Shown here in pieces: positions 1-64,000 of a stretch of 64,000 bases of DNA (within the stretch, counting starts at the first letter, position 1; each line of letters begins with the position of its first letter). Source of the stretch: Antedon mediterranea (Eukaryota > Echinodermata > Crinoidea > Comatulida > Antedonidae); NCBI RefSeq assembly GCF_964355755.1, contig NC_092676.1, forward strand, positions 18,334,288 through 18,398,287. Reading direction: 5' to 3'. A program made the position numbers and the translations under genes. The notes beneath the pieces are model-generated. The model was not told where the DNA came from. It worked only from the letters and a program-made list of their open reading frames with translations, and made no database searches.

Positions 1-3000
1 AAAAAGTTGGCGCACGAGTAGATCGCAGACAAACTGATCAGAAACTGCAGCAGAAGAACCTTATAGAATATCAAACAAATATTCGTGAACAACAACTTAT
101 GTTGCTGAAAAAAGAAATAAAGTATGATTTATTTTGTAGTAACTATAGGGATATTGTGGTAGAAAATTATACATTTACATTGATTGTTTGATGTTTGATT
201 GATTCAGAGAAGAGTGAGATTGACACTATTTATATCGCAAAATTTGTTTTAGAAAAAAAAACCTGTGGTAACACTGGTAACATTAAAAGAAAAAAGTAAT
301 CATTTTCTCCAATAGCGATAGATATAAGATGAATAAAACACAGTCAGTTCCTTTATATTTGAAAAAAAAACAGTATAAACATTTCACAAATGATGTGCCC
401 AAAAATGGTAGTGATATGAAATCATCATGTCCAATCACATTTTTTTGTCACATAAAGTCACACTTTATGTAAAAAAAAATGTGATGTGCCCATATATGGA
501 CACGATGATGTCATATCACTACCATATTTAGACACATCACACTTTTTTGTCAAACTAGTTTGATAGTGTAGACAGAGCTTTAGATGGTTTAAACAAGCAT
601 GTCAACCACCAAACTATGTGTCTGTATTTTAACAATACTTTATTTTGCTTTTTTTAACAGTGGGAAAGTTTTAAAGTTGAGGTCTAAAATCGGCAGGCAG
701 CACACATTACTACACAATCTTAAGCAAGGTTTAGGTGATGATGACAAAGAGATTGAATTTGAGGAAATAGCATTAAAACAGCTGATAAAGCGAAGGGTAA
801 TCAAAGTGTGAATTTCAATCACTTAAGCTCTGTTTTACAAAAACAGTATATGGTAGTGATTTGATATCATCATGTCCATTTTGGTGCACATCACATAAAG
901 TTTGATAATGTAGACAGAGTTTAACATTACTCTGTTTTAATGTTGCATACCACAAATTGTCATTTTTATTTGTTATTGCGTATGATGTTGCTCATAATAA
1001 TACATATATTGAACTTTGACAGTTAGGAAAATAGGCCATTTCAAAAACATATTTTGGCACACATGGGGTGTCATACCTATACTTAAACCGCATTCTAGTT
1101 GTGGAAAAAATCTTAAAGGAAAAATAACAACATAAAAAAAAACTGCAAACTTGTGGCATGTCTGCCTATTTTGTCTACTGTAAAGTCTTATAGTACAAAT
1201 AGTTTTTAGAAAGGAAAATTGATTTTACATTTTTTTTATAGACGCAATATGAAAGCAGACTTCAAGTTGTGAGTGAACAATTGAAAATCATTAATCAACA
1301 TAACAAGCTTCAAAACAAAGTTGAAAATAGTAGCGTCAAGATGACCAAAAAAGTGGCAGAAGAATCCGGTAAAGAACCATTTATCAGTCCACATATTAAG
1401 GAAGATCGAAAGGAAGTGGAATTAGACATTACTGACTCCTCTAAAGAACGAGCGACTAAACATGTTCGTGGAGGCAGTGGAAAGGTCAATACACGGAAAG
1501 TACTGGAGATCCTTAAAACAGAGGAAAAGAAGCAAGAAAAGGTATAGTACTGGTATTTTAGTATCATCTCTTATATGGTAATTCTTATAAAACCTGTTGT
1601 GATTGTCACAACCAAATTTTAGGTTCGAAATTGATTTCAGTTACCAATAGATTTATGAGTTCTTTTTCTGATAACTGGTGGAATTGAGGATTTTGTGGGG
1701 CTCAGGCCCTAAAAATTGTAGAATAAAGTGTTGAACCATGTCCTTTTGCAATGTATCTTGAATCGACCTATACTGATGTACAACAAGACATCATTACATG
1801 TCGTGAATTAAATGTGGCTTAATGGTTATACTGTATTTATACTGTAACTTACAGTAACAGTTATACAATGTATTATATTATGTATATTTTCTTACAGATT
1901 CAATCAGTTTTGGATGATGTTCGCTTTGAAACAGTAAACAGCCATCTTGCTCTTAAGGAACAATCAACAAGACAAAAACTAAGAGAATTAAAAGAAAAGT
2001 TACAACAATCAAAAGAAAAAAACAATAAAGCAGATCATTTTGATTCTACAAGCATTCAAATGATGCCAGGCACTGGTGGTGCTTCTAATATAAATGTTAA
2101 GGAAGTGATCAACAATACTACTAATGACAATATATTATCTTCCTCTGTCAATAATGCATATGAAGCACCAAACCTCTATAAATATCCGCCAGAAAGTGCA
2201 GAGAACAAAACATTTCAAAAAGCTAGCTTCCAGGAATCTGTCTTCCAAGGATCTGTCTTCCAAGATGTCAAAGAAACTCTAAATACCTCTTCTGGTTCTG
2301 TCACCAGCAATTTCTCTAAGAATGACGGTGCTCAAAACATTACAATAACTTCTCCAGATATGTCTTCCAGGATGTCATTCGACTCTGCATTAGATTCCAT
2401 GTTGAAAGATATCTCCATTGAAAGATGCAGTACACCAGATGCCATGATTACAACTGCTGTCAAGAACTCTGAGTCACCAGATTTAGAAAGTCACATATTT
2501 CATTCTTCCAAGGTAAATGGCTTCCTGAGATTGCCACACAAGACTGCTCAAGGATCTTATCGATCTTTACCCGCAAAGACAGAAGACTTCAGTGAACTTC
2601 AACAGAAACTATCAAAGTATTTAGGGCAGTCTTCCACTCACAAGATAAGACCAGCTATGATGAATATAACAGGTAAGACATGTAATAATCATTGATTCAA
2701 GTTTGTTTCTTTTTCTTATACAAGTATTCATTTTTGGTGTTGGTTTTTTTATCAGGTGTAAAACATGGCAGTGTTTATTCAACAACCAGCATACCATCTT
2801 TTCAATCGACTGAATTCCTAACATCTTCAATGCAATCTAACATAGGTCGTCAAGGTATGGATAGCTCTATCCAAGGTTCCACAACAACACTGACTTCTTT
2901 AGCTTCTTTTTCTTCTGACAAAGAAAGTCTTTATGATAGAGGGAGTTTCCTATCTGACAAAATAAATCCATCGTCACCAGAAAGTTTTGTATCGAGAAAG

Positions 3001-3324
3001 AGTTTGTCATTTGATAAGAAGAGTTCGCCACTTGACAGTCAGGATATTTTTAGCACATCATTTCCGTCATCTAGACCTGAAAACCTTTTAATAAGGAATG
3101 AAAATTCATTTGACCTGCAGTCAGACTATTTTGACTCCTCTAAACCAACTAAGTCTCTTTCTAAACCTTCAGAGGTGACCGACAGAGAAAGAGAAGCCTG
3201 TTTTATAAAAGCGGCAAAGGAAAATAGATTACGAGTGAATAAGATTCGGCAAGCTCAGAGATCTGCTGCAGTCATCCAGAAAGCATGGAAGAATTACCGT
3301 AATAAAAAATTGACAATGTATTGA
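1..3324 (+). CDS. 3' part of a coiled-coil, Ser-rich protein with C-terminal IQ motif
   Basis: Five exons are visible: 3-121 (5' end outside the window), 661-796, 1242-1541, 1898-2672 and 2756-3324 (stop TGA). All are joined by GT/AG sites with consistent phase and give about 632 residues. The first 130 or so are charged and Gln/Glu/Lys-rich, typical of a coiled coil (for example EYQTNIREQQLMLLKKEI). A Ser/Thr-rich low-complexity middle follows, with a small FQ-x-SVFQ repeat near 2215-2270. The C terminus is basic and carries an IQ-type calmodulin-binding motif (SAAVIQKAWKNYRNKK) just before the stop. Coiled coil, disordered Ser-rich region and a terminal IQ motif recall centrosomal or ciliary scaffold proteins, but I do not recognise the family and assign no symbol. 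Two MITE copies lie in its introns at 388-582 and 825-923. Confidence 0.75.
388..582. mobile_element. MITE family 1, copy 1 (AAAGCTCTGTCTACAC termini)
   Basis: The right end reads as the reverse complement of the family terminus AAAGCTCTGTCTACACTATC and ends in a TTTA-type border. The interior has the family's inverted blocks, GATGTGCCC and TATCACTACCATAT. The left terminus is degraded. It lies in an intron of the IQ-motif gene. Confidence 0.7.
825..923. mobile_element. MITE family 1, copy 2 (short)
   Basis: A shorter, diverged copy runs from TAAGCTCTGT to TGTAGACAGAGTTTA. It begins about 28 bases after the 5' splice site of the exon ending at 796. Confidence 0.65.
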
Positions 3325-4371
3325 AGTACTGTAGCTTATAAGAGAGTCCCACTTGAGAATTACTTTATACTCAATATTATGTCAGAGTAGGGCAAACATC
3401 TGACAAATTACTCCTCGACGCAAAGCTACTCCACAGTAGTTAAAATCACAATCCTGTTGGTGAAGTACCCCCGATGATGTTAGGAGAATATAATATCTCC
3501 TGCTTACTTGGGATTGATCTAACCCTAGCGGTCAGTGCAAGCTTGTTGGTCTAGAGGAATGATTGCTAGTGATCTGGAAGTCGTGGGTTCAAGTCCCACC
3601 CGAGAATAACTTGAAAATACAATGCTCAAATACAGTACTTCTCACGGGAAACTGAAGGAACGAACTAATCCAATATGTGATAGACAATGCATGCCATAGA
3701 CGTTGGTTTGACCTTCAGTAGGTTGTTCATTGAATTGCATCACCTGTAGCATCAGTATTTTATTTTTAGTTGCCTTATAATTTAGTGTTGCGCTACAAGT
3801 AATGTGCATGTGTGTACACAGCACACATGTATACACAGACGACTGTTGTAGTTTGGGTTTTTTAATTAGACTACAATTGTAAAATCACCTTTACTCTTAT
3901 GAAATTAGGATTTTGGAGATAAATCCTGCCAAAGACATAGAGATTGATTCAACTACTGTGCCAGAATCCATATGTCAAGTTGATTGACATGTGTTATGAA
4001 ATATCTTTCAATTTACACACACATTTATAAACCTAATGCAGTGGACTGTATATTATAAGTCATGAACATAGCTTTGGGAAGTATTTGGTAGATTTAAAAA
4101 GATGAACTTAAGACATGATCTACAAGTCCCTGTCAATGTTTGTCTACCTTTGCTCTGGCAGTGTGTGTTAACATTTCTATATCTGTTCCACAATCTTTGT
4201 TTCAACATAGCTGGTGCTGCAAACGTTGGTTTAATGAGAAACTAAAATCTGCTACTCATACTTCATTTAACAGTGTTGTTTCTGCATTTCATACATTGGC
4301 CTCAACATTTTTTGTGTGTTAATTTTGGTATAATGGACTATATACTTTTTTTTATATTAAATCTCTCTGTA
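3325..4371. other. 3' flank of the IQ-motif gene, no further gene seen
   Basis: The stretch holds the presumed 3' UTR, the tRNA-like fragment at 3545-3607 and AT-rich DNA. The open frames here are short and have no splice partners. I saw no AATAAA close to the stop codon, so the 3' end of the transcript is not placed. Confidence 0.4.
3545..3607 (+). repeat. tRNA-Pro-like fragment or SINE head
   Basis: The first part, GTTGGTCTAGAGGAATGATT, matches the acceptor/D-arm layout of eukaryotic tRNA-Pro (GTTGGTCTAGGGGTATGATT). The B box GGGTTCAAGTCCCACCCGAG is well formed. The anticodon arm between them does not pair, so this is a tRNA pseudogene or SINE head rather than a working tRNA. Confidence 0.5.
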
Positions 4372-4866
4372 ATAGAGGGGTTTCGCAATCTTACGAATAC
4401 GATAACGGATATGTCACGCACACGTATTCGTTTTCGTAAGCCATAAAAAAATCTGTTTCGCATGGCAACGAAATATTGAGGCGTGTCCAAAATATGACTG
4501 TGGTAAATTTGAGCGAAGCGCAGGTACGTGTTGCTTGGTGCTTGGCTGCCTAGGCCTAGCGTAACATCAAATCGAGTGAGGACTTTAAAAACTGCTATTT
4601 ATCAAAATTGACTTGGCATTTTAGTAAATTACTTTCAATAAATCTATAATTATATTATAATCATGAATCATTCCTGATTCAAATGCAAAATGTGCAAAAT
4701 AGATCAAAAAATATACTCGTTTTGTAGTTACGAATATGACTGGTGATATTCGTCAACACAAATACGCTTTACGAATATGAAATGGGGATCAGCTCAAAAG
4801 TTTCACAAATGTATGACGTATCCGTTTTCGTTATCGTATTCGTAAGGTTGCGAAACCTCCCTATTG
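4372..4866. mobile_element. MITE with ~40-bp terminal inverted repeats
   Basis: The left end (GGTTTCGCAATCTTACGAAT, continuing ACGATAACGGATA) recurs in reverse complement at the right end (about 4817-4864), where a short insertion precedes CGGATACGTCAT. The interior of about 400 bp has no open frame, so it is a non-autonomous DNA element. It lies between the IQ-motif gene and the 3' end of sulfatase A. Confidence 0.8.
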
Positions 4867-5329
4867 TCTCTGCATTCACTTTAATCTTGTAATTTTTCAT
4901 TTTGTTCTGCTGTGTCTTTAGAGAAAATACACACTTCACACTTACAGTTTATGTGCTCCTAGATCAACTACTGTTAATTGAGTCTTTTGTATTGTCTGCA
5001 TGAACCTAATCGGCTTCTTCATTTTGTTCTGCTGTGCCTTTTCACTTAAAATACATTTCATTTTATCACTTTTAACAATAAAACAGAACCATAAAGTAAA
5101 TTTTATTATTAAACAAAGTATAAAAATATTATCTTTTATATTCTTTTGGCTAAAAAATGACTTAATTTTTTGTGTGTAGAACTACACAGGAGAATAAACC
5201 AGATCCAATATAATATATAAACTTAATTGCTTAAAATAAACATATTTTTCTATCGCTTCTCTATATAACTCCTAGAGGTGGATAATTTAAATGTATAAAA
5301 TATAAAAAAGCATTGGTGGGAGTTTCTTC
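4867..5329. other. convergent 3' region downstream of sulfatase A
   Basis: An AT-rich stretch with no gene. It holds the presumed 3' UTR of the minus-strand sulfatase, including a minus-strand AATAAA. A duplicated phrase, TTTCATTTTGTTCTGCTGTG, appears near 4897 and, with slight change, near 5018. Confidence 0.4.
5102..5107 (-). terminator. candidate poly(A) signal of sulfatase gene A
   Basis: TTTATT on the + strand is AATAAA on the - strand. It lies about 225 bases past the sulfatase A stop codon and is the nearest canonical hexamer I noted. Confidence 0.4.
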
Positions 5330-8300
5330 TCAAACTCGTATATTATTGGTATCTTGCTGTAGTTTTATCCATGGAACCCAGTTGCCACCATGTAACTTGG
5401 GGTCTGCATTTAAATCTGCATCTACATTGGCAGCAGGTACAACGGTAGGAAGAATTTCATCAAGCCTTGACTTCAGTTCTGAGACAATTTCTGTAAAAGT
5501 AAAGATTTCAAAAGCTGTTAATATAATAGCAAAAAATGCATTTTGTATAAAACCTGCACAAAGCAAACATTTATATGATTGTTGAGTTGGCATTCTGCCT
5601 TGTTTAGAGGTAATCTTCTAAATAGTAGGAAGCTTTTGATGTTGATGACCTAGGAACTAGGATAGGTCATTTGGAAGTGCTTCCTCTACATCTTTTTGAT
5701 CCAGTCAATGACACAATACTGTAGGCTAGGCCATAGGTTTTAGGTCATGACCTAGGAACTAGGATAGGTCATTTGGAAGTGCTTCCTCTACGTCTTTTTG
5801 ATCCAGTCAATGACAATAGGTCATTTAGAAGTGCTTCCTCTACATCTTTTTGATCCAGTCAATGACACAATAGGCTAGGCAATAGGTTTTAGGTCATGAC
5901 CTAGGAACTAGATAGGTCATTTGGAAGTGCTTCGACCTCTACATCTTTTTGATCCAGTCAATGACACAATAGACTAGGCCATAGGTTTTAGGTCATGACC
6001 TAAGAACTAGATAGGTCATTTGGAAGTGCTTCCTCTACATCTTTTTGATCCAGTCAATGACACAATAGGCTAGGCCATAGGTTGTAGGTCATGACCTAGG
6101 AACTAGATAGGTCATTTAGAAGTGCTTCCTCTACATCTTTTTGATCCAGTCAATGACACAATAGGCTAGGTCATAGGTTGTAGGTCATGACCTAGGAACT
6201 AGATAGGTCATTTGGAAGTGCCTCTTCTAATTGTTAGGCCTAAATTAAATGCTTATAAATGTAAATTTGAAACCTTTACTTTCTATGCCAATATAAAATA
6301 CTGCAATATTCCTTCTTTTTTATGTATTGCTAATGATGTTGTTCCTGATCGATCATGTCCATCATGTAATGATTCTTACCTGGATGGCTATCTGCAATGT
6401 TGTAATATTCACATGGGTCATGTTTAACATTGAAGAGGCACGGTGCTTTAAATGGCTGGCAGTTTGTTGTAGCATTATCAGGCTTAGGAAGACATTCAAC
6501 TCGTGTAGCTCTTTGATCTGGGTTTACTGAAATGTTGGTACAGTATACAAACTATTTGATAAACTGATTTGAGACAGCTTTGGAATTCCAGTTCATTGAA
6601 TCAATTGTACTATTAAGATGCTTATACCGATATTGGACAGAGATTGGTTCCCTGCCATAGATTATTCATCATATTTAATAAGCATAATACCAGCCCTAGA
6701 GCAATAACACACCCCACCCTCCAAATATATATTAAACCCTTCCCAGTACAATTTCTTGTCAAGTTGATACCACAGGGTATGTGTTTGGATGCGGTACAAA
6801 CTCTCTTACTTATTCAAACAATCTTTATTTCATAAAAAAGTTCTGAATCTGAAAAGTACCTACCTTTTTGTTTGCCTTTTGTTGGATACCAATCATTCCA
6901 ATCATTAGGCTTAAAGCTATTGACAACCAACTTGTAATCACCTTTTCTCAGTGCAGAGTAGTTCCCAACAGTGTCAATATTATGCAGGATCTCCACCCGA
7001 GGGCTTTGTTTTCCACTAAAAATTTATTCAATAAATAAGAAATTGCTAAAGCTACTGACACTGACAGTAAATTTAATAAAAATATACTATACCTACCAAT
7101 GACGCACCAACAGTTTCAAAAGTTTATTGGTAATTCAAATTTAACACTCAATTCCCTATCAATCACAACACCTGTGACACATTTAGACCCTATTTTATCC
7201 TCAGACACATTCATCCATATACATTTTGTTACCCGATGTGGCCGACTAGAGTGTCATAGGTCAGTTGTGAAATGAGTTGTGAATGTTATCCGATTCTACA
7301 ATACAATCAGGAGCACTGTACTGATATTGGTAACTACTGTATTGTGATATGAGATTCCCACTCGCAAGAGAGTTGATCAATCACGTAAGCAACAGTTTGG
7401 ATGATCATAATTGTTTGAGATGCGCTTACGTCCTTGTGTTACACCCAAGTGAGGAACCAAACATTATCAGTGATTAACACTGCTGCCAATGAGATTGGGT
7501 GTCATGACAACCCGAGCACAGTATTGAATGGTTTTAAGCTCTGTCTACACCATCAAAAATTATTTGACAAACAAATGTGATGTGTCCATATATGTATATG
7601 ATGTCATATCACTACCATATTTGGGCATATCACTACCAAATTTGGGCTTATCACTACCAAATTTGGGCACATTGTTTTTTTCAAACTAGTTTGACAGTTT
7701 ACACTATACCTTGAAACTGTGTCCCACTGATTCATGCCATATATGTTCTTCAAGTTCCTGTCATCACCTCCTGCTAACTGGTATATCGTTGGGAACCAAT
7801 CACAAACATGTATCAATTCTTTTGATACTCTTCCTGGCTTTTTCAACAAAGGGCTATTGACCAAGCCAACCCCACGCACGCCCCCTTCCCATAAAGTGTG
7901 CTTGGAGCCCCGCAGTGGTTCATTACTGGCACAGTTTCCATCAAAACCATTTGCTGGCCCACCATTGTCGGTGGTGAAGATAATTACAGAGTTTTCATAA
8001 AGACCAGTGGATTTTAAGGTTCTTGTTACGTTGCCAACGCCATCATCTAATGCAGACACCATAGCTAAAATGATTATAAAATGGAGAAAATATACTGGAT
8101 AATAATTGATTTAAAGACTGTGTGAGTTTGAATTCTGTAATCAACCAAATGTAATAAATAAGAATCATAGGTCTAAATAACAAAACCATTCCTCAATGTA
8201 TAAACACAGCCATACAGTCATTATGCTTCAATGGTTTCAGTAGTTTCAGTGTCACCAATGAACACTCACTGCATGGGGCAGTGTTCCACCTTTCAGAGAA

Positions 8301-11300
8301 GTTTATTGGGAATGCACACTTTTCATCAAAATACTCCTTCACCAGTAGTTCTGGTGGTAAATAAGTACTCTTGGATAAAGACACATCTAAGATTTCAATG
8401 TACCAAGTTCATCTGTCGGAATAATATGGAGTTACTGGTCATCCCAGCCCTGTCTCCATCATTTCGACAGAAGAACGAGTGCTATTTGGTGCCAGCAGTG
8501 GCTATGAGCACTCACTGCCCAAAGCCAGGGGCCCCAGAGCATGAGAAGCCTCAATGCAACTACCTAGTGTTGGCGGGCCCCTCAGGAGTGCAAAACCAGG
8601 GGCCTTTGCCACATGCGCTATGCCACTGGGTGGCAGCTCAACATGAAAGGACCCTTAGGGCAGTTGTGTATGTTTGTCAACTGCTCTTTGAGATGATTAT
8701 TGAATAAATCAATCCATTATTTATCATGAAAATGAAATGGTAAACAGAGAATGGATCAATCCAGTAAAAAGTTTGAATTTATAGTTTATGTGAACCTACC
8801 TGCAAATATTTGTCTGTCGTCATCACCTATATCTGGAAATCTATCAATGTATTTTTGTGGAGCCTGTAATATCTGATCTGGGTTACCACTGTGGACAGCT
8901 TGGTAAGGTAGATATAGGAACAAAGGCTGTGAGGTGCATTGATGGTAGTATGAAAGAGGAAAATGAGATTATAGAGATTCAATCAGGAGGAACAAAGGCT
9001 GTGAGGTGCATAATGAGATTAGAGATTCAATCAGGGAGGAAAAAAGGCTGTGAGGTGCATTGATGGTAGTATGAAAGAGGAGCATGACCTTAAAGAGTTT
9101 GATTACCAGAATGTCATTCCTTTTGGAAGCTCATGCCAGCCAAAGCACTGCAAACCAAGAGGTGTCTACTGGGCTACCCTTTTTAAAATGATTTTATGTG
9201 ATGGCCGTTTATGAAAATGGAATAAAAATATTCAGTACAAGAAATTTCATCAGGATGTTTAAGCAGAGAGCAATCCTGAATTGCGTCTGAACAATTGAAC
9301 ATTTTATGGGAATAACAAAAAAAGCAACCAAACACTTCTGCTTTGTTTACACTATCAAACTAGTGTGATGTGCCCAAATATAGTAGTGGTATGACATCAT
9401 TGTATCCATTTTATATGGGCACATCACATTTCTTGTCACATAAGTTTGATAGTGTAGACAGAGCTTTACTGACCTTTGTTGAATTGACATGATCCCTAAT
9501 AATGTTTTCCGCTTGCTCTGTAAATATTTCAGTAGAATATTGGCCGAACACAGGCTTGTAAACTCTGCCATTTTTATGAAAATCAAACCCCCATAGCTGT
9601 TAAAATTCAACAATATTTATTATTATAAATTCTTGCACATGTAAACATAAAAACAAGTTAGAATTACTGTTGTACCATCCTCAGTCAGGGGCGGATTCAA
9701 TGTATGATCAAATTAATAATAATAATAATAATAAACAGTATTTATATAGCGCCTAATGGATCACTGACCCCTCTAGGTGCTTTACATAGGACCTTAACAA
9801 ATTAGAATATGACAATCTGTCCGATTCTTCGCAAAACTCTGTATTGCTAAGCAATTTCGCAAGTTATAATGCAAAAGATAGGACATGAAATTTAAGTGTA
9901 ATAGATAAACTGAATGCTAGAAAAGATTTTGGTCAACCAGCTCATTGCAGATTATGTAGAAAAAAAGTTTAAAATCAGAAGAATCATACCAATTTGTTGT
10001 CGGCATGAAGATCTGAAGTGTGCTCAAAATAATCCTCCTTTCCAAGGTAGTATCCGAAGGCTGTATCAAACCCTCGTTGCATTGGCAAGTACTCCTCTGC
10101 AAAATGACCTAGGTGCCACTACGAGAACGAGAATAAAGATGTTATATCATCTGCCAATTTTGTTTACACTGATGACAACATGGTTTCTGATAAGCTGCTT
10201 TAGAAAGGTTCAAGGAACTAGATGGAGATTTGGGTTGAATGTGGCGTTAATTTGTCATTTCAGATAAAATATCAGATAAAGAGAATTGCATTTATATTAT
10301 GTGTTATGAACAATCAAGAAAGATTACTACTACTAGCATAACAACCAAAACTTCAAGCCCTTCTCAACTTAGAAACCCTCGTTGCATTAAACTTTACTAG
10401 TAGCAGTACAAACCTTTAAACAATATTATTGTACAAACTTATTTTGGTTAAACCATCCGACACATTTTACGTACAAAGTGGGTTAAAGTTTATGCATCAG
10501 CCAATTGGTTTACCTTTCCCACTATGTGGTTTGAATACCCAAGTGTGCGCAAGTGCTCTGCAATGGTGGTCTCATTAGGTCTCAGACCATAGGGATTTGC
10601 TCCTCCAATTGTTCCATGAAACAGGCCTGGAAAAAATTGTTCAACATATGATAGTATTATTCACCTTACTACTCTACCTATCTGGTGTTATTATGGGGTA
10701 TGGTTATTATTACCCTATAATAATTGTGTAACTCACTAAACAGAAAATATTTTTCGCCTATAATAAAATCGTAATATATATTATTATTACAGCATAATTT
10801 TTATACAGTGTACAAACGCATATTAAGACCAAGCCTTCAGGAGAATGGAACCAATGAGGTTGGGCTTGGGGCATGTGCTTTCCTCTTTTTAAAGCTCAGG
10901 TACAGGCATGAATTTTAAAAATAATATTTGGTTAATTGTACATAAATCAAATATTTGTAGCAAAAATCAAGACAAAAAAACATGAATTTCCCTTAATATG
11001 TTCAAATACTAAATTTTGCAAAATGCTTCCATAAACACCAGAAAGACTTTTTTCAGTAGTTAGGTAGTTAACCTAATGTAATAACATGTCTGGTGACTCC
11101 CTAGAAGGTGAAAAAAGATGGTGGATATACGGTGGATAATTTTTGCTATAGCATGAAAATAAAAATCTGAAGTTGAATAAAAATACTAGAAATGTATATA
11201 TTCAAGTTATATTACCTATATTTAGTCATCTGATTACATTTTTTACCACAATGTTTATTATTCATAGCTTTTTAAAATGCCTCTCTATTTACAAAATTTG

Positions 11301-12582
11301 TGTACAAAAGAATAGAGATTTTACTGTGTAATTTGAACTGATAAGAAAGTGCTTATTTTCAACAAGCTCGTGTAACAGCACAAATAAAATCCCAAAAATT
11401 ATGAAACATAGGGGAAACTAGATCGATAATTATTGGAATGTATGATCAATAGAAATTTTTATGAACTACTTTTTAGTATCTATCAATACAATGTTTAGCA
11501 CTCCCCTGTGAAAAATCCCTGATCATCCCCTGGACTAGCTTTCTGTATTACCATGTTTTATTTTGGTACGAATTGTGAATGTTTTCATCATTGTTCTCAA
11601 CACACACTTACCGGTGTGGATTGGATGCCGACCCGTCAGAAGAGCGCTACGAGTTGGTGTGCAGATGTGCTGTACATAGTAGTTGGACAGGATGACACCT
11701 TCATACGCCAACTGGTCAATATTTGGTGTTGGAATCTGACCAGAACCATGGAAACTAACATCATTCCATCCCTAGATAAAAGGTTTAAAAACTTTCAAAT
11801 TTTTTTTTTATTTTGAACAAATGAATTGAAATGTGATCTTTTGTTTCATGTAAATCATTTCTCCTTTTACTTATCTATTTGAAAAATATACTGTATTATT
11901 TTTCCAACACCTATTACCATTTACCAATTATCGACAGAAAAGAAGAAAAATTTGTAATTTCTGTGCGCTATACATTTATTTATTTATAACACTAGGTGTG
12001 GATGCTGCAGGAAATTTCACTTGGATTAGAATCTTTAGTAAAAAATAGATTGGAATACCAATACTTACTAAATCATCGGCCACAATTAGAATAATGTGAG
12101 GTTGTTTGTTATTTGCTTTTACAGAACCTAAAATTGTAAACAATAACAAACATAATAACATCTTCAGCGACTGAAAAAGAAAAGCATATATCTTGGAATT
12201 AGTTGATACAATACACACGCACTTCTTTCTATGTTAAAAATATGGTTTTGTAATTGAACACCATGGAGTTGAATAAGGCTTCCTTTCGGTTTGGACTTAA
12301 TTTTAATATTTTTAATATTTAGTATCATGCAACCTGTAGTGTAGCCTAGTGTTGCAAGGATTAATATGTTATACAATGCTAAATTGGTGCGTGACATACA
12401 TTCCACTCTATCACACACAGCTAGCTCACAACTAACAACAAAGTAGGAGGGGTACAAAAACAAATAAATCAATGCATCATGCTACAAACAACTAAAGAGC
12501 TCCACAGACAGAACATCCACTTCGTTTTGTAAAAATCTATTTCTGTGACACTTATGAAAACAGTTAATTGATTACTTACCAT
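5330..12582 (-). CDS. arylsulfatase B-like sulfatase, gene A
   Basis: Eleven coding exons on the minus strand: 12582-12580 (ATG only), 12170-12069, 11771-11612, 10626-10514, 10118-9990, 9596-9474, 8926-8800, 8064-7710, 7015-6864, 6526-6380 and 5490-5330. They give about 523 aa. A hydrophobic signal peptide ([15 protein letters not shown]) is followed by VADDL with the metal-binding Asp pair. Next comes [11 protein letters not shown], the C-x-P-x-R motif whose Cys (about residue 72) is converted to formylglycine. GK-WHLG holds the active-site Lys and His, and TTDNGGP the second metal site. Order and spacing fit the ARSB/ARSI/ARSJ group, which removes sulfate from sulfated glycans in lysosomes or outside the cell. 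Exon lengths largely match gene B. If translation instead starts at the Met at 12161, the protein is 519 aa. Confidence 0.9.
5646..6221. repeat. ~95-102-bp minisatellite in last intron of sulfatase A
   Basis: The phrase CCTAGGAACTAG (or CCTAAG once) starts near 5649, 5751, 5900, 5999, 6094 and 6191, each followed by ATAGGTCATTTGGAAGTGCT and a CCAGTCAATGACACAATAG block. The 149-base step after 5751 reflects an extra partial unit. Period is about 95-102 bp, six copies. Confidence 0.9.
7336..7456. mobile_element. degenerate MITE family 2 copy
   Basis: It starts GATTCCCACTCGCAAGAG and ends CGTCCTTGTGTTACACCCAA before GTGAGGAACCA, resembling the TGGTTCCCACTAG...GGGAACCA ends of family 2 with the usual GACGCAACG/CGTTACGTC inner blocks decayed. 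It lies in a sulfatase A intron. Confidence 0.45.
7535..7707. mobile_element. MITE family 1, copy 3, abutting exon 7 splice donor of sulfatase A
   Basis: It runs from TAAGCTCTGTCTACACCATC to CAAACTAGTTTGACAGTTTA and contains a triplicated TATCACTACCA-ATTTGGGC block. Its right end runs into the minus-strand 5' splice site at 7709-7704, so the intron begins within a few bases of the element. Confidence 0.75.
8496..8628. mobile_element. hAT-type MITE, copy 1
   Basis: It is bounded by CAGTGG at the left and GCCACTG at the right and flanked by 8-bp near-direct repeats, GGTGCCAG (8488-8495) and GGTGGCAG (8629-8636). The inner CTATGAGCACTCACTG and AACCAGGGGCCT blocks match the copy at 25620-25714. 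An 8-bp target duplication with CAGTG termini is typical of hAT elements. It has no coding capacity. Confidence 0.75.
8922..9080. repeat. tandem duplication carrying three copies of the exon 6 splice acceptor
   Basis: AAAGGCTGTGAGGTGCAT occurs at 8922, 8994 and 9043, and TGATGGTAGTATGAAAGAGG at 8940 and 9061. Read on the minus strand, each AAAGGCTGTGAGG copy is a CCTCACAG/CCTTT acceptor. Only the copy at 8926 joins to the conserved PLFLYLP exon. Confidence 0.85.
9341..9468. mobile_element. MITE family 1, copy 4, abutting exon 5 splice donor of sulfatase A
   Basis: It runs from CTTTGTTTACACTATCAAAC to TGATAGTGTAGACAGAGCTT and has the GATGTGCCC and GGGCACATCACAT inner blocks. The minus-strand exon ends at 9474 and its donor occupies 9473-9468, so the element meets the splice site. 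Confidence 0.8.
9712..9790. repeat. (ATA)n plus TTTATATAGCGCC repeat
   Basis: A run of ATA triplets is followed by AACAGTATTTATATAGCGCC and GGTGCTTTACATAGG. This ATA run with a TATATAGCGCC block is a dispersed-repeat signature in marine invertebrate genomes (from general knowledge); the element class is not fixed here. Confidence 0.5.
12580..12582 (-). other. start codon of sulfatase A split from the rest by an intron
   Basis: On the minus strand ATG is followed at once by GTAAGT. The next exon begins after a CTTTTTCAG acceptor at 12171 with TCG CTG AAG ATG, so ATG joins in frame as M-S-L-K-M-L-L. The intron is 409 bases. The alternative start is the Met at 12161. Confidence 0.55.
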
Positions 12583-12730
12583 ACTAAAGTGTGGTTAATT
12601 ATTTTGTTTATTGTTCAGAGAGTTAGTAGTGAAGTGATGCATGAGTGATCACGACACGGTGTTATCATGTGACTGTTGATTTGGTGTATCACATGATCAA
12701 ACAATTGATGTGTAGAGTGAAGTAGAGAGC

Positions 12731-12774
12731 TATATATCCAATACCAAATTGGCGAGTAAATCATGTTTTACTTT
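12731..12774 (-). promoter_or_regulatory. candidate core promoter of sulfatase A
   Basis: A 34-bp block (12741-12774) matches 23281-23314 at 33 of 34 positions in opposite orientation, that is, in the same orientation relative to transcription. A TATATA motif (12731-12737) follows it downstream. The ATG at 12582 would leave a 5' UTR of about 120 bases. Inferred from conservation between the two paralogues. Confidence 0.55.
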
Positions 12775-13119
12775 AAATTAAATTTATACGCTCTTCCACA
12801 AGGTCAATTGTTAGTTATACATACAGACTATATTAAAACAATGATTTTGAACACGTATGGCATTTCTTTGAATTCTTTCCTATTGTCGTTTTGTGGTAAT
12901 TTACAGCTTTTTATATGTTTAACAAACGTACATAATCAATTGCGTCTGCATCATGCTAGACTACAACTTCCGGTAGTGACGTAATCAGCATATTTTTGGT
13001 AATAAAACTTTTTCACTAAGCTAGGGAATCTTCTGATATCAATATTCATTAGACCGTACTTTAGTTAGCCAATCAAAATAAACGTATAAACAATTTTGCG
13101 GCGATGTTACATGTTGTTG

Positions 13120-16100
13120 AGGTAAAATATACTGTGTTTTACAATAACCAATTTGGTTAGAGTAAAACACAATGATAAAGAATAGGAAACATTTAATAAT
13201 ATGATAAATGACATTTACATAGCAATTTATCACTGTGTTTTACTATAACCAATTTGGTTAGAGTAAAACACAATGATAAAGAATAGGAAACGTTTAATAA
13301 TATGATAAATGTCATTACATAGCAATTTATCACTGTGTTTTACTATAACTAATTTGGTTAGAGTAAAACACAATGATATAGAATAGGAAACATTTAATAA
13401 TATGATAAATGACATTTACATAGCAATTTAGCACTGTGTTTTACTATAACCAATTTGGTTACAGTAAAACACAATGATAAAGAATAGGAAACATTTAATA
13501 ATATGATATATGACATTCACATAGCAATTTAGCACTGTGTTTTACTATAACCAATTTGGTTAAAGTAAAACACAATGATAAAGAATAGGAAACATTTAAT
13601 AATATGATAAATGACATTTACATAGCAATTTAGCACTGTGTTTTACTATAACCAATTTGGTTAAAGTAAAGCAGAATGATAAAGAATAGGAATTTAATAA
13701 TATGATATATGACATTTACATAGCAATTTAGCACTGTGTTTTACTATAACCAATTTGGTTAGAGTAAAACACAATGATAAAGAATAGGAAACATTTAATA
13801 ATAATGATTATTTACATAGCAATTTAGCACTGTGTTTTACTATAACCAATTTGGTTATAGTAAAACACAATGATATAGAATAGGAAACATTTAATAATAT
13901 GATAAATGACATTTACATAGCAATTTATCACTGTGTTTTACTATAACCAATTTGGTTATGGTAAAGCACAATGATATAGAATAGGAAACATTTAATAATA
14001 TTATGATAAATGACATTTACATAGCAATTTAGCACTGTGTTTTACTATAACCAATTTGGTTATGGTAAAGCACAATGATATAGAATAGGAAACATTCAAT
14101 AATATGATAAATGACATTTACATAGCAATTTAGCACTGTGTTTTACTATAACCAATTTGGTTAGAGTAAAACATAATGATAAAGAATAGAAAACATTTAA
14201 TAATTTGATAAATGACATTCACATAGCAATTTAGCACTGTGTTTTACTATAACCAATTTGGTTATGGTAAAGCACAATGATATAGAATAGGAAACATTTA
14301 ATAATAATGATTATTTACATAGCAATTTAGCACTGTGTTTTACTATAACCAATTTGATTATGGTAAAACACAATGATAAAGAATAGGAAACATTTAATAA
14401 TAATGATTATTTACATAGCAATTTAGCACAATGTTTTACTATAACCAATTTGGTTAGAGTAAAACACAATGATAAAGAATAGGAAACATTTAATAATAAT
14501 GATTATTTACATAGCAATTTAGCACAATGTTTTACTATAACCAATTTGATTAGAGTAAAACACAATGATATAGAATAGGAACATTTAATAACATGATAAA
14601 TGACATTCACATAGAAATTTAGCACTGTGTTTTACTATAACCAATTTGATTAGAGTAAAGCACAATGATAAAGAATAGGAAACATTTAATAATATGATAA
14701 ATGACATTTACATAGCAATTTAGCACTGTGTTTTACTATAACCAATTTGATTAGAGTAAAGCACAATGATAAAGAATAGGAAACATTTAATAATATGATA
14801 AATGACATTTACATAGCAATTTAGCACTGTGTTTTACTATAAACAATTTGGTTAAAGTAAAGCAGAATGATAAAGAATAGGAATTTAATAATATGATAAA
14901 TGACATTTACATAGCAATTTAGCACTGTGTTTTACTATAACCAATTTGGTTAGAGTAAAACACAATGATAAAGAATAGGAAACATTTAATAATATGATAT
15001 ATGACATTCACATAGCAATTTAGCATTGTGTTTTACTATAACCAATTTGGTTAGAGTAAAACACAATGATATAGAATAGGAAACATTTAATAATTTGATA
15101 AATGACATTTACATAGCAATTTAGCACTGTGTTTTACTATAACCAATTTGGTTAAAGTAAAACACAATGATAAAGAATAGGAAACATTTAATAATATGAT
15201 AAATGACATTTACATAGCAATTTAGCACTGTGTTTTACTATAACCAATTTGGTTAAAGTAAAGCAGAATGATAAAGAATAGGAATTTAATAATATGATAT
15301 ATGACATTTACATAGCAATTTAGCACTGTGTTTTGCTATAACCAATTTGGTTAGAGTAAAACACAATGATAAAGAATAGGAAACATTTAATAATAATGAT
15401 TATTTACATAGCAATTTAGCACTGTGTTTTACTATAACCAATTTGGTTATAGTAAAACACAATGATATAGAATAGGAAACATTTAATAATATGATAAATG
15501 ACATTTACATAGCAATGTATCACTGTGTTTTACTATAACCAATTTGGTTATGGTAAAGCACAATGATATAGAATAGGAAACATTTAATAATATGATAAAT
15601 GACATTTACATAGCAATTTAGCACTGTGTTTTACTATAACCAATTTGGTTATGGTAAAGCACAATGATATAGAATAGGAAACATTCAATAATATGATAAA
15701 TGACTTACATAGCAATTTAGCACTGTGTTTTACTATAAACAATTTGGTTAAAGTAAAACACAATGATAAAGAATATGAAACATTTAATAATTTGATAAAT
15801 GACATTCACATAGCAATTTAGCACTGTGTTTTACTATAACCAATTTGGTTATGGTAAAGCACAATGATATAGAATAGGAAACATTTAATAGTAGTTATGA
15901 TAAATGACATTTACATAGCAATTTAGCACTGTGTTTTACTATAACCAATTTGGTTATGGTAAAGCACAATGATATAGAATAGGAAACATTTAATAATAAT
16001 GATTATTTACATAGCAATTTAGCACTGTGTTTTACTATAACCAATTTGGTTATGGTAAAGCACAATGATATAGAATAGGAAACATTTAATAATATGATAA

Positions 16101-17040
16101 ATGACTTACATAGCAATTTAGCACTGTGTTTTACTATAAACAATTTGGTTAAAGTAAAACACAATGATATAGAATATGAAACATTTAATAATTTGATAAA
16201 TGACATTCACATAGCAATTTAGCACTGTGTTTTACTATAACCAATTTGGTTATGGTAAAGCACAATGATATAGAATAGGAAACATTTAATAATAGTTATG
16301 ATAAATGACATTTACATAGCAATTTAGCACTGTGTTTTACTATAACCAATTTGGTTATGGTAAAGCACAATGATATAGAATAGGAAACATTTAATAATAA
16401 TGATTATTTACATAGCAATTTAGCACTGTGTTTTACTATAACCAATTTGATTATGGTAAAACACAATGATAAAGAATAGGAAACATTTAATAATAATGAT
16501 TATTTACATAGCAATTTAGCACAATGTTTTACTATAACCAATTTGGTTAGAGTAAAACACAATGATAAAGAATAGGAAACATTTAATAATAATGATTATT
16601 TACATAGCAATTTAGCACAATGTTTTACTATAACCAATTTGATTAGAGTAAAACACAATGATATAGAATAGGAACATTTAATAACATGATAAATGACATT
16701 CACATAGAAATTTAGCACTGTGTTTTACTATAACCAATTTGATTAGAGTAAAGCACAATGATAAAGAATAGGAAACATTTAATAATATGATAAATGACAT
16801 TTACATAGTAATTTATCACTGTGTTTTACTATAACCAATTTGGTTAGAGTAAAACATTTTAACTATGATAAATGATATTTAGCACTGTGCTGGATACAGT
16901 AAAACACAAATAAAGAATAGGAAACATATAATAATATGATACATTTACATACAAATTTAGTATTGTGTTTTACTATAGCCAATTTGGTTACAGTAAAACA
17001 CAATGATAATGAAACATTTATTATATGATGTTATTTACAT
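13120..17040 (+). repeat. satellite array, left arm (~100-bp monomer)
   Basis: About 37 regular monomers run to 16860, with decayed units to about 17040. CACTG starts at 13231, 13331, 13432, 13533 and 13634, giving a 100-101-bp period, with 98-bp deletion variants. Each monomer holds a palindrome, TGTTTTACTATAACCAA then TTGGTTAGAGTAAAACA, followed by AATGATAAAGAATAGGAAAC and an AT-rich tail. Open frames here, such as the minus-strand ones at 15584-15805 and 16003-16206, are repeat by-products. Confidence 0.95.
14280..16790. repeat. higher-order repeats inside the left satellite array
   Basis: The block around 14280-14720 recurs nearly unchanged at about 16370-16790, sharing the rare GCACAATGTTTTAC and TTTGATTATGG variants. 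The block at 15692-15806 recurs at 16094-16208, about 402 bases on. Blocks near 13660 and 15258 share the GTAAAGCAGAATGAT variant. Groups of monomers have been copied together. Confidence 0.7.
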
Positions 17041-17149
17041 AGCAAAATATTATATTAAACATATCTTATTATCTAAACGTTATGATAAAGAATAGGATAC
17101 ATATAATGTAATAATATAATAAATACAAGTTACATAGTTTATCATCTTG

Positions 17150-17690
17150 TTTTACAGAACCAATTTGGTGACACAGTTAAACACAGTGATAAAGAATAGA
17201 TACTGTTTTAGGTTATATAACCCTAACCCTAGTTTAAAGCGATATAATACATTCATCGCGAAAAAGTACGTATCGTATTCAGAAACTTTTGAAATTTGTT
17301 AGATATGTTTAATAGGTTCTTACGTCTATAAAACAAACAAAAAATATAAATTTCACAAAAAATTCGTGATTTTAATAATTTGCATTTCTAAAAATGTACA
17401 CTTATGAAATACCATACATTTTCCAACACATTTTTACTTCATTGATGATTCCCAGAAATCAAAATAAAACAAATTATGATATTTCTTTTACGTTATAGAT
17501 GTAAGAACCTATATTGAACATGTACCAAATTTCAAACGTTTTTTAAGACGATACGTATTTTTATCGATGAATTAAGTATGTGATCGCTTCAAACTAGGGT
17601 TAGGGTTAAATAACCTAACAGTTCCATTCTTTAACACTGTGTTTAACTTTTAACCAAATTGGTTTTAGTACAACACAATGATAAACTATG
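17150..17690. mobile_element. inverted-repeat element with CCCTAA tips, copy 1
   Basis: The left side reads TAACCCTAACCCTAGTTTAA then AGCGAT, CATCGCGAAAAAGTACGTAT and CGTATTCAGAAAC. The right side, ending near 17616, is its imperfect reverse complement. Outside these tips the inversion continues into satellite-like sequence (ACCAATTTGG, TTAAACACAGTG, AAAGAATAGA), so the full inverted repeat is longer. The core is about 400 bp with no coding potential. Confidence 0.75.
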
Positions 17691-17759
17691 TACATTTTAT
17701 TTTTCATATTACATTATAGGATACATATAATGTAATAATAATAAATACAAGTTACATAG

Positions 17760-18320
17760 TTTATCATCTTGTTTTACAGAACCAATTTGGTGACACAGTT
17801 AAACACAGTGATAAAGAATAGACACTGTTTTAGGTTATATAACTCTAACCCTAGTTTGAAGCGATCACATACTTAATTCATCGCGAAAAAATACGTATCG
17901 TATTCAGAAACATTTGAAATTTGGTAAATATGTTCAATAGGTTCTTACGTCTATAAAACAAACAAAAAATAAAAGTTTCAAGACAAATTCGTGATTTTAA
18001 TAATTTGCATTTCTAAACATTTACACTTATGAAAGACAATACATTTCCAACACATTTTTACTTCATTGATGATTCCCAGAAATCAAAATAAAACTATTAG
18101 GATATTTCTTTTGCATTATAGATGTAAGAACCTATATTGAACATATCTACCCAATATCAAACGTTTTTCAAGACGATACGTATTTTTAGCGATGAATATT
18201 AAATATGTGATCGCTTCAAACTAGGGTTAGGGTTAAATAAACTAAAACAGTTCTATTCTTTATCACTCACTGTGTTTAACTTTTAACCCAAATGGTTATA
18301 GTAAAACACAATGATAAACT
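17760..18320. mobile_element. inverted-repeat element with CCCTAA tips, copy 2
   Basis: Closely similar to copy 1 across its core (about 17836-18236), with the same CTAACCCTAGTTTGAAGCGA left tip and CTAGGGTTAGGGTTAAATAA right tip and the same outer satellite-like flanks. The copies are in direct orientation, about 620 bp apart. Confidence 0.75.
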
Positions 18321-18539
18321 TATATGTAAATTTTATTTTTCATAACATAAAATGTTTGATATTCTTTATAATATTTAATATTATATTTTAGGCCTACTAT
18401 TAATGACGTATAAATGCACACTATACATCTGAAATAACTTTCTACTTCATTGGCGATTCTTACCAAAAAAAAAGAACTAATTTTGTTATGTATATAGAGC
18501 AACCTATTATAACATGTCTTGTATGATTTTTATCTCGTT

Positions 18540-18920
18540 TCAATTACATTTTATACTACAATTCAAATGAAAAAGCATCACAAAAAAATACGTCTGGTAT
18601 TCAAAAAGTTTCTAAACTCGGTACACAGAAAAAACGAATATGTTGAAAATGTATGGTCTTTCATAAGTGTGAATTTTTAGAAATGCAAATAATGGAAATC
18701 ATCGATTTGTCTTGAAATTTATAATTTGTTTTGTCTTATTGAACATATCTATACAAAATGTCAAACGTTTCTGAATACGATACGTTTTTTTTCTCGATGA
18801 ATTTATAATGTCGCTTCAAACTAGAGGGTAGGGTAGTAACCTAACAAGTATCTATTCTTTATCACTATGTTTAACTGTGTAACCATATTGGTTCTAATAA
18901 AAAACAATGATAAACTATGT
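18540..18920. mobile_element. inverted-repeat element, copy 3 (rearranged)
   Basis: It keeps the right end (CGCTTCAAACTAGAGGGTAG, GTAACCTAAC) and internal blocks, but the left tip is missing and part of the interior, such as TTCATAAGTGTGAATTTTTA, appears in inverted order relative to copies 1 and 2. Confidence 0.55.
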
Positions 18921-19181
18921 AAATTGTATCTTTCATATATTACATTTTTGCCAAAAAATGTTTTTTTATCCTCATTTTAATATTTTGGTAATGTAATTCA
19001 CATGCATAAAGTTTTGTATCCAAAAATTGTTTATTCTTGGGTAGAAATGAGGAAATAAATAGTATTCCTGTATAATATAATAATCAATAATAAAGTATTT
19101 AAAAAAGTGTTGTGTAAACGAACGTTTTTTACGCTTCGAATTTTCTGTTACATTATGTTTGAATTGAAGCTACAAATATTG

Positions 19182-19222
19182 AATCATGGACCTATAAATT
19201 AGTAATTTATAGGTCCATGATT
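19182..19222. repeat. perfect 20-bp-arm hairpin
   Basis: AATCATGGACCTATAAATTA, a single G at 19202, then the exact reverse complement. A related, broken version lies at 41511-41552. Confidence 0.9.
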
Positions 19223-19504
19223 GAACATATCGTCACTCACCACACATTTTTTGTTTTGTATTTCGAAAGTATTTATTCTAAAGAACAATTGATGCAAACA
19301 TCAACTGCGTATCTTATTTCATTAATTAATTATATTAATTATAATTTGGCGATTATTCGTCACACGAAGCGTCGAATATCGATTCGTCTCGTCATATGGG
19401 AAGAAAACGTGCATTGCGCACACTGTTTACGCGCCTCAACAATAAACGGCGAATATGCGATTCGTCACTAATTATGGAACGCCGTTTTACACAAGTTTTT
19501 GGCG

Positions 19505-19712
19505 ATGATAAAAATTGCGTCGATGATGAAATTGCGTCGATGAAAATTGCATCGACGCAATGTAGATTGCGTCGATGCAATGTAGATTGCGTCGACGCAA
19601 TTTACATTTTGCGTCGATGAAAATTGCATCGATGAAAATTGCGTCGATGAAAATTGCGTCGATGAAAACTGCATCGATGAAAATTGCGTCGATGAAAACT
19701 GCATCGATGAAA
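19505..19712 (+). repeat. ~15-16-bp minisatellite, left copy
   Basis: Repeats of GCGTCGATGAAAATT and GCATCGATGAAAACT, with a few inverted units in the middle (near 19550-19610). CpG-containing, unlike the AT-rich surroundings. Open frames reading K-I-A-S-M repeats are by-products. Confidence 0.9.
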
Positions 19713-20134
19713 ATTGATGTGATGAATTTAATTGATTATGAAAATTCCAAATGGTTTTAATTCAATCAATGATGAAAATGACTACTAGTAAAGTAAATGA
19801 TGATGTTAATAATGATGTTAATGTTATTATGTTGCTAAAAATTGACGGTTTCTGAATATTTTGATATGATAAACATGTTTACCGCTTGCGCTAGCGCGCG
19901 TTATAGACAAGCGCACAGTGAGCGCGCACTAAAACAATGTTGAAATATATGCACTGATTAACATTTTAGTGATTTATTGTCAACACATTTTAGCAATGGA
20001 TCCATTATTGTCCTTTCGGACACATTATATCTTCTAGCTAATTGCTTCCGTTAATCCACCAGTTCAGTACATAAAATTCAGATGTCCAGCATCCATGACA
20101 TCATATTCAAATCATACCAGCAGGGAGATCGCAA

Positions 20135-20396
20135 TTTTCATCGATGAAAACTGCATCGATAGAAAATTTTTTTTTTTCATCGATGCAGTTTTCATCGATG
20201 CAGTTTTCATCGACGCAATTTTCATCGACGCAATTTTCGTCACATTAACGCAATTTTTATTACATCGACGCAATTTTCATCGACGCAATGTTCATCACAT
20301 CGACTTAAATTTTCATTACATCAATACTATATTCATCGACGCAATTTTCATCACATCGACGCAATTTTCATTGCATCATCGACGCGATTTTATCAT
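20135..20396 (-). repeat. ~15-16-bp minisatellite, right copy in opposite orientation
   Basis: TTTTCATCGATGCAG and TTTTCATCGACGCAA repeats are the reverse complement of the 19505-19712 unit. Together they form the inner arms of the foldback region. Confidence 0.9.
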
Positions 20397-20774
20397 CGCC
20401 TAAACTGGCATTCCATACTAATTGAGTGTGATCTGATTGGTGTATTATAAATAAATTCATCGCGATGAATTTTTCAGTAGATGTAATGAGACAGTTCAGT
20501 AGATGTAATGACAGTTAATTTAATTGTTCTGCTCTTTTTGTACAAATCTATACTACTTTATATTATGGATTTTGTAGTACTGTTAAAATTATTAAATCTC
20601 TGGAAGTGTGTTTTACGAGTATGTCCGCAAATTTATGCGTTTACGGTTTTAAAATGTGAGTTTTAAATAGCGAACATGATCTTGTTAGGTGCACTACGCA
20701 CGCAGTATTCCAAAATGTCTTACTAATTGGGAGAAAATCATATTGTATCATATCATATTATATCCATTCTTTAA

Positions 20775-23115
20775 ATTGGTATAGTAAAACACAGTGCTAG
20801 CAATGTATCATATTATTAAATGTTTCCTATTCTTTATCATTGTGTTTTACTCTAACCAAATTGGTTATACAGTAGTAAAACACAGTGCTAAATTGCTATG
20901 TAAATGTAATTTATTATATTATTAAATGTTTCCTATTCTATATCATTGTGTTTTACTCTAACCAAATTGGTTATAGTAAAACACAGTGCTAAATTGCTAT
21001 GTAAATGTAATTTATCATATTATTAAATGTTTCTTATTCTTTATCATTGTGTTTTACTATAACCAAATTGGTTATAGTAAAACACAGTGCTAAATTGCTA
21101 TGTAAATGTAATTTATTATATTATTAAATGTTTCCTATTCTATATCATTGTGTTTTACTTTAACCAAATTGGTTATAGTAAAACACAGTGCTAAATTGCT
21201 ATGTAAATGTTATATATCATATTATTAAATGTTTCCTATTCTATATCATTCTGCTTTACTTTAACCAAATTGGTTATAGTAAAACACAGTGCTAAATTGC
21301 TATGTAAATGTAATTTATTATATTATTAAATATTTCCTATTCTTTATCATTGTGTTTTACTCTAACCAAATTGGTTATAGTAAAACACAGTGCTAAATTG
21401 CTATGTAAATGTCATTTATCATATTATTAAATGTTTCCTATTCTTTATCATTGTGTTTTACTATAACCAAATTGGTTATAGTAAAACACAGTGCTAAATT
21501 GCTATGTAAATGTCATTTATCATATTATTAAATTCCTATTCTTTATCATTCTGCTTTACTTTAATCAAATTGGTATAGTAAAACACAGTGCTAAATTGCT
21601 ATGTAAATGTCATTTATCATGTTATTAAATGTTTCCTATTCTATATCATTGTGTTTTACTCTAATCAAATTGGTATAGTAAAACACAGTGCTAAATTGCT
21701 ATGTGAATGTCATTTATCATATTTTTAAATGTTTCCTATTCTTTATCATTGTGTTTAACTCTAACCAAATTGGTTATAGTAAAACACAGTGCTAAATTGC
21801 TATGTAAATGTTATATATCATATTATTAAATTCCTATTCTTTATCATTGTGTTTTACTCTAACCAAATTGGTTATAGTAAAACACAGTGCTAAATTGCTA
21901 TGTAAATGTTATATATCATATTATTAAATTCCTATTCTATATAATTGTGTTTTACTTTAACCAAATTGGTTATAGTAAAACACAGTGCTAAATTGCTATG
22001 TAAATGTTATATATCATATTATTAAATGTTTCCTATTCTTTATCATTGTGTTTTACTCTAACCAAATTGGTTATAGTAAAACACAGTGCTAAATTGCTAT
22101 GTAAATGTCATTTATCATGTTATTAAATGTTTCTTATTCTTTATCATTGTGTTTTACTCTAACCAAATTGGTTATAGTAAAACACAGTGCTAAATTGCTA
22201 TGTAAATGTAATTTATCATATTATTAAATGTTTCCTATTCTATATCATTGTGCTTTACCATAACCAAATTGGTATAGTAAAACACAGTGCTAAATTGCTA
22301 TGTGAATGTCATTTATCATATTTTTAAATGTTTCCTATTCTTTATCATTGTGTTTAACTCTAACCAAATTGGTTATAGTAAAACACAGTGCTAAATTGCT
22401 ATGTAAATGTTATATATCATATTATTAAATTCCTATTCTTTATCATTGTGTTTTACTCTAACCAAATTGGTTATACAGTAGTAAAACACAGTGCTAAATT
22501 GCTATGTGAATGTCATTTATCAAATTATTAAATGTTTTCTATTCTTTATCATTATTTTTTACTCTAACCAAATTGGTTATAGTAAAACACAGTGCTAAAT
22601 TGCTATGTAAATGTTATATATCATATTATTAAATTCCTATTCTATATCATTGTGTTTTACTTTAACCAAATTGGTTATAGTAAAACACAGTGCTAAATTG
22701 CTATGTAAATGTTATATATCATATTATTAAATGTTTCCTATTCTTTATCATTGTGTTTTACTCTAACCAAATTGGTTATAGTAAAACACAGTGCTAAATT
22801 GCTATGTAAATGTCATTTATCATGTTATTAAATGTTTCTTATTCTTTATCATTGTGTTTTACTCTAACCAAATTGGTTATAGTAAAACACAGTGCTAAAT
22901 TGCTATGTAAATGTAATTTATCATATTATTAAATGTTTCCTATTCTTTATCATTGTGTTTTACTCTAACCAAATTGGTTATAATTTATTTAATTTCATTT
23001 CAAAAGACATTTACCTAAATTGCTATTTAAATGTCATTTATCAAATTATTAAATGTTTCCTATTATTTATCTGGTTATATAGTAAAACACTGTGCTAAAT
23101 TGCTATTGTATAAGG
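20775..23115 (-). repeat. satellite array, right arm (inverted copy of the left arm)
   Basis: About 22-23 monomers read AAATTGCTATGTAAATGT, TGTTTCCTATTCTTTATCAT, TGTGTTTTACTCTAACCAAA, TTGGTTATAGTAAAACACAG: the reverse complement of the left-arm monomer. Period is about 95-100 bp, with variants lacking a short GTTT segment. The last regular unit stops near 22983; a decayed one continues to about 23110. Confidence 0.95.
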
Positions 23116-23280
23116 ACGAGTTCCGAGAAGATGTATTCAAAGCTACAACCAATCAGAACAGTGTTAATCAATATAATCCATGGCTACAGCCAATCAGAAA
23201 CGTCCAAATCGCAATAACCCCTAGGCTAATAGAAATTATTGGTCCGAGTAGCCTTTTCAACCAGACGTTGCGAGGTTTAA

Positions 23281-23324
23281 AAAGTAAAACATGATTTACT
23301 CGCCAGTTTGGTATAGTTTATATA
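23281..23324 (+). promoter_or_regulatory. candidate core promoter of sulfatase B
   Basis: The 34-bp block 23281-23314 matches the block upstream of sulfatase A (one mismatch). TTTATATA at 23317-23324 follows. A 5' UTR splice donor (GTAAGT) at 23419 and an acceptor (AATACAG) ending at 23970 fit a non-coding first exon. Confidence 0.55.
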
Positions 23325-23973
23325 CCTGAAGTAGATGAGTGCCTGGTTCACGAAAATCCTCAAGCAAAACCATTGTTTAGCCATTTTAATGTAATCATGT
23401 TATTTTAGTTTAATATATGTAAGTACTTATCTTAAATGTTGAATTGAATCAGTAAACTTGTTTCTTGAGAAATTAATTTATCGACAAATACTGTGTTGTT
23501 TGTCTACTACTACAGTTACACAACACAACACACACATAACAGTCCAATGTCGGTTATTAATTTATAATACTGTATTATGTTATGTCTAGGGGTGCCTTAA
23601 TAAGTTGAGAGAGTTAGGTAGCCGAGAAGAATATGATTTTTTTTTATAGATATTTGAGACACAAACCGTCAGAACATGGATGGTGCAACAATGATCAGAC
23701 TGGTTGACCAGCCTACTAGAAACCATTTAGCTCGGCCTATTGTATTGTTAGTTATACTAATTCCACTTTCACCAAGACGTTTACCTCCCCATGCCTAAAT
23801 CAGCAGGTTCTCGCCTTGTCTGAAATTTTCAATTTTCACCACCCATCCCAATTCCTTGCACAGATCTTCATATTTTATATAAATAATTATATTTAAAGCA
23901 TCTTTGTCTCATCTGTTTTTAACCTCTCGCTACGGCCTTGTCTAAAGTCTTTTTTTGTTCATTAATACAGTAG

Positions 23974-26900
23974 ATGAAAATGTTGACCACCAGTGAAGGA
24001 CGCTTATTCTCAGTATTTCTAACTGTTTTTTGTGTGTGGATTGTCACTGCCCAGAAACAACCAAATATTATATTTATTGTTGCTGATGACTTGGTAAAGT
24101 GCAAAATATTCTTTAAAAGCATGTCTAGTCAAGGGTCGGATGCAAGAATTTTGTATATATATAATTTAATGTTAGCTATAATTTAAAAAGGGAAAACTTG
24201 CACCTCTAGTGCTACCCAGCCACTGAATCCGTCTCTGGTAGTTATGTAATATACATGCCCACCCATCCTGCCCCACCTCCTCCCTCCAAAGTAAAAAAAT
24301 TAAAAAAAATTATTTATCAAATTTTCCTGTAAAATGAATGTATTTTATTTAATGTTCAGGTACATTCAACAACATTATACACATTTTAAAACCCTTTCTA
24401 CTGATATTCCAATTTTATTTAAAACATACTATTGTCCCTTGTTTATTAAATAGCACTAAAGGCTTTATGTTATCAACATTGAACACATCCACTGTCATAT
24501 TTTATTCAAAACATACTATTGTCTCTTGTTTATTAAATAGCACTAAAGGCTTTATGTTATCAACATTGAACACATCCACTGTCATATTTTTTTCTTTTTC
24601 ACATAAATGAGTATCAAATTTGTCACTTTAGGGATGGAATGATGTGAGTTTCCATGGCTCAGAACAGATTCCAACACCAAATATTGATAAGTTAGCATAC
24701 GAAGGAGTTATTCTCTTCAATTACTATGTGCAGCCAATTTGTACCCCAACACGTAGTGCAATAATGACAGGCAGACATCCTATACATACAGGTAATTTAT
24801 AATACAAAATGATTTATTGTGGTAAGAAAATTCTAATCTTAGGAATAATTTCCTTTTTAAGTTCTGTCTACACTATCTGTGATGTGCCCATGGATATGAA
24901 GATGTCATATCACTACCATGTTTGGGCATATCACTACCATATCACTACTCTTTTTGTCAAACTAGTTTGAAAGTGAGACAATTTAGACATGGTTTTTTTT
25001 TTTAAATTAATTTAGGCATCAAATACCAAAACCGGCATCATACTAAACCATAATAATTGATTGTTTATTTTGTACAGTAAACAGTAATGATTGGTTTATT
25101 TTATTTGAGCTTTAAAAAAGTTTTTATATTGTACTAAAATAAATCCAAAAAGATTTTTTCAGAAAAAAAGGCCAATTCTTAGTAGCCGCAATGCAAAACA
25201 CTACTTTTGTTAATATTTGTTCTGGTATTTGTAGTGTGGTATTTTAAGCGGAACCAGGTCCATTGATGATATTTATTTTATGGTAGTCTTATATCTTGAC
25301 AGGATTGTATCATAACGTTATTATGGGTCAAGAGCCATTTGGCCTCAGACCAAATGAGACCACTGTTGCTCAGTATCTTCATGACTTAAATTATTCCACA
25401 GTAATGATTGGAAAGGTGTGTTATTACTAATTAACTAAGTTGTGTTTAATTACCAAGTTTGAGGAAGTCTTTAGTCCTTTCATTTATAACAATCATGATC
25501 TGCAACAACAGTTAAAAAGTTGATGTTTCTGCTAAGGTACTCAAGTGTTATTCTGTAGAATGTTAAGCATCAGTTTACATTCAACTGGGTGAGGAGTGTT
25601 GGACATTGATCTTGAGATCCAGTGGCGTAACGCAGAGGCCCCTGGTTTAGGAACCCTAAGTGGCCCTCCAACTCTGGGTTTAGCCAGTGAGCGCTCATAG
25701 CCGTTACGCCACTGTTGAGATCATGAGTTTGAATGCTTGTCGCTTTGCTTGTATTATTGAGAAGCCCATAATTACAATACAATACAAAAATGTAATCTGT
25801 AAACTGACAGAGTGTTCTAGATGGCATATAATAAATAATGCAGATTCAAAATAAGCGGCCCTTCGAGTTGTTAATGAAGGCTTGGCTGACCATTCCAACA
25901 TTATCGAGAACTTGTTTGAATATTGTGTTTGTATTTCGATTACGCTTCGAGCATTTTTCATCTTGGAAGAATAGCTTTTTCGTCATCTGATCCGATTGGA
26001 AGGTTTGGAAGAGGAATGGGGTTCTGCATCAGCAACATTTTTTGCATCACGACATAATTATTATACATGTTTAGAAACAATATGAAATCTTACAAAATGT
26101 GTAGAAATAAATAAAAATAATAACTTCAGTTCATCAATAGTAGTCTGTTTTGACTTTACCCTTTGACCCGTAAAATTGTGCTTTTCAGGCTTATTTCATA
26201 GTGTAATAACGGCTGCCCAGCCAGATGGACTTAGGCCAAATGAGACCACTATCCCTGAACACTTACGCCAACTTGGTTATGAAAACCACATGGTTGGCAA
26301 GGTAGGTTTTTATAAAAAGATAATGTTTATTCCAATTAAAAAGTAAATTATAAAATATAATTACAACAAAAATAAATATGACAATCACAAGCAGTCACCC
26401 TAATAAAAAGAAAGGATACATTATATACTGTACAGTATATCAAAAAATTGAATATATTGTAATGTTTTTGGCAGACGTCTGTCGCGAATGAATATTCATC
26501 ACAGAAGCCTCGAACACAATACAAAAATTAAATACATTAAAAATAAATTCATTACTATAAATTATAATAGATATTCAATTATGTTCAATCGGGAAAAGAC
26601 AAAAAGCTCAAACATGTATTTTTCTTTGAAAACTCAATAGACAGTACAACAATGACTTCATTAAGAAATACCTTTTAAGAGAAAAAAAAATGTACAGTAT
26701 GATGTTCATGGAAAGTGCAAACTCTAATGCTCAAATGGACTCTTTTTGTATGTCAACAGTGGCATTTAGGTCATTTTGCCAAAGAATATCTCCCAATAAA
26801 TCGAGGATTTGATTCAAGTTTTGGATATTACCTAGGAAAAGAGGACTATTGGGAACACACCTCCTCATTCAACTTCTCCAAGGTATAATATTGAGGGATT

Positions 26901-29900
26901 TGATTTGCAACAGCCGGTAACTAAAATATTCCTTGCATAAGTCAGCTGGGTTAAAAAACAAGACAAGCATCTGAAATAAAATTGTTTAAATTTGACAAAC
27001 AAAATTCAAAACAAATTTGAGGAATATGACAGAAATTCCATATTATTTTAAGGAATTTGTATTCGTTTGAATGCCATTTACATATGTAAACTAGTCGCTA
27101 TTTTTGCTGGTAGAAGAAAGATGTATAAATATCTTAATACTAGATGGCGTGTGAAGTGAATAATATTTGTTCACATAATTTACATATAATACTGAAACAG
27201 TTTGGCTGTCAGTGATATAATAGTAAATACTTGGCTTTTGCAAATCAACTTCTCTCTTGTGTTTTTAAATTTATGCATGACTGTTTCCTATATAATAATT
27301 ATATTTTCCTTCCCTTTCTTTTAATTATTTTTTTCATTGGTTCATTTGTTTACCTTTTTCAATTATTTTATTGATTCATCATATTAATTGTATAATTTTA
27401 CCAGACATAAATTCTCCACCTGTGGGAGGTTAATACCTCATTTTTGCGATCACATAAAATTTACCAAACTACAGCTAGAGATTTGAATGTTTAATTCTAT
27501 ATTAGCATTTTTTATGATTATAGATATTTTTGTTTTGATGGAGAGGGATGTCTAATCTCTAAAAGTTGTCATCTTTTCCATACTGCTTCTTTAGCTCTGT
27601 CTACACTATCAAACTTTATGTGACAAAAAAATGTGATATGTCATATCACTACCATATTTGGGCCATCACACTTTTTTTTGTCAAACTAGTTTAGTAGTGT
27701 AGAGACAGAGCTTTGATATAAACAGTTTTCTGCATGGTTTTTGTAAGTTCTAAATCAATACACAGCATGTATTTACCAGAGGTTTTAGTGCTGCTTCAAG
27801 TGCCTATCTTGGTTTTACCAGTTGGTGAAATAGATTTTTGAAGTCCAGAATAGAAAAGTGTATGATATCTAGTTGGCCAGTTTCTTCTAATGTACAGGAT
27901 AATCCCTACTTTGTATCAAAGGTTTACTATAGTATTATTAGTTAAACTGTCTTTACTATAAGAAATGGAGACCCACTTGATAGTTTGATTTAGTTCGCTT
28001 TTGGGAATCCGGTCTCTCTCTATTGTTTGTTTTTTTTTGTTATAATTATGTGAGACGAAATAAATGAAATGAAATGAAATGTAATATTGCACACATGACC
28101 AACAACTTAACATCTCATCTGGAGATAATGAATACTGCTGCAGCCTATTCATGAATTGTTTCAATTGTCTAAGTAGCATTGTAGTCTTCAATTATAATTT
28201 GTTGTATTGTTTATTTTTATAGCATGGTGTATTTTGATGTGAAGTATAGTATTTAGATGTGCGACACATAATGTGTGTGGTCGATTCTTAATAAGGTACT
28301 TGTCTATTAATCCCAGTGTTCAAGGGTTACTTCTTGTCTATTAATCCCAGTGTTCAAGGGTTACTTCTTGTCAAATACCAGGATTTTTGTTATACTGTAT
28401 GGTTATGTTGAGTATCATGTATATTGCCACCTTTTAGTTTTTGAGACCTTAGCAGAACATCCTAATTTTATTTTGCTAAATTTAAATTGAAAAATGCATT
28501 TAGAATGACATGAAATGACTAAAGACTTCTAAAAATAATTTTAATAATATCACTATAAAATATTCATTGTATTAATATTTTATGAACAATTTAATTTAAT
28601 ATTGCAGATATTGTCATTTTTTAACATTACACAGTAACTTAAACTTTTTAAAAATAATAGCCAGTTTAAAGCTTTAATTGATCCAAACATAAACTATTGC
28701 AAAACTATCCATTGATTTTATCATCAATCATTTGTCATGTTCAGTGGCATTTAGGATTCTTTGCCAAAGAGTACACGCCCACGTATCGTGGCTTTGACTA
28801 CCATTTGGGCTACTACACGGGTAAAGAAGATTACTTTGTGCATACATCAAATGAACACATTGCAGGAGATAAAGTGAGTATGTTATGCTGTCAAAACCTG
28901 GTTATCCTCATAGTACAGTTGGCTCTGTACCTGAAGTATTCTAGGCTAAAATTGTGTTCTGTGGTCTTATGTTTCAAGCAATATGGAGCTATATTGTGTA
29001 TAGGGAGAGTTTGATATCAGTGCCATCTTGTCATCATGGAGGATAGACAAAATATGTAATATTCTAATTGTCTCTTCCTTTAAAGGATGTTAAGCTGTTG
29101 TTTCTGTGTATATAAATACATTATAAAAGAAATTGGTGTCTCATAGTGTATCGATAATGGTATTAGCAGAGGACTGATTTGAATTCTCTTGGTTTTATTT
29201 TTATATTAACACTTTATGATATACATGGTTATTTGGTTCACTAATATAAAATGAGTTGGATGTATTCTAATTCACTGCCATTATAGGTGCTCTTGTCTGC
29301 CTGCAGAGGCCCTAATTGTTGTTGATGGATTTAACTTTAAGTCTAAATTGTTTGTATGTATGTAATCACAGATAACAACTTTAATATTACCTTTATTTAT
29401 ACTGTATGAGTTCAATACTGTTACGGTCAAATTTATAGCAAATCCCTGACAAATACTGTATATAACACTCTGTTCTATACATTACTGTACTTTCTGAATT
29501 TAGTTTTGTCTGTTTATGCTTACTCATGTTTTTTAGTTCTTCTTCTATACATATTTTATTGTATTGCTTTTTTTATTTGATCGTTTTTATTGTGCATGCC
29601 GCATTCTAAATATAACAAACAATTTAGTAACACTGTTGATGTTAATTTGCCAGCATGCATTCTGGGGATATGACTTCCATAAGAATGGTGAAGTGTACAA
29701 ACCTGAATTTGGACAGTATTCTACTGAGCTCTACGCAGATGCAGCTATAAATATTTTGAAGAACCATGACACTTCAAAGGTAGAGTTTGAACACATTTCA
29801 AAGTGTTTGCTAATTAAATTAATAAATAACCAAATTATCTTGTAAAGCTTTCTAAAAAAAAGTAAAGATGAAGTCTCTCTATTTTGCCATTACTATCCAT

Positions 29901-32845
29901 TGTCCAGGTTGTGAGAATATAGCATCTTCTAATACAATATGCTCTATTTTAAAGAAGCATCGGCAAAAACAGTATCTCTATGTACAACAGTAATGATTAA
30001 AATTAGAAAGACTATAGTTTTAATTTTTGAAAACTCTTTTTAGCCACTGTTCTTGTATTTGCCATTCCAAGCTGTTCATAGTGCCAATGAAGATGATCCA
30101 TTACAGGCTCCTCAGAAGTATATCGATAGATTCCCATACATACAAAATAAGCAAAGAAAAGTATATGCTGGTAAGTCAAGTAGCAATTAAGCTGACTTGT
30201 AATACAGAGATGGTGTTACATGATGCCCCATAATACATAAGAAAACTTTATTATCTCCAACAATCCGAAGAAATTACAAGCACTTGCCATCAATCATACT
30301 GAAAGAAAATGACCCAATTTTTTATGGAAGTTGAGAATGTGCTGTTTTATTTTTGCCTAAGTAAATACTCACAGAAGATATTTTTTTTTCAATAGCAATG
30401 GTTTCGGCACTTGATGATGCTGTTGGAAATGTCACTGCCAGTTTAAAAGAGACCGGACTCTACAATAATTCAGTAATCTTTTTCACGACTGACAACGGCG
30501 GCCCCGTTTGTGGGTTCGACTACAACTGTGCAAGTAACTTCCCTCTACGTGGCGTCAAAGCAACTTTGTGGGAGGGAGGTGTTCGCGGTGTTGGTTTGGT
30601 TAATAGTCCTTTCTTAAAGAAACCTGGTAGAATTTCTGAAGACCTTGTGCATGTCTGTGACTGGTTGCCAACGATTTATCACTTGGCTGGTGGAGATACA
30701 AGTAAACTAAAGAACTTGGATGGATACAACCAGTGGGAAACTATATCAAGGTTTGTACACAAACACATCAGCTCAACACAGACCTTACAAACAACCCGTG
30801 ATGGCCAAATAAGTCTGGTATTCCAGCAGGTCAGGATTTCAGAATGAATGGCCGATATGCATGTGTGGAACCTTGGGAGATTTTTATGTTCAGGGCCAGC
30901 TGAAACTCTAGAAACCTTTGACCTATATTTTCAGTTTCATTTTTTATTTTCAATATAAACAAGTGTCATGAATATAAGCAAAAATGGAAGGATGACCAAA
31001 AAAGAGCAAAGTCTATAGTGGCAAATTGTCTGAAACAACAATATACTTTATGTCTGAAGTATCAGTTGCTTGGCAAACAGTACACACTCACAGTATCTGA
31101 AAGTCCTTTTGTTTTGCAAATAATCTACAGTATGTTATGTTGTTTAAATACTACTTTTCTACTTGTTACTACTGCATCATCACTTATCTTTACATGCAGA
31201 AACTACAATATTTTTATACAGTATCTTGGATATTGGAACAATTTTATTTATGTTCATATATTTATATTCATGTTTCATTTACTAAATTAAAATACTGTAA
31301 CAAAACGTACATTTTGTTACTTATTTATTCAATTTTGGGTACCTCTTTGCTAAATTGAACAATCTTTTCTGATATTTGTGATAATTTGATGACTTTTTAA
31401 ATTTTAAATTGATGAATGTGTGTGTTTATATAGTGGTGTGACAAGCCCAAGAAAAGAGGTCATTCACAATATTGATACAGTTGGCAACTTCTCAGCCATC
31501 AGGATGGGAGACTATAAGCTTGTTGTCAATAGCAACTACAATGGATCATGGGATGGCTGGTATCCAACTAAAGACGAGGATGAAGGTACAGTATCTTATT
31601 TTTTATTTTTCTTATTCATTTTTTTAAAATTTATTTATTAATTCGGTGGGGCTTCTAAAGAGACAATGAAGCTCTATAGCTCGTAGAAGTCCCAGCTTAA
31701 AATTTACAACTAAAATAATATCAATGATGTTTCTGGACGGTCATTGTAAGTCTGTGTCCACTTACTGGCATATATTCATAGCAGATATCTACCTGTGTGT
31801 GTTTGTACTTTATACCATCTTTTCCTAATTACTTGTAAATAGTTCTTGTTCATCTTTGTAATTAATTATTAAAAATAAAATATTCTGCTGTGTGTTTTCT
31901 CATATTATTGAATTTTCTGATTGGAATATGTACCTTAGTGAATGTTGACATTTCCTCTTTCAAACTAATTTTTTTCAGTCAGAATAGTAATAATACAGTA
32001 ATTAAATTTTCTTTCCGCCAGACTTTGTAATACCCGTAAATGTAAACCCGCAAGCAGCTGTAGTGCACTGTCCACCAAAGCCACCAGATGTAGAGACAAA
32101 CTGTCAGCCATTCAAAGCACCATGTTTGTTCAATATTAGAAATGATGCTTGTGAATATATCAACATTGCTGCGCAACATCCAGGTAGGCAAAAGAATACA
32201 ATTATTTGTGATTTTGATACCATTAAAGTTTAAAATGTCAAACGATTTATGTGATTTTTCCAAATGATGTCTGATTTTCCTTGCTGGTGCCATATTTGTT
32301 TCAGTAGTGACAGCTTGGAGATTGTCGATTATATTTTGTCTGCAAGCCAAATCAGAGTTGAAACACATTTAACATAGAAGTTTTGTTTAAAAAACCTATT
32401 TTGTTTTTCATTAAAAAGGTGATCTTTTTAAGATTTTAGCCTAATTATTTGTTTAAAGTTTGGAACTTTAGTTTGAAGTGACTGTAAGAAATCTGAATTG
32501 TAAAAACAAAAATTGTAATCACATTACTTTTGGTAACATAATAATAATGATCTTTTTTAGAAAAAAATTATTTTAATATAATATAAAAAAAATTGATTTT
32601 GATTTTCCCAAGTCTGATTTTCCTTGCTGGTGCCATGTTTGTTTCAATAACAGCTTCAAGATTGTAGATACAATATATTTTGTCTTTTTGTAGACATTGT
32701 TTCCAAACTGCAAGCCAGGATAGCTGAACTTCTACCAACAGTGGTACCAGCAGCTAACAAGCCTGAAGATGTCAATGCTGATCCCAGATTACATGGAGGA
32801 AACTGGGTTCCTTGGATAAATCTAACACAATTTAACGAAGTGTAA
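23974..32845 (+). CDS. arylsulfatase B-like sulfatase, gene B, with duplicated exons 3 and 4
   Basis: Exons: 23974-24093, 24632-24791, 3a 25303-25415 or 3b 26189-26301, 4a 26760-26882 and/or 4b 28745-28873, 29654-29779, 30044-30170, 30396-30750, 31434-31585, 32022-32183 and 32694-32845 (TAA). With one exon 3 and 4b the product is 531 aa. It has a hydrophobic leader ([16 protein letters not shown]), [16 protein letters not shown] (formylglycine Cys about residue 77), a GK at the end of either exon 3 joined to WHLG of either exon 4, and TTDNGGP. A C-terminal [12 protein letters not shown] block with paired Cys is shared with gene A. Most exon lengths equal those of gene A (160, 113, 129, 127, 355, 152), so the two are paralogues. 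Role as for ARSB-type sulfatases: glycan sulfate ester hydrolysis, with formylglycine formation by a SUMF1-type enzyme. Whether it is lysosomal or secreted is not decided by the sequence. Confidence 0.9.
24412..24590. repeat. ~87-bp tandem duplication in intron 1 of sulfatase B
   Basis: Two nearly identical copies of a segment holding AACATACTATTGTCCCTTGT and CACATCCACTGTCATATTTT lie just before the exon 2 acceptor at 24631. Confidence 0.9.
24861..24992. mobile_element. MITE family 1, copy 5
   Basis: TTCTGTCTACACTATCTGTG at the left, GATGTGCCC and TATCACTACCAT blocks inside, CAAACTAGTTTGAAAGTG at the right; the terminal AAAGCTC has decayed. It lies in the intron after exon 2 of sulfatase B. 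Confidence 0.7.
25303..25415 (+). other. sulfatase B alternative exon 3a
   Basis: 113 bases, entered with one carried base and leaving in phase 0. It encodes [20 protein letters not shown] and ends in MIGK, where Lys is the expected active-site residue. It is less like the gene A exon (about 21 of 38 residues by eye) than exon 3b is. Confidence 0.85.
25620..25714. mobile_element. hAT-type MITE, copy 2, with perfect target duplication
   Basis: Perfect 13-bp inverted termini, CAGTGGCGTAACG and CGTTACGCCACTG, are flanked by the identical 8-bp repeat TTGAGATC (25612-25619 and 25715-25722). 95 bp long. It sits in the intron between exons 3a and 3b of sulfatase B. Confidence 0.95.
26189..26301 (+). 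other. sulfatase B alternative exon 3b
   Basis: 113 bases in the same phase as 3a, encoding [20 protein letters not shown] and ending in MVGK. About 28 of 38 residues match gene A exon 3. If spliced after 3a it reads GCT TAT TTC ATA GTG TAA, an immediate stop. Confidence 0.9.
26760..26882 (+). other. sulfatase B alternative exon 4a
   Basis: 123 bases, phase 0 at both ends, beginning [18 protein letters not shown] and ending in SSFNFSK. The His of WHLG is the expected active-site residue. It is closer to the gene A exon than 4b is, but two codons shorter. Confidence 0.85.
27592..27714. mobile_element. MITE family 1, copy 6
   Basis: AGCTCTGTCTACACTATCAA and TAGTGTAGAGACAGAGCTTT form the ends, with inner TATCACTACCATATTTGGGC. 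It lies between exons 4a and 4b of sulfatase B. Confidence 0.85.
28301..28372. repeat. 34-bp direct tandem duplication
   Basis: Two perfect copies of a unit containing TCCCAGTGTTCAAGGGTTAC, in the intron between exons 4a and 4b. Confidence 0.9.
28745..28873 (+). other. sulfatase B alternative exon 4b
   Basis: 129 bases, phase 0 at both ends and the same length as gene A exon 4. It begins [18 protein letters not shown] and ends in HIAGDK. It differs from 4a at FF for HF and at the YHLGYYTG stretch, near the active site. Confidence 0.85.
32258..32690. repeat. ~347-bp-spaced duplicated intron segment
   Basis: The phrase TCTGATTTTCCTTGCTGGTG, followed by GCCAT-TTTGTTTCA and a CAGCTT-AGATTGT block, occurs near 32269 and again near 32613 in the last intron of sulfatase B. 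The first copy contains a TTTCAG that could act as a decoy acceptor. Confidence 0.7.
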
Positions 32846-32931
32846 ATTTTGGAGGTTTTTTTTTCTTTTCATTTTAGCATTTCCTTGATAAATAATTAAT
32901 ACAGTACTACAATTACCTCAATAATTAGTGA

Positions 32932-32937
32932 AATAAA
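32932..32937 (+). terminator. candidate poly(A) signal of sulfatase gene B
   Basis: AATAAA about 87 bases after the stop codon. Confidence 0.5.
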
Positions 32938-33147
32938 AACAAAATTCTAATCTAATTTTTAAAATGTAGTATTACATATACACAGAAACAAAAAGGAAAA
33001 TACAGTTTTAGTAGTAATAAAATAAGAAACATTTTTAAATGAATGAGATTTAAAATAATTATAATTTTATGGGTTTCTAATGGGTGCAACGTTTAATAAA
33101 TATGCTGATGCTGATTTGATAACGTTGTGATCATCGGCTGCCGAAAG

Positions 33148-33262
33148 CTCTGTCTGCACTATAAAACTAGTATGATGTGTCCAAATATGGTAGTGATATG
33201 ACATTATCATGTCTATATATGGGCACATCACATATACTTTGATAGTGTAAACAGAGCTTTAG
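33148..33262. mobile_element. MITE family 1, copy 7
   Basis: AAAGCTCTGTCTGCACTATA and TTTGATAGTGTAAACAGAGC form the ends, with inner GATGTGTCCAAATATGGTAG and GGGCACATCACAT. It lies just downstream of sulfatase B. Confidence 0.85.
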
Positions 33263-34070
33263 TCAATATGACATGTCAAGTACACTTTATGATACTGTGG
33301 CATTGTCTCTTTCTCTGTGCCGGTATGGGGGACAGGTGTATCTTTGATTATTTCTCTTGTGGAGTCTGCTTGAATAGTGGAATAAAAAGCTCCGGTTACA
33401 AGATAAGAACAGAATTGGAAAGTACATAAATTTTCCTTTCTACAATAGGGTTACTTTTTAAAAATTGTTTTTTAAAATTCATTTATTGTTCATTTAAATT
33501 ATAGTTACCATGATTATAAAATCAACGTATAAATTGCAATATTAAACCATGTAATAGAGTTAGAATACTTGGTTACTAAACACAATATACCATGCTAATG
33601 TTAATAGTTCTTTCGTCAACTTCCTTTAAACGATACTAGGCTACCTATATCATTCTAAACGGACAAAATACATCTTTTGATTTCGGCCAAGTGTCATGTA
33701 TTTAGGTATTCTATGCACCAGCTTGCCATCCGTTGCATGCAACAGTTCCTTGTATATTGTACACTACAATCGGACAAAAAGATCTCCAGCTAATCTCCAA
33801 CAACTCATTTGCATATTTTTGAATTTATTTATAGAAATGTACAATTTAATCTTACATTATTACTGGACATAATATATATCTATTTTTCTACTGTAGAAGA
33901 AGGGTTTTTCTACAAGATTTGTATTCATCATTTAATGTTCAATAATTTTTAATTATGATTTTTTTTTTGTCAACAATAAAATCGATTGAAAAAAAGAAAT
34001 TTAAGTAATTTATCGTCAGTGATTACTTCATTGATGCGTAGTGGCCTAACAATAAGAACCACATCGTCTT
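33263..34070. other. AT-rich intergenic stretch, nothing recognised
   Basis: No long open frame, tRNA or clear repeat was seen between the MITE downstream of sulfatase B and the GACC-repeat element. Confidence 0.4.
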
Positions 34071-34074
34071 AAAA

Positions 34075-34800
34075 CAAGGCCATAGATGGCTGCAGTCGCG
34101 TGCTCATTATTGTTTACCGACCGACCGACCAACCTACAAACTGACCGATATTACTGAACATGTTTAAAAATGTTGAAAATGTTTAAAAACATTTATATTT
34201 TTTTAATTTACACGTGCGTATCTTGTCACTTTTGACGTGCTCGTATAACGTAATTTCGAGTTGAAAAGTAAGTCAAGAAAACAGAAATCGGCAAAAAGAG
34301 TGCGCAATAACATTTAACGCGCAGTGCGCGCGCAAAAATCTGCGCACTCATGGCAATTTTGTAAACGCTTAAAATTGCCTGAAACGTATTCTTATTTCAT
34401 CGAAAATAAATTTTGAAAATTTTAAGCGCGCGTACGCATGCGTTACATGCGCTACGCACGTAATTGTATTGCCATATGATGATTTATGCCCTGAAATTTA
34501 TGAGTACCAAATTTTATTTAATTGTGATTCATGGTTGTGAAGATATGATTACAAACGTGATTTCGTTAAATTGTGCGTAGACCGCGTCATTTTTTATTGC
34601 GCACCGTGAAAACATAACCACATCGATTCCTGGCCATAAGGAATATACTGTGAAAAATTTACTTAGCTAGATTAAACTGATATCAAGATACGGTCAGAAA
34701 GCGATAAAACGCATAGTGATACCGGACCGACAGACAGACAGACCGACCGACCGACCGACCGACCGACATAGTGAACTATAGAGTCGCGTCCACGCGACTA
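34075..34800. mobile_element. GACC-repeat dispersed element, long copy
   Basis: It begins AAGGCCATAGATGGCTGCAG, then GCGTGCTCATTATTGTTTAC and a (CCGA)n run. It ends with a second (GACC)n run, CATAGTGAACTATAGAGTCG and a CGCG-TCCA-CGCG hairpin. The same ends occur, joined directly, in a shorter inverted copy at 37553-37655. Confidence 0.65.
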
Positions 34801-35800
34801 AAAATAATATTTGTATCACCAATCCAACAATTAATGAGTTATTCATTATTCATTAATAAGTAATTCAGTAATTGACATAATTCGAGGTTAAGAATTCGTT
34901 TCTTGCTTGTAGAATTGTAATCATTTTTTATGTTATTTATTATTATTTCAAATCACAATTGTTTTTTTACAATGTCGTGATAATGAATACAAAACGTGGC
35001 ATTCAATGTTTTTGTGTTCCACCGAAAAATCTCCATGAAACGCAGGTGACGTACTTAAAAAAAGTTACCGCTAATGTAATGTAATATAACTGTTGGCCTC
35101 ATGTCACTTTTGCTTTGTAGTAATACTTCAATGAAATGTTTGTGGTTGTTGTGCACGCGCATTCGTCACAATAAAGACACTGCAAAAAATTATGTTCTTT
35201 CAAACGTGGCGCGCTGAAATAGAATTTGCGCGCTTAGAAACATACATTTAGTTGCCATCGCAATTCAAAAGAAAAAACATATTTTTTGGCAGGAAGCTGT
35301 TATCGAAGTTTATTGTTCAAAATCTGCTTTCTACGCGGTCTACACTTAGACATTACCATGAAATTTGTAATTTTAATTGCAAAATATGACTTCTGTATAA
35401 AAACCAACGAATCATGCTTTTAACAGGCCTAATGCCTATTTGAGGTCTTAAGTTTTAAAAATGTTGTTTTATGACTCGTACTCCTCCAGCTAGGAGGAGG
35501 ACGCCGCGCAAACGCGATGGCGACGAAGCCGTAAGCTGTGTTTATCATAATGGTAACGCTAAACCAACAGAAACAACAACAGCTTGTCAATAGGTACATT
35601 TATTTAATTTATTTAAATATATTTATACAGGATAAAAACATCAGGTATAGGCCTAGGCCTACTAGCCTAGGTAGCACCTTTTTTACATGTCCTATTTTTA
35701 GAATAGGTTAAAAAACATACATAACAAACATACTAGCCTAGGCTAGGCCTAATAAAACTGTAAAAATAGCAATGTAAAGACAAAAAGGAATGAAACAAGC
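34801..35800. other. intergenic stretch without a gene
   Basis: AT-rich with GCGCGC-containing patches and TAGGCCTAGGCCTA-type runs near 35650 and 35740. No supported coding exon. Confidence 0.4.
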
Positions 35801-35804
35801 ACGA

Positions 35805-36142
35805 ATGTGCAATACTCGGGGTACAGCGAAAGAAGCTGTAATGACGTCATAAGACCGGATGTAACGTCACATACACATCACTAACCGCGCTACCGAATAC
35901 GGCTATACGGTACCATCTTCGAGACGTGATATGGCTGCATCCGGTTTGAAATTAAAAAATCCGGCTCTATAGCTTTGAGGACATGTCCCTGTAGTATATT
36001 CATGCTAAATCCGAGCTCAATACTACAACGAATAAGGGGGGAGTAGTACTTTATAAATCGCACTTTTTGCTCAATAGTGTGTGGATGGTAGAAGAAGAGG
36101 AAAAGATGAGAGTCCTAGACTCAGGTACCCCGAGTAATAAAA
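35805..36142. repeat. ~330-bp element, copy 1, with ACTCGGGGTAC / GTACCCCGAGT ends
   Basis: It runs from about GCACGAATGTGCAATACTCG through TATGGCTGCATCCGGTTTGA to CAGGTACCCCGAGTAA. Copy 2 at 36664-37000 is closely similar throughout. The ends are short inverted repeats, suggesting a non-autonomous element. Confidence 0.75.
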
Positions 36143-36284
36143 CGAGATATACTCTATATCATATTACGTATACAGTATATTTCACCATAAAGTTAAAGAA
36201 AAATAGGTTTCGCCAGGGCTCGAACAACCGGGACCTTCTGCGTGTTGTTAAGCAGACTTGACAACCACTACACTACAAAACCTC
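36142..36284 (-). repeat. tRNA-Val-headed SINE-like element, copy 1
   Basis: On the minus strand a tRNA-Val-like head (36284-36206) contains TAGTGTAGTGGTTGTCAAGT and a TTCGAGCCCTGGCGAAACC end, with inserted bases in the anticodon and T arms. A T-rich linker and GTATACGTAATATGATATAG follow. The head is degenerate, so it is not a working tRNA. Confidence 0.65.
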
Positions 36285-36431
36285 TTACACTAAAAATGTG
36301 GGTTACACAAAGTTTTTTAATCCATTTAAATTACAAATAAATATGGTAATAAGCACAAAGCAAAATAAACATGTATAAAAGTGATAATTACCGATTACAC
36401 AAAATAGTTATTTAAAAAAATAATAAAAATA

Positions 36432-36569
36432 AGATATACTGTGTATAATTATCATATTGCGTATACAGTACTTTTCACCATAAAATAAAAAAAAAAAGGT
36501 TTCGCCCGGGCTCGAACCAGGTACCTTCTGCGTGTTAAGCAAACGTGATAACCACTACGCAAAGAAGCC
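36432..36569 (-). repeat. tRNA-Val(AAC)-headed SINE-like element, copy 2
   Basis: The 72-nt head (36569-36498, minus strand) folds as tRNA-Val: GTAGTGGTTATCAC D arm, TTTGC-TTAACAC-GCAGA anticodon arm with AAC, and a TTCGAGC T loop. The acceptor stem has two mismatches. The tail matches copy 1, with GTATACGCAATATGATAATT. A dispersed tRNA-derived repeat is likelier than a functional tRNA gene. Confidence 0.65.
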
Positions 36570-36663
36570 GCATATAACTACCTTACGCTGTGTGGTGTGT
36601 CACACATTGTGGCTTCTTAATTAAACAAATTAATTAACAAACTAGACTCGGGTACCCCGAGTA

Positions 36664-37000
36664 AAAAGCACGAATGTACGATACTCGGGGTACAGCAAAT
36701 GAAGCTGTAATGACGTCATAAGACGGGATGTGACGTCACATACACATCAATAACCTACCAAATACGGCTATATGGTACCATTTTCGAGACGTTATATGGC
36801 TGCATCCGGTTTGAAATCTAAAAATCCGGCTCTATAGATTGGAGGACATGTCCCTGTAGTATATTCATGCTAAATCCCAGCTCAATACTACAACTAATAA
36901 GGGAGGAGTAGTACTTTAAAAATCGCACTTTTTACTCAATAGTGTCCAGATGGTGGAGGAGAAAAAGAGTAAGTACTAGACTCGGGTACCCCGAGTAAAA
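36664..37000. repeat. ~330-bp element, copy 2
   Basis: It matches copy 1 at 35805-36142, sharing ATGACGTCATAAGAC, TTCATGCTAAATCC and GGAGTAGTACTTT. It ends in the perfect palindrome CTCGGGTACCCCGAG. Confidence 0.75.
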
Positions 37001-37205
37001 ACTAGAGATAAGTGATACACATTTATCTATAGTTTTGTAATTGATAATTCAATTTAACCGTCTTTAAATGACTGTTTCGATACTGTATCTAATATGCCTT
37101 GGCATTGCTATTAATAAATATTAGTGTTACCATGATCTTCTTTGACGCTTTTTTTAGTTTGAAGTTTACTGGTGATGCTTTACGGTGGGTAACATTTGCA
37201 TTACT

Positions 37206-37384
37206 AAAGCGTGGTTCCCACTAGCGACGCAACGTAAGTACGTAACGCAACGCAAGTGAATTGACCAATCACAAGCGATGGCTTATACGTTTTTGATTGC
37301 TGTCTATAACTTCGCTTGTCATTGGTTAAAACGCTTGCGTTGCGTTTACGTCCTTGCGTTACGTTCTAGTGGGAACCAAGATTT
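37206..37384. mobile_element. MITE family 2, full copy
   Basis: The ends TGGTTCCCACTAGCGACGCA and CGTTACGTTCTAGTGGGAAC are inverted repeats. The inner ACCAATCACAAGCGATGG pairs with CGCTTGTCATTGGT, so most of the element can fold back on itself. Confidence 0.85.
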
Positions 37385-37552
37385 ACGCAGAATTGAGCCG
37401 CATAATGTTGCGAAAAAAGAGTTTTCAGATATGGCAGGTAAGACGGCAAGGTAAGTATTAAATTATTGTCTATTACTTTTAGAAATAAGTCGAGTATTAT
37501 GAAAATTAACTTTGTTTGCCTATTAATTGTCAATCCAGTTTATACAGTAGTA

Positions 37553-37655
37553 GAACTCTACAGCTCACTATGTCGGTCGGTTGGTCGGTCGGTCGGTAAA
37601 CATTAACTTGAGCACGCTACTGCCGCCATCTATATGGCCTTGTTAGTTATTCAAA
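37553..37655. mobile_element. GACC-repeat dispersed element, short inverted copy
   Basis: Reverse-complement arrangement of the 34075-34800 ends: CTCACTATGTCGGTCGG, a GGTC run, GTAAACATTAACTTGAGCAC and GCCATCTATATGGCCTTGTT. Confidence 0.65.
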
Positions 37656-38455
37656 TGTATGCGAACCCCTACACGGCGGGTATAAAAGGCAAAACAAGAT
37701 CAAACATTGAGCTAAACACCTAAAGTTGGCCTAGACAAAACAATTAGTACAATCTACTATAAATATTCAACTTCAAAATTATTAGAATTTCGCAACAAGC
37801 TTTTTTTTAACCATGTTGTTAATGATTTTTATTTATACCGCGGTACTAATGTTCATTGAAATTGTCTCGAACGTTTCTGTTAAAAAAATATGTTTACTTA
37901 ATATCTTATGATGCCCATAAAATAGGATTTTTATCTTTGTACAAAGCTAATAAACGGATGTTTTTTAGAAGTGGAAACTGTTCTTGTCATTGATGTGCAA
38001 ATATGTTCCTTTGAATACAGCGTGCTTTATCATGTGAACCTTATTATAAATGTTTGCTCATGAATAATGCATGTTCACCATGGAAACAACAAACAAAGAG
38101 GGAGGGACCGAACGTAAACAGGACTCGACCCTCTCAACGATGAATGGTCTATTGTATACGCACGTCTTATTAAGGTTGTGGCCTTTGTTATAGACAGTAT
38201 AAACTAAATCATGAACTAGGGTACAATAAAGGTAACGTACTTGGTACGAGTGCTTATAACACTCGGTCATAACTTGTTTGAACAAGAACAATTTCACTGT
38301 TATAAGTGCTTGGTACAATATTTCAAGGATCACAAATCAGGATAGAAATGTTTTTTAATCGTAATCATTATAACCCAAATGATAGCACTGCGCAAAGGTT
38401 GAATATCAATGAGGTAAAGATAGTTTTTGAAAACTCGAATGAAGTTTACTAGGAT

Positions 38456-41400
38456 ATGGGATCGAATCGACTTGACGTTACCGAAAAGTGGTTCAAATCA
38501 CCGTCCTCCGACATGGATAAAGGATTTACAAAACCATTGGTTCCTTCAAGAGACAGGGTGAGTTTAATTTTACGGTGCTATTTAAACAATTTAGTTAATT
38601 TGTGATTAATTAAATGGTAGTGTTTAAATATGAGTATGGGTTATAATGTATCAATCCAAAGGCAAATGACTGAAAAAATAACAAGGATGTGTGTATCAGT
38701 GGTTGGATCTCAATGGAGATACAAAAAAAAAGCAAAACAGCCAGAAAAGTTAGCAGAGCTTTCGCCAACACTAGTTTATCAGTGCAAGTTAAATGAGTAG
38801 TTCTGAACATGTAATACATTACCGTACACTTTTAAATGTGCTACATTTAAAACATGATGCCTACATTACTGCACATGCTGAAAGTATTAAGTTTTAACTA
38901 TTTTTGTATGATTTTATTTATACCGTATTAACTAAATCAAGGCCAAAACTTTGTACAGTAGGGTTTTTTTTATATTAAGAATTTAATTATAAGATTTTCA
39001 ATATTGTTTGTAATAGTCATGTTATAGGCCTACAACACTGACCAAAAAAGTAAAACTACTACACACCAGCACTGATTTGTTTTAATGTTAGTTTAATTTA
39101 AAACACATTTGACCGTATTTATACCAAACTTTATAGTTATGTCATAGAGATATTATAATGCACTATAATATCTCTATTGTATAGACAGTGTGTTCATAAA
39201 TAATGGATGATCATTCAATGTTATATCTATTTGCAATGCGTCACTAAAATCTACAAAAACAAACAACACTTAATAATTAACTTATTCGGTTTAATTGAAC
39301 CGCATTAATGCTAAAACACCTACTGCCTTTTGTAATATTTTTTGTCATTCCATTGTGAGAATTGTTAACTTGTTAAGCACGTTTAGATAGCCGTCTATTA
39401 TATTCCGAGATTAAGTAGGCCTATACCCACTCATTCCTAAACGACGTCAAACTGTTTCAAATTATTATGAACCTGTTTCTGTAAATGTTCAAGCATTTTA
39501 TTTTTATATTCCGAACCGAAGTTTCTTAATGTAGCCAACAGAAATATACAGTAATATATGCGTCTATCTGACCGTGCACTAACATTTTGTCATTAATAAT
39601 TTATCGGCCTGGAAACTAAAGGCCGAATGACTTTGAAGATATTATGTTGTACTGTAGGCTAATTTGCAATGTACCGCAGAGACCTCCATAATTTCATATT
39701 ATAGGCTACATCAGCAATGTTGAAGGGTCTACCGTCGTTAAAGAGGTGGTTCCTGATCATTGGACATTATTTTCCAATGTGTTACAAAAATGAGGCCTAT
39801 GTATCTTAATAATGCGAACGAGGCGATAGTAAATCAACCAACTGTCAAACTGTGGTTACTGTATACTTTTTTTTCTACTCACCAATTATTTTTTGTGTAT
39901 TCATTTTTTTTTAAGTAGTAGTTTATCTTTATAAAAAAAAAACAAAGGTTTATTGACCAAAATTCCTTATTTCCGAACACTGTACTTTTGATTGTGATTG
40001 ATGAACGTTTTTACACAAAAATATTTATTTCAGACGTAAAAATAAAGAAAAGATTTACTGTAAAATGAAATGAAAACTAGTAATCACTATGCTGGTAAAT
40101 ATTTAAGATTGAAAACTGACAGTTCTTTTGACACCTCTCATTAATGTCAGAGAATATTAATCATTAGTTGTAAACAGTGAGACATTTCAAAAATAGAAGT
40201 ATTTTCTAATTCTGATATTTAAAAACCACTTGACCTTCATTTCAAAAAGTATAAATTTAGATTTATGCGTGCATAATAAATCAGGGGAATTAACAATTGG
40301 AAAATGAAAAATAAGAAAGATTCCTGGTTAAAAAAACTAACAAAAAATGGTGGAGCAAGGAAGATGAAAAATACGAAATTAGATAAATTTGTAATTCCAA
40401 TTGTTTGAGTTCCGTTCCGTTTTGAGGGGAAAAAAATATTTAGATAATAATTGAAAGAAGAATTTAGATGATAAATGATGAAAAAAGAATATTATGAAGT
40501 TGCAATTCAGAGGAAAGAAATTAAAAGTTTTGGGTGAAGAGGAAAAAAGAATATTTAGAAAATGATGAAAAGTAACGAAGAAATCAAGAATTTAAAAGAA
40601 GTTGTAATTCAGAAGGAAAAACAAATTAGAAGAAGAAATAAAAAAATTCCAGGTATAAATATTAATAGGAAATGATGGAATAAAGGAAGACGAACAAGAG
40701 AATACCTGAATAAAATTGTAACTTACGGAAAAAGAATCCAAGTAAATTGATGAAAATATATATATATAAATTTGTGTACCTTTATTTTTATATTTAAAGT
40801 AGTTATAAGAACAAAAATCAACAATAATTCTTTTACTCATAAATTTAGTGTTAAACATTTATTTTTCATATATTTTCATGTTTTTTTTTGTAATTCTTAA
40901 TTTAATTTTTGCTTGTATTGTTTGATTGTCTGGAGTTGAAAAGATGTGAATATTAACAGAAAATGATCGAATTAGGACCACAAGACCCCCATTTTGGTTT
41001 TGTATTTAAACGTTATACTCTTCATGTTACAGTTGGCTATAGTTTTCAAAGATATTTTTTTTTCTAGGTGTATAAACACCCAGTCGGGTAATAATATCTC
41101 GTAAACCTAGTCGGCTATTAATAATAATAATCTTAAAACGATACCGACAATTATATAACATTTGTAATCATGTTTAGCAAGTTGAGTACAAAAGCAGGAC
41201 TGCAAATCTGTTGTCGACATACTTACGTCAATAAGTAGTGTGTCGTTGTGTTCAGATCAAACCCAAGGAGCTCGTAAAATGACAATATTAATTCCCAAAC
41301 GACCCCATGCTGCATGTCTTAGATAACAAGCGCCTCCCTCTTTTATTGATTTTAAATCATAATGGAGTAAGTCATTGTTAGCAAATGTAATTATATAATA

Positions 41401-44400
41401 AATAATAGGGATTGTCGATATTTGTTTGGATTTCTTAAGATAATTCCCAAACGACCCCATGGTACACACATAATTTACCACCATATATTCAAAAGGATTT
41501 ACTCTAATCATGTACCTATAAATTATATACTAATTTATAGATAGGTCCATGCTCTATTCTATAATAACTCTATTCATTTTTTTTTCTAATTTAAACAGGT
41601 TTGTTTGTATCTACAGTATAATCATTGTATTAATAATTATAATCTTAATTCCTTACTCCCAGTCTCTGTGTTTACGATTTCAAAGCAAGTATATAGTATA
41701 CAAAAGAAGTAGTTAGTAATGTTGTAATGATGAAATTAGCTTAAATATATCATCACCTGAAACAAGAATTTACTTTGCGTCTCGACCAAAGACATTATTA
41801 TTATTATTACATTGTACCATTGAGATGTACATCTCCCTAGTTGTGTACGTACAGTTGGCCTATAATCTTCAGTATTTTCAATATAGACCTTACAGTATGT
41901 TTGACACGGTGGTGTAAATTAGCATTTACAATTAGTTTCCATTTTTGGAACTAGGTGAGGTAAAGTTGTAGTCGTAAATGTAATTCTTGATATATTGTGC
42001 GCATTGAAGTCAATAAATTCTACTTAAATTTGACGAAAATAAATTATCTTGGGATAAAAAAACTAAAATAATTTTGAAATAGACCTATATTCTATATTTA
42101 CATTTTAATGAGTGTACATTTTTTGTTTGATGAGTTTGTGACGAGCAAAACGTTCGAGTTCTGGTGACTCAAGATGGGGTCATTAACGACATGCAAGCCT
42201 GTGTTCATAACGGGACGTGAACAGTAGGCCTATGATCATTTGTGAAAAGCAGTTTGAAGGGTCTAATAACGACGGTTCAATCGCAGTCATGGCCTGAATT
42301 TTTGGCTCTAAAAGGCATGTCTAACATGCGCAGAATGTTATACAAGTAATTATGAGCCCAATGATTATGAGAACACATTTTTTAAAATGATCGCAAACTG
42401 TCTTTCTACAGTATACCGTTTTACAATGACAATAATTGAATTTGTAATTTTATGTAAAATACCTATAATTTTTTCTCTATTAATGATATATTAACAATAC
42501 TATAATAAGAATAACATTTATTATTGTTTACAGAAAAATTCTACGTTATAACCTTTTCCTTCATAACACTACTAGTACTAATGTAGTAAAATAATATGTG
42601 TCTGATATATATCTAACATTCCGATCGTTATAAATTCCCAATGTGAAAATCATTCATTTTTCCGATGCTCTTAAAATGTAATAATTTATTACTGACAGTA
42701 TTTTAATTTTATAGAGATTTATAATACAAAGTAGGACGCTTGTAACATTTATTTTAATGACTCGAGAATCGTTAATCAATCAATTGTCATCTTCTGTAAG
42801 TATAAGATCAAGGTTTTTCTGAATATTGGCCCAGGTATACTTATTTGCAGATTAATGGGGTTTAAAATAATTAGATTAGCCTAAAGCTCTGTCTACACTA
42901 TCAAACTTTATGTCTAAAAAAAACTAGTTTAATAGTGTAGGCAGTAAAGCTCTACCTACACTCTCAAATTGGTAGTGATATCTCCAAATACGGAAGTGAT
43001 ATGACCCATATGGGCACATCATATTTTTTGTTGTCACATAAAGTTTGATAGTGTAGACAGAGCTTTATAATAGTTCTGGCTACAAAATGTATGACAGGAA
43101 TGTTCTATTGTTGCATTACTATAAGTTATAGTATACGTATATCTTGTTGAATTGTACTGTGTTTCTACAGTATATGTAACCAGATGAAATATTCTTTTGA
43201 AAGAATTATACATTTTTGTATGTTACCTGGAAATTGAATAAAATAAAAAAAAAAATTAATAAAAAATACATGGCTGTTTTTCTTGTTGCTATATTTTATA
43301 TGATATGTTCTTTAATATCTGAATTGTTCAATTAAGTTCAATTATGTTATTCAATTTGCCGTATTTTTATTTAAACTTAGGCTATGTGAAACGCATAGGC
43401 CTGATCGTAATTTAATTAATTCTACTATATAAATATATAGCGACTAAAAGTTAAATAAGGAAAATATCTCTTAAGTGTGATTACAGCCGCAAAATTAATC
43501 ATAGATCCTATAGTAGAACCTGCAATGCACAATATGATTGAAATAACGAATTTGCCGTATCCGCTTAGGCCTATTCCATCTGTGTTAATTTCAACATGGA
43601 AAGCGTCTGACGACAGAAACATAATTATTCCGGTTATTAGTTAGATTGCAGGCTAATTACAATAATAATGTCTGGGTTTCTATGTAAAATACATAATACA
43701 TTAATATTGATTATAAGCTAAAATAAACTTTCATCGTTTTTCGTAATACTAGGCCTACTATTATGGTATCACGTGGGAGCAAAAACCTGGAAAATGTCAA
43801 TCAGTAGAAATATTTGTGGTGAGAACAAAGGAACGTTATAGAAAGTTAAAACACTATTGCTAATATTTATACATTATTATATAATATATTACAAATTGTA
43901 TTACGTTAACGTAATTAACTAAATATTGGAGCGGATGATTACGTCATACCGTGACAGGTATTCGACGCCATTCCTTGGATAGACATGTAAATTTGCCTAG
44001 CAACAGATTCATGTTTATATAAGTCCAAGTAGGCGGGTGAACTTAGGAATATTAAGTCTCTTTCTATTCGTTCTTGTTTCTTGACTTTGTTTGCACTAAA
44101 TATCTAAAATTAGGGTATCATGTTCGTAGACAAATCTGAAAACAACTTGTTTATTGACTGCCGCCTTTATTCGATGACCTCTGTTGTTTTCCCATGTAAT
44201 CGATTTGCTTTGAATTCAATTGATTGGCGGGTTTTAAGATGTACTTGAAGAAAACAATTCTATTTGTCTTTGAGATTTTCGACTGTTAACTAGAAGTGCT
44301 TGAGGAAACTTACGCAAAAAGTACATTACGTTGTAGCCTATCCAATGGTAGCATTGTTTGCTTCTAATATAAATACCCATTCACAGTATAAAATATTGTG

Positions 44401-47400
44401 AGCATGCGCAGAATGCTGCGTACGCCTGAAATTTGCATAAAGCTGCATTCACATCAAACCCGACAGTTACATTTGTTTGTTTATAGTTATTTTGATAGTT
44501 ATTGTCATGCTTTAATTAGAACAATCGACAGACTGTAGATTGTAGTTGTACAATAGATGGATTAAAATGTATTTATTCATTCAGCTTATTTTAAGTAAGG
44601 TGTACATATATCACAAGGTCTAGTATTTATAGGCCTAACAGGTTTTTTTAGTAGGTCACATGGATAATTCTTAAAAAGACTATAAAAGAAGGTGTCAGTT
44701 TTGGCACTAGGACGAAACGCAAGTAGTTTTACCAATCCCGGGTCGATTGTGGATTATCCGTCGAGTCGTAATATTATTTGGCAAATGACTACATCCTTGC
44801 GTTGCGTCCCAGTGGAAACACAGCTTTAATGTTTCTTATGCAAGTATATGTATATCTACTACCGGTATATATACTGCATTACTTGTAAGTTAAATAAATA
44901 TATACTTCACAATATTTGTATGCACCTTCCTAACTTTATTCTTACAATATTATTTAGCCTCATCGACGATCAACCTCTTTGCCGCCAATGACGGAAGAAT
45001 TGAATACAAAAACATCTAGAGGAAAACTGATTTCACAATCCATGGGGCCTACAATTGAGGTATTGTTAATTGAATATATTTTCCAATAACGTCACTCACA
45101 TTAAGTGAATATTTTGGCATATGTTAGAAGTCTGTACGAATAATGACTGTAAACTTTGACTTGTATTGATAATTTAAAATGCATGTATACAAATTTAAAA
45201 TCTTTTTTTTTCTCTTTTTTATTAGAATGGAGACACTTACGTGAAAAGTAAACGCAAAATAAGTCAGGAATCGAATCAAATGATCGTGACGCATTTACGG
45301 GTAAGTTGATTCCAAAGAATAACACATGACGCACACATCGTAACACCGACGTAAAATGTCGTGTCACGTCTGTCTAATATCTTTCTATTATTTAATATAC
45401 TGAAACATTTTCTTTTTATCTTAGCGGAAGCTTCGACAACGTATGAATCAATGGTATGATGGTGCTTCATCGTTAAGTGATGATGAATCTACGTCGGAGA
45501 TAAGTCGGATTCAATCACCAGCAAAGGTATATATACAGTCTTATATTTAGGCTCTCTAAAGAGCTTAAACACGCAGTATTCTAAACAATTAGTAGACCCT
45601 ATCATTCGTTTTTCAACATATTAGAGAACTTTAGATTTTCCTAGAATCAAACAAAATTGTGTTGGAGAATCTTGTGAGGAAATACGTTCTAATACCCAGG
45701 GTTGTTTATGTATGCGAACAATACATAAACATAAATGAATTAGGTCGATATCGTTCATTTTTAAACGTCATTTTTCTTTTAGTTATAATAGGCGTACCCC
45801 AATTCGTTATTTAGTGTTTTATTTCTACAGAACATTTCAAGGCAAGATATCTTTCACAAGTATAATGATATTGGAGGCCGATTAAGTAAAGAAGGCTTTG
45901 CCAGAGATGGTCTTTATCCAATACCACGCCTACCATCAGAAAAAATTAGTCCAGAACTTATTAGTAAGTTTGGAAAACATCCTGATACGAAAGTATCTGA
46001 CCGGCACCGAAGGGTTTCAGAAATAGCGTCTGCTGTTTTGATAAAAGGCAACAAAGAAGTTAGTTTAAATACAGGACTTGAACGAAGGTTGTCATTGGTG
46101 AAAAACTTCTCATATGATATTGATAAGAAAGATAAAAAACTTGACCCAATATGTGCATCTGATGTTAGCGTAGCGTCCTCAGATGGAACACAGTCCACTG
46201 CCAGCACAAGGAGCAATTCTTCTAGGAAAAAATCTTCGGGAACGGAGAGAAGTCTGTCACCACTTGATGCAAGTAATGTCGGCGGTACGCTTCCAGGAAC
46301 ACCAGTTAAACTTCCGGCGATATTAGTTGATTCTTCTCCTTTGAATAGTGACGTCTTACAGAATGATAACAGACAATTAGAAGATAGTGCTACTATAAAT
46401 CAAGTATCATCACGCACAAGTCCAGTACCTGACCAGCATCCAAATATCCTAGATATTGATACGGTTGACGTAGTTGAGGAATTGGATTGGGAGGATGCGT
46501 TTCATTTGATTTTAAAAGGAAATGTGAATGTCCGCTGTCCGATTGATAAGAAAGTTGTAAATATCTACCTCGCTTCTACTTTTTCAGGTAAGGAAAACGG
46601 CTTTCGGTCACTGTAGCTAGCTGTGAAGGCGCTAGTTACACTCCGTTATGCGTGATTAATTAATAGAATGACGTAATTCATAAACGGTATTTAACTTTCT
46701 TTTACAGATTTCGTTGGTGAAAGATCTGCGATAATCAGTAAATCAGTTCCGCGCTTGCGACAGTATTGTCGTGACCGAGGTTTTGACTTTCAGCTTCGTG
46801 ATCTCAATTGGGGTCTGAAAGATATCACCACCGATGATCATACGCTTACAGAACTTCGTTTGAAGGAACTAAAGAATTGCCAGCTGTCATCAAAGGGTCC
46901 GAATTTTATTGTAAGTTTTAGCAGTCAAAGTACTTGAAGAGTATAGGTCTATATTTAATATAGTTATGTTACGGTACTTAGTTCAATGCGCTTAGTAGTC
47001 TTCTCACTGCTCCGCCTGGGCTGCTTTGGTAAGATTTTGGATAAGGTCTTTATTTTTGGTGCAATTTGTTTCGTGATATAGTCTATTATTTGTTTATAAA
47101 ACAAATAGCAATGTGTACAAAAATGCAACAATCTTTCAAAAATGTATATTATTCTAATTAGATTGAGGCTGTTTCTGTTATCACTGTTACTTATAAAGCA
47201 TCGATTTGATCTAAGACCTATACATTAAAACCTATAGTATTGATCTTCTCTGCTTGAAATATGCACACCTTTTTTCTTCTCTGCGATAACTAAGATTGTA
47301 TTAATTTTATAGGCCTTACTTGGGCAGAAATACGGACAGTTACCATTGCCCTCAGCAATTACAGTGACGGAATACAAAGCGATACTGAACGGTCTTCAAC

Positions 47401-50400
47401 AAGAAAAAGATTTTTATATTAAGCTATATAGACCTTCAAAACAACTGACAGAAAACGGGTATGTTCATTTTGATTTATTTAAATATCCAAAGTTGACTGC
47501 GCCTTCTTTGTAAATATTTTAAACAGGCGGGATTGGGCTCGCCGTTCCTCTTTGATACTCGTTCCAGTCGCCGTTTTAGATCCAGTATGGTGGACCTAGA
47601 GTGACATAGCTATACATTATTACGTAACCAATGGCATTTTCAAAAATTGCCCTCCTTGGCAAGATAAGACATTTAAGATAGTTATAAAATACATTTAGTA
47701 CCTAAAATACTATAAAACCACATTAAAAAACATAATTAAAAAGTTCTCTTATATTTCGAATTAAAAGTGTGTAGTGCGTGTGGAACAAAAGATAATTTAA
47801 AACGTGATTTTTATAAATAAATCAAATTTTTTCATAATTTGCTACACAGGGACGACATGCTTGAAGTTCCTTCACAAAATCCAAATGGGTTTATCAATAA
47901 TGTAGTAGCTGCATTTGCACATAAAATGAGTGAAAATACAACATCACAGGGTTTCCGATCAAGAGCTGGTTCATTTAAGTCTACGGGGCAGCCATCAAGA
48001 AGCAGGTCAAATTCCTTTAATGTCAGTCCATCAAGAAGAACGTCTAGATCCAGACAAGCATCAAGATCCAGATCAGGGTCGTTCAATTCTCAACCAGAAA
48101 ATAAGTAAGTTCAATTCAATTCAAGAAACATTTATTGACCAAAACTATAACTTCATAACAATGGTTGGCATATAATATATATATATATTCGAGAGACTAC
48201 AAAAGGCCCAATGGGCCTGTCGCTGTAGTCCCTCTTTACATACAAATAATAATACAACATTTGGTACAGTCTCTACTAATAAAATGTTGTAACGGGAAAG
48301 AGAAATTCAACTAAACGGCTAGTGATATTGAGCAGATTGAGAAAAAGAAGTAAGCAATGGTGCTAACCGGGAATCGAACTTTTCTTTAACAATGGTTGAA
48401 ATGTAAATGATCATAGTAGGTGGTATGTTAATAGTTTACTATTTTTATGGGAGTTTACAGGAAAAACAATTCTAACAGTAATTATTTTAAAAATAATTAT
48501 TATTTTTTATTAGTAATTATATTAATAATAATACCGTATAATAATGTATTTTATATATTTCACATTAATGCTGCATCAGGCGATCATCTTCCAAACGAGC
48601 CACCAAATTCAAAGTTACAGCAAAGAAAGTAGTAAATACGCTTCGGTTCTTCAATAGTTCAGCAGATGATGGAAATAAATGGTAGACATGCAGAAATAGT
48701 CATTCACATTGTTAAAATATGCACTTATTTGTATTAATATATGTCGTTTGTATTGTATGTTTCTGTAATTTGTATAAATTGATACAATTGTCTGGTTAGA
48801 GGTGTAATATATCATTTCTTATTCTATGGGAATAATATTTTCTCTCAAGGCTATATTTTTCCTCGAAAAAAAATATAATTCCCTCGGAGGATATCAAATG
48901 TTATACTGTATTACAGTGTAGCAGTGCACTGTATGACTTACCTTTACCTGTTTCCGCAGCCAAAAATTAACCGATAAAGTTCCTGTATAAACGGGATTTA
49001 ACCGATTCCGCTCGAGAAAAATTAACCAATAATTATCTCATTCAAATCAGATAATTATCAGCTAATGCGACAACCTTTGACGTGAAGGACAAATCGTTGC
49101 GCTGTGATTGGGCTTATGGTTGTTCAGTAATGTCTGATCATGCACACTTTGATAATTTTTGTATTCATTCACTCATTCAAATTAACATTTAGTTCTTTCA
49201 AAACAAAATAATCAAAACAGATTAATAAAGAAAGAAGTGTCTTTAAAAAAATGGTAATATATTTCTTTGAGTTTTGAACGTGGCAAGATCCCAAAAATGT
49301 AACATTAAAAAGGAAAAACCAAGAAAAAACTTGTTGTGTTGGGCAAGCCATAAGATATTAATAATAATAATAATAATAATACTCTTTCGTATGCGGAAAC
49401 GCGACCAACCATTTGTTTCTGTTATTGCTGTGTCACTTGTTTACATTATAATTATAATTTAATTGCTACTATTTTACTTTCATAAAATCAGCACAATCGT
49501 GTTTAAAGATAATCATGACTTTCTAACTTTTTGAATGTATGTAATGTTATAATAATGTATAAAGAATTTATGTACAAACCAAATCCACACTATTGTTTGT
49601 AAAACAATGCTCATAACTTTATTTGTTAATTCTATCAACTGTGTTTAAGATACTGAAGAGTGCTTTCTTGAACAATATTTAGGAGGATAAATAAAGTTAT
49701 TGTGTATACAGCAAAGAAATGAAAGAGTTTGCAATTGATCTATATGTTTTGCTAAACAACATTATTTATTTATTTTAGTACAGATGAATATGAATCTGAA
49801 ATCAAAGAAGAGACAGTTGATGATTCAAAAGAGAAGGCAGCTGAGCGAAAATACGAGTCTGATGCTAGTTTAGTAAACACGTGGTATAAACTTGATGAAA
49901 ACACCATTCCTCATGTCTATAGGTTGCAGTCTATAAGGTAACATTGTTGCATTGTGTTTTTTTTTTGTATTTTATAAAGCGTAGTTAGTACTGCGCATGC
50001 TTGGAATGGAATCGGCCATGTACGCTTTCACGACTATGACGATTATCAAGATATGATCCATTCAAATGGCTGTATGCATAGCAATTATGTTTGTTGTTTT
50101 TGTCATTGTTATATGCAGAGGAAAAAAATTGGGGAAAAAAAGTTTCTTTACTAACCTTTTATTTCAGCTCTCAATTTAAAGACTTCACCAGTCAAGATAA
50201 ACAGAAAAAACAGAGAGCGTTGAACCAATGGAAAGCAATTCAGAAAAAGCTTCAAGATATTATAAGCAAAATGCTGAAAAATTGCATCAATACTGAAGAT
50301 AGGAGTCGTGAGTTTTACACATCTGGTAAGCTAAATTGAGTACTTTATTGCTTTAAAATGAAATGTACTGCAGTTTTGCCAAATTCACATGGATCGAAAT

Positions 50401-53400
50401 TTTACCGGAAGAAAGGGACATTTCATTACTCGTAACATATTCTTAAAAAATAGTAAATAAAAATGTATACATATTAATATGTACTTATGTTTGCACCTTA
50501 TTGATAAATAATGATATACCTACAGTACAAAGCAATCTCAATGTTTATTGAAATATCTTGTTACACCAGTTTTGGAACGGGAGGTTCAACAAGGTCTTCT
50601 AAATCCTGACGTCGATACAAAAGTTAAGGTCCAGTGCTTTCAAAGAAGGTTTGAAAATATCAAACAACATTTACAAGATTTCTCTGCTAAGGAGTACATT
50701 GATCTACTGCCGATGAAAGCTGAGAGTGATACAGCGCTTGCGCAGAAAACAGAAGACTTAATTGATAACAGAATTATGCAAAGAGTAAGTAAAAAAGTAC
50801 AGCATGCTTATTACCGTTAAAGCTTGGTTCCCGCTAGGACACAACGCAAGCGCAACGTTAAGTGATTTGACCAATCACAACCGATGGATTTATTTGAACT
50901 ACCGCTTGTCATTGGTTAACTCGCTTGCGTTGCACCTACATCCTTGCGTTACGTCACTACTGAGAACCATGCCTTATGAACGAGATATCTTGTATTTATA
51001 TTACGGTAGAAACTCTATCAAAAAGAAAACGTTAGCAAAGTGTATCTCAACAAAGTTGGTCGAAGAAATACGATTTTGAAATACTCTTTTCTCTTGGTTT
51101 GTCAGTAAAAGTAGTGGATAGTTTATAATCTATTATATCTGCAGTAATTCTGTTCTGCAGTAATTATGTATTACTGTAAGGTAGTCAATGATTTATCAGC
51201 AAGATACCAACAGAATGACACATTTGTAGCTTTACACTTTCCTTTCATGATCTGCTTCCCAAACTTTTTTTTGTGACGCTGTAATATGTTGTGTTTCAAT
51301 TCTATTTAATCTCTCTAATGTAAATGCACTTTATTAACAGACTGAACAATACTTTGCCTCAAACTTTAATGAGGCACATTAACTTAATCAGATTATACAA
51401 AATACGTTTAAATAAAAATAAACTAAAGTAAAAACCTTATAAACACATAAACATTTTTTTATTCAAACCGAAATATCATTCATGATAATAATAATGATTT
51501 TTTTTTTCAAATAAAATTAGATAAGCTTAAATAACCTCCACACGTACAATGTATCGTGGGACCGGGACGGAATCAACCCTGAAGCCAACCGCAGTCACAA
51601 ACATTATTTGGAAAAGTTATCAAATGAATTACATGATTCGCTTAAAGTCAAAATAGACGCCATGGTGTTTTCAGAAGGTTGTATTACATTTGGAAACTCC
51701 TTCCAGTTATATGAAGAACTTTCCCAGCACGTTAACTATATTCACGAGAGGTAATTCATTTAACTATTTTGTATTATGTACGGAATGGCATCATTGACGA
51801 AATCTTTGAATTTTGATTTCAAATGTTTTTCCATTCACAGAACGAGTAGTTTCTTTGGGTTTGGTGATGTTCTAACTTGTATAAAGGAACACTTATGTAA
51901 TGGTGAAAATCAAGTGACTGTACTGCATGGGAAAGCTGGCTGTGGAAAGTCAAGCCTGATGGCTAAGGTGTCACTATTGTTACCTTCTTGGAACAAAGGG
52001 TATGTTATGATAGCAAATTACTGTAAATTTATAAATTATACTTATATTATGCTATTTGAAATTTATAAAACGTGTACTCGAGAAAAACGCGTTCTACATT
52101 ACAATAACGGGAGTTGTAAACCCGATGCCATCATTTACCGCTCAGTATATAATATATATATATAATTGATGATTTCAGAAAATAAAACAAGTAAATTCAC
52201 GAAGCAATTTTAACTTTACAGTAACTATGATTTTCAGTGCCCGTTGAGCCTACAATTCATTAGTCTTACAATGTATCTTGTACTTGTTCTATAGACCGCA
52301 ACCTGCTATAATAACGAGATTCATTGGAACGACAAGCTACTCAGAAATACCTCGTTGTTTACTCAAGAGTCTGTGTAATCATATTTCCAATATATATGAT
52401 CTAGATCCGGAAACAATACCACAGGTAATTATTAATAATCACTATTAATCACATAGGATTTTCAATAAAACTCTAAAACAAAGTTGGCTAGATCCATCTT
52501 TTCAAATATTTCCATTTTCTAAAAAAGGTTTGGTCTCAAATGATTGTATTCATCGTGTACACGTTTGTGAGATATTTTCATTTCCCTAAATTGGTCATTC
52601 GATTATGTGATTGTTTTTGTACAAGACGGTGCCGCATTCTTTCTTCTCCATTTCTTCAAAACATCAGCCTAATTCTGGTCAGGTTATCTGTATCGAACTT
52701 ACGTTTCATTTCAGGATTATTTTGCATTGATGAATGATTTTACAGGAAGGTTGCAAGCCGCAAATCACGAGCGCCCTCTTGTAATCTTTCTCGATGGTCT
52801 CCATCAAATGTCACCCGAAAGTTTGACAACGGGCGAAGGTTGGCTACCGAAGAATCTCCCGCCAAACGTCCAACTCGTGTTATCGTGCGCAGACGACGAC
52901 TCGTGCACCACTTTTAAATCCATCAAGGTATTGTCTTTGATACGATAGCAATGATTTTGGGACTGTAAAGAAGAAGATTATTTATAGATATTTTACAAAA
53001 ATTAATTTGCGCATGCGTATAAGCCTTATTCGCTATTATCACTTATTCGCTATAACAACAAGATTACCCTTTAGTTGCTAGATTTTAATTTACCGTCATA
53101 TTTTCGTAAATATGTCTTAAAGGCGATGTAGCTAAACATTTATGAACTGATAGAGTTTTTTTCCTATAATTTACACTTGATATTTTACCTATCAATCAAT
53201 AGTATCATTATAATTCTATAATCCACAGAAACAATTTCCGTCTGCAAATTATGTACATGTACCGGACTTAGCAAAGAAAGATATTAACAATATCCTACAG
53301 TATCGTCTATCAGTGGAAAACAGAATGCTCACAGAGGAACAGATGAAATATTTAATGGAAAGCGTTCTTGAAAACCCAACTCATCTGTATCTGAAAATGG

Positions 53401-56400
53401 CAATACAAGAAGCACTGTCATGGAAAAGCTACTCGGTGCTCAAAGACATGCGTTTAGGGAGTACGACAAAAAAGCAGATTAATGGTAATACTGTACTAGT
53501 ATATTTTAATGTCTCTAATAAGCGACCAATTGCGCGTTCAAAAGTAGTTGCTTGCAAATTGTATTTTTCCAAATTTTAGCTTCGCATGTTGCTTGGCTGG
53601 ATTACGTTCTTGCTAGTCATCGGTGTTGAAACTGAATTACCTTTATCTTGCCTTTCAATTTTAAGGAACCCAGTGTCAGGTTGTCAACTCCACTTTCTAA
53701 GCCTCAAATGAGACTTACAGTAGTTTATAAGCACGATAAATTATAAAGTAGTTTCCATAACTGTAATTGGCAAGTTCGCTGGTGAAAAAAGATATTTATA
53801 ACGATAAATAGACTTGCCCCAAGGGTGTATTCATTGTTCATTTATTTTTATTTCGATTTTTGTCAGAAAATACATAGTATACGTATGAAACGCCATATGT
53901 GTCAAAATATTTATCTTTTTATTAATTTTTGCAGCCAGTACGGGTATGTTAACATTGTACCTACAATTTTGTACAATATCAACTAAAGGAAATGTTTTAT
54001 TTTTCCTCTTAGCATTTTTCTTGCGGTCGGAGCAGTGTGTTGGTGAGCCCATTGTACGCAGGGCTTTAGGATACCTCACGGCATCTAAATGTGGTCTCAC
54101 TGACAACGAAATAGAAGATCTTCTTTCCTTAGATAATGCAGTAATTGAAGATGTTGCGAGTGCAAATGGAACCACATTGTACCGTTTTCCACCAGTCTTA
54201 TGGTCTAGCTTAAAAGACTTGCTTTATCCATATCTCATGAAAAGCACCTGTTGTGGGGTGCCACTTTACAGGTGGAGGTACCACCTGTTTAAAGAAGTAG
54301 CAACAGAAAGGTACGGTGTTTACAACCCTTTTCATTCAATTCACATCCCTGTCCATTCTATTCACATTTATTCAGAAATATATAGTTACATTGTTACATA
54401 CAAATTGCAAAGATCTTGCAGAGAAAAGTCTATTTTCTGTAGTCTTAAGGCCCTTAGAAAAAAAAAGAAAATAACAAAAATCACGAAGAAGACGACTTTT
54501 CTGACGGTATTGCTAACATAAAGACTTATAACTACATTTTCAGAAATGTTATATTTTCTAATTATAAGATATCCAGTGCTACCGAAATTCTTCAAAATGT
54601 CTTAATTACATGTACGGTAATATTAACATTGTTTTTTTTTATTATTCTTTGGCCAACCATCAGGTACCTTCTTTCTAAAGACAAAGCACCATCTTATCAC
54701 CTGATACTTGCCGAGTATTTTTCTGGTAGATGGTTTGACACACCAAAACCTTGCAAGTCCACTGAAAAGGGAAAACTACGGTTCGTAGATTCACAGGCAT
54801 TGAGTTACACCAACAGTTTAACTTCAGGTAGCTTTACACTTTCCTTTAAACTTTCGTGTCTTGGTCCGCTTACAACCTGACGCTGTACTATGTTGTGGTC
54901 AGATGTTAATTCATTTCATTTAGATATATTTAGTATAGAAACGTACTTTGTATCAAAATGACTTGCTTCAATACAATAACTTCAGGACTAAACTATTTTT
55001 TACAAAATGTTATCGCACAGGGCAATTTAAAGATATATTATTTTCCACTTGAAAAAATAATTTTGTTGTGGAGTACCGTATGCCATTTAAAAAAAGCCAT
55101 GAAAATTGTAATTTAAAGCAAAAATAGTTAAATTTGGTCGGATTTAACGGTCTATTTTGTGAAAACATTATTTTTCCCGTGGCCTATTCAAAGTCTGAAT
55201 TTTTTAATCTTCATTTTCATGTTTTTAGAGGACAATACAGTTTAATGCCATGATTTTTTGTAACATTTGTGAATTTAACTGTGTTACAGGTGTATCAAAT
55301 ATGTATTACAACTACCGTAAGCTACACGAGCTACCGTATCATCTTTTAAATGGCAAGCGAATGGACCTTCTTAAATCAGACGTATTGTTGAACTTTGAAT
55401 GGACGTTGGCAAAACTAAAAGCAGTGTCTTTACAAGATGTTCTGGATGATCTCCACAGTGGCCTTGCAAGTGAACCAAATGTTATGGAGTTACGTCTAAT
55501 CAGTGAAACATTACAACTGTCCGTCAATGCGTTGAGGAAGAACCCGAACCAATTAGCTTCTCAACTAATAGGAAGATTGCATAATATAATATTGAACGAC
55601 AAACCAATGTCAATTGGAGACCCGAAGAAGTACCCTCTTATTGCTGTTATGTTAACTCAAGCTACCAAGTCACCGACTTCTGCTTTAATACCATCGGTCA
55701 CATGTTTGACACCACCAGGAGGCGTACTATATGATCTTCTTGCGGGTCACACTGACTTTATAACGGCACTGACAACTACCACTGATGGCCTAGAGTCTAT
55801 CACAGCATCACATGATGGGACTCTCAAACTCTGGGATCTTAGAAGTCGAAAGGTTTTAAAAACCATCGAAAATGTTGGAAAGAAGGTAAGTGATTACTAA
55901 AACTTTTTTATTTAAAAAAGAAACACAGAAGGTTTTATGTAATAATACAGGTTGAACATTTAAATTCATGGACATTTACTAGACTATATTTTCATTATGG
56001 GGCATTTATTATCGTGGCATGTGTACAGTAATCAATATGTCGTTTTTTATAGGTTGATTCAGTCCACGTGTGCATGAATAACTTCTATGTCGTCACAACC
56101 GAAGAGATGCTAATTAAGATTTGGAATATTCATCAGGGTATTTGCATAAAGGTCATGGACGAATTTATTGACCCTGCTATTATTACTTCTGCTGGAATGG
56201 AACAAGAGTACCTCGTTGCTTTTTTTAACGGTTCAAATGTCATGAGGTCATGGGACTTGAGAGATGATTACAAAATGCTTAAAGAAATCCAAATAGAAGA
56301 CGAAGCAATCCATAAAGACGGATCATTGTGCATATCTAAAAATTCCTGTGGAGAAAAAGTCTTTTTTGCGTTTCGAAGTGATAACAAGGCAAAGGTACTG

Positions 56401-59400
56401 AATACAATTTCGGGAAACACGGTATGTAAAACAACATAAGATCATTATATCATATTTATGTAGGCTTAATTTTTACTTTATTATTAGGTAGTTATATAAA
56501 AATAATGAATGTTTATGGGGCCAGGTACCTAGGCCATTCACAAAAGCAGTGCTTCTAAATTCCGAAATTTAATATACAATGTAAACAATTTATTTTATTT
56601 TATTATTTTCTTTTTCATGTTTTTGGGCCAATAACTAGTTAGTTTAATGCTGATTTTGGAACGACGATACACACAGATTACAAATTAACAGTATACTATT
56701 ATATTTATATTCTATTTAGGTACATTGCTTACGCACAACTGGAGAATCTGCATCAATTACTGCACTTGGAGTTTCACGTGAATATTACGTCATAGCATGC
56801 CGTTACCAGTACATGAAGCTTTCTGAAATCCATCATCTTGAACTATTTGAAAACACCAGTGGTCAGTACCTACGCTGCATCAAAGGTAGAACAATACATT
56901 CCCTTTTTCTTTTCTTTGTCCGCATCAATCTTCATCTCATCGGATAGGCCTACTGTATAGCGTCTACTGACACCATCTAGAGTAGCCCTTTTTATTGTGG
57001 CTGTGACACGATTAGTTCCACACGCGCCCGGAGAATATGTACATAGTACAGTACTATTGGTATTTGTCGCAGCCAGACAAAAGATCATAGGAAATGGTAC
57101 GAATTCCTATCTTGAAAAGGCGAGCCCAATGTCGTTAGATTGCGTTGGTTAGATGTAAGTTGATACAGAGTTTGCGGTACACCACGTCATATATTAGTTC
57201 TGAAAAGAACTGTTGAGTTTCTCGACGTTTCGATCAATATGCTTTAATCGTCGTCAAGAGAGAGAATGATGATGTAAGTTAATATTTAGGAGTTATGTGG
57301 CAATGGTTGGGTCTGTTTTCGACACATAATACCGTATCATGAGAATCGACTGAATGATGAACACACGTTTTTACCTTTTTTTTCAAAGGCTGTACACAAG
57401 ACACAATAGATGAACTATACATAAACAAGATGGGATCACACGCGCTAAGTCTGTGTTATTCGGCACAGTCGAATGCTACTGATGTTGCTGTATTCAACCT
57501 GGAAACAGATGACCACAAGCATCTTGCACGACACGCTCAGGTAAACTTTTAATCTATATATAAATTTACGTAAGGGCAAAATTCGGTAAATCGCGCGTTA
57601 TTTCTAGAATGTTTACTCGATGGTATATAAAGTTGGTTCGTACTTTCGGTACTGATTTTAACCACCTGATATAACCCTGTTTACTAATTAAATTGAGTTC
57701 GATAATTAGTTATTGACGATTAAAACGAATTTAGGTTCAACGATTTGCCCCAAATAGGGGTGTTTTTCGATCGCGGTATACACTGTCTAATGGATGTCTA
57801 TACCGCTAGTTAACACTACTGTATGCTGTGGTATCATAGTATATTACTGGGTTTTTTTCATTCTAAATATTAATGATTATAAAACAAAGTAATGTGAACG
57901 TAAATATTAAACTCTATCGTGTTTAAATCGTACATTTCTCTTATGTATTTGTATAACAACAGGTTTCAACCATGGGAACATGTGTGAATCTCAGCTATTG
58001 TTTAACAGCATCGAAACGGGACAAAGCATTGCGTATATGGAATTTTACTAAATATGTGAACGAGCGTGAATCTGGAGATGGCAAGAATAAGAAAAGAGAT
58101 GGAATATCTGCCATCGTGCCAATGATTGATAACTCTAGATACGTAGTCGCCAAAACCATCAACAACGGCCCACTGTCAGTCTGGAACGTCGTAAAAGGAA
58201 GATGCGCCGATAAAGCCGTTCGAATTGAAAGAGGACTCGGTGACCAACATGACGTGGTGCTCATTCGAAACAATAAGGCTATCATTCTGTCCGATAAAGG
58301 TATGTCCACTGTGAGTGACAAGCAGCAATTTGTATTTCAGACGGTTTTTATGTATGATCTACGACTGAAAAAGTATTTGAGAAAGTTAAATCAGGTTTTT
58401 ATTGTACCGTCACCAGCGCATGAGTACAGGATCCTGGAAGATGATTCACTGATGGGTATGTCAGAAAATCGGGATCACTTGATTGTTTGGAATCTCGAAA
58501 ATGGTCATATCAAATACAGGATTAAGACAAAATTCCGCGAGCTAGAAAGACAGCGAGTATTAAATCACGAAGAAGGAAAGCCGAAGTGGAGGAAGAAACG
58601 TGAAACCACGGCGAAGATGTTGCCATGGGACCGGAGAACTGAAACAACAATAGCAAGACAAAAACGAAGAGATGAAGAGATGGATGAAGATAAGAAGCGA
58701 ATGGACGATCTTAGAAAAGAGAAGGAAAACGCAATCGAGCAATTCGTTATGAGTAAAGATGAAAAAGTTATCGTATGTTCTTATTTTGCACACCATATGT
58801 GCGTGTTCGACGTTGAATCACAGACGCACACGCAGACATTAGAAAATGATAACTCAATGCTATTTCTGTATAATGCATCAATAACAAGCAAAGGAACGCA
58901 CCTTGTCCATGCAAACTACGATGATCTGGAAAAGGTTAGCTATGTAACATTATGGGATCTTGAGACAGGGCAAGTAAAGAAACGTCTAAAGAACGAACCT
59001 AACGTATGTTGCATTGGACTGAACGACCTCGCTAATAGGGTGCTCTTTGGAAACGACAAGAACATCTTAAAGATTTGGGATGTTCGTGGTCGTAAATCCA
59101 AATTAAGGAAATTAAAAACACCAGGACTAGAATTAACATTACAAAGTAAAGTGTTTATGATTGAGGATGGCAAACGAGCGGTGGTTTTCAGTAATGACGT
59201 TACGCTGTGGGATTTGGATGAAGGATCTCCATTGGCGATGTTCTCACCGGACATTAGCATCACTTGTGTCGATGTCGTCATGGATGGTCAGCTGATTGTG
59301 TTGGGATTACACGACACTTCGGACATAGTAACGTTACGTTTAAAGGGACGTAATATAAAATTTTTAGATTTCAAAAACAGTGCTAAGTCACAGGAACTAT

Positions 59401-59480
59401 TTGGTGAAACGACTGGTGATACATCAGACGAGGATTCGTCGTCAGATGATGTAGATAAGTCTATTACTGAATCCACATAA
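38456..59480 (+). CDS. NACHT and WD-repeat (NWD-type) STAND NTPase
   Basis: Exons: 38456-38557, 44958-45059, 45226-45300, 45425-45526, 45831-46587, 46708-46910, 47313-47458, 47850-48104, 49779-49937, 50168-50325, 50570-50784, 51521-51750, 51841-51999, 52295-52424, 52715-52927, 53229-53484, 54013-54310, 54664-54827, 55290-55885, 56053-56421, 56720-56885, 57389-57540, 57963-59480. About 2,174 aa. Residues 1-370 are Ser-rich and disordered. STFSDFVGERSAI with LRDLNWGL (about 376-480) resembles the DUF4062-like region of NWD proteins. A Ser-Arg insert follows (about 515-570), then NACHT with Walker A GKAGCGKS (865-872) and Walker B PLVIFLDGLH (Asp about 958). A winged-helix-like region (GYLTASKCGLTDNEIEDLL) leads to WD40 repeats from about 1400, split in the last exon by a Lys/Arg/Glu-rich coil. 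The tail is acidic. An in-frame TAG lies six bases before the chosen ATG. Members are predicted ATP-driven oligomerising signalling switches; the ligand is unknown. Confidence 0.9.
41289..41467. repeat. 20-bp direct repeat pair
   Basis: TAATTCCCAAACGACCCCAT occurs at 41289 and again near 41446, about 157 bases apart, in intron 1 of the NWD-type gene. Confidence 0.7.
41511..41552. repeat. imperfect hairpin related to the one at 19182
   Basis: CATGTACCTATAAATTA and TAATTTATAGATAGGTCCAT flank a short TATAC spacer. The arms match the AATCATGGACCTATAAATTA hairpin apart from small changes, so both derive from one short inverted-repeat element. Confidence 0.65.
42890..43067. mobile_element. MITE family 1, copy 8 (compound)
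   Basis: AAAGCTCTGTCTACACTATC starts the element. A second AAAGCTCTACCTACACTCTC lies inside at about 42947, and TTTGATAGTGTAGACAGAGC ends it. One copy appears inserted next to or recombined with another. Confidence 0.8.
44712..44828. mobile_element. MITE family 2, partial copy
   Basis: It starts near ACGAAACGCAAGTAGTTTTA and ends CATCCTTGCGTTGCGTCCCA, GTGGAAACA. The left terminus has decayed. It lies just upstream of exon 2 of the NWD-type gene. Confidence 0.55.
50818..50977. mobile_element. MITE family 2 copy next to an NWD-gene splice donor
   Basis: Ends GCTTGGTTCCCGCTAGGACA and CGTCACTACTGAGAACCATG, with inner ACCAATCACAACCGATGG and CGCTTGTCATTGGT. It starts about 33 bases after the 5' splice site at 50785. 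Confidence 0.8.
53935..53943 (+). other. possible 9-nt microexon of the NWD-type gene
   Basis: CCAGTACGG lies between a good acceptor (TTTTTGCAG) and a good donor (GTATGT). It would add Ala-Ser-Thr in frame between the exons ending 53484 and starting 54013. Without it the reading frame is equally intact. Confidence 0.3.
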
Positions 59481-59850
59481 TGTGTGGGTCCGCCGAAAAG
59501 GACGCAACACATCAAGGCAGCGACGTAAAAGTGACAATCATCTTGCGTAGTAGACACACAGTGTCGAAAATGTCGTTTTTCATCGATTGCGGCAATGTAC
59601 AAAAAATGAAATCCGTTTGATTTTACGTAGAAGAGTGTAAAGGAAACTAGGCGGCCATCGACCGGGGTCTTTGCTGAGCCATCCTTAATGGTTGATCCTA
59701 TACCAGAACTAGTCCTAGCCAAACTTAATATTATAGTAGAACCCCTTTAAATGGAGTTTCTACCGTTATTGTAATTTATAATAATGTAATAAATATTGTA
59801 AGTAGGCCTATGTTGGAGAAAAACAAGTTTTAGAAATTCAATAAACAATA
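59481..59850 (+). other. 3' UTR and poly(A) signals of the NWD-type gene
   Basis: AATAAA occurs at 59788-59793 and 59840-59845, about 310 and 360 bases after the stop codon. The minus-strand open frame at 59288-59722 overlaps the last exon and is a shadow. Confidence 0.5.
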
Positions 59851-61500
59851 TTTAAAAATTCGTGGTCACAATTTTTCGAAAATTTGCCAAATACCCTTTT
59901 AATTGACATATTGACCTGCGCAGAATCACATAATTTGGTCTGCGAATGTGACCTCAATATAATACATATTTTAAATAGTCGAATAGTCGGTACATATAGA
60001 GTTCTGCGCATGTTACCTCTATATATTTTAAATAGTCGATATTTGACCATTTTTCGAAAAAATCTTTGTACTGTAGTACAGGAAAATTTTCGAAATATGG
60101 CCAAAATTCCACCCATTTTTAAATATTGACATGCGCAAAATCACATAGTGTGTTCTGCGCATGTTACCTCAACACGTATTTTAAATAGTCGATATTTAAA
60201 ATATTGAAATGCGCAGAATCACATAATGTGGTCTGCGAATGTTAACCTCAGTGCATTTTGAAGTAGTCGATATTTTCGCAATTTAAAAAAAAAATCCTGT
60301 ACAGGGATTTTTTTTCAAAAAACGGCCAAATTTCGACCCTTTTCTTTTTCGACATAACTTGTTACAAACACTAAGATGTATAAGATGATTATAACGCAAT
60401 GCGCATATAGCAATAATATCGCAAAATAATTGAATTTAAAAAAATGGATATTTTGGACATTTTTCAAAAAAATCCCTGGATTTATTTTCCAAATTTCGAC
60501 TCTTCTTTTTCGACATAACTTGTTACAAACACTCTTATAAGATGATGATAACGCTATATATGCGTGGGCCTATATATAGCAATATTATGGCAAAATAATT
60601 GAATTTTAAAAAGTGAATATTTTTCGAAAAAAATCCCTTATACTACAGGTACATTTTCGAAAAATGGCCAAATTTCGACCCTTTTAATTTTTTGAAAAAA
60701 TGCGAATGTGACCTCAATACAATAAAAAAAATAGTCGATATTTAACTGTTTTTCGAAAAATTCTTTATTTAAAATATGGCCATTTAGGCCTATATTTTGA
60801 AATACCTCAATACATATTTTAAATAGTCGATATTTGGAAATATTTACATGCTCAGATTCGCATAATGATCTGCGCATGTGGCCTCAATACAATACATATT
60901 TGAAATAGTCGATATTTGACCATTTTTCAAAAATAAATCCTTGTACTGTAGTACGGGGAAATTTTCGAAATATTATTATTTATATTATTATCATATTATT
61001 AATAATATGAATAATTAATTATTCATTAATATTTTGAAATATTGACATGCGCATCTCAATAGACTAGCTAACCTATTTAAAATATATATTGAGGTGGTAA
61101 CATGCGCAAACCACATTGTGATTCTGCGCATGTCAATATGTCTATATTTGGCAATTTTTCGGAAATTTCCTTTTATACAATATTCTTTATTTATAGTGTA
61201 TAAAAGAAAAATTCCCGTACTAAAGTACGGAAATTTTTTAGAAAAATTTCACAAAATCGACTATTTTTAAATAGGCCATTTTTTTAATTTGAAAAATGTA
61301 TTTAGATAACATGCGCAGACCTATTATGTGATTCTGCGCATGTCAATAAAAGGTCTTTCGAAAAATGGCCAAAGACCGACTATTCAAAATATGTAGGCCT
61401 ATTAAGGTAACAAATGTCGATCCTTTTATTTTTAGACATAACTTGCCACTATGACTTTAAGTAACCCAATATATGCACATATAATATTATCGTATAATAA
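59850..61500. repeat. patch of diverged tandem and inverted repeats
   Basis: Variants of TGACATGCGCAGAATCACAT, GTCTGCGCATGTTACCTCAA, TTTTAAATAGTCGATATTTG and CCATTTTTCGAAAAA recur many times. Some are inverted, as near 61085-61140 and 61310-61350. A second unit, TTCGACATAACTTGTTACAA followed by ATAATTGAATTT, appears at about 60350 and 60508, and decayed at about 61430. No gene is supported. Confidence 0.75.
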
Positions 61501-61537
61501 TTTGAATTGATATAGTTATAACAGTAAGACTTAATGC

Positions 61538-61582
61538 ATAAAAACGGAACAGCAATAGAAAAACGGAACAGCAATAGAAAAC
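61538..61582. repeat. 18-bp tandem duplication
   Basis: AAAACGGAACAGCAATAG occurs twice in a row. Confidence 0.85.
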
Positions 61583-61689
61583 CTTTTATTACCGACAAAA
61601 AAAATGATTTCAATTCTCATTTGTTAACCAAGAAAATAATGCTCAAGCCAAGATTACATACATGCGATAATATTTTTACACTATTTCTA

Positions 61690-61850
61690 TAAAGCAAAGA
61701 AACCGCAAATATTGATCAATATTTTTAACGAATAAAGTACAGTTGTGTCTTCCTCTTCCTGATCTTCGTCCAAGAGACAATTATCGTTTGAATCCACGAT
61801 GCTGAATCTGATTATACGTCTTAACAGGGAATCTGCAATTGACACTGCTG
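61690..61850 (-). other. weak candidate terminal exon on the minus strand
   Basis: The minus strand is open from just after an in-frame TAA to a TAG near 61694. It reads ADSLLRRIIRFSIVDSNDNC and LLDEDQEEEDTTVLYSLKIL, a composition unlike random AT-rich DNA. A possible acceptor, CAATTGCAG, is weak. No partner exon was found. Confidence 0.15.
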
Positions 61851-62404
61851 CTTATTCTCAATTTCAAGACTAAATAGGCCCCTAAGTTTAATTTTCCAAA
61901 AGACCAAACCAAAAGAATGTAGGCCTAAACTATTTTTATAATAAGTTTAAATTAAAAATCATATTAATTTAACCAATGTAATGTCACTTATATAATATAT
62001 TATTAAAGCAAATTAAACAATTGTATTTGTTTATTTGACAAATTTTGCTATAGGCCTATAATTAATAATTTAAGCAGTTTAAGATGCACAATTTACATTG
62101 ATAGGCCCACGAACGTGAAAGTATTTCCGTGTTTCATTGATGTAAAATAAGTCAGTTAGCATAGTCTCAGCGGCAATTACATTACATTAGGCCTATAGGC
62201 CTACATAAACTAACGTTCGAAAGCGATGTAAATTTATCACGGGCGATATCCCTGAAATAATTTATTACATTTTATCACATGCGTGTTGTAGGCCTACAGT
62301 TTGTGTGAATCGTTTATTAGCAAATACACAAGATTATTGTTTATAGGCATATAGATGTAACAATTTTAAATCGTCGGTATGTTTTGTCATTCATTTACTT
62401 GCGG

Positions 62405-62447
62405 GTTATTAGTTACGTCCTTGTAAGTGGGAACCAAGATTTAATAA
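62405..62447. mobile_element. MITE family 2, end fragment
   Basis: TTACGTCCTTGTAAGTGGGA and ACCAAG match the right end of the family 2 element. Confidence 0.5.
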
Positions 62448-62679
62448 TACATTACTTTTTTCACCATAGTAAACGTTGTTAACAATTTCAATTCATTCTA
62501 TCACCAAATAGAGAATCCCAAGAAAATAATTAATGTTGGCTGCTGTTCATGAATGTTCGTTTTAAACCAGAAAAGCATCTAGATACATTAAAGAAACCCA
62601 ACAATTATTGAGAAAATTATTCAACAGACGAACAGACTATATGCCGCCATTTTAATTTGTTAAAAACCTATAGCTGCAT

Positions 62680-63286
62680 TTAACGGATTGTAGGTATTTC
62701 CTGCGTGTACAGCGGGTTTATTCTGGTTCCTGCCCATAACCTCTGAAAAGGAAAAAAAAATACCATTATCATTTATCATTATCGGGGGAATTGATATAAG
62801 CCTACTAAACTTTGTTTTTTTATTTTATTTATTTAACAATTTTATATTACTGATCTATTTATTATATCATATTGTACTTCTATACGCATTGAACAATGGA
62901 AATGATGTTTCAACTAATCAGTATTATTATCATCTTTTCAAAATTATTAAATATTTGGCTCATTGATGGTCCGCTAAACAAGAGTGTTCTTGTATAACCT
63001 TGTATAAAAAAACATTGTATAGACATTTTAAAAATGAATACACAAAATTAACAATAATTATATTGTCTACATACAAGTAATGATCAATAACTAACATATG
63101 GAAGCATAACATATAGTCGAGCAATCACGTTATCGATAGGCTATTTAATATTACATGATAATTAAAAAAATAATAATAAAAATATAATTTAAAAATATAA
63201 ATATACCTTGACAAGTACCAAAACCAAGTATGTGAATAACGATGCCTTTATCGTTTTGTTCTTTTCTGTAGTTTTCGTAGAAACAC
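62680..63286 (-). other. weak candidate 3' exon pair on the minus strand
   Basis: Exon 63286-63207 has a TTAACAG acceptor and GTATAT donor. A second begins at 62742 after CCTTTTCAG and stays open to a stop near 62680. Spliced, one frame reads CFYENYRKEQNDKGIVIHIL then GFGTCQEVMGRNQNK and ends NPLNAAIGF. A second frame is also open across the join, so the frame is uncertain. I recognise no family. It could be the end of a gene lying beyond the window. Confidence 0.2.
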
Positions 63287-63845
63287 CTGTTAATAGTAAT
63301 ATAGAATAAGTAATAACAATAATGAATGCATTGAGTACAGACTGTACTACAACGTAATACAACTTTCAAGATACGTGTTCACACGAACTCTGAGTCTTTC
63401 TCTCCCCCTAAAACGTTTTTATTTCCGTAATTTTGACACTATGCTTTCCACGATTTGCTTCCGTATTTTTAAAATCTTTTTTTTATTTGGTTGTTTATCC
63501 CGTTTTCTTTTGGTCTTAGTAGTGGTCTTTTTTAAACTTTCTTTTTAGTTTCTTTCATTGATTAATTGGTGTAATAGTCTAATTATGTGCCCATACAATT
63601 TTAATATTCTTCTTTTAATTCTTTTACCTCATTCTTCTTGTTTTGATTGACCTGTTATTATCTATATTATTTTCTTTCACCTAAACAGTTCATTTATTAA
63701 ATTTAGCTTACTGAAGGATACCAATATGCATATTAATTCTAATGACCGTATTATATAATAATAAATGAAAGAAATGACGTAATCATATGAGCATTATTCA
63801 AGATGGTGCTACTGTACTTATATCGACCAACACCTCCCAACACTC

Positions 63846-63975
63846 GTGCTTGGTTCCCAGTAGGACGCAACGCGAGCGTGTTGACCAAATAAATCCATCG
63901 CTTGTGATTGGTTAAATCCTTTACGTTGCATTACGTCGTTGTGTTGCGTCTATAGAATTGCAATCATTAAACCCA
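63846..63975. mobile_element. MITE family 2 copy near the window end
   Basis: GCTTGGTTCCCAGTAGGACG at the left and CGTTGTGTTGCGTCTATAGA at the right, with inner TCGCTTGTGATTGGTTAAAT. The terminal GGGAACCA of the right end is lost. Confidence 0.7.
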
Positions 63976-64000
63976 CTGATAAAGGTTCTGCCACTGTTGC

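Follow-up and report, generated by a model that had tools for sequence, protein, structure and literature searches.

In a 64,000-nucleotide window of the Antedon mediterranea genome, a complete gene for an ARSB-type sulfatase (gene B; 23974-32845, + strand; product of 529 or 531 amino acids) probably contains two neighbouring clusters of mutually exclusive exons, with up to four isoforms. Two homologous versions of exon 3, followed by two homologous versions of exon 4, are internal to the gene, with exons 1-2 upstream and exons 5-10 downstream. Read from the DNA, alternative splicing of these exons could yield as many as four enzyme forms, in which the catalytic residues are predicted to stay constant and the surrounding sequence to vary.

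Gene structure, catalytic residues and reading frame

All exons of gene B lie on the + strand. Exon 1 (23974..24093) carries the start codon, a probable signal peptide, as judged by eye, and the metal-binding Asp pair; its ADD motif aligns to the human ARSB structure 1FSU. Exon 2 (24632..24791) contains the CTPTR formylglycine motif and carries one base over. The initial annotation had located four alternative exons downstream of it, and these span exactly 25303-28873: 3a (25303..25415) and 3b (26189..26301), both of 113 nt with the catalytic Lys at the end, and 4a (26760..26882, 123 nt) and 4b (28745..28873, 129 nt), both starting with WHLG, which includes the catalytic His. They are followed by exon 5 (29654..29779), exon 6 (30044..30170) with a His aligned to ARSB His242, exon 7 (30396..30750) with residues aligned to ARSB Asp300, Asn301 and Lys318, exon 8 (31434..31585), exon 9 (32022..32183) and exon 10 (32694..32845), which contains the stop codon. 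Catalytic Lys and His are kept throughout the four exon copies: as had been proposed, Lys terminates both exons 3, His lies within both exons 4, and the exon 3/4 junction falls between the two.

The four isoforms score 188-195.5 bits with Pfam Sulfatase (cut-off 25; first 425-427 residues of each), and PF01663 is also above its cut-off (27.6-34.4 bits against 23). Human ARSB (N-acetylgalactosamine-4-sulfatase, 1FSU) is the best solved-structure match to the 3b-4a form (E 1e-114). When this form is aligned to 1FSU, gene B matches all ten catalytic positions common to ARSB, GALNS, ARSA and ARSG (Table 3 of PMC7404199), together with CTPTR (C-x-P-x-R). The 1FSU sequence shows Ala at the formylglycine position. 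The product would be a secreted or lysosomal ARSB-type sulfatase of the S1 family, secretion being suggested by the signal peptide seen by eye.

Entry and exit phases are identical within each exon pair. Each exon 3 restores phase 0 after one carried G, and the 113-nt lengths bear out the earlier description of a one-base carry from exon 2 that exon 3 resets; 4a and 4b are both phase 0-0. All four exons are intact, open and flanked by AG/GT, and each of the four single combinations of 3a or 3b with 4a or 4b encodes an uninterrupted product of 529 or 531 amino acids, with a stop codon whose last base is 32845. The initial annotation held that the frame allows exactly one exon 3. This was reproduced: joining 3a to 3b leads immediately to AYFIV and a stop, precisely as it had read, and if both are skipped an early stop is reached at codon 111, whichever exon 4 follows. 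Given one exon 3, inclusion of both 4a and 4b is in frame, again as claimed, and so is the skipping of both, which was absent from that annotation. Exon 3 choice is enforced by the reading frame, whereas exon 4 choice is not.

The frame would therefore be kept if 4a and 4b were both included, with a repeated WHLG, or both skipped, leaving a binding or decoy protein that lacks the catalytic His. Neither arrangement, however, occurs in 20 paralog stretches or in the 1FSU alignment, and some 40 additional residues with a second WHLG next to the active site, or loss of the His, would be expected to wreck fold or activity. We consider such products very improbable.

Splice sites, divergence and selection

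The splice sites had been described as good. AG/GT borders are indeed present on all four alternative exons; the quality is uneven, and 4b is weak, with the lowest scores among the four, according to a small local matrix built from 16 introns that are constitutive in gene A or gene B. Its acceptor scores under 15 of 16 constitutive acceptors and its donor under 15 of 16 constitutive donors, and the 3b donor outscores all 16. Exclusivity through a too-short intron is out, because the introns in question measure 773 nt (3a-3b) and 1862 nt (4a-4b). There is no sign of U2/U12 mixing as its cause, every site being ordinary GT-AG by eye. A crude scan for long-range intron-intron pairing of the docking/selector kind (10 intron pairs, 6-12 shuffles each) gave nothing convincing; one of the 10 pairs, the 3a-3b intron with the 4a-4b intron, lay beyond all its shuffles, which numbered six.

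Gene A, an inverted paralog modelled at 5330..12161 (- strand; 519 amino acids plus stop), was used for comparison. Its single exon 3 (A3) lies at 10626-10514 and its single exon 4 (A4) at 10118-9990, both on the - strand. The single copy of each that had been claimed agrees with a search in which profiles of the two exons were run against the window translated in six frames (20 matches listed per model); the strong matches there are 3a, 3b and A3 for one model and 4a, 4b and A4 for the other. The next-best of the listed matches have E 2.1 (exon-3 model) and E 1.3 (exon-4 model), and no decayed or further exon 3 or exon 4 copies in the window are among them. Of the gene B copies, 3b and 4a resemble gene A more closely, with 28/38 residues identical to A3 and 29/36 to A4, respectively.

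Exons 3a and 3b share 20 of 38 amino acids (60.5% nucleotide identity); 4a and 4b share 25 of 36 in the ungapped part, or 25 of 43 columns over the full length (63.0% nucleotide identity). Synonymous distances are at least 1.8, or not computable, for both pairs, and divergence at these sites is near saturation. Pairwise omega for 3a/3b is 0.12 with an upper 95% limit of 0.40, and omega 0.5 is rejected at p=0.015, a modest significance that reflects the short exons. For 4a/4b, omega is approximately 0 and 0.5 is rejected (p=9e-7); this fit lies at the edge (omega 0, length unbounded), so that the upper limit of 0.12 alone is meaningful. The duplicates in both pairs are old and have been retained, and pairwise omega points to long-term purifying selection on both copies of each exon. 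Branch-specific tests on three-sequence trees, with lengths at bounds or near zero, rejected omega=1 for 3a (p=0.0014), A3 (0.023) and 4a (0.016), and did not reject it for 3b (0.66), 4b (0.77) and A4 (0.19).

Two trivial sources of the pairs were considered. Haplotype or assembly duplication is rejected: the members of each pair are 37-40% different in nucleotide sequence, and no other near-identical match was found among the best candidates scored in the searchable parts of the genome, 3a with its flanks having been searched as DNA. Recent gene conversion is disfavoured: wherever a synonymous distance among exons 3 or among exons 4 could be computed, it was roughly 1.0 or higher, the smallest being 0.996 for 4a/A4 by YN00. 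Several of the estimates failed or had no defined value.

One copy of each pair might nevertheless be a relic, with present-day splicing fixed, most plausibly in the gene-A-like 3b-4a form. Such a reading fits the single pair in gene A, the closeness of 3b and 4a to it, and the poor scores of the 4b splice sites. Yet omega is below 0.5 for both pairs despite high synonymous divergence, a combination which disfavours long disuse of either copy, and none of the four copies has a stop, a frameshift or a lost AG or GT. In neutral simulations without indels, no more than 3% of trials preserve the open frame and AG/GT of a single exon once 0.5 changes per site have accumulated, and about 0.5% or less do so at 1.0, so the intactness of all four would be improbable under neutrality. 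A recently abandoned copy would still appear intact. On balance, we regard the relic as unlikely.

Exon order and the predicted choice of exons

A further reading starts from the order 3a-3b-4a-4b. If a 3-4 block had been placed inside intron 3, giving 3a [3b 4a] 4b, or if tandem blocks had arisen, the exons could be spliced as fixed cassettes, 3a with 4b and 3b with 4a; this is a variant compatible with two clusters. The observed order is the one expected from a block within intron 3, and the inner pair is gene-A-like, its intron of 458 nt being near the 395 nt of gene A. However, two independent single-exon duplications account for the order equally well, and among the matches listed there is no exon 4 relic between 3a and 3b and no exon 3 relic between 4a and 4b. 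The introns of genes B and A lack convincing similarity (best match 32 bases, E 0.004), and origin does not dictate splicing. Fixed cassettes are possible, though we doubt them.

Both pairs can be compared with published prediction criteria for mutually exclusive exons, by which neighbouring internal exons should be homologous, resemble each other in length, keep the reading frame and have GT-AG sites (PMC3228551). The lengths of 113/113 nt and 123/129 nt fall within the default difference of up to 20 amino acids given there, and both pairs consist of homologous, neighbouring internal exons with matching splice pattern and frame. According to the same source, 0.56% of non-mutually-exclusive exons on the Drosophila X chromosome (90/16180) have such features.

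We favour, as stated at the outset, a choice of one of two homologous exons in each cluster, giving up to four enzymes. All forms would share the metal site, the formylglycine, the Lys, the His and the remaining catalytic core, and would differ in a stretch of about 80 residues around the catalytic Lys-Trp-His. Each exon 3 would be used alone, since transcripts with both or neither would have a truncated frame and would probably decay. Exon 4 choice would be regulated by something besides the reading frame. Rather than produce an inactive form, the swap may adjust the enzyme to tissue or stage, in its preference for substrate or pH or in its stability. In human duplicated exons, as reported in PMC9741552, the overlap of swapped regions with ligand-binding residues is smaller than expected and these residues are mostly retained, an argument against any large change of the pocket.

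More tentatively still, the arrangement might act as a combinatorial splice switch that sets substrate preference, in which two adjacent exon choices re-dress the sugar-binding surround of one active site in four ways; it would have arisen about when genes A and B separated, or earlier, with gene A keeping only a 3b-4a-like state that is still among the options of gene B. We think this rather doubtful. Many sulfatase loci are present in the genome, and the Lys|Trp intron is absent from all 20 other sulfatase matches examined there.

Comparison with known systems

Sulfatases usually diversify by gene duplication, and we know of no duplicated exons in human ARSB (1FSU), which has the same catalytic residues as gene B. 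No sulfatase example of swappable exons was found in the literature searched. Two old exon versions flanking the catalytic Lys-Trp-His would allow one core to be compared in four surrounds, and the residues that set sulfatase substrate preference would become directly testable.

Enzymes with swappable exons are already known, coq-2 and ACSL6 among them. In nematode and helminth coq-2 (COQ-2a/COQ-2e), as described in PMC7434440, part of the enzyme core near the substrate site is swapped by two internal exons, mutually exclusive and both 134 nt long, and exon choice alters the product made, the rest of the enzyme being constant. Unlike gene B, coq-2 is described there with one cluster instead of two adjacent ones, belongs to another enzyme family, and has its splicing backed by RNA sequencing and genetics. 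The gate-domain exons of human ACSL6/ACSL1, in the account of PMC1543647, are similar in that a mutually exclusive pair swaps a short motif near the catalytic site with key residues conserved. They differ from gene B in forming one pair, in an acyl-CoA synthetase, with transcripts isolated; forms without both exons also occur. The Daphnia muscle myosin heavy chain (DapMhc1), as presented in PMC3228551, differs from gene B in being a motor protein with nine clusters. For human KHK, PMC9741552 reports an exon pair that swaps a homologous region beside the ligand site, the catalytic Arg108 being kept in both isoforms; unlike gene B, this is one pair, annotated in human, in a ketohexokinase. If our reading of gene B is right, sulfatases would join those families of enzymes whose active-site specificity is altered through splicing instead of gene number.

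Arrangement and reading frames of the duplicated exons

The window maps to G000:C7:18334288-18398287 of the searched genome assembly (354 Mb, 18 contigs) and carries two ARSB-type sulfatase genes in head-to-head orientation. Gene A, on the minus strand, is modelled with 519 aa, from a start codon at 12161 to a stop codon whose last base is 5330. Gene B occupies 23974-32845 on the plus strand and is composed of exons 1, 2, 3a, 3b, 4a, 4b, and 5-10. Exons 3a (25303-25415) and 3b (26189-26301) comprise 113 nt each, exon 4a (26760-26882) 123 nt, and exon 4b (28745-28873) 129 nt; all four lie on the plus strand, preceded by AG and followed by GT. Any one exon 3 combined with any one exon 4 gives a single open frame with a shared stop, and the products have a length of 529 aa with 4a and 531 aa with 4b.

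The duplication of exons 3 and 4, described in the initial annotation, is confirmed, as are the frame relations proposed there. The last base of exon 2 is one carried base. Exons 3a and 3b are unusable together (joint inclusion translates to AYFIV-stop), and omission of both leads to an early stop, which falls on codon 111 whichever exon 4 follows. With one exon 3 in place, exons 4a and 4b can be joined in frame, and the frame also stays intact when both are skipped. Because neither event disrupts the frame, the use of a single exon 4 is not frame-enforced. Each exon 3 ends in GK and each exon 4 opens with WHLG, and alignment of the 3b-4a form to the human ARSB structure 1FSU (E 1e-114) bears out their assignment to the active site: the residues correspond to Lys145 and His147, which Table 3 of PMC7404199 gives as catalytic. 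All of the ten ARSB positions in that table are matched by gene B.

Identity amounts to 20 of 38 residues between 3a and 3b, and to 25 of 36 in the ungapped part of 4a and 4b. In six-frame scans of the window, an exon-3 profile recovered 3a, 3b, and exon 3 of gene A at E <1e-19 (best other match E 2.1, among 20 listed), and an exon-4 profile covering 22 positions recovered 4a, 4b, and exon 4 of gene A at E <1e-12 (best other match E 1.3, among 20 listed). No further relic copies between 3a, 3b, 4a, and 4b occur among the 20 matches listed per model.

Two large satellite arrays with a 101-bp unit, 13131-16856 (about 37 copies) and 20806-22982 (about 22 copies), are located between genes A and B; by eye, their consensus units are mutual reverse complements. 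The last intron of gene A contains a minisatellite (5816-6229, 96-bp unit, 4.3 copies), and intron 1 of gene B a near-perfect 87-bp tandem duplication (24412-24594). Short elements with variants of 'GCTCTGTCTACACTATCAAAC', by eye MITE-like with inverted ends, are found within introns of both genes and downstream of gene B (approximately 24860-24970, 27590-27710, 9380-9470, 7560-7700, and 33150-33270); in gene B, exons 3a-4a are bracketed by a copy in intron 2 and another in the 4a-4b intron, which are 72% alike. A marginal tRNA match on the minus strand at 36497-36569 (29.8 bits, cut-off 29) resembles a tRNA-derived repeat; a similar stretch, noted by eye, precedes it by about 290 bases. Long open stretches downstream of gene B (46038-59480) resemble, again by eye, a gene for a P-loop/NACHT and WD-repeat protein.

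Selection on the copies and their origin

The synonymous distance is at least 1.8 for 3a/3b and above 5 or not computable for 4a/4b. Under a codon model fitted per exon pair with equal branch lengths, pairwise omega is 0.12 for 3a/3b (upper 95% limit 0.40), and for 4a/4b the fit goes to 0, its length being unbounded (upper limit 0.12). An omega of 0.5, approximately expected if one of two copies had been free to drift since duplication, is rejected for 3a/3b (p=0.015) and 4a/4b (p=9e-7), in tests that rest on short exons and that recently begun disuse would escape. When one copy is modelled directly as neutral, the fit loses 5.0-6.1 (3a/3b) and 23.7-25.7 (4a/4b) units of twice the log-likelihood. 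Measured against gene A, the upper limits of omega are 0.16 (3a), 0.30 (3b), 0.14 (4a), and 0.18 (4b); a branch-specific test on three sequences only did not reject omega=1 for 3b, 4b, and exon 4 of gene A. In neutral simulations without indels (4000 trials each), the share of trials in which an exon still had its frame and AG/GT was 1.1-3.0% after 0.5 changes per site, and 0.15-0.53% after 1.0.

Gene A is closer to 3b (28/38) than to 3a (21/38), and closer to 4a (29/36) than to 4b (25/36). A quick exon 3 tree with ten paralogs and human ARSB places 3a outside 3b and the gene A exon, with weak support (0.53). With human ARSB and 9 of the 20 fetched paralogs as outgroup, 11 being left out, neither exon 3 nor exon 4 alone resolved the branching order. 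For the joined exons, the AU test rejects the tree with a gene-B-specific duplication (p=0.030 for 3a with 4b, p=0.027 for 3a with 4a), but the KH and SH tests do not. Given the AU result, the duplications may predate the split of genes A and B, the extra exons having then been lost from gene A; we treat this as a lead only. The order 3a-3b-4a-4b can be explained by two single-exon duplications or by a 3-4 block inserted in intron 3.

Possible splicing control and the Lys|Trp intron

For exon 3, the reading frame would penalise any outcome except the use of one copy; a single choice of exon 4 would need some control beyond the frame. Exclusivity through a too-short intron and through mixed U2/U12 sites was ruled out by inspection. 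Among 10 intron-intron pairs, one, formed by the 3a-3b and 4a-4b introns, beats all of its 6 shuffles (-309.3; shuffle mean -276.3, sd 14.3), which, as one of 10 looks, is not convincing. The good splice sites initially attributed to the four exons hold as far as AG/GT is concerned, but not for the strength of 4b: in a matrix from 16 constitutive introns, its acceptor and its donor each score below 15 of 16, and the 3b donor scores above all 16. In view of these low scores, 4b, if used, may be the regulated choice; alternatively, it may be little used. As judged from the sequence, it is likely that both exon pairs are used alternatively.

A genome-wide protein search listed 54 sulfatase matches, 8 of them inside the window; since the matches are exon pieces, one gene may account for several. 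Twenty of the 46 matches outside the window were fetched, and in all 20 the exon 3/4 stretch runs without interruption through the GK|W junction (the exon 3/4 boundary between the catalytic Lys and His). Among the matches examined, only genes A and B thus have the Lys|Trp intron, which makes a double exon swap possible.

Among the other loci, G000:C1:29478000-29483000 has one uninterrupted reading frame of 1196 aa (422-4012 within the locus, minus strand) for an ARSB-like sulfatase; by eye, its N terminus carries a hydrophobic segment, and Lys, Asn, and Ser are abundant in its tail of about 600 residues. A paralog at G000:C5:9680650-9681150 reads GKWQLG, where Gln replaces the catalytic His. 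Two sulfatase exons of identical translation lie 2.2 Mb apart at G000:C6:24591224 and C6:26821733, and matches at G000:C7:5908036, 5926086, and 5944041 are spaced by about 18 kb; both patterns suggest recent sulfatase gene duplication.

Possible consequences for the enzyme, and known systems

The catalytic residues are unchanged across 3a/3b and 4a/4b. Exons 3a and 3b differ at 18 residues, which correspond to ARSB positions 110, 112, 115-118, and 120 and to eleven positions in 129-143; amid them GLRPNETT is identical. Extra glycosylation sequons are present in 3a (Asn-Tyr-Ser) and 4a (Asn-Phe-Ser). In S1 sulfatases, according to a review (PMC10154612), the sulfate subsite is invariant, and the carbohydrate-binding regions vary and drive specificity. 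Exons 3 and 4 may line such a region. In human genes, according to PMC9741552, the overlap of swapped regions with ligand-binding residues is smaller than expected, and these residues are mostly retained; a strong effect on the pocket is disfavoured on this ground. A switch of the active-site pocket by the exon swap is possible.

Exon swaps have precedents in enzymes, with CYP4F3 among them. Others are coq-2 (PMC7434440), ACSL6/ACSL1 (PMC1543647), and KHK (PMC9741552). The exon anatomy of gene B agrees with the prediction criteria for mutually exclusive exons given in PMC3228551. Within the literature searched, no sulfatase with mutually exclusive or tandem duplicated exons was found; the type of system is already known in enzymes, and the candidate sulfatase example is new within that literature.
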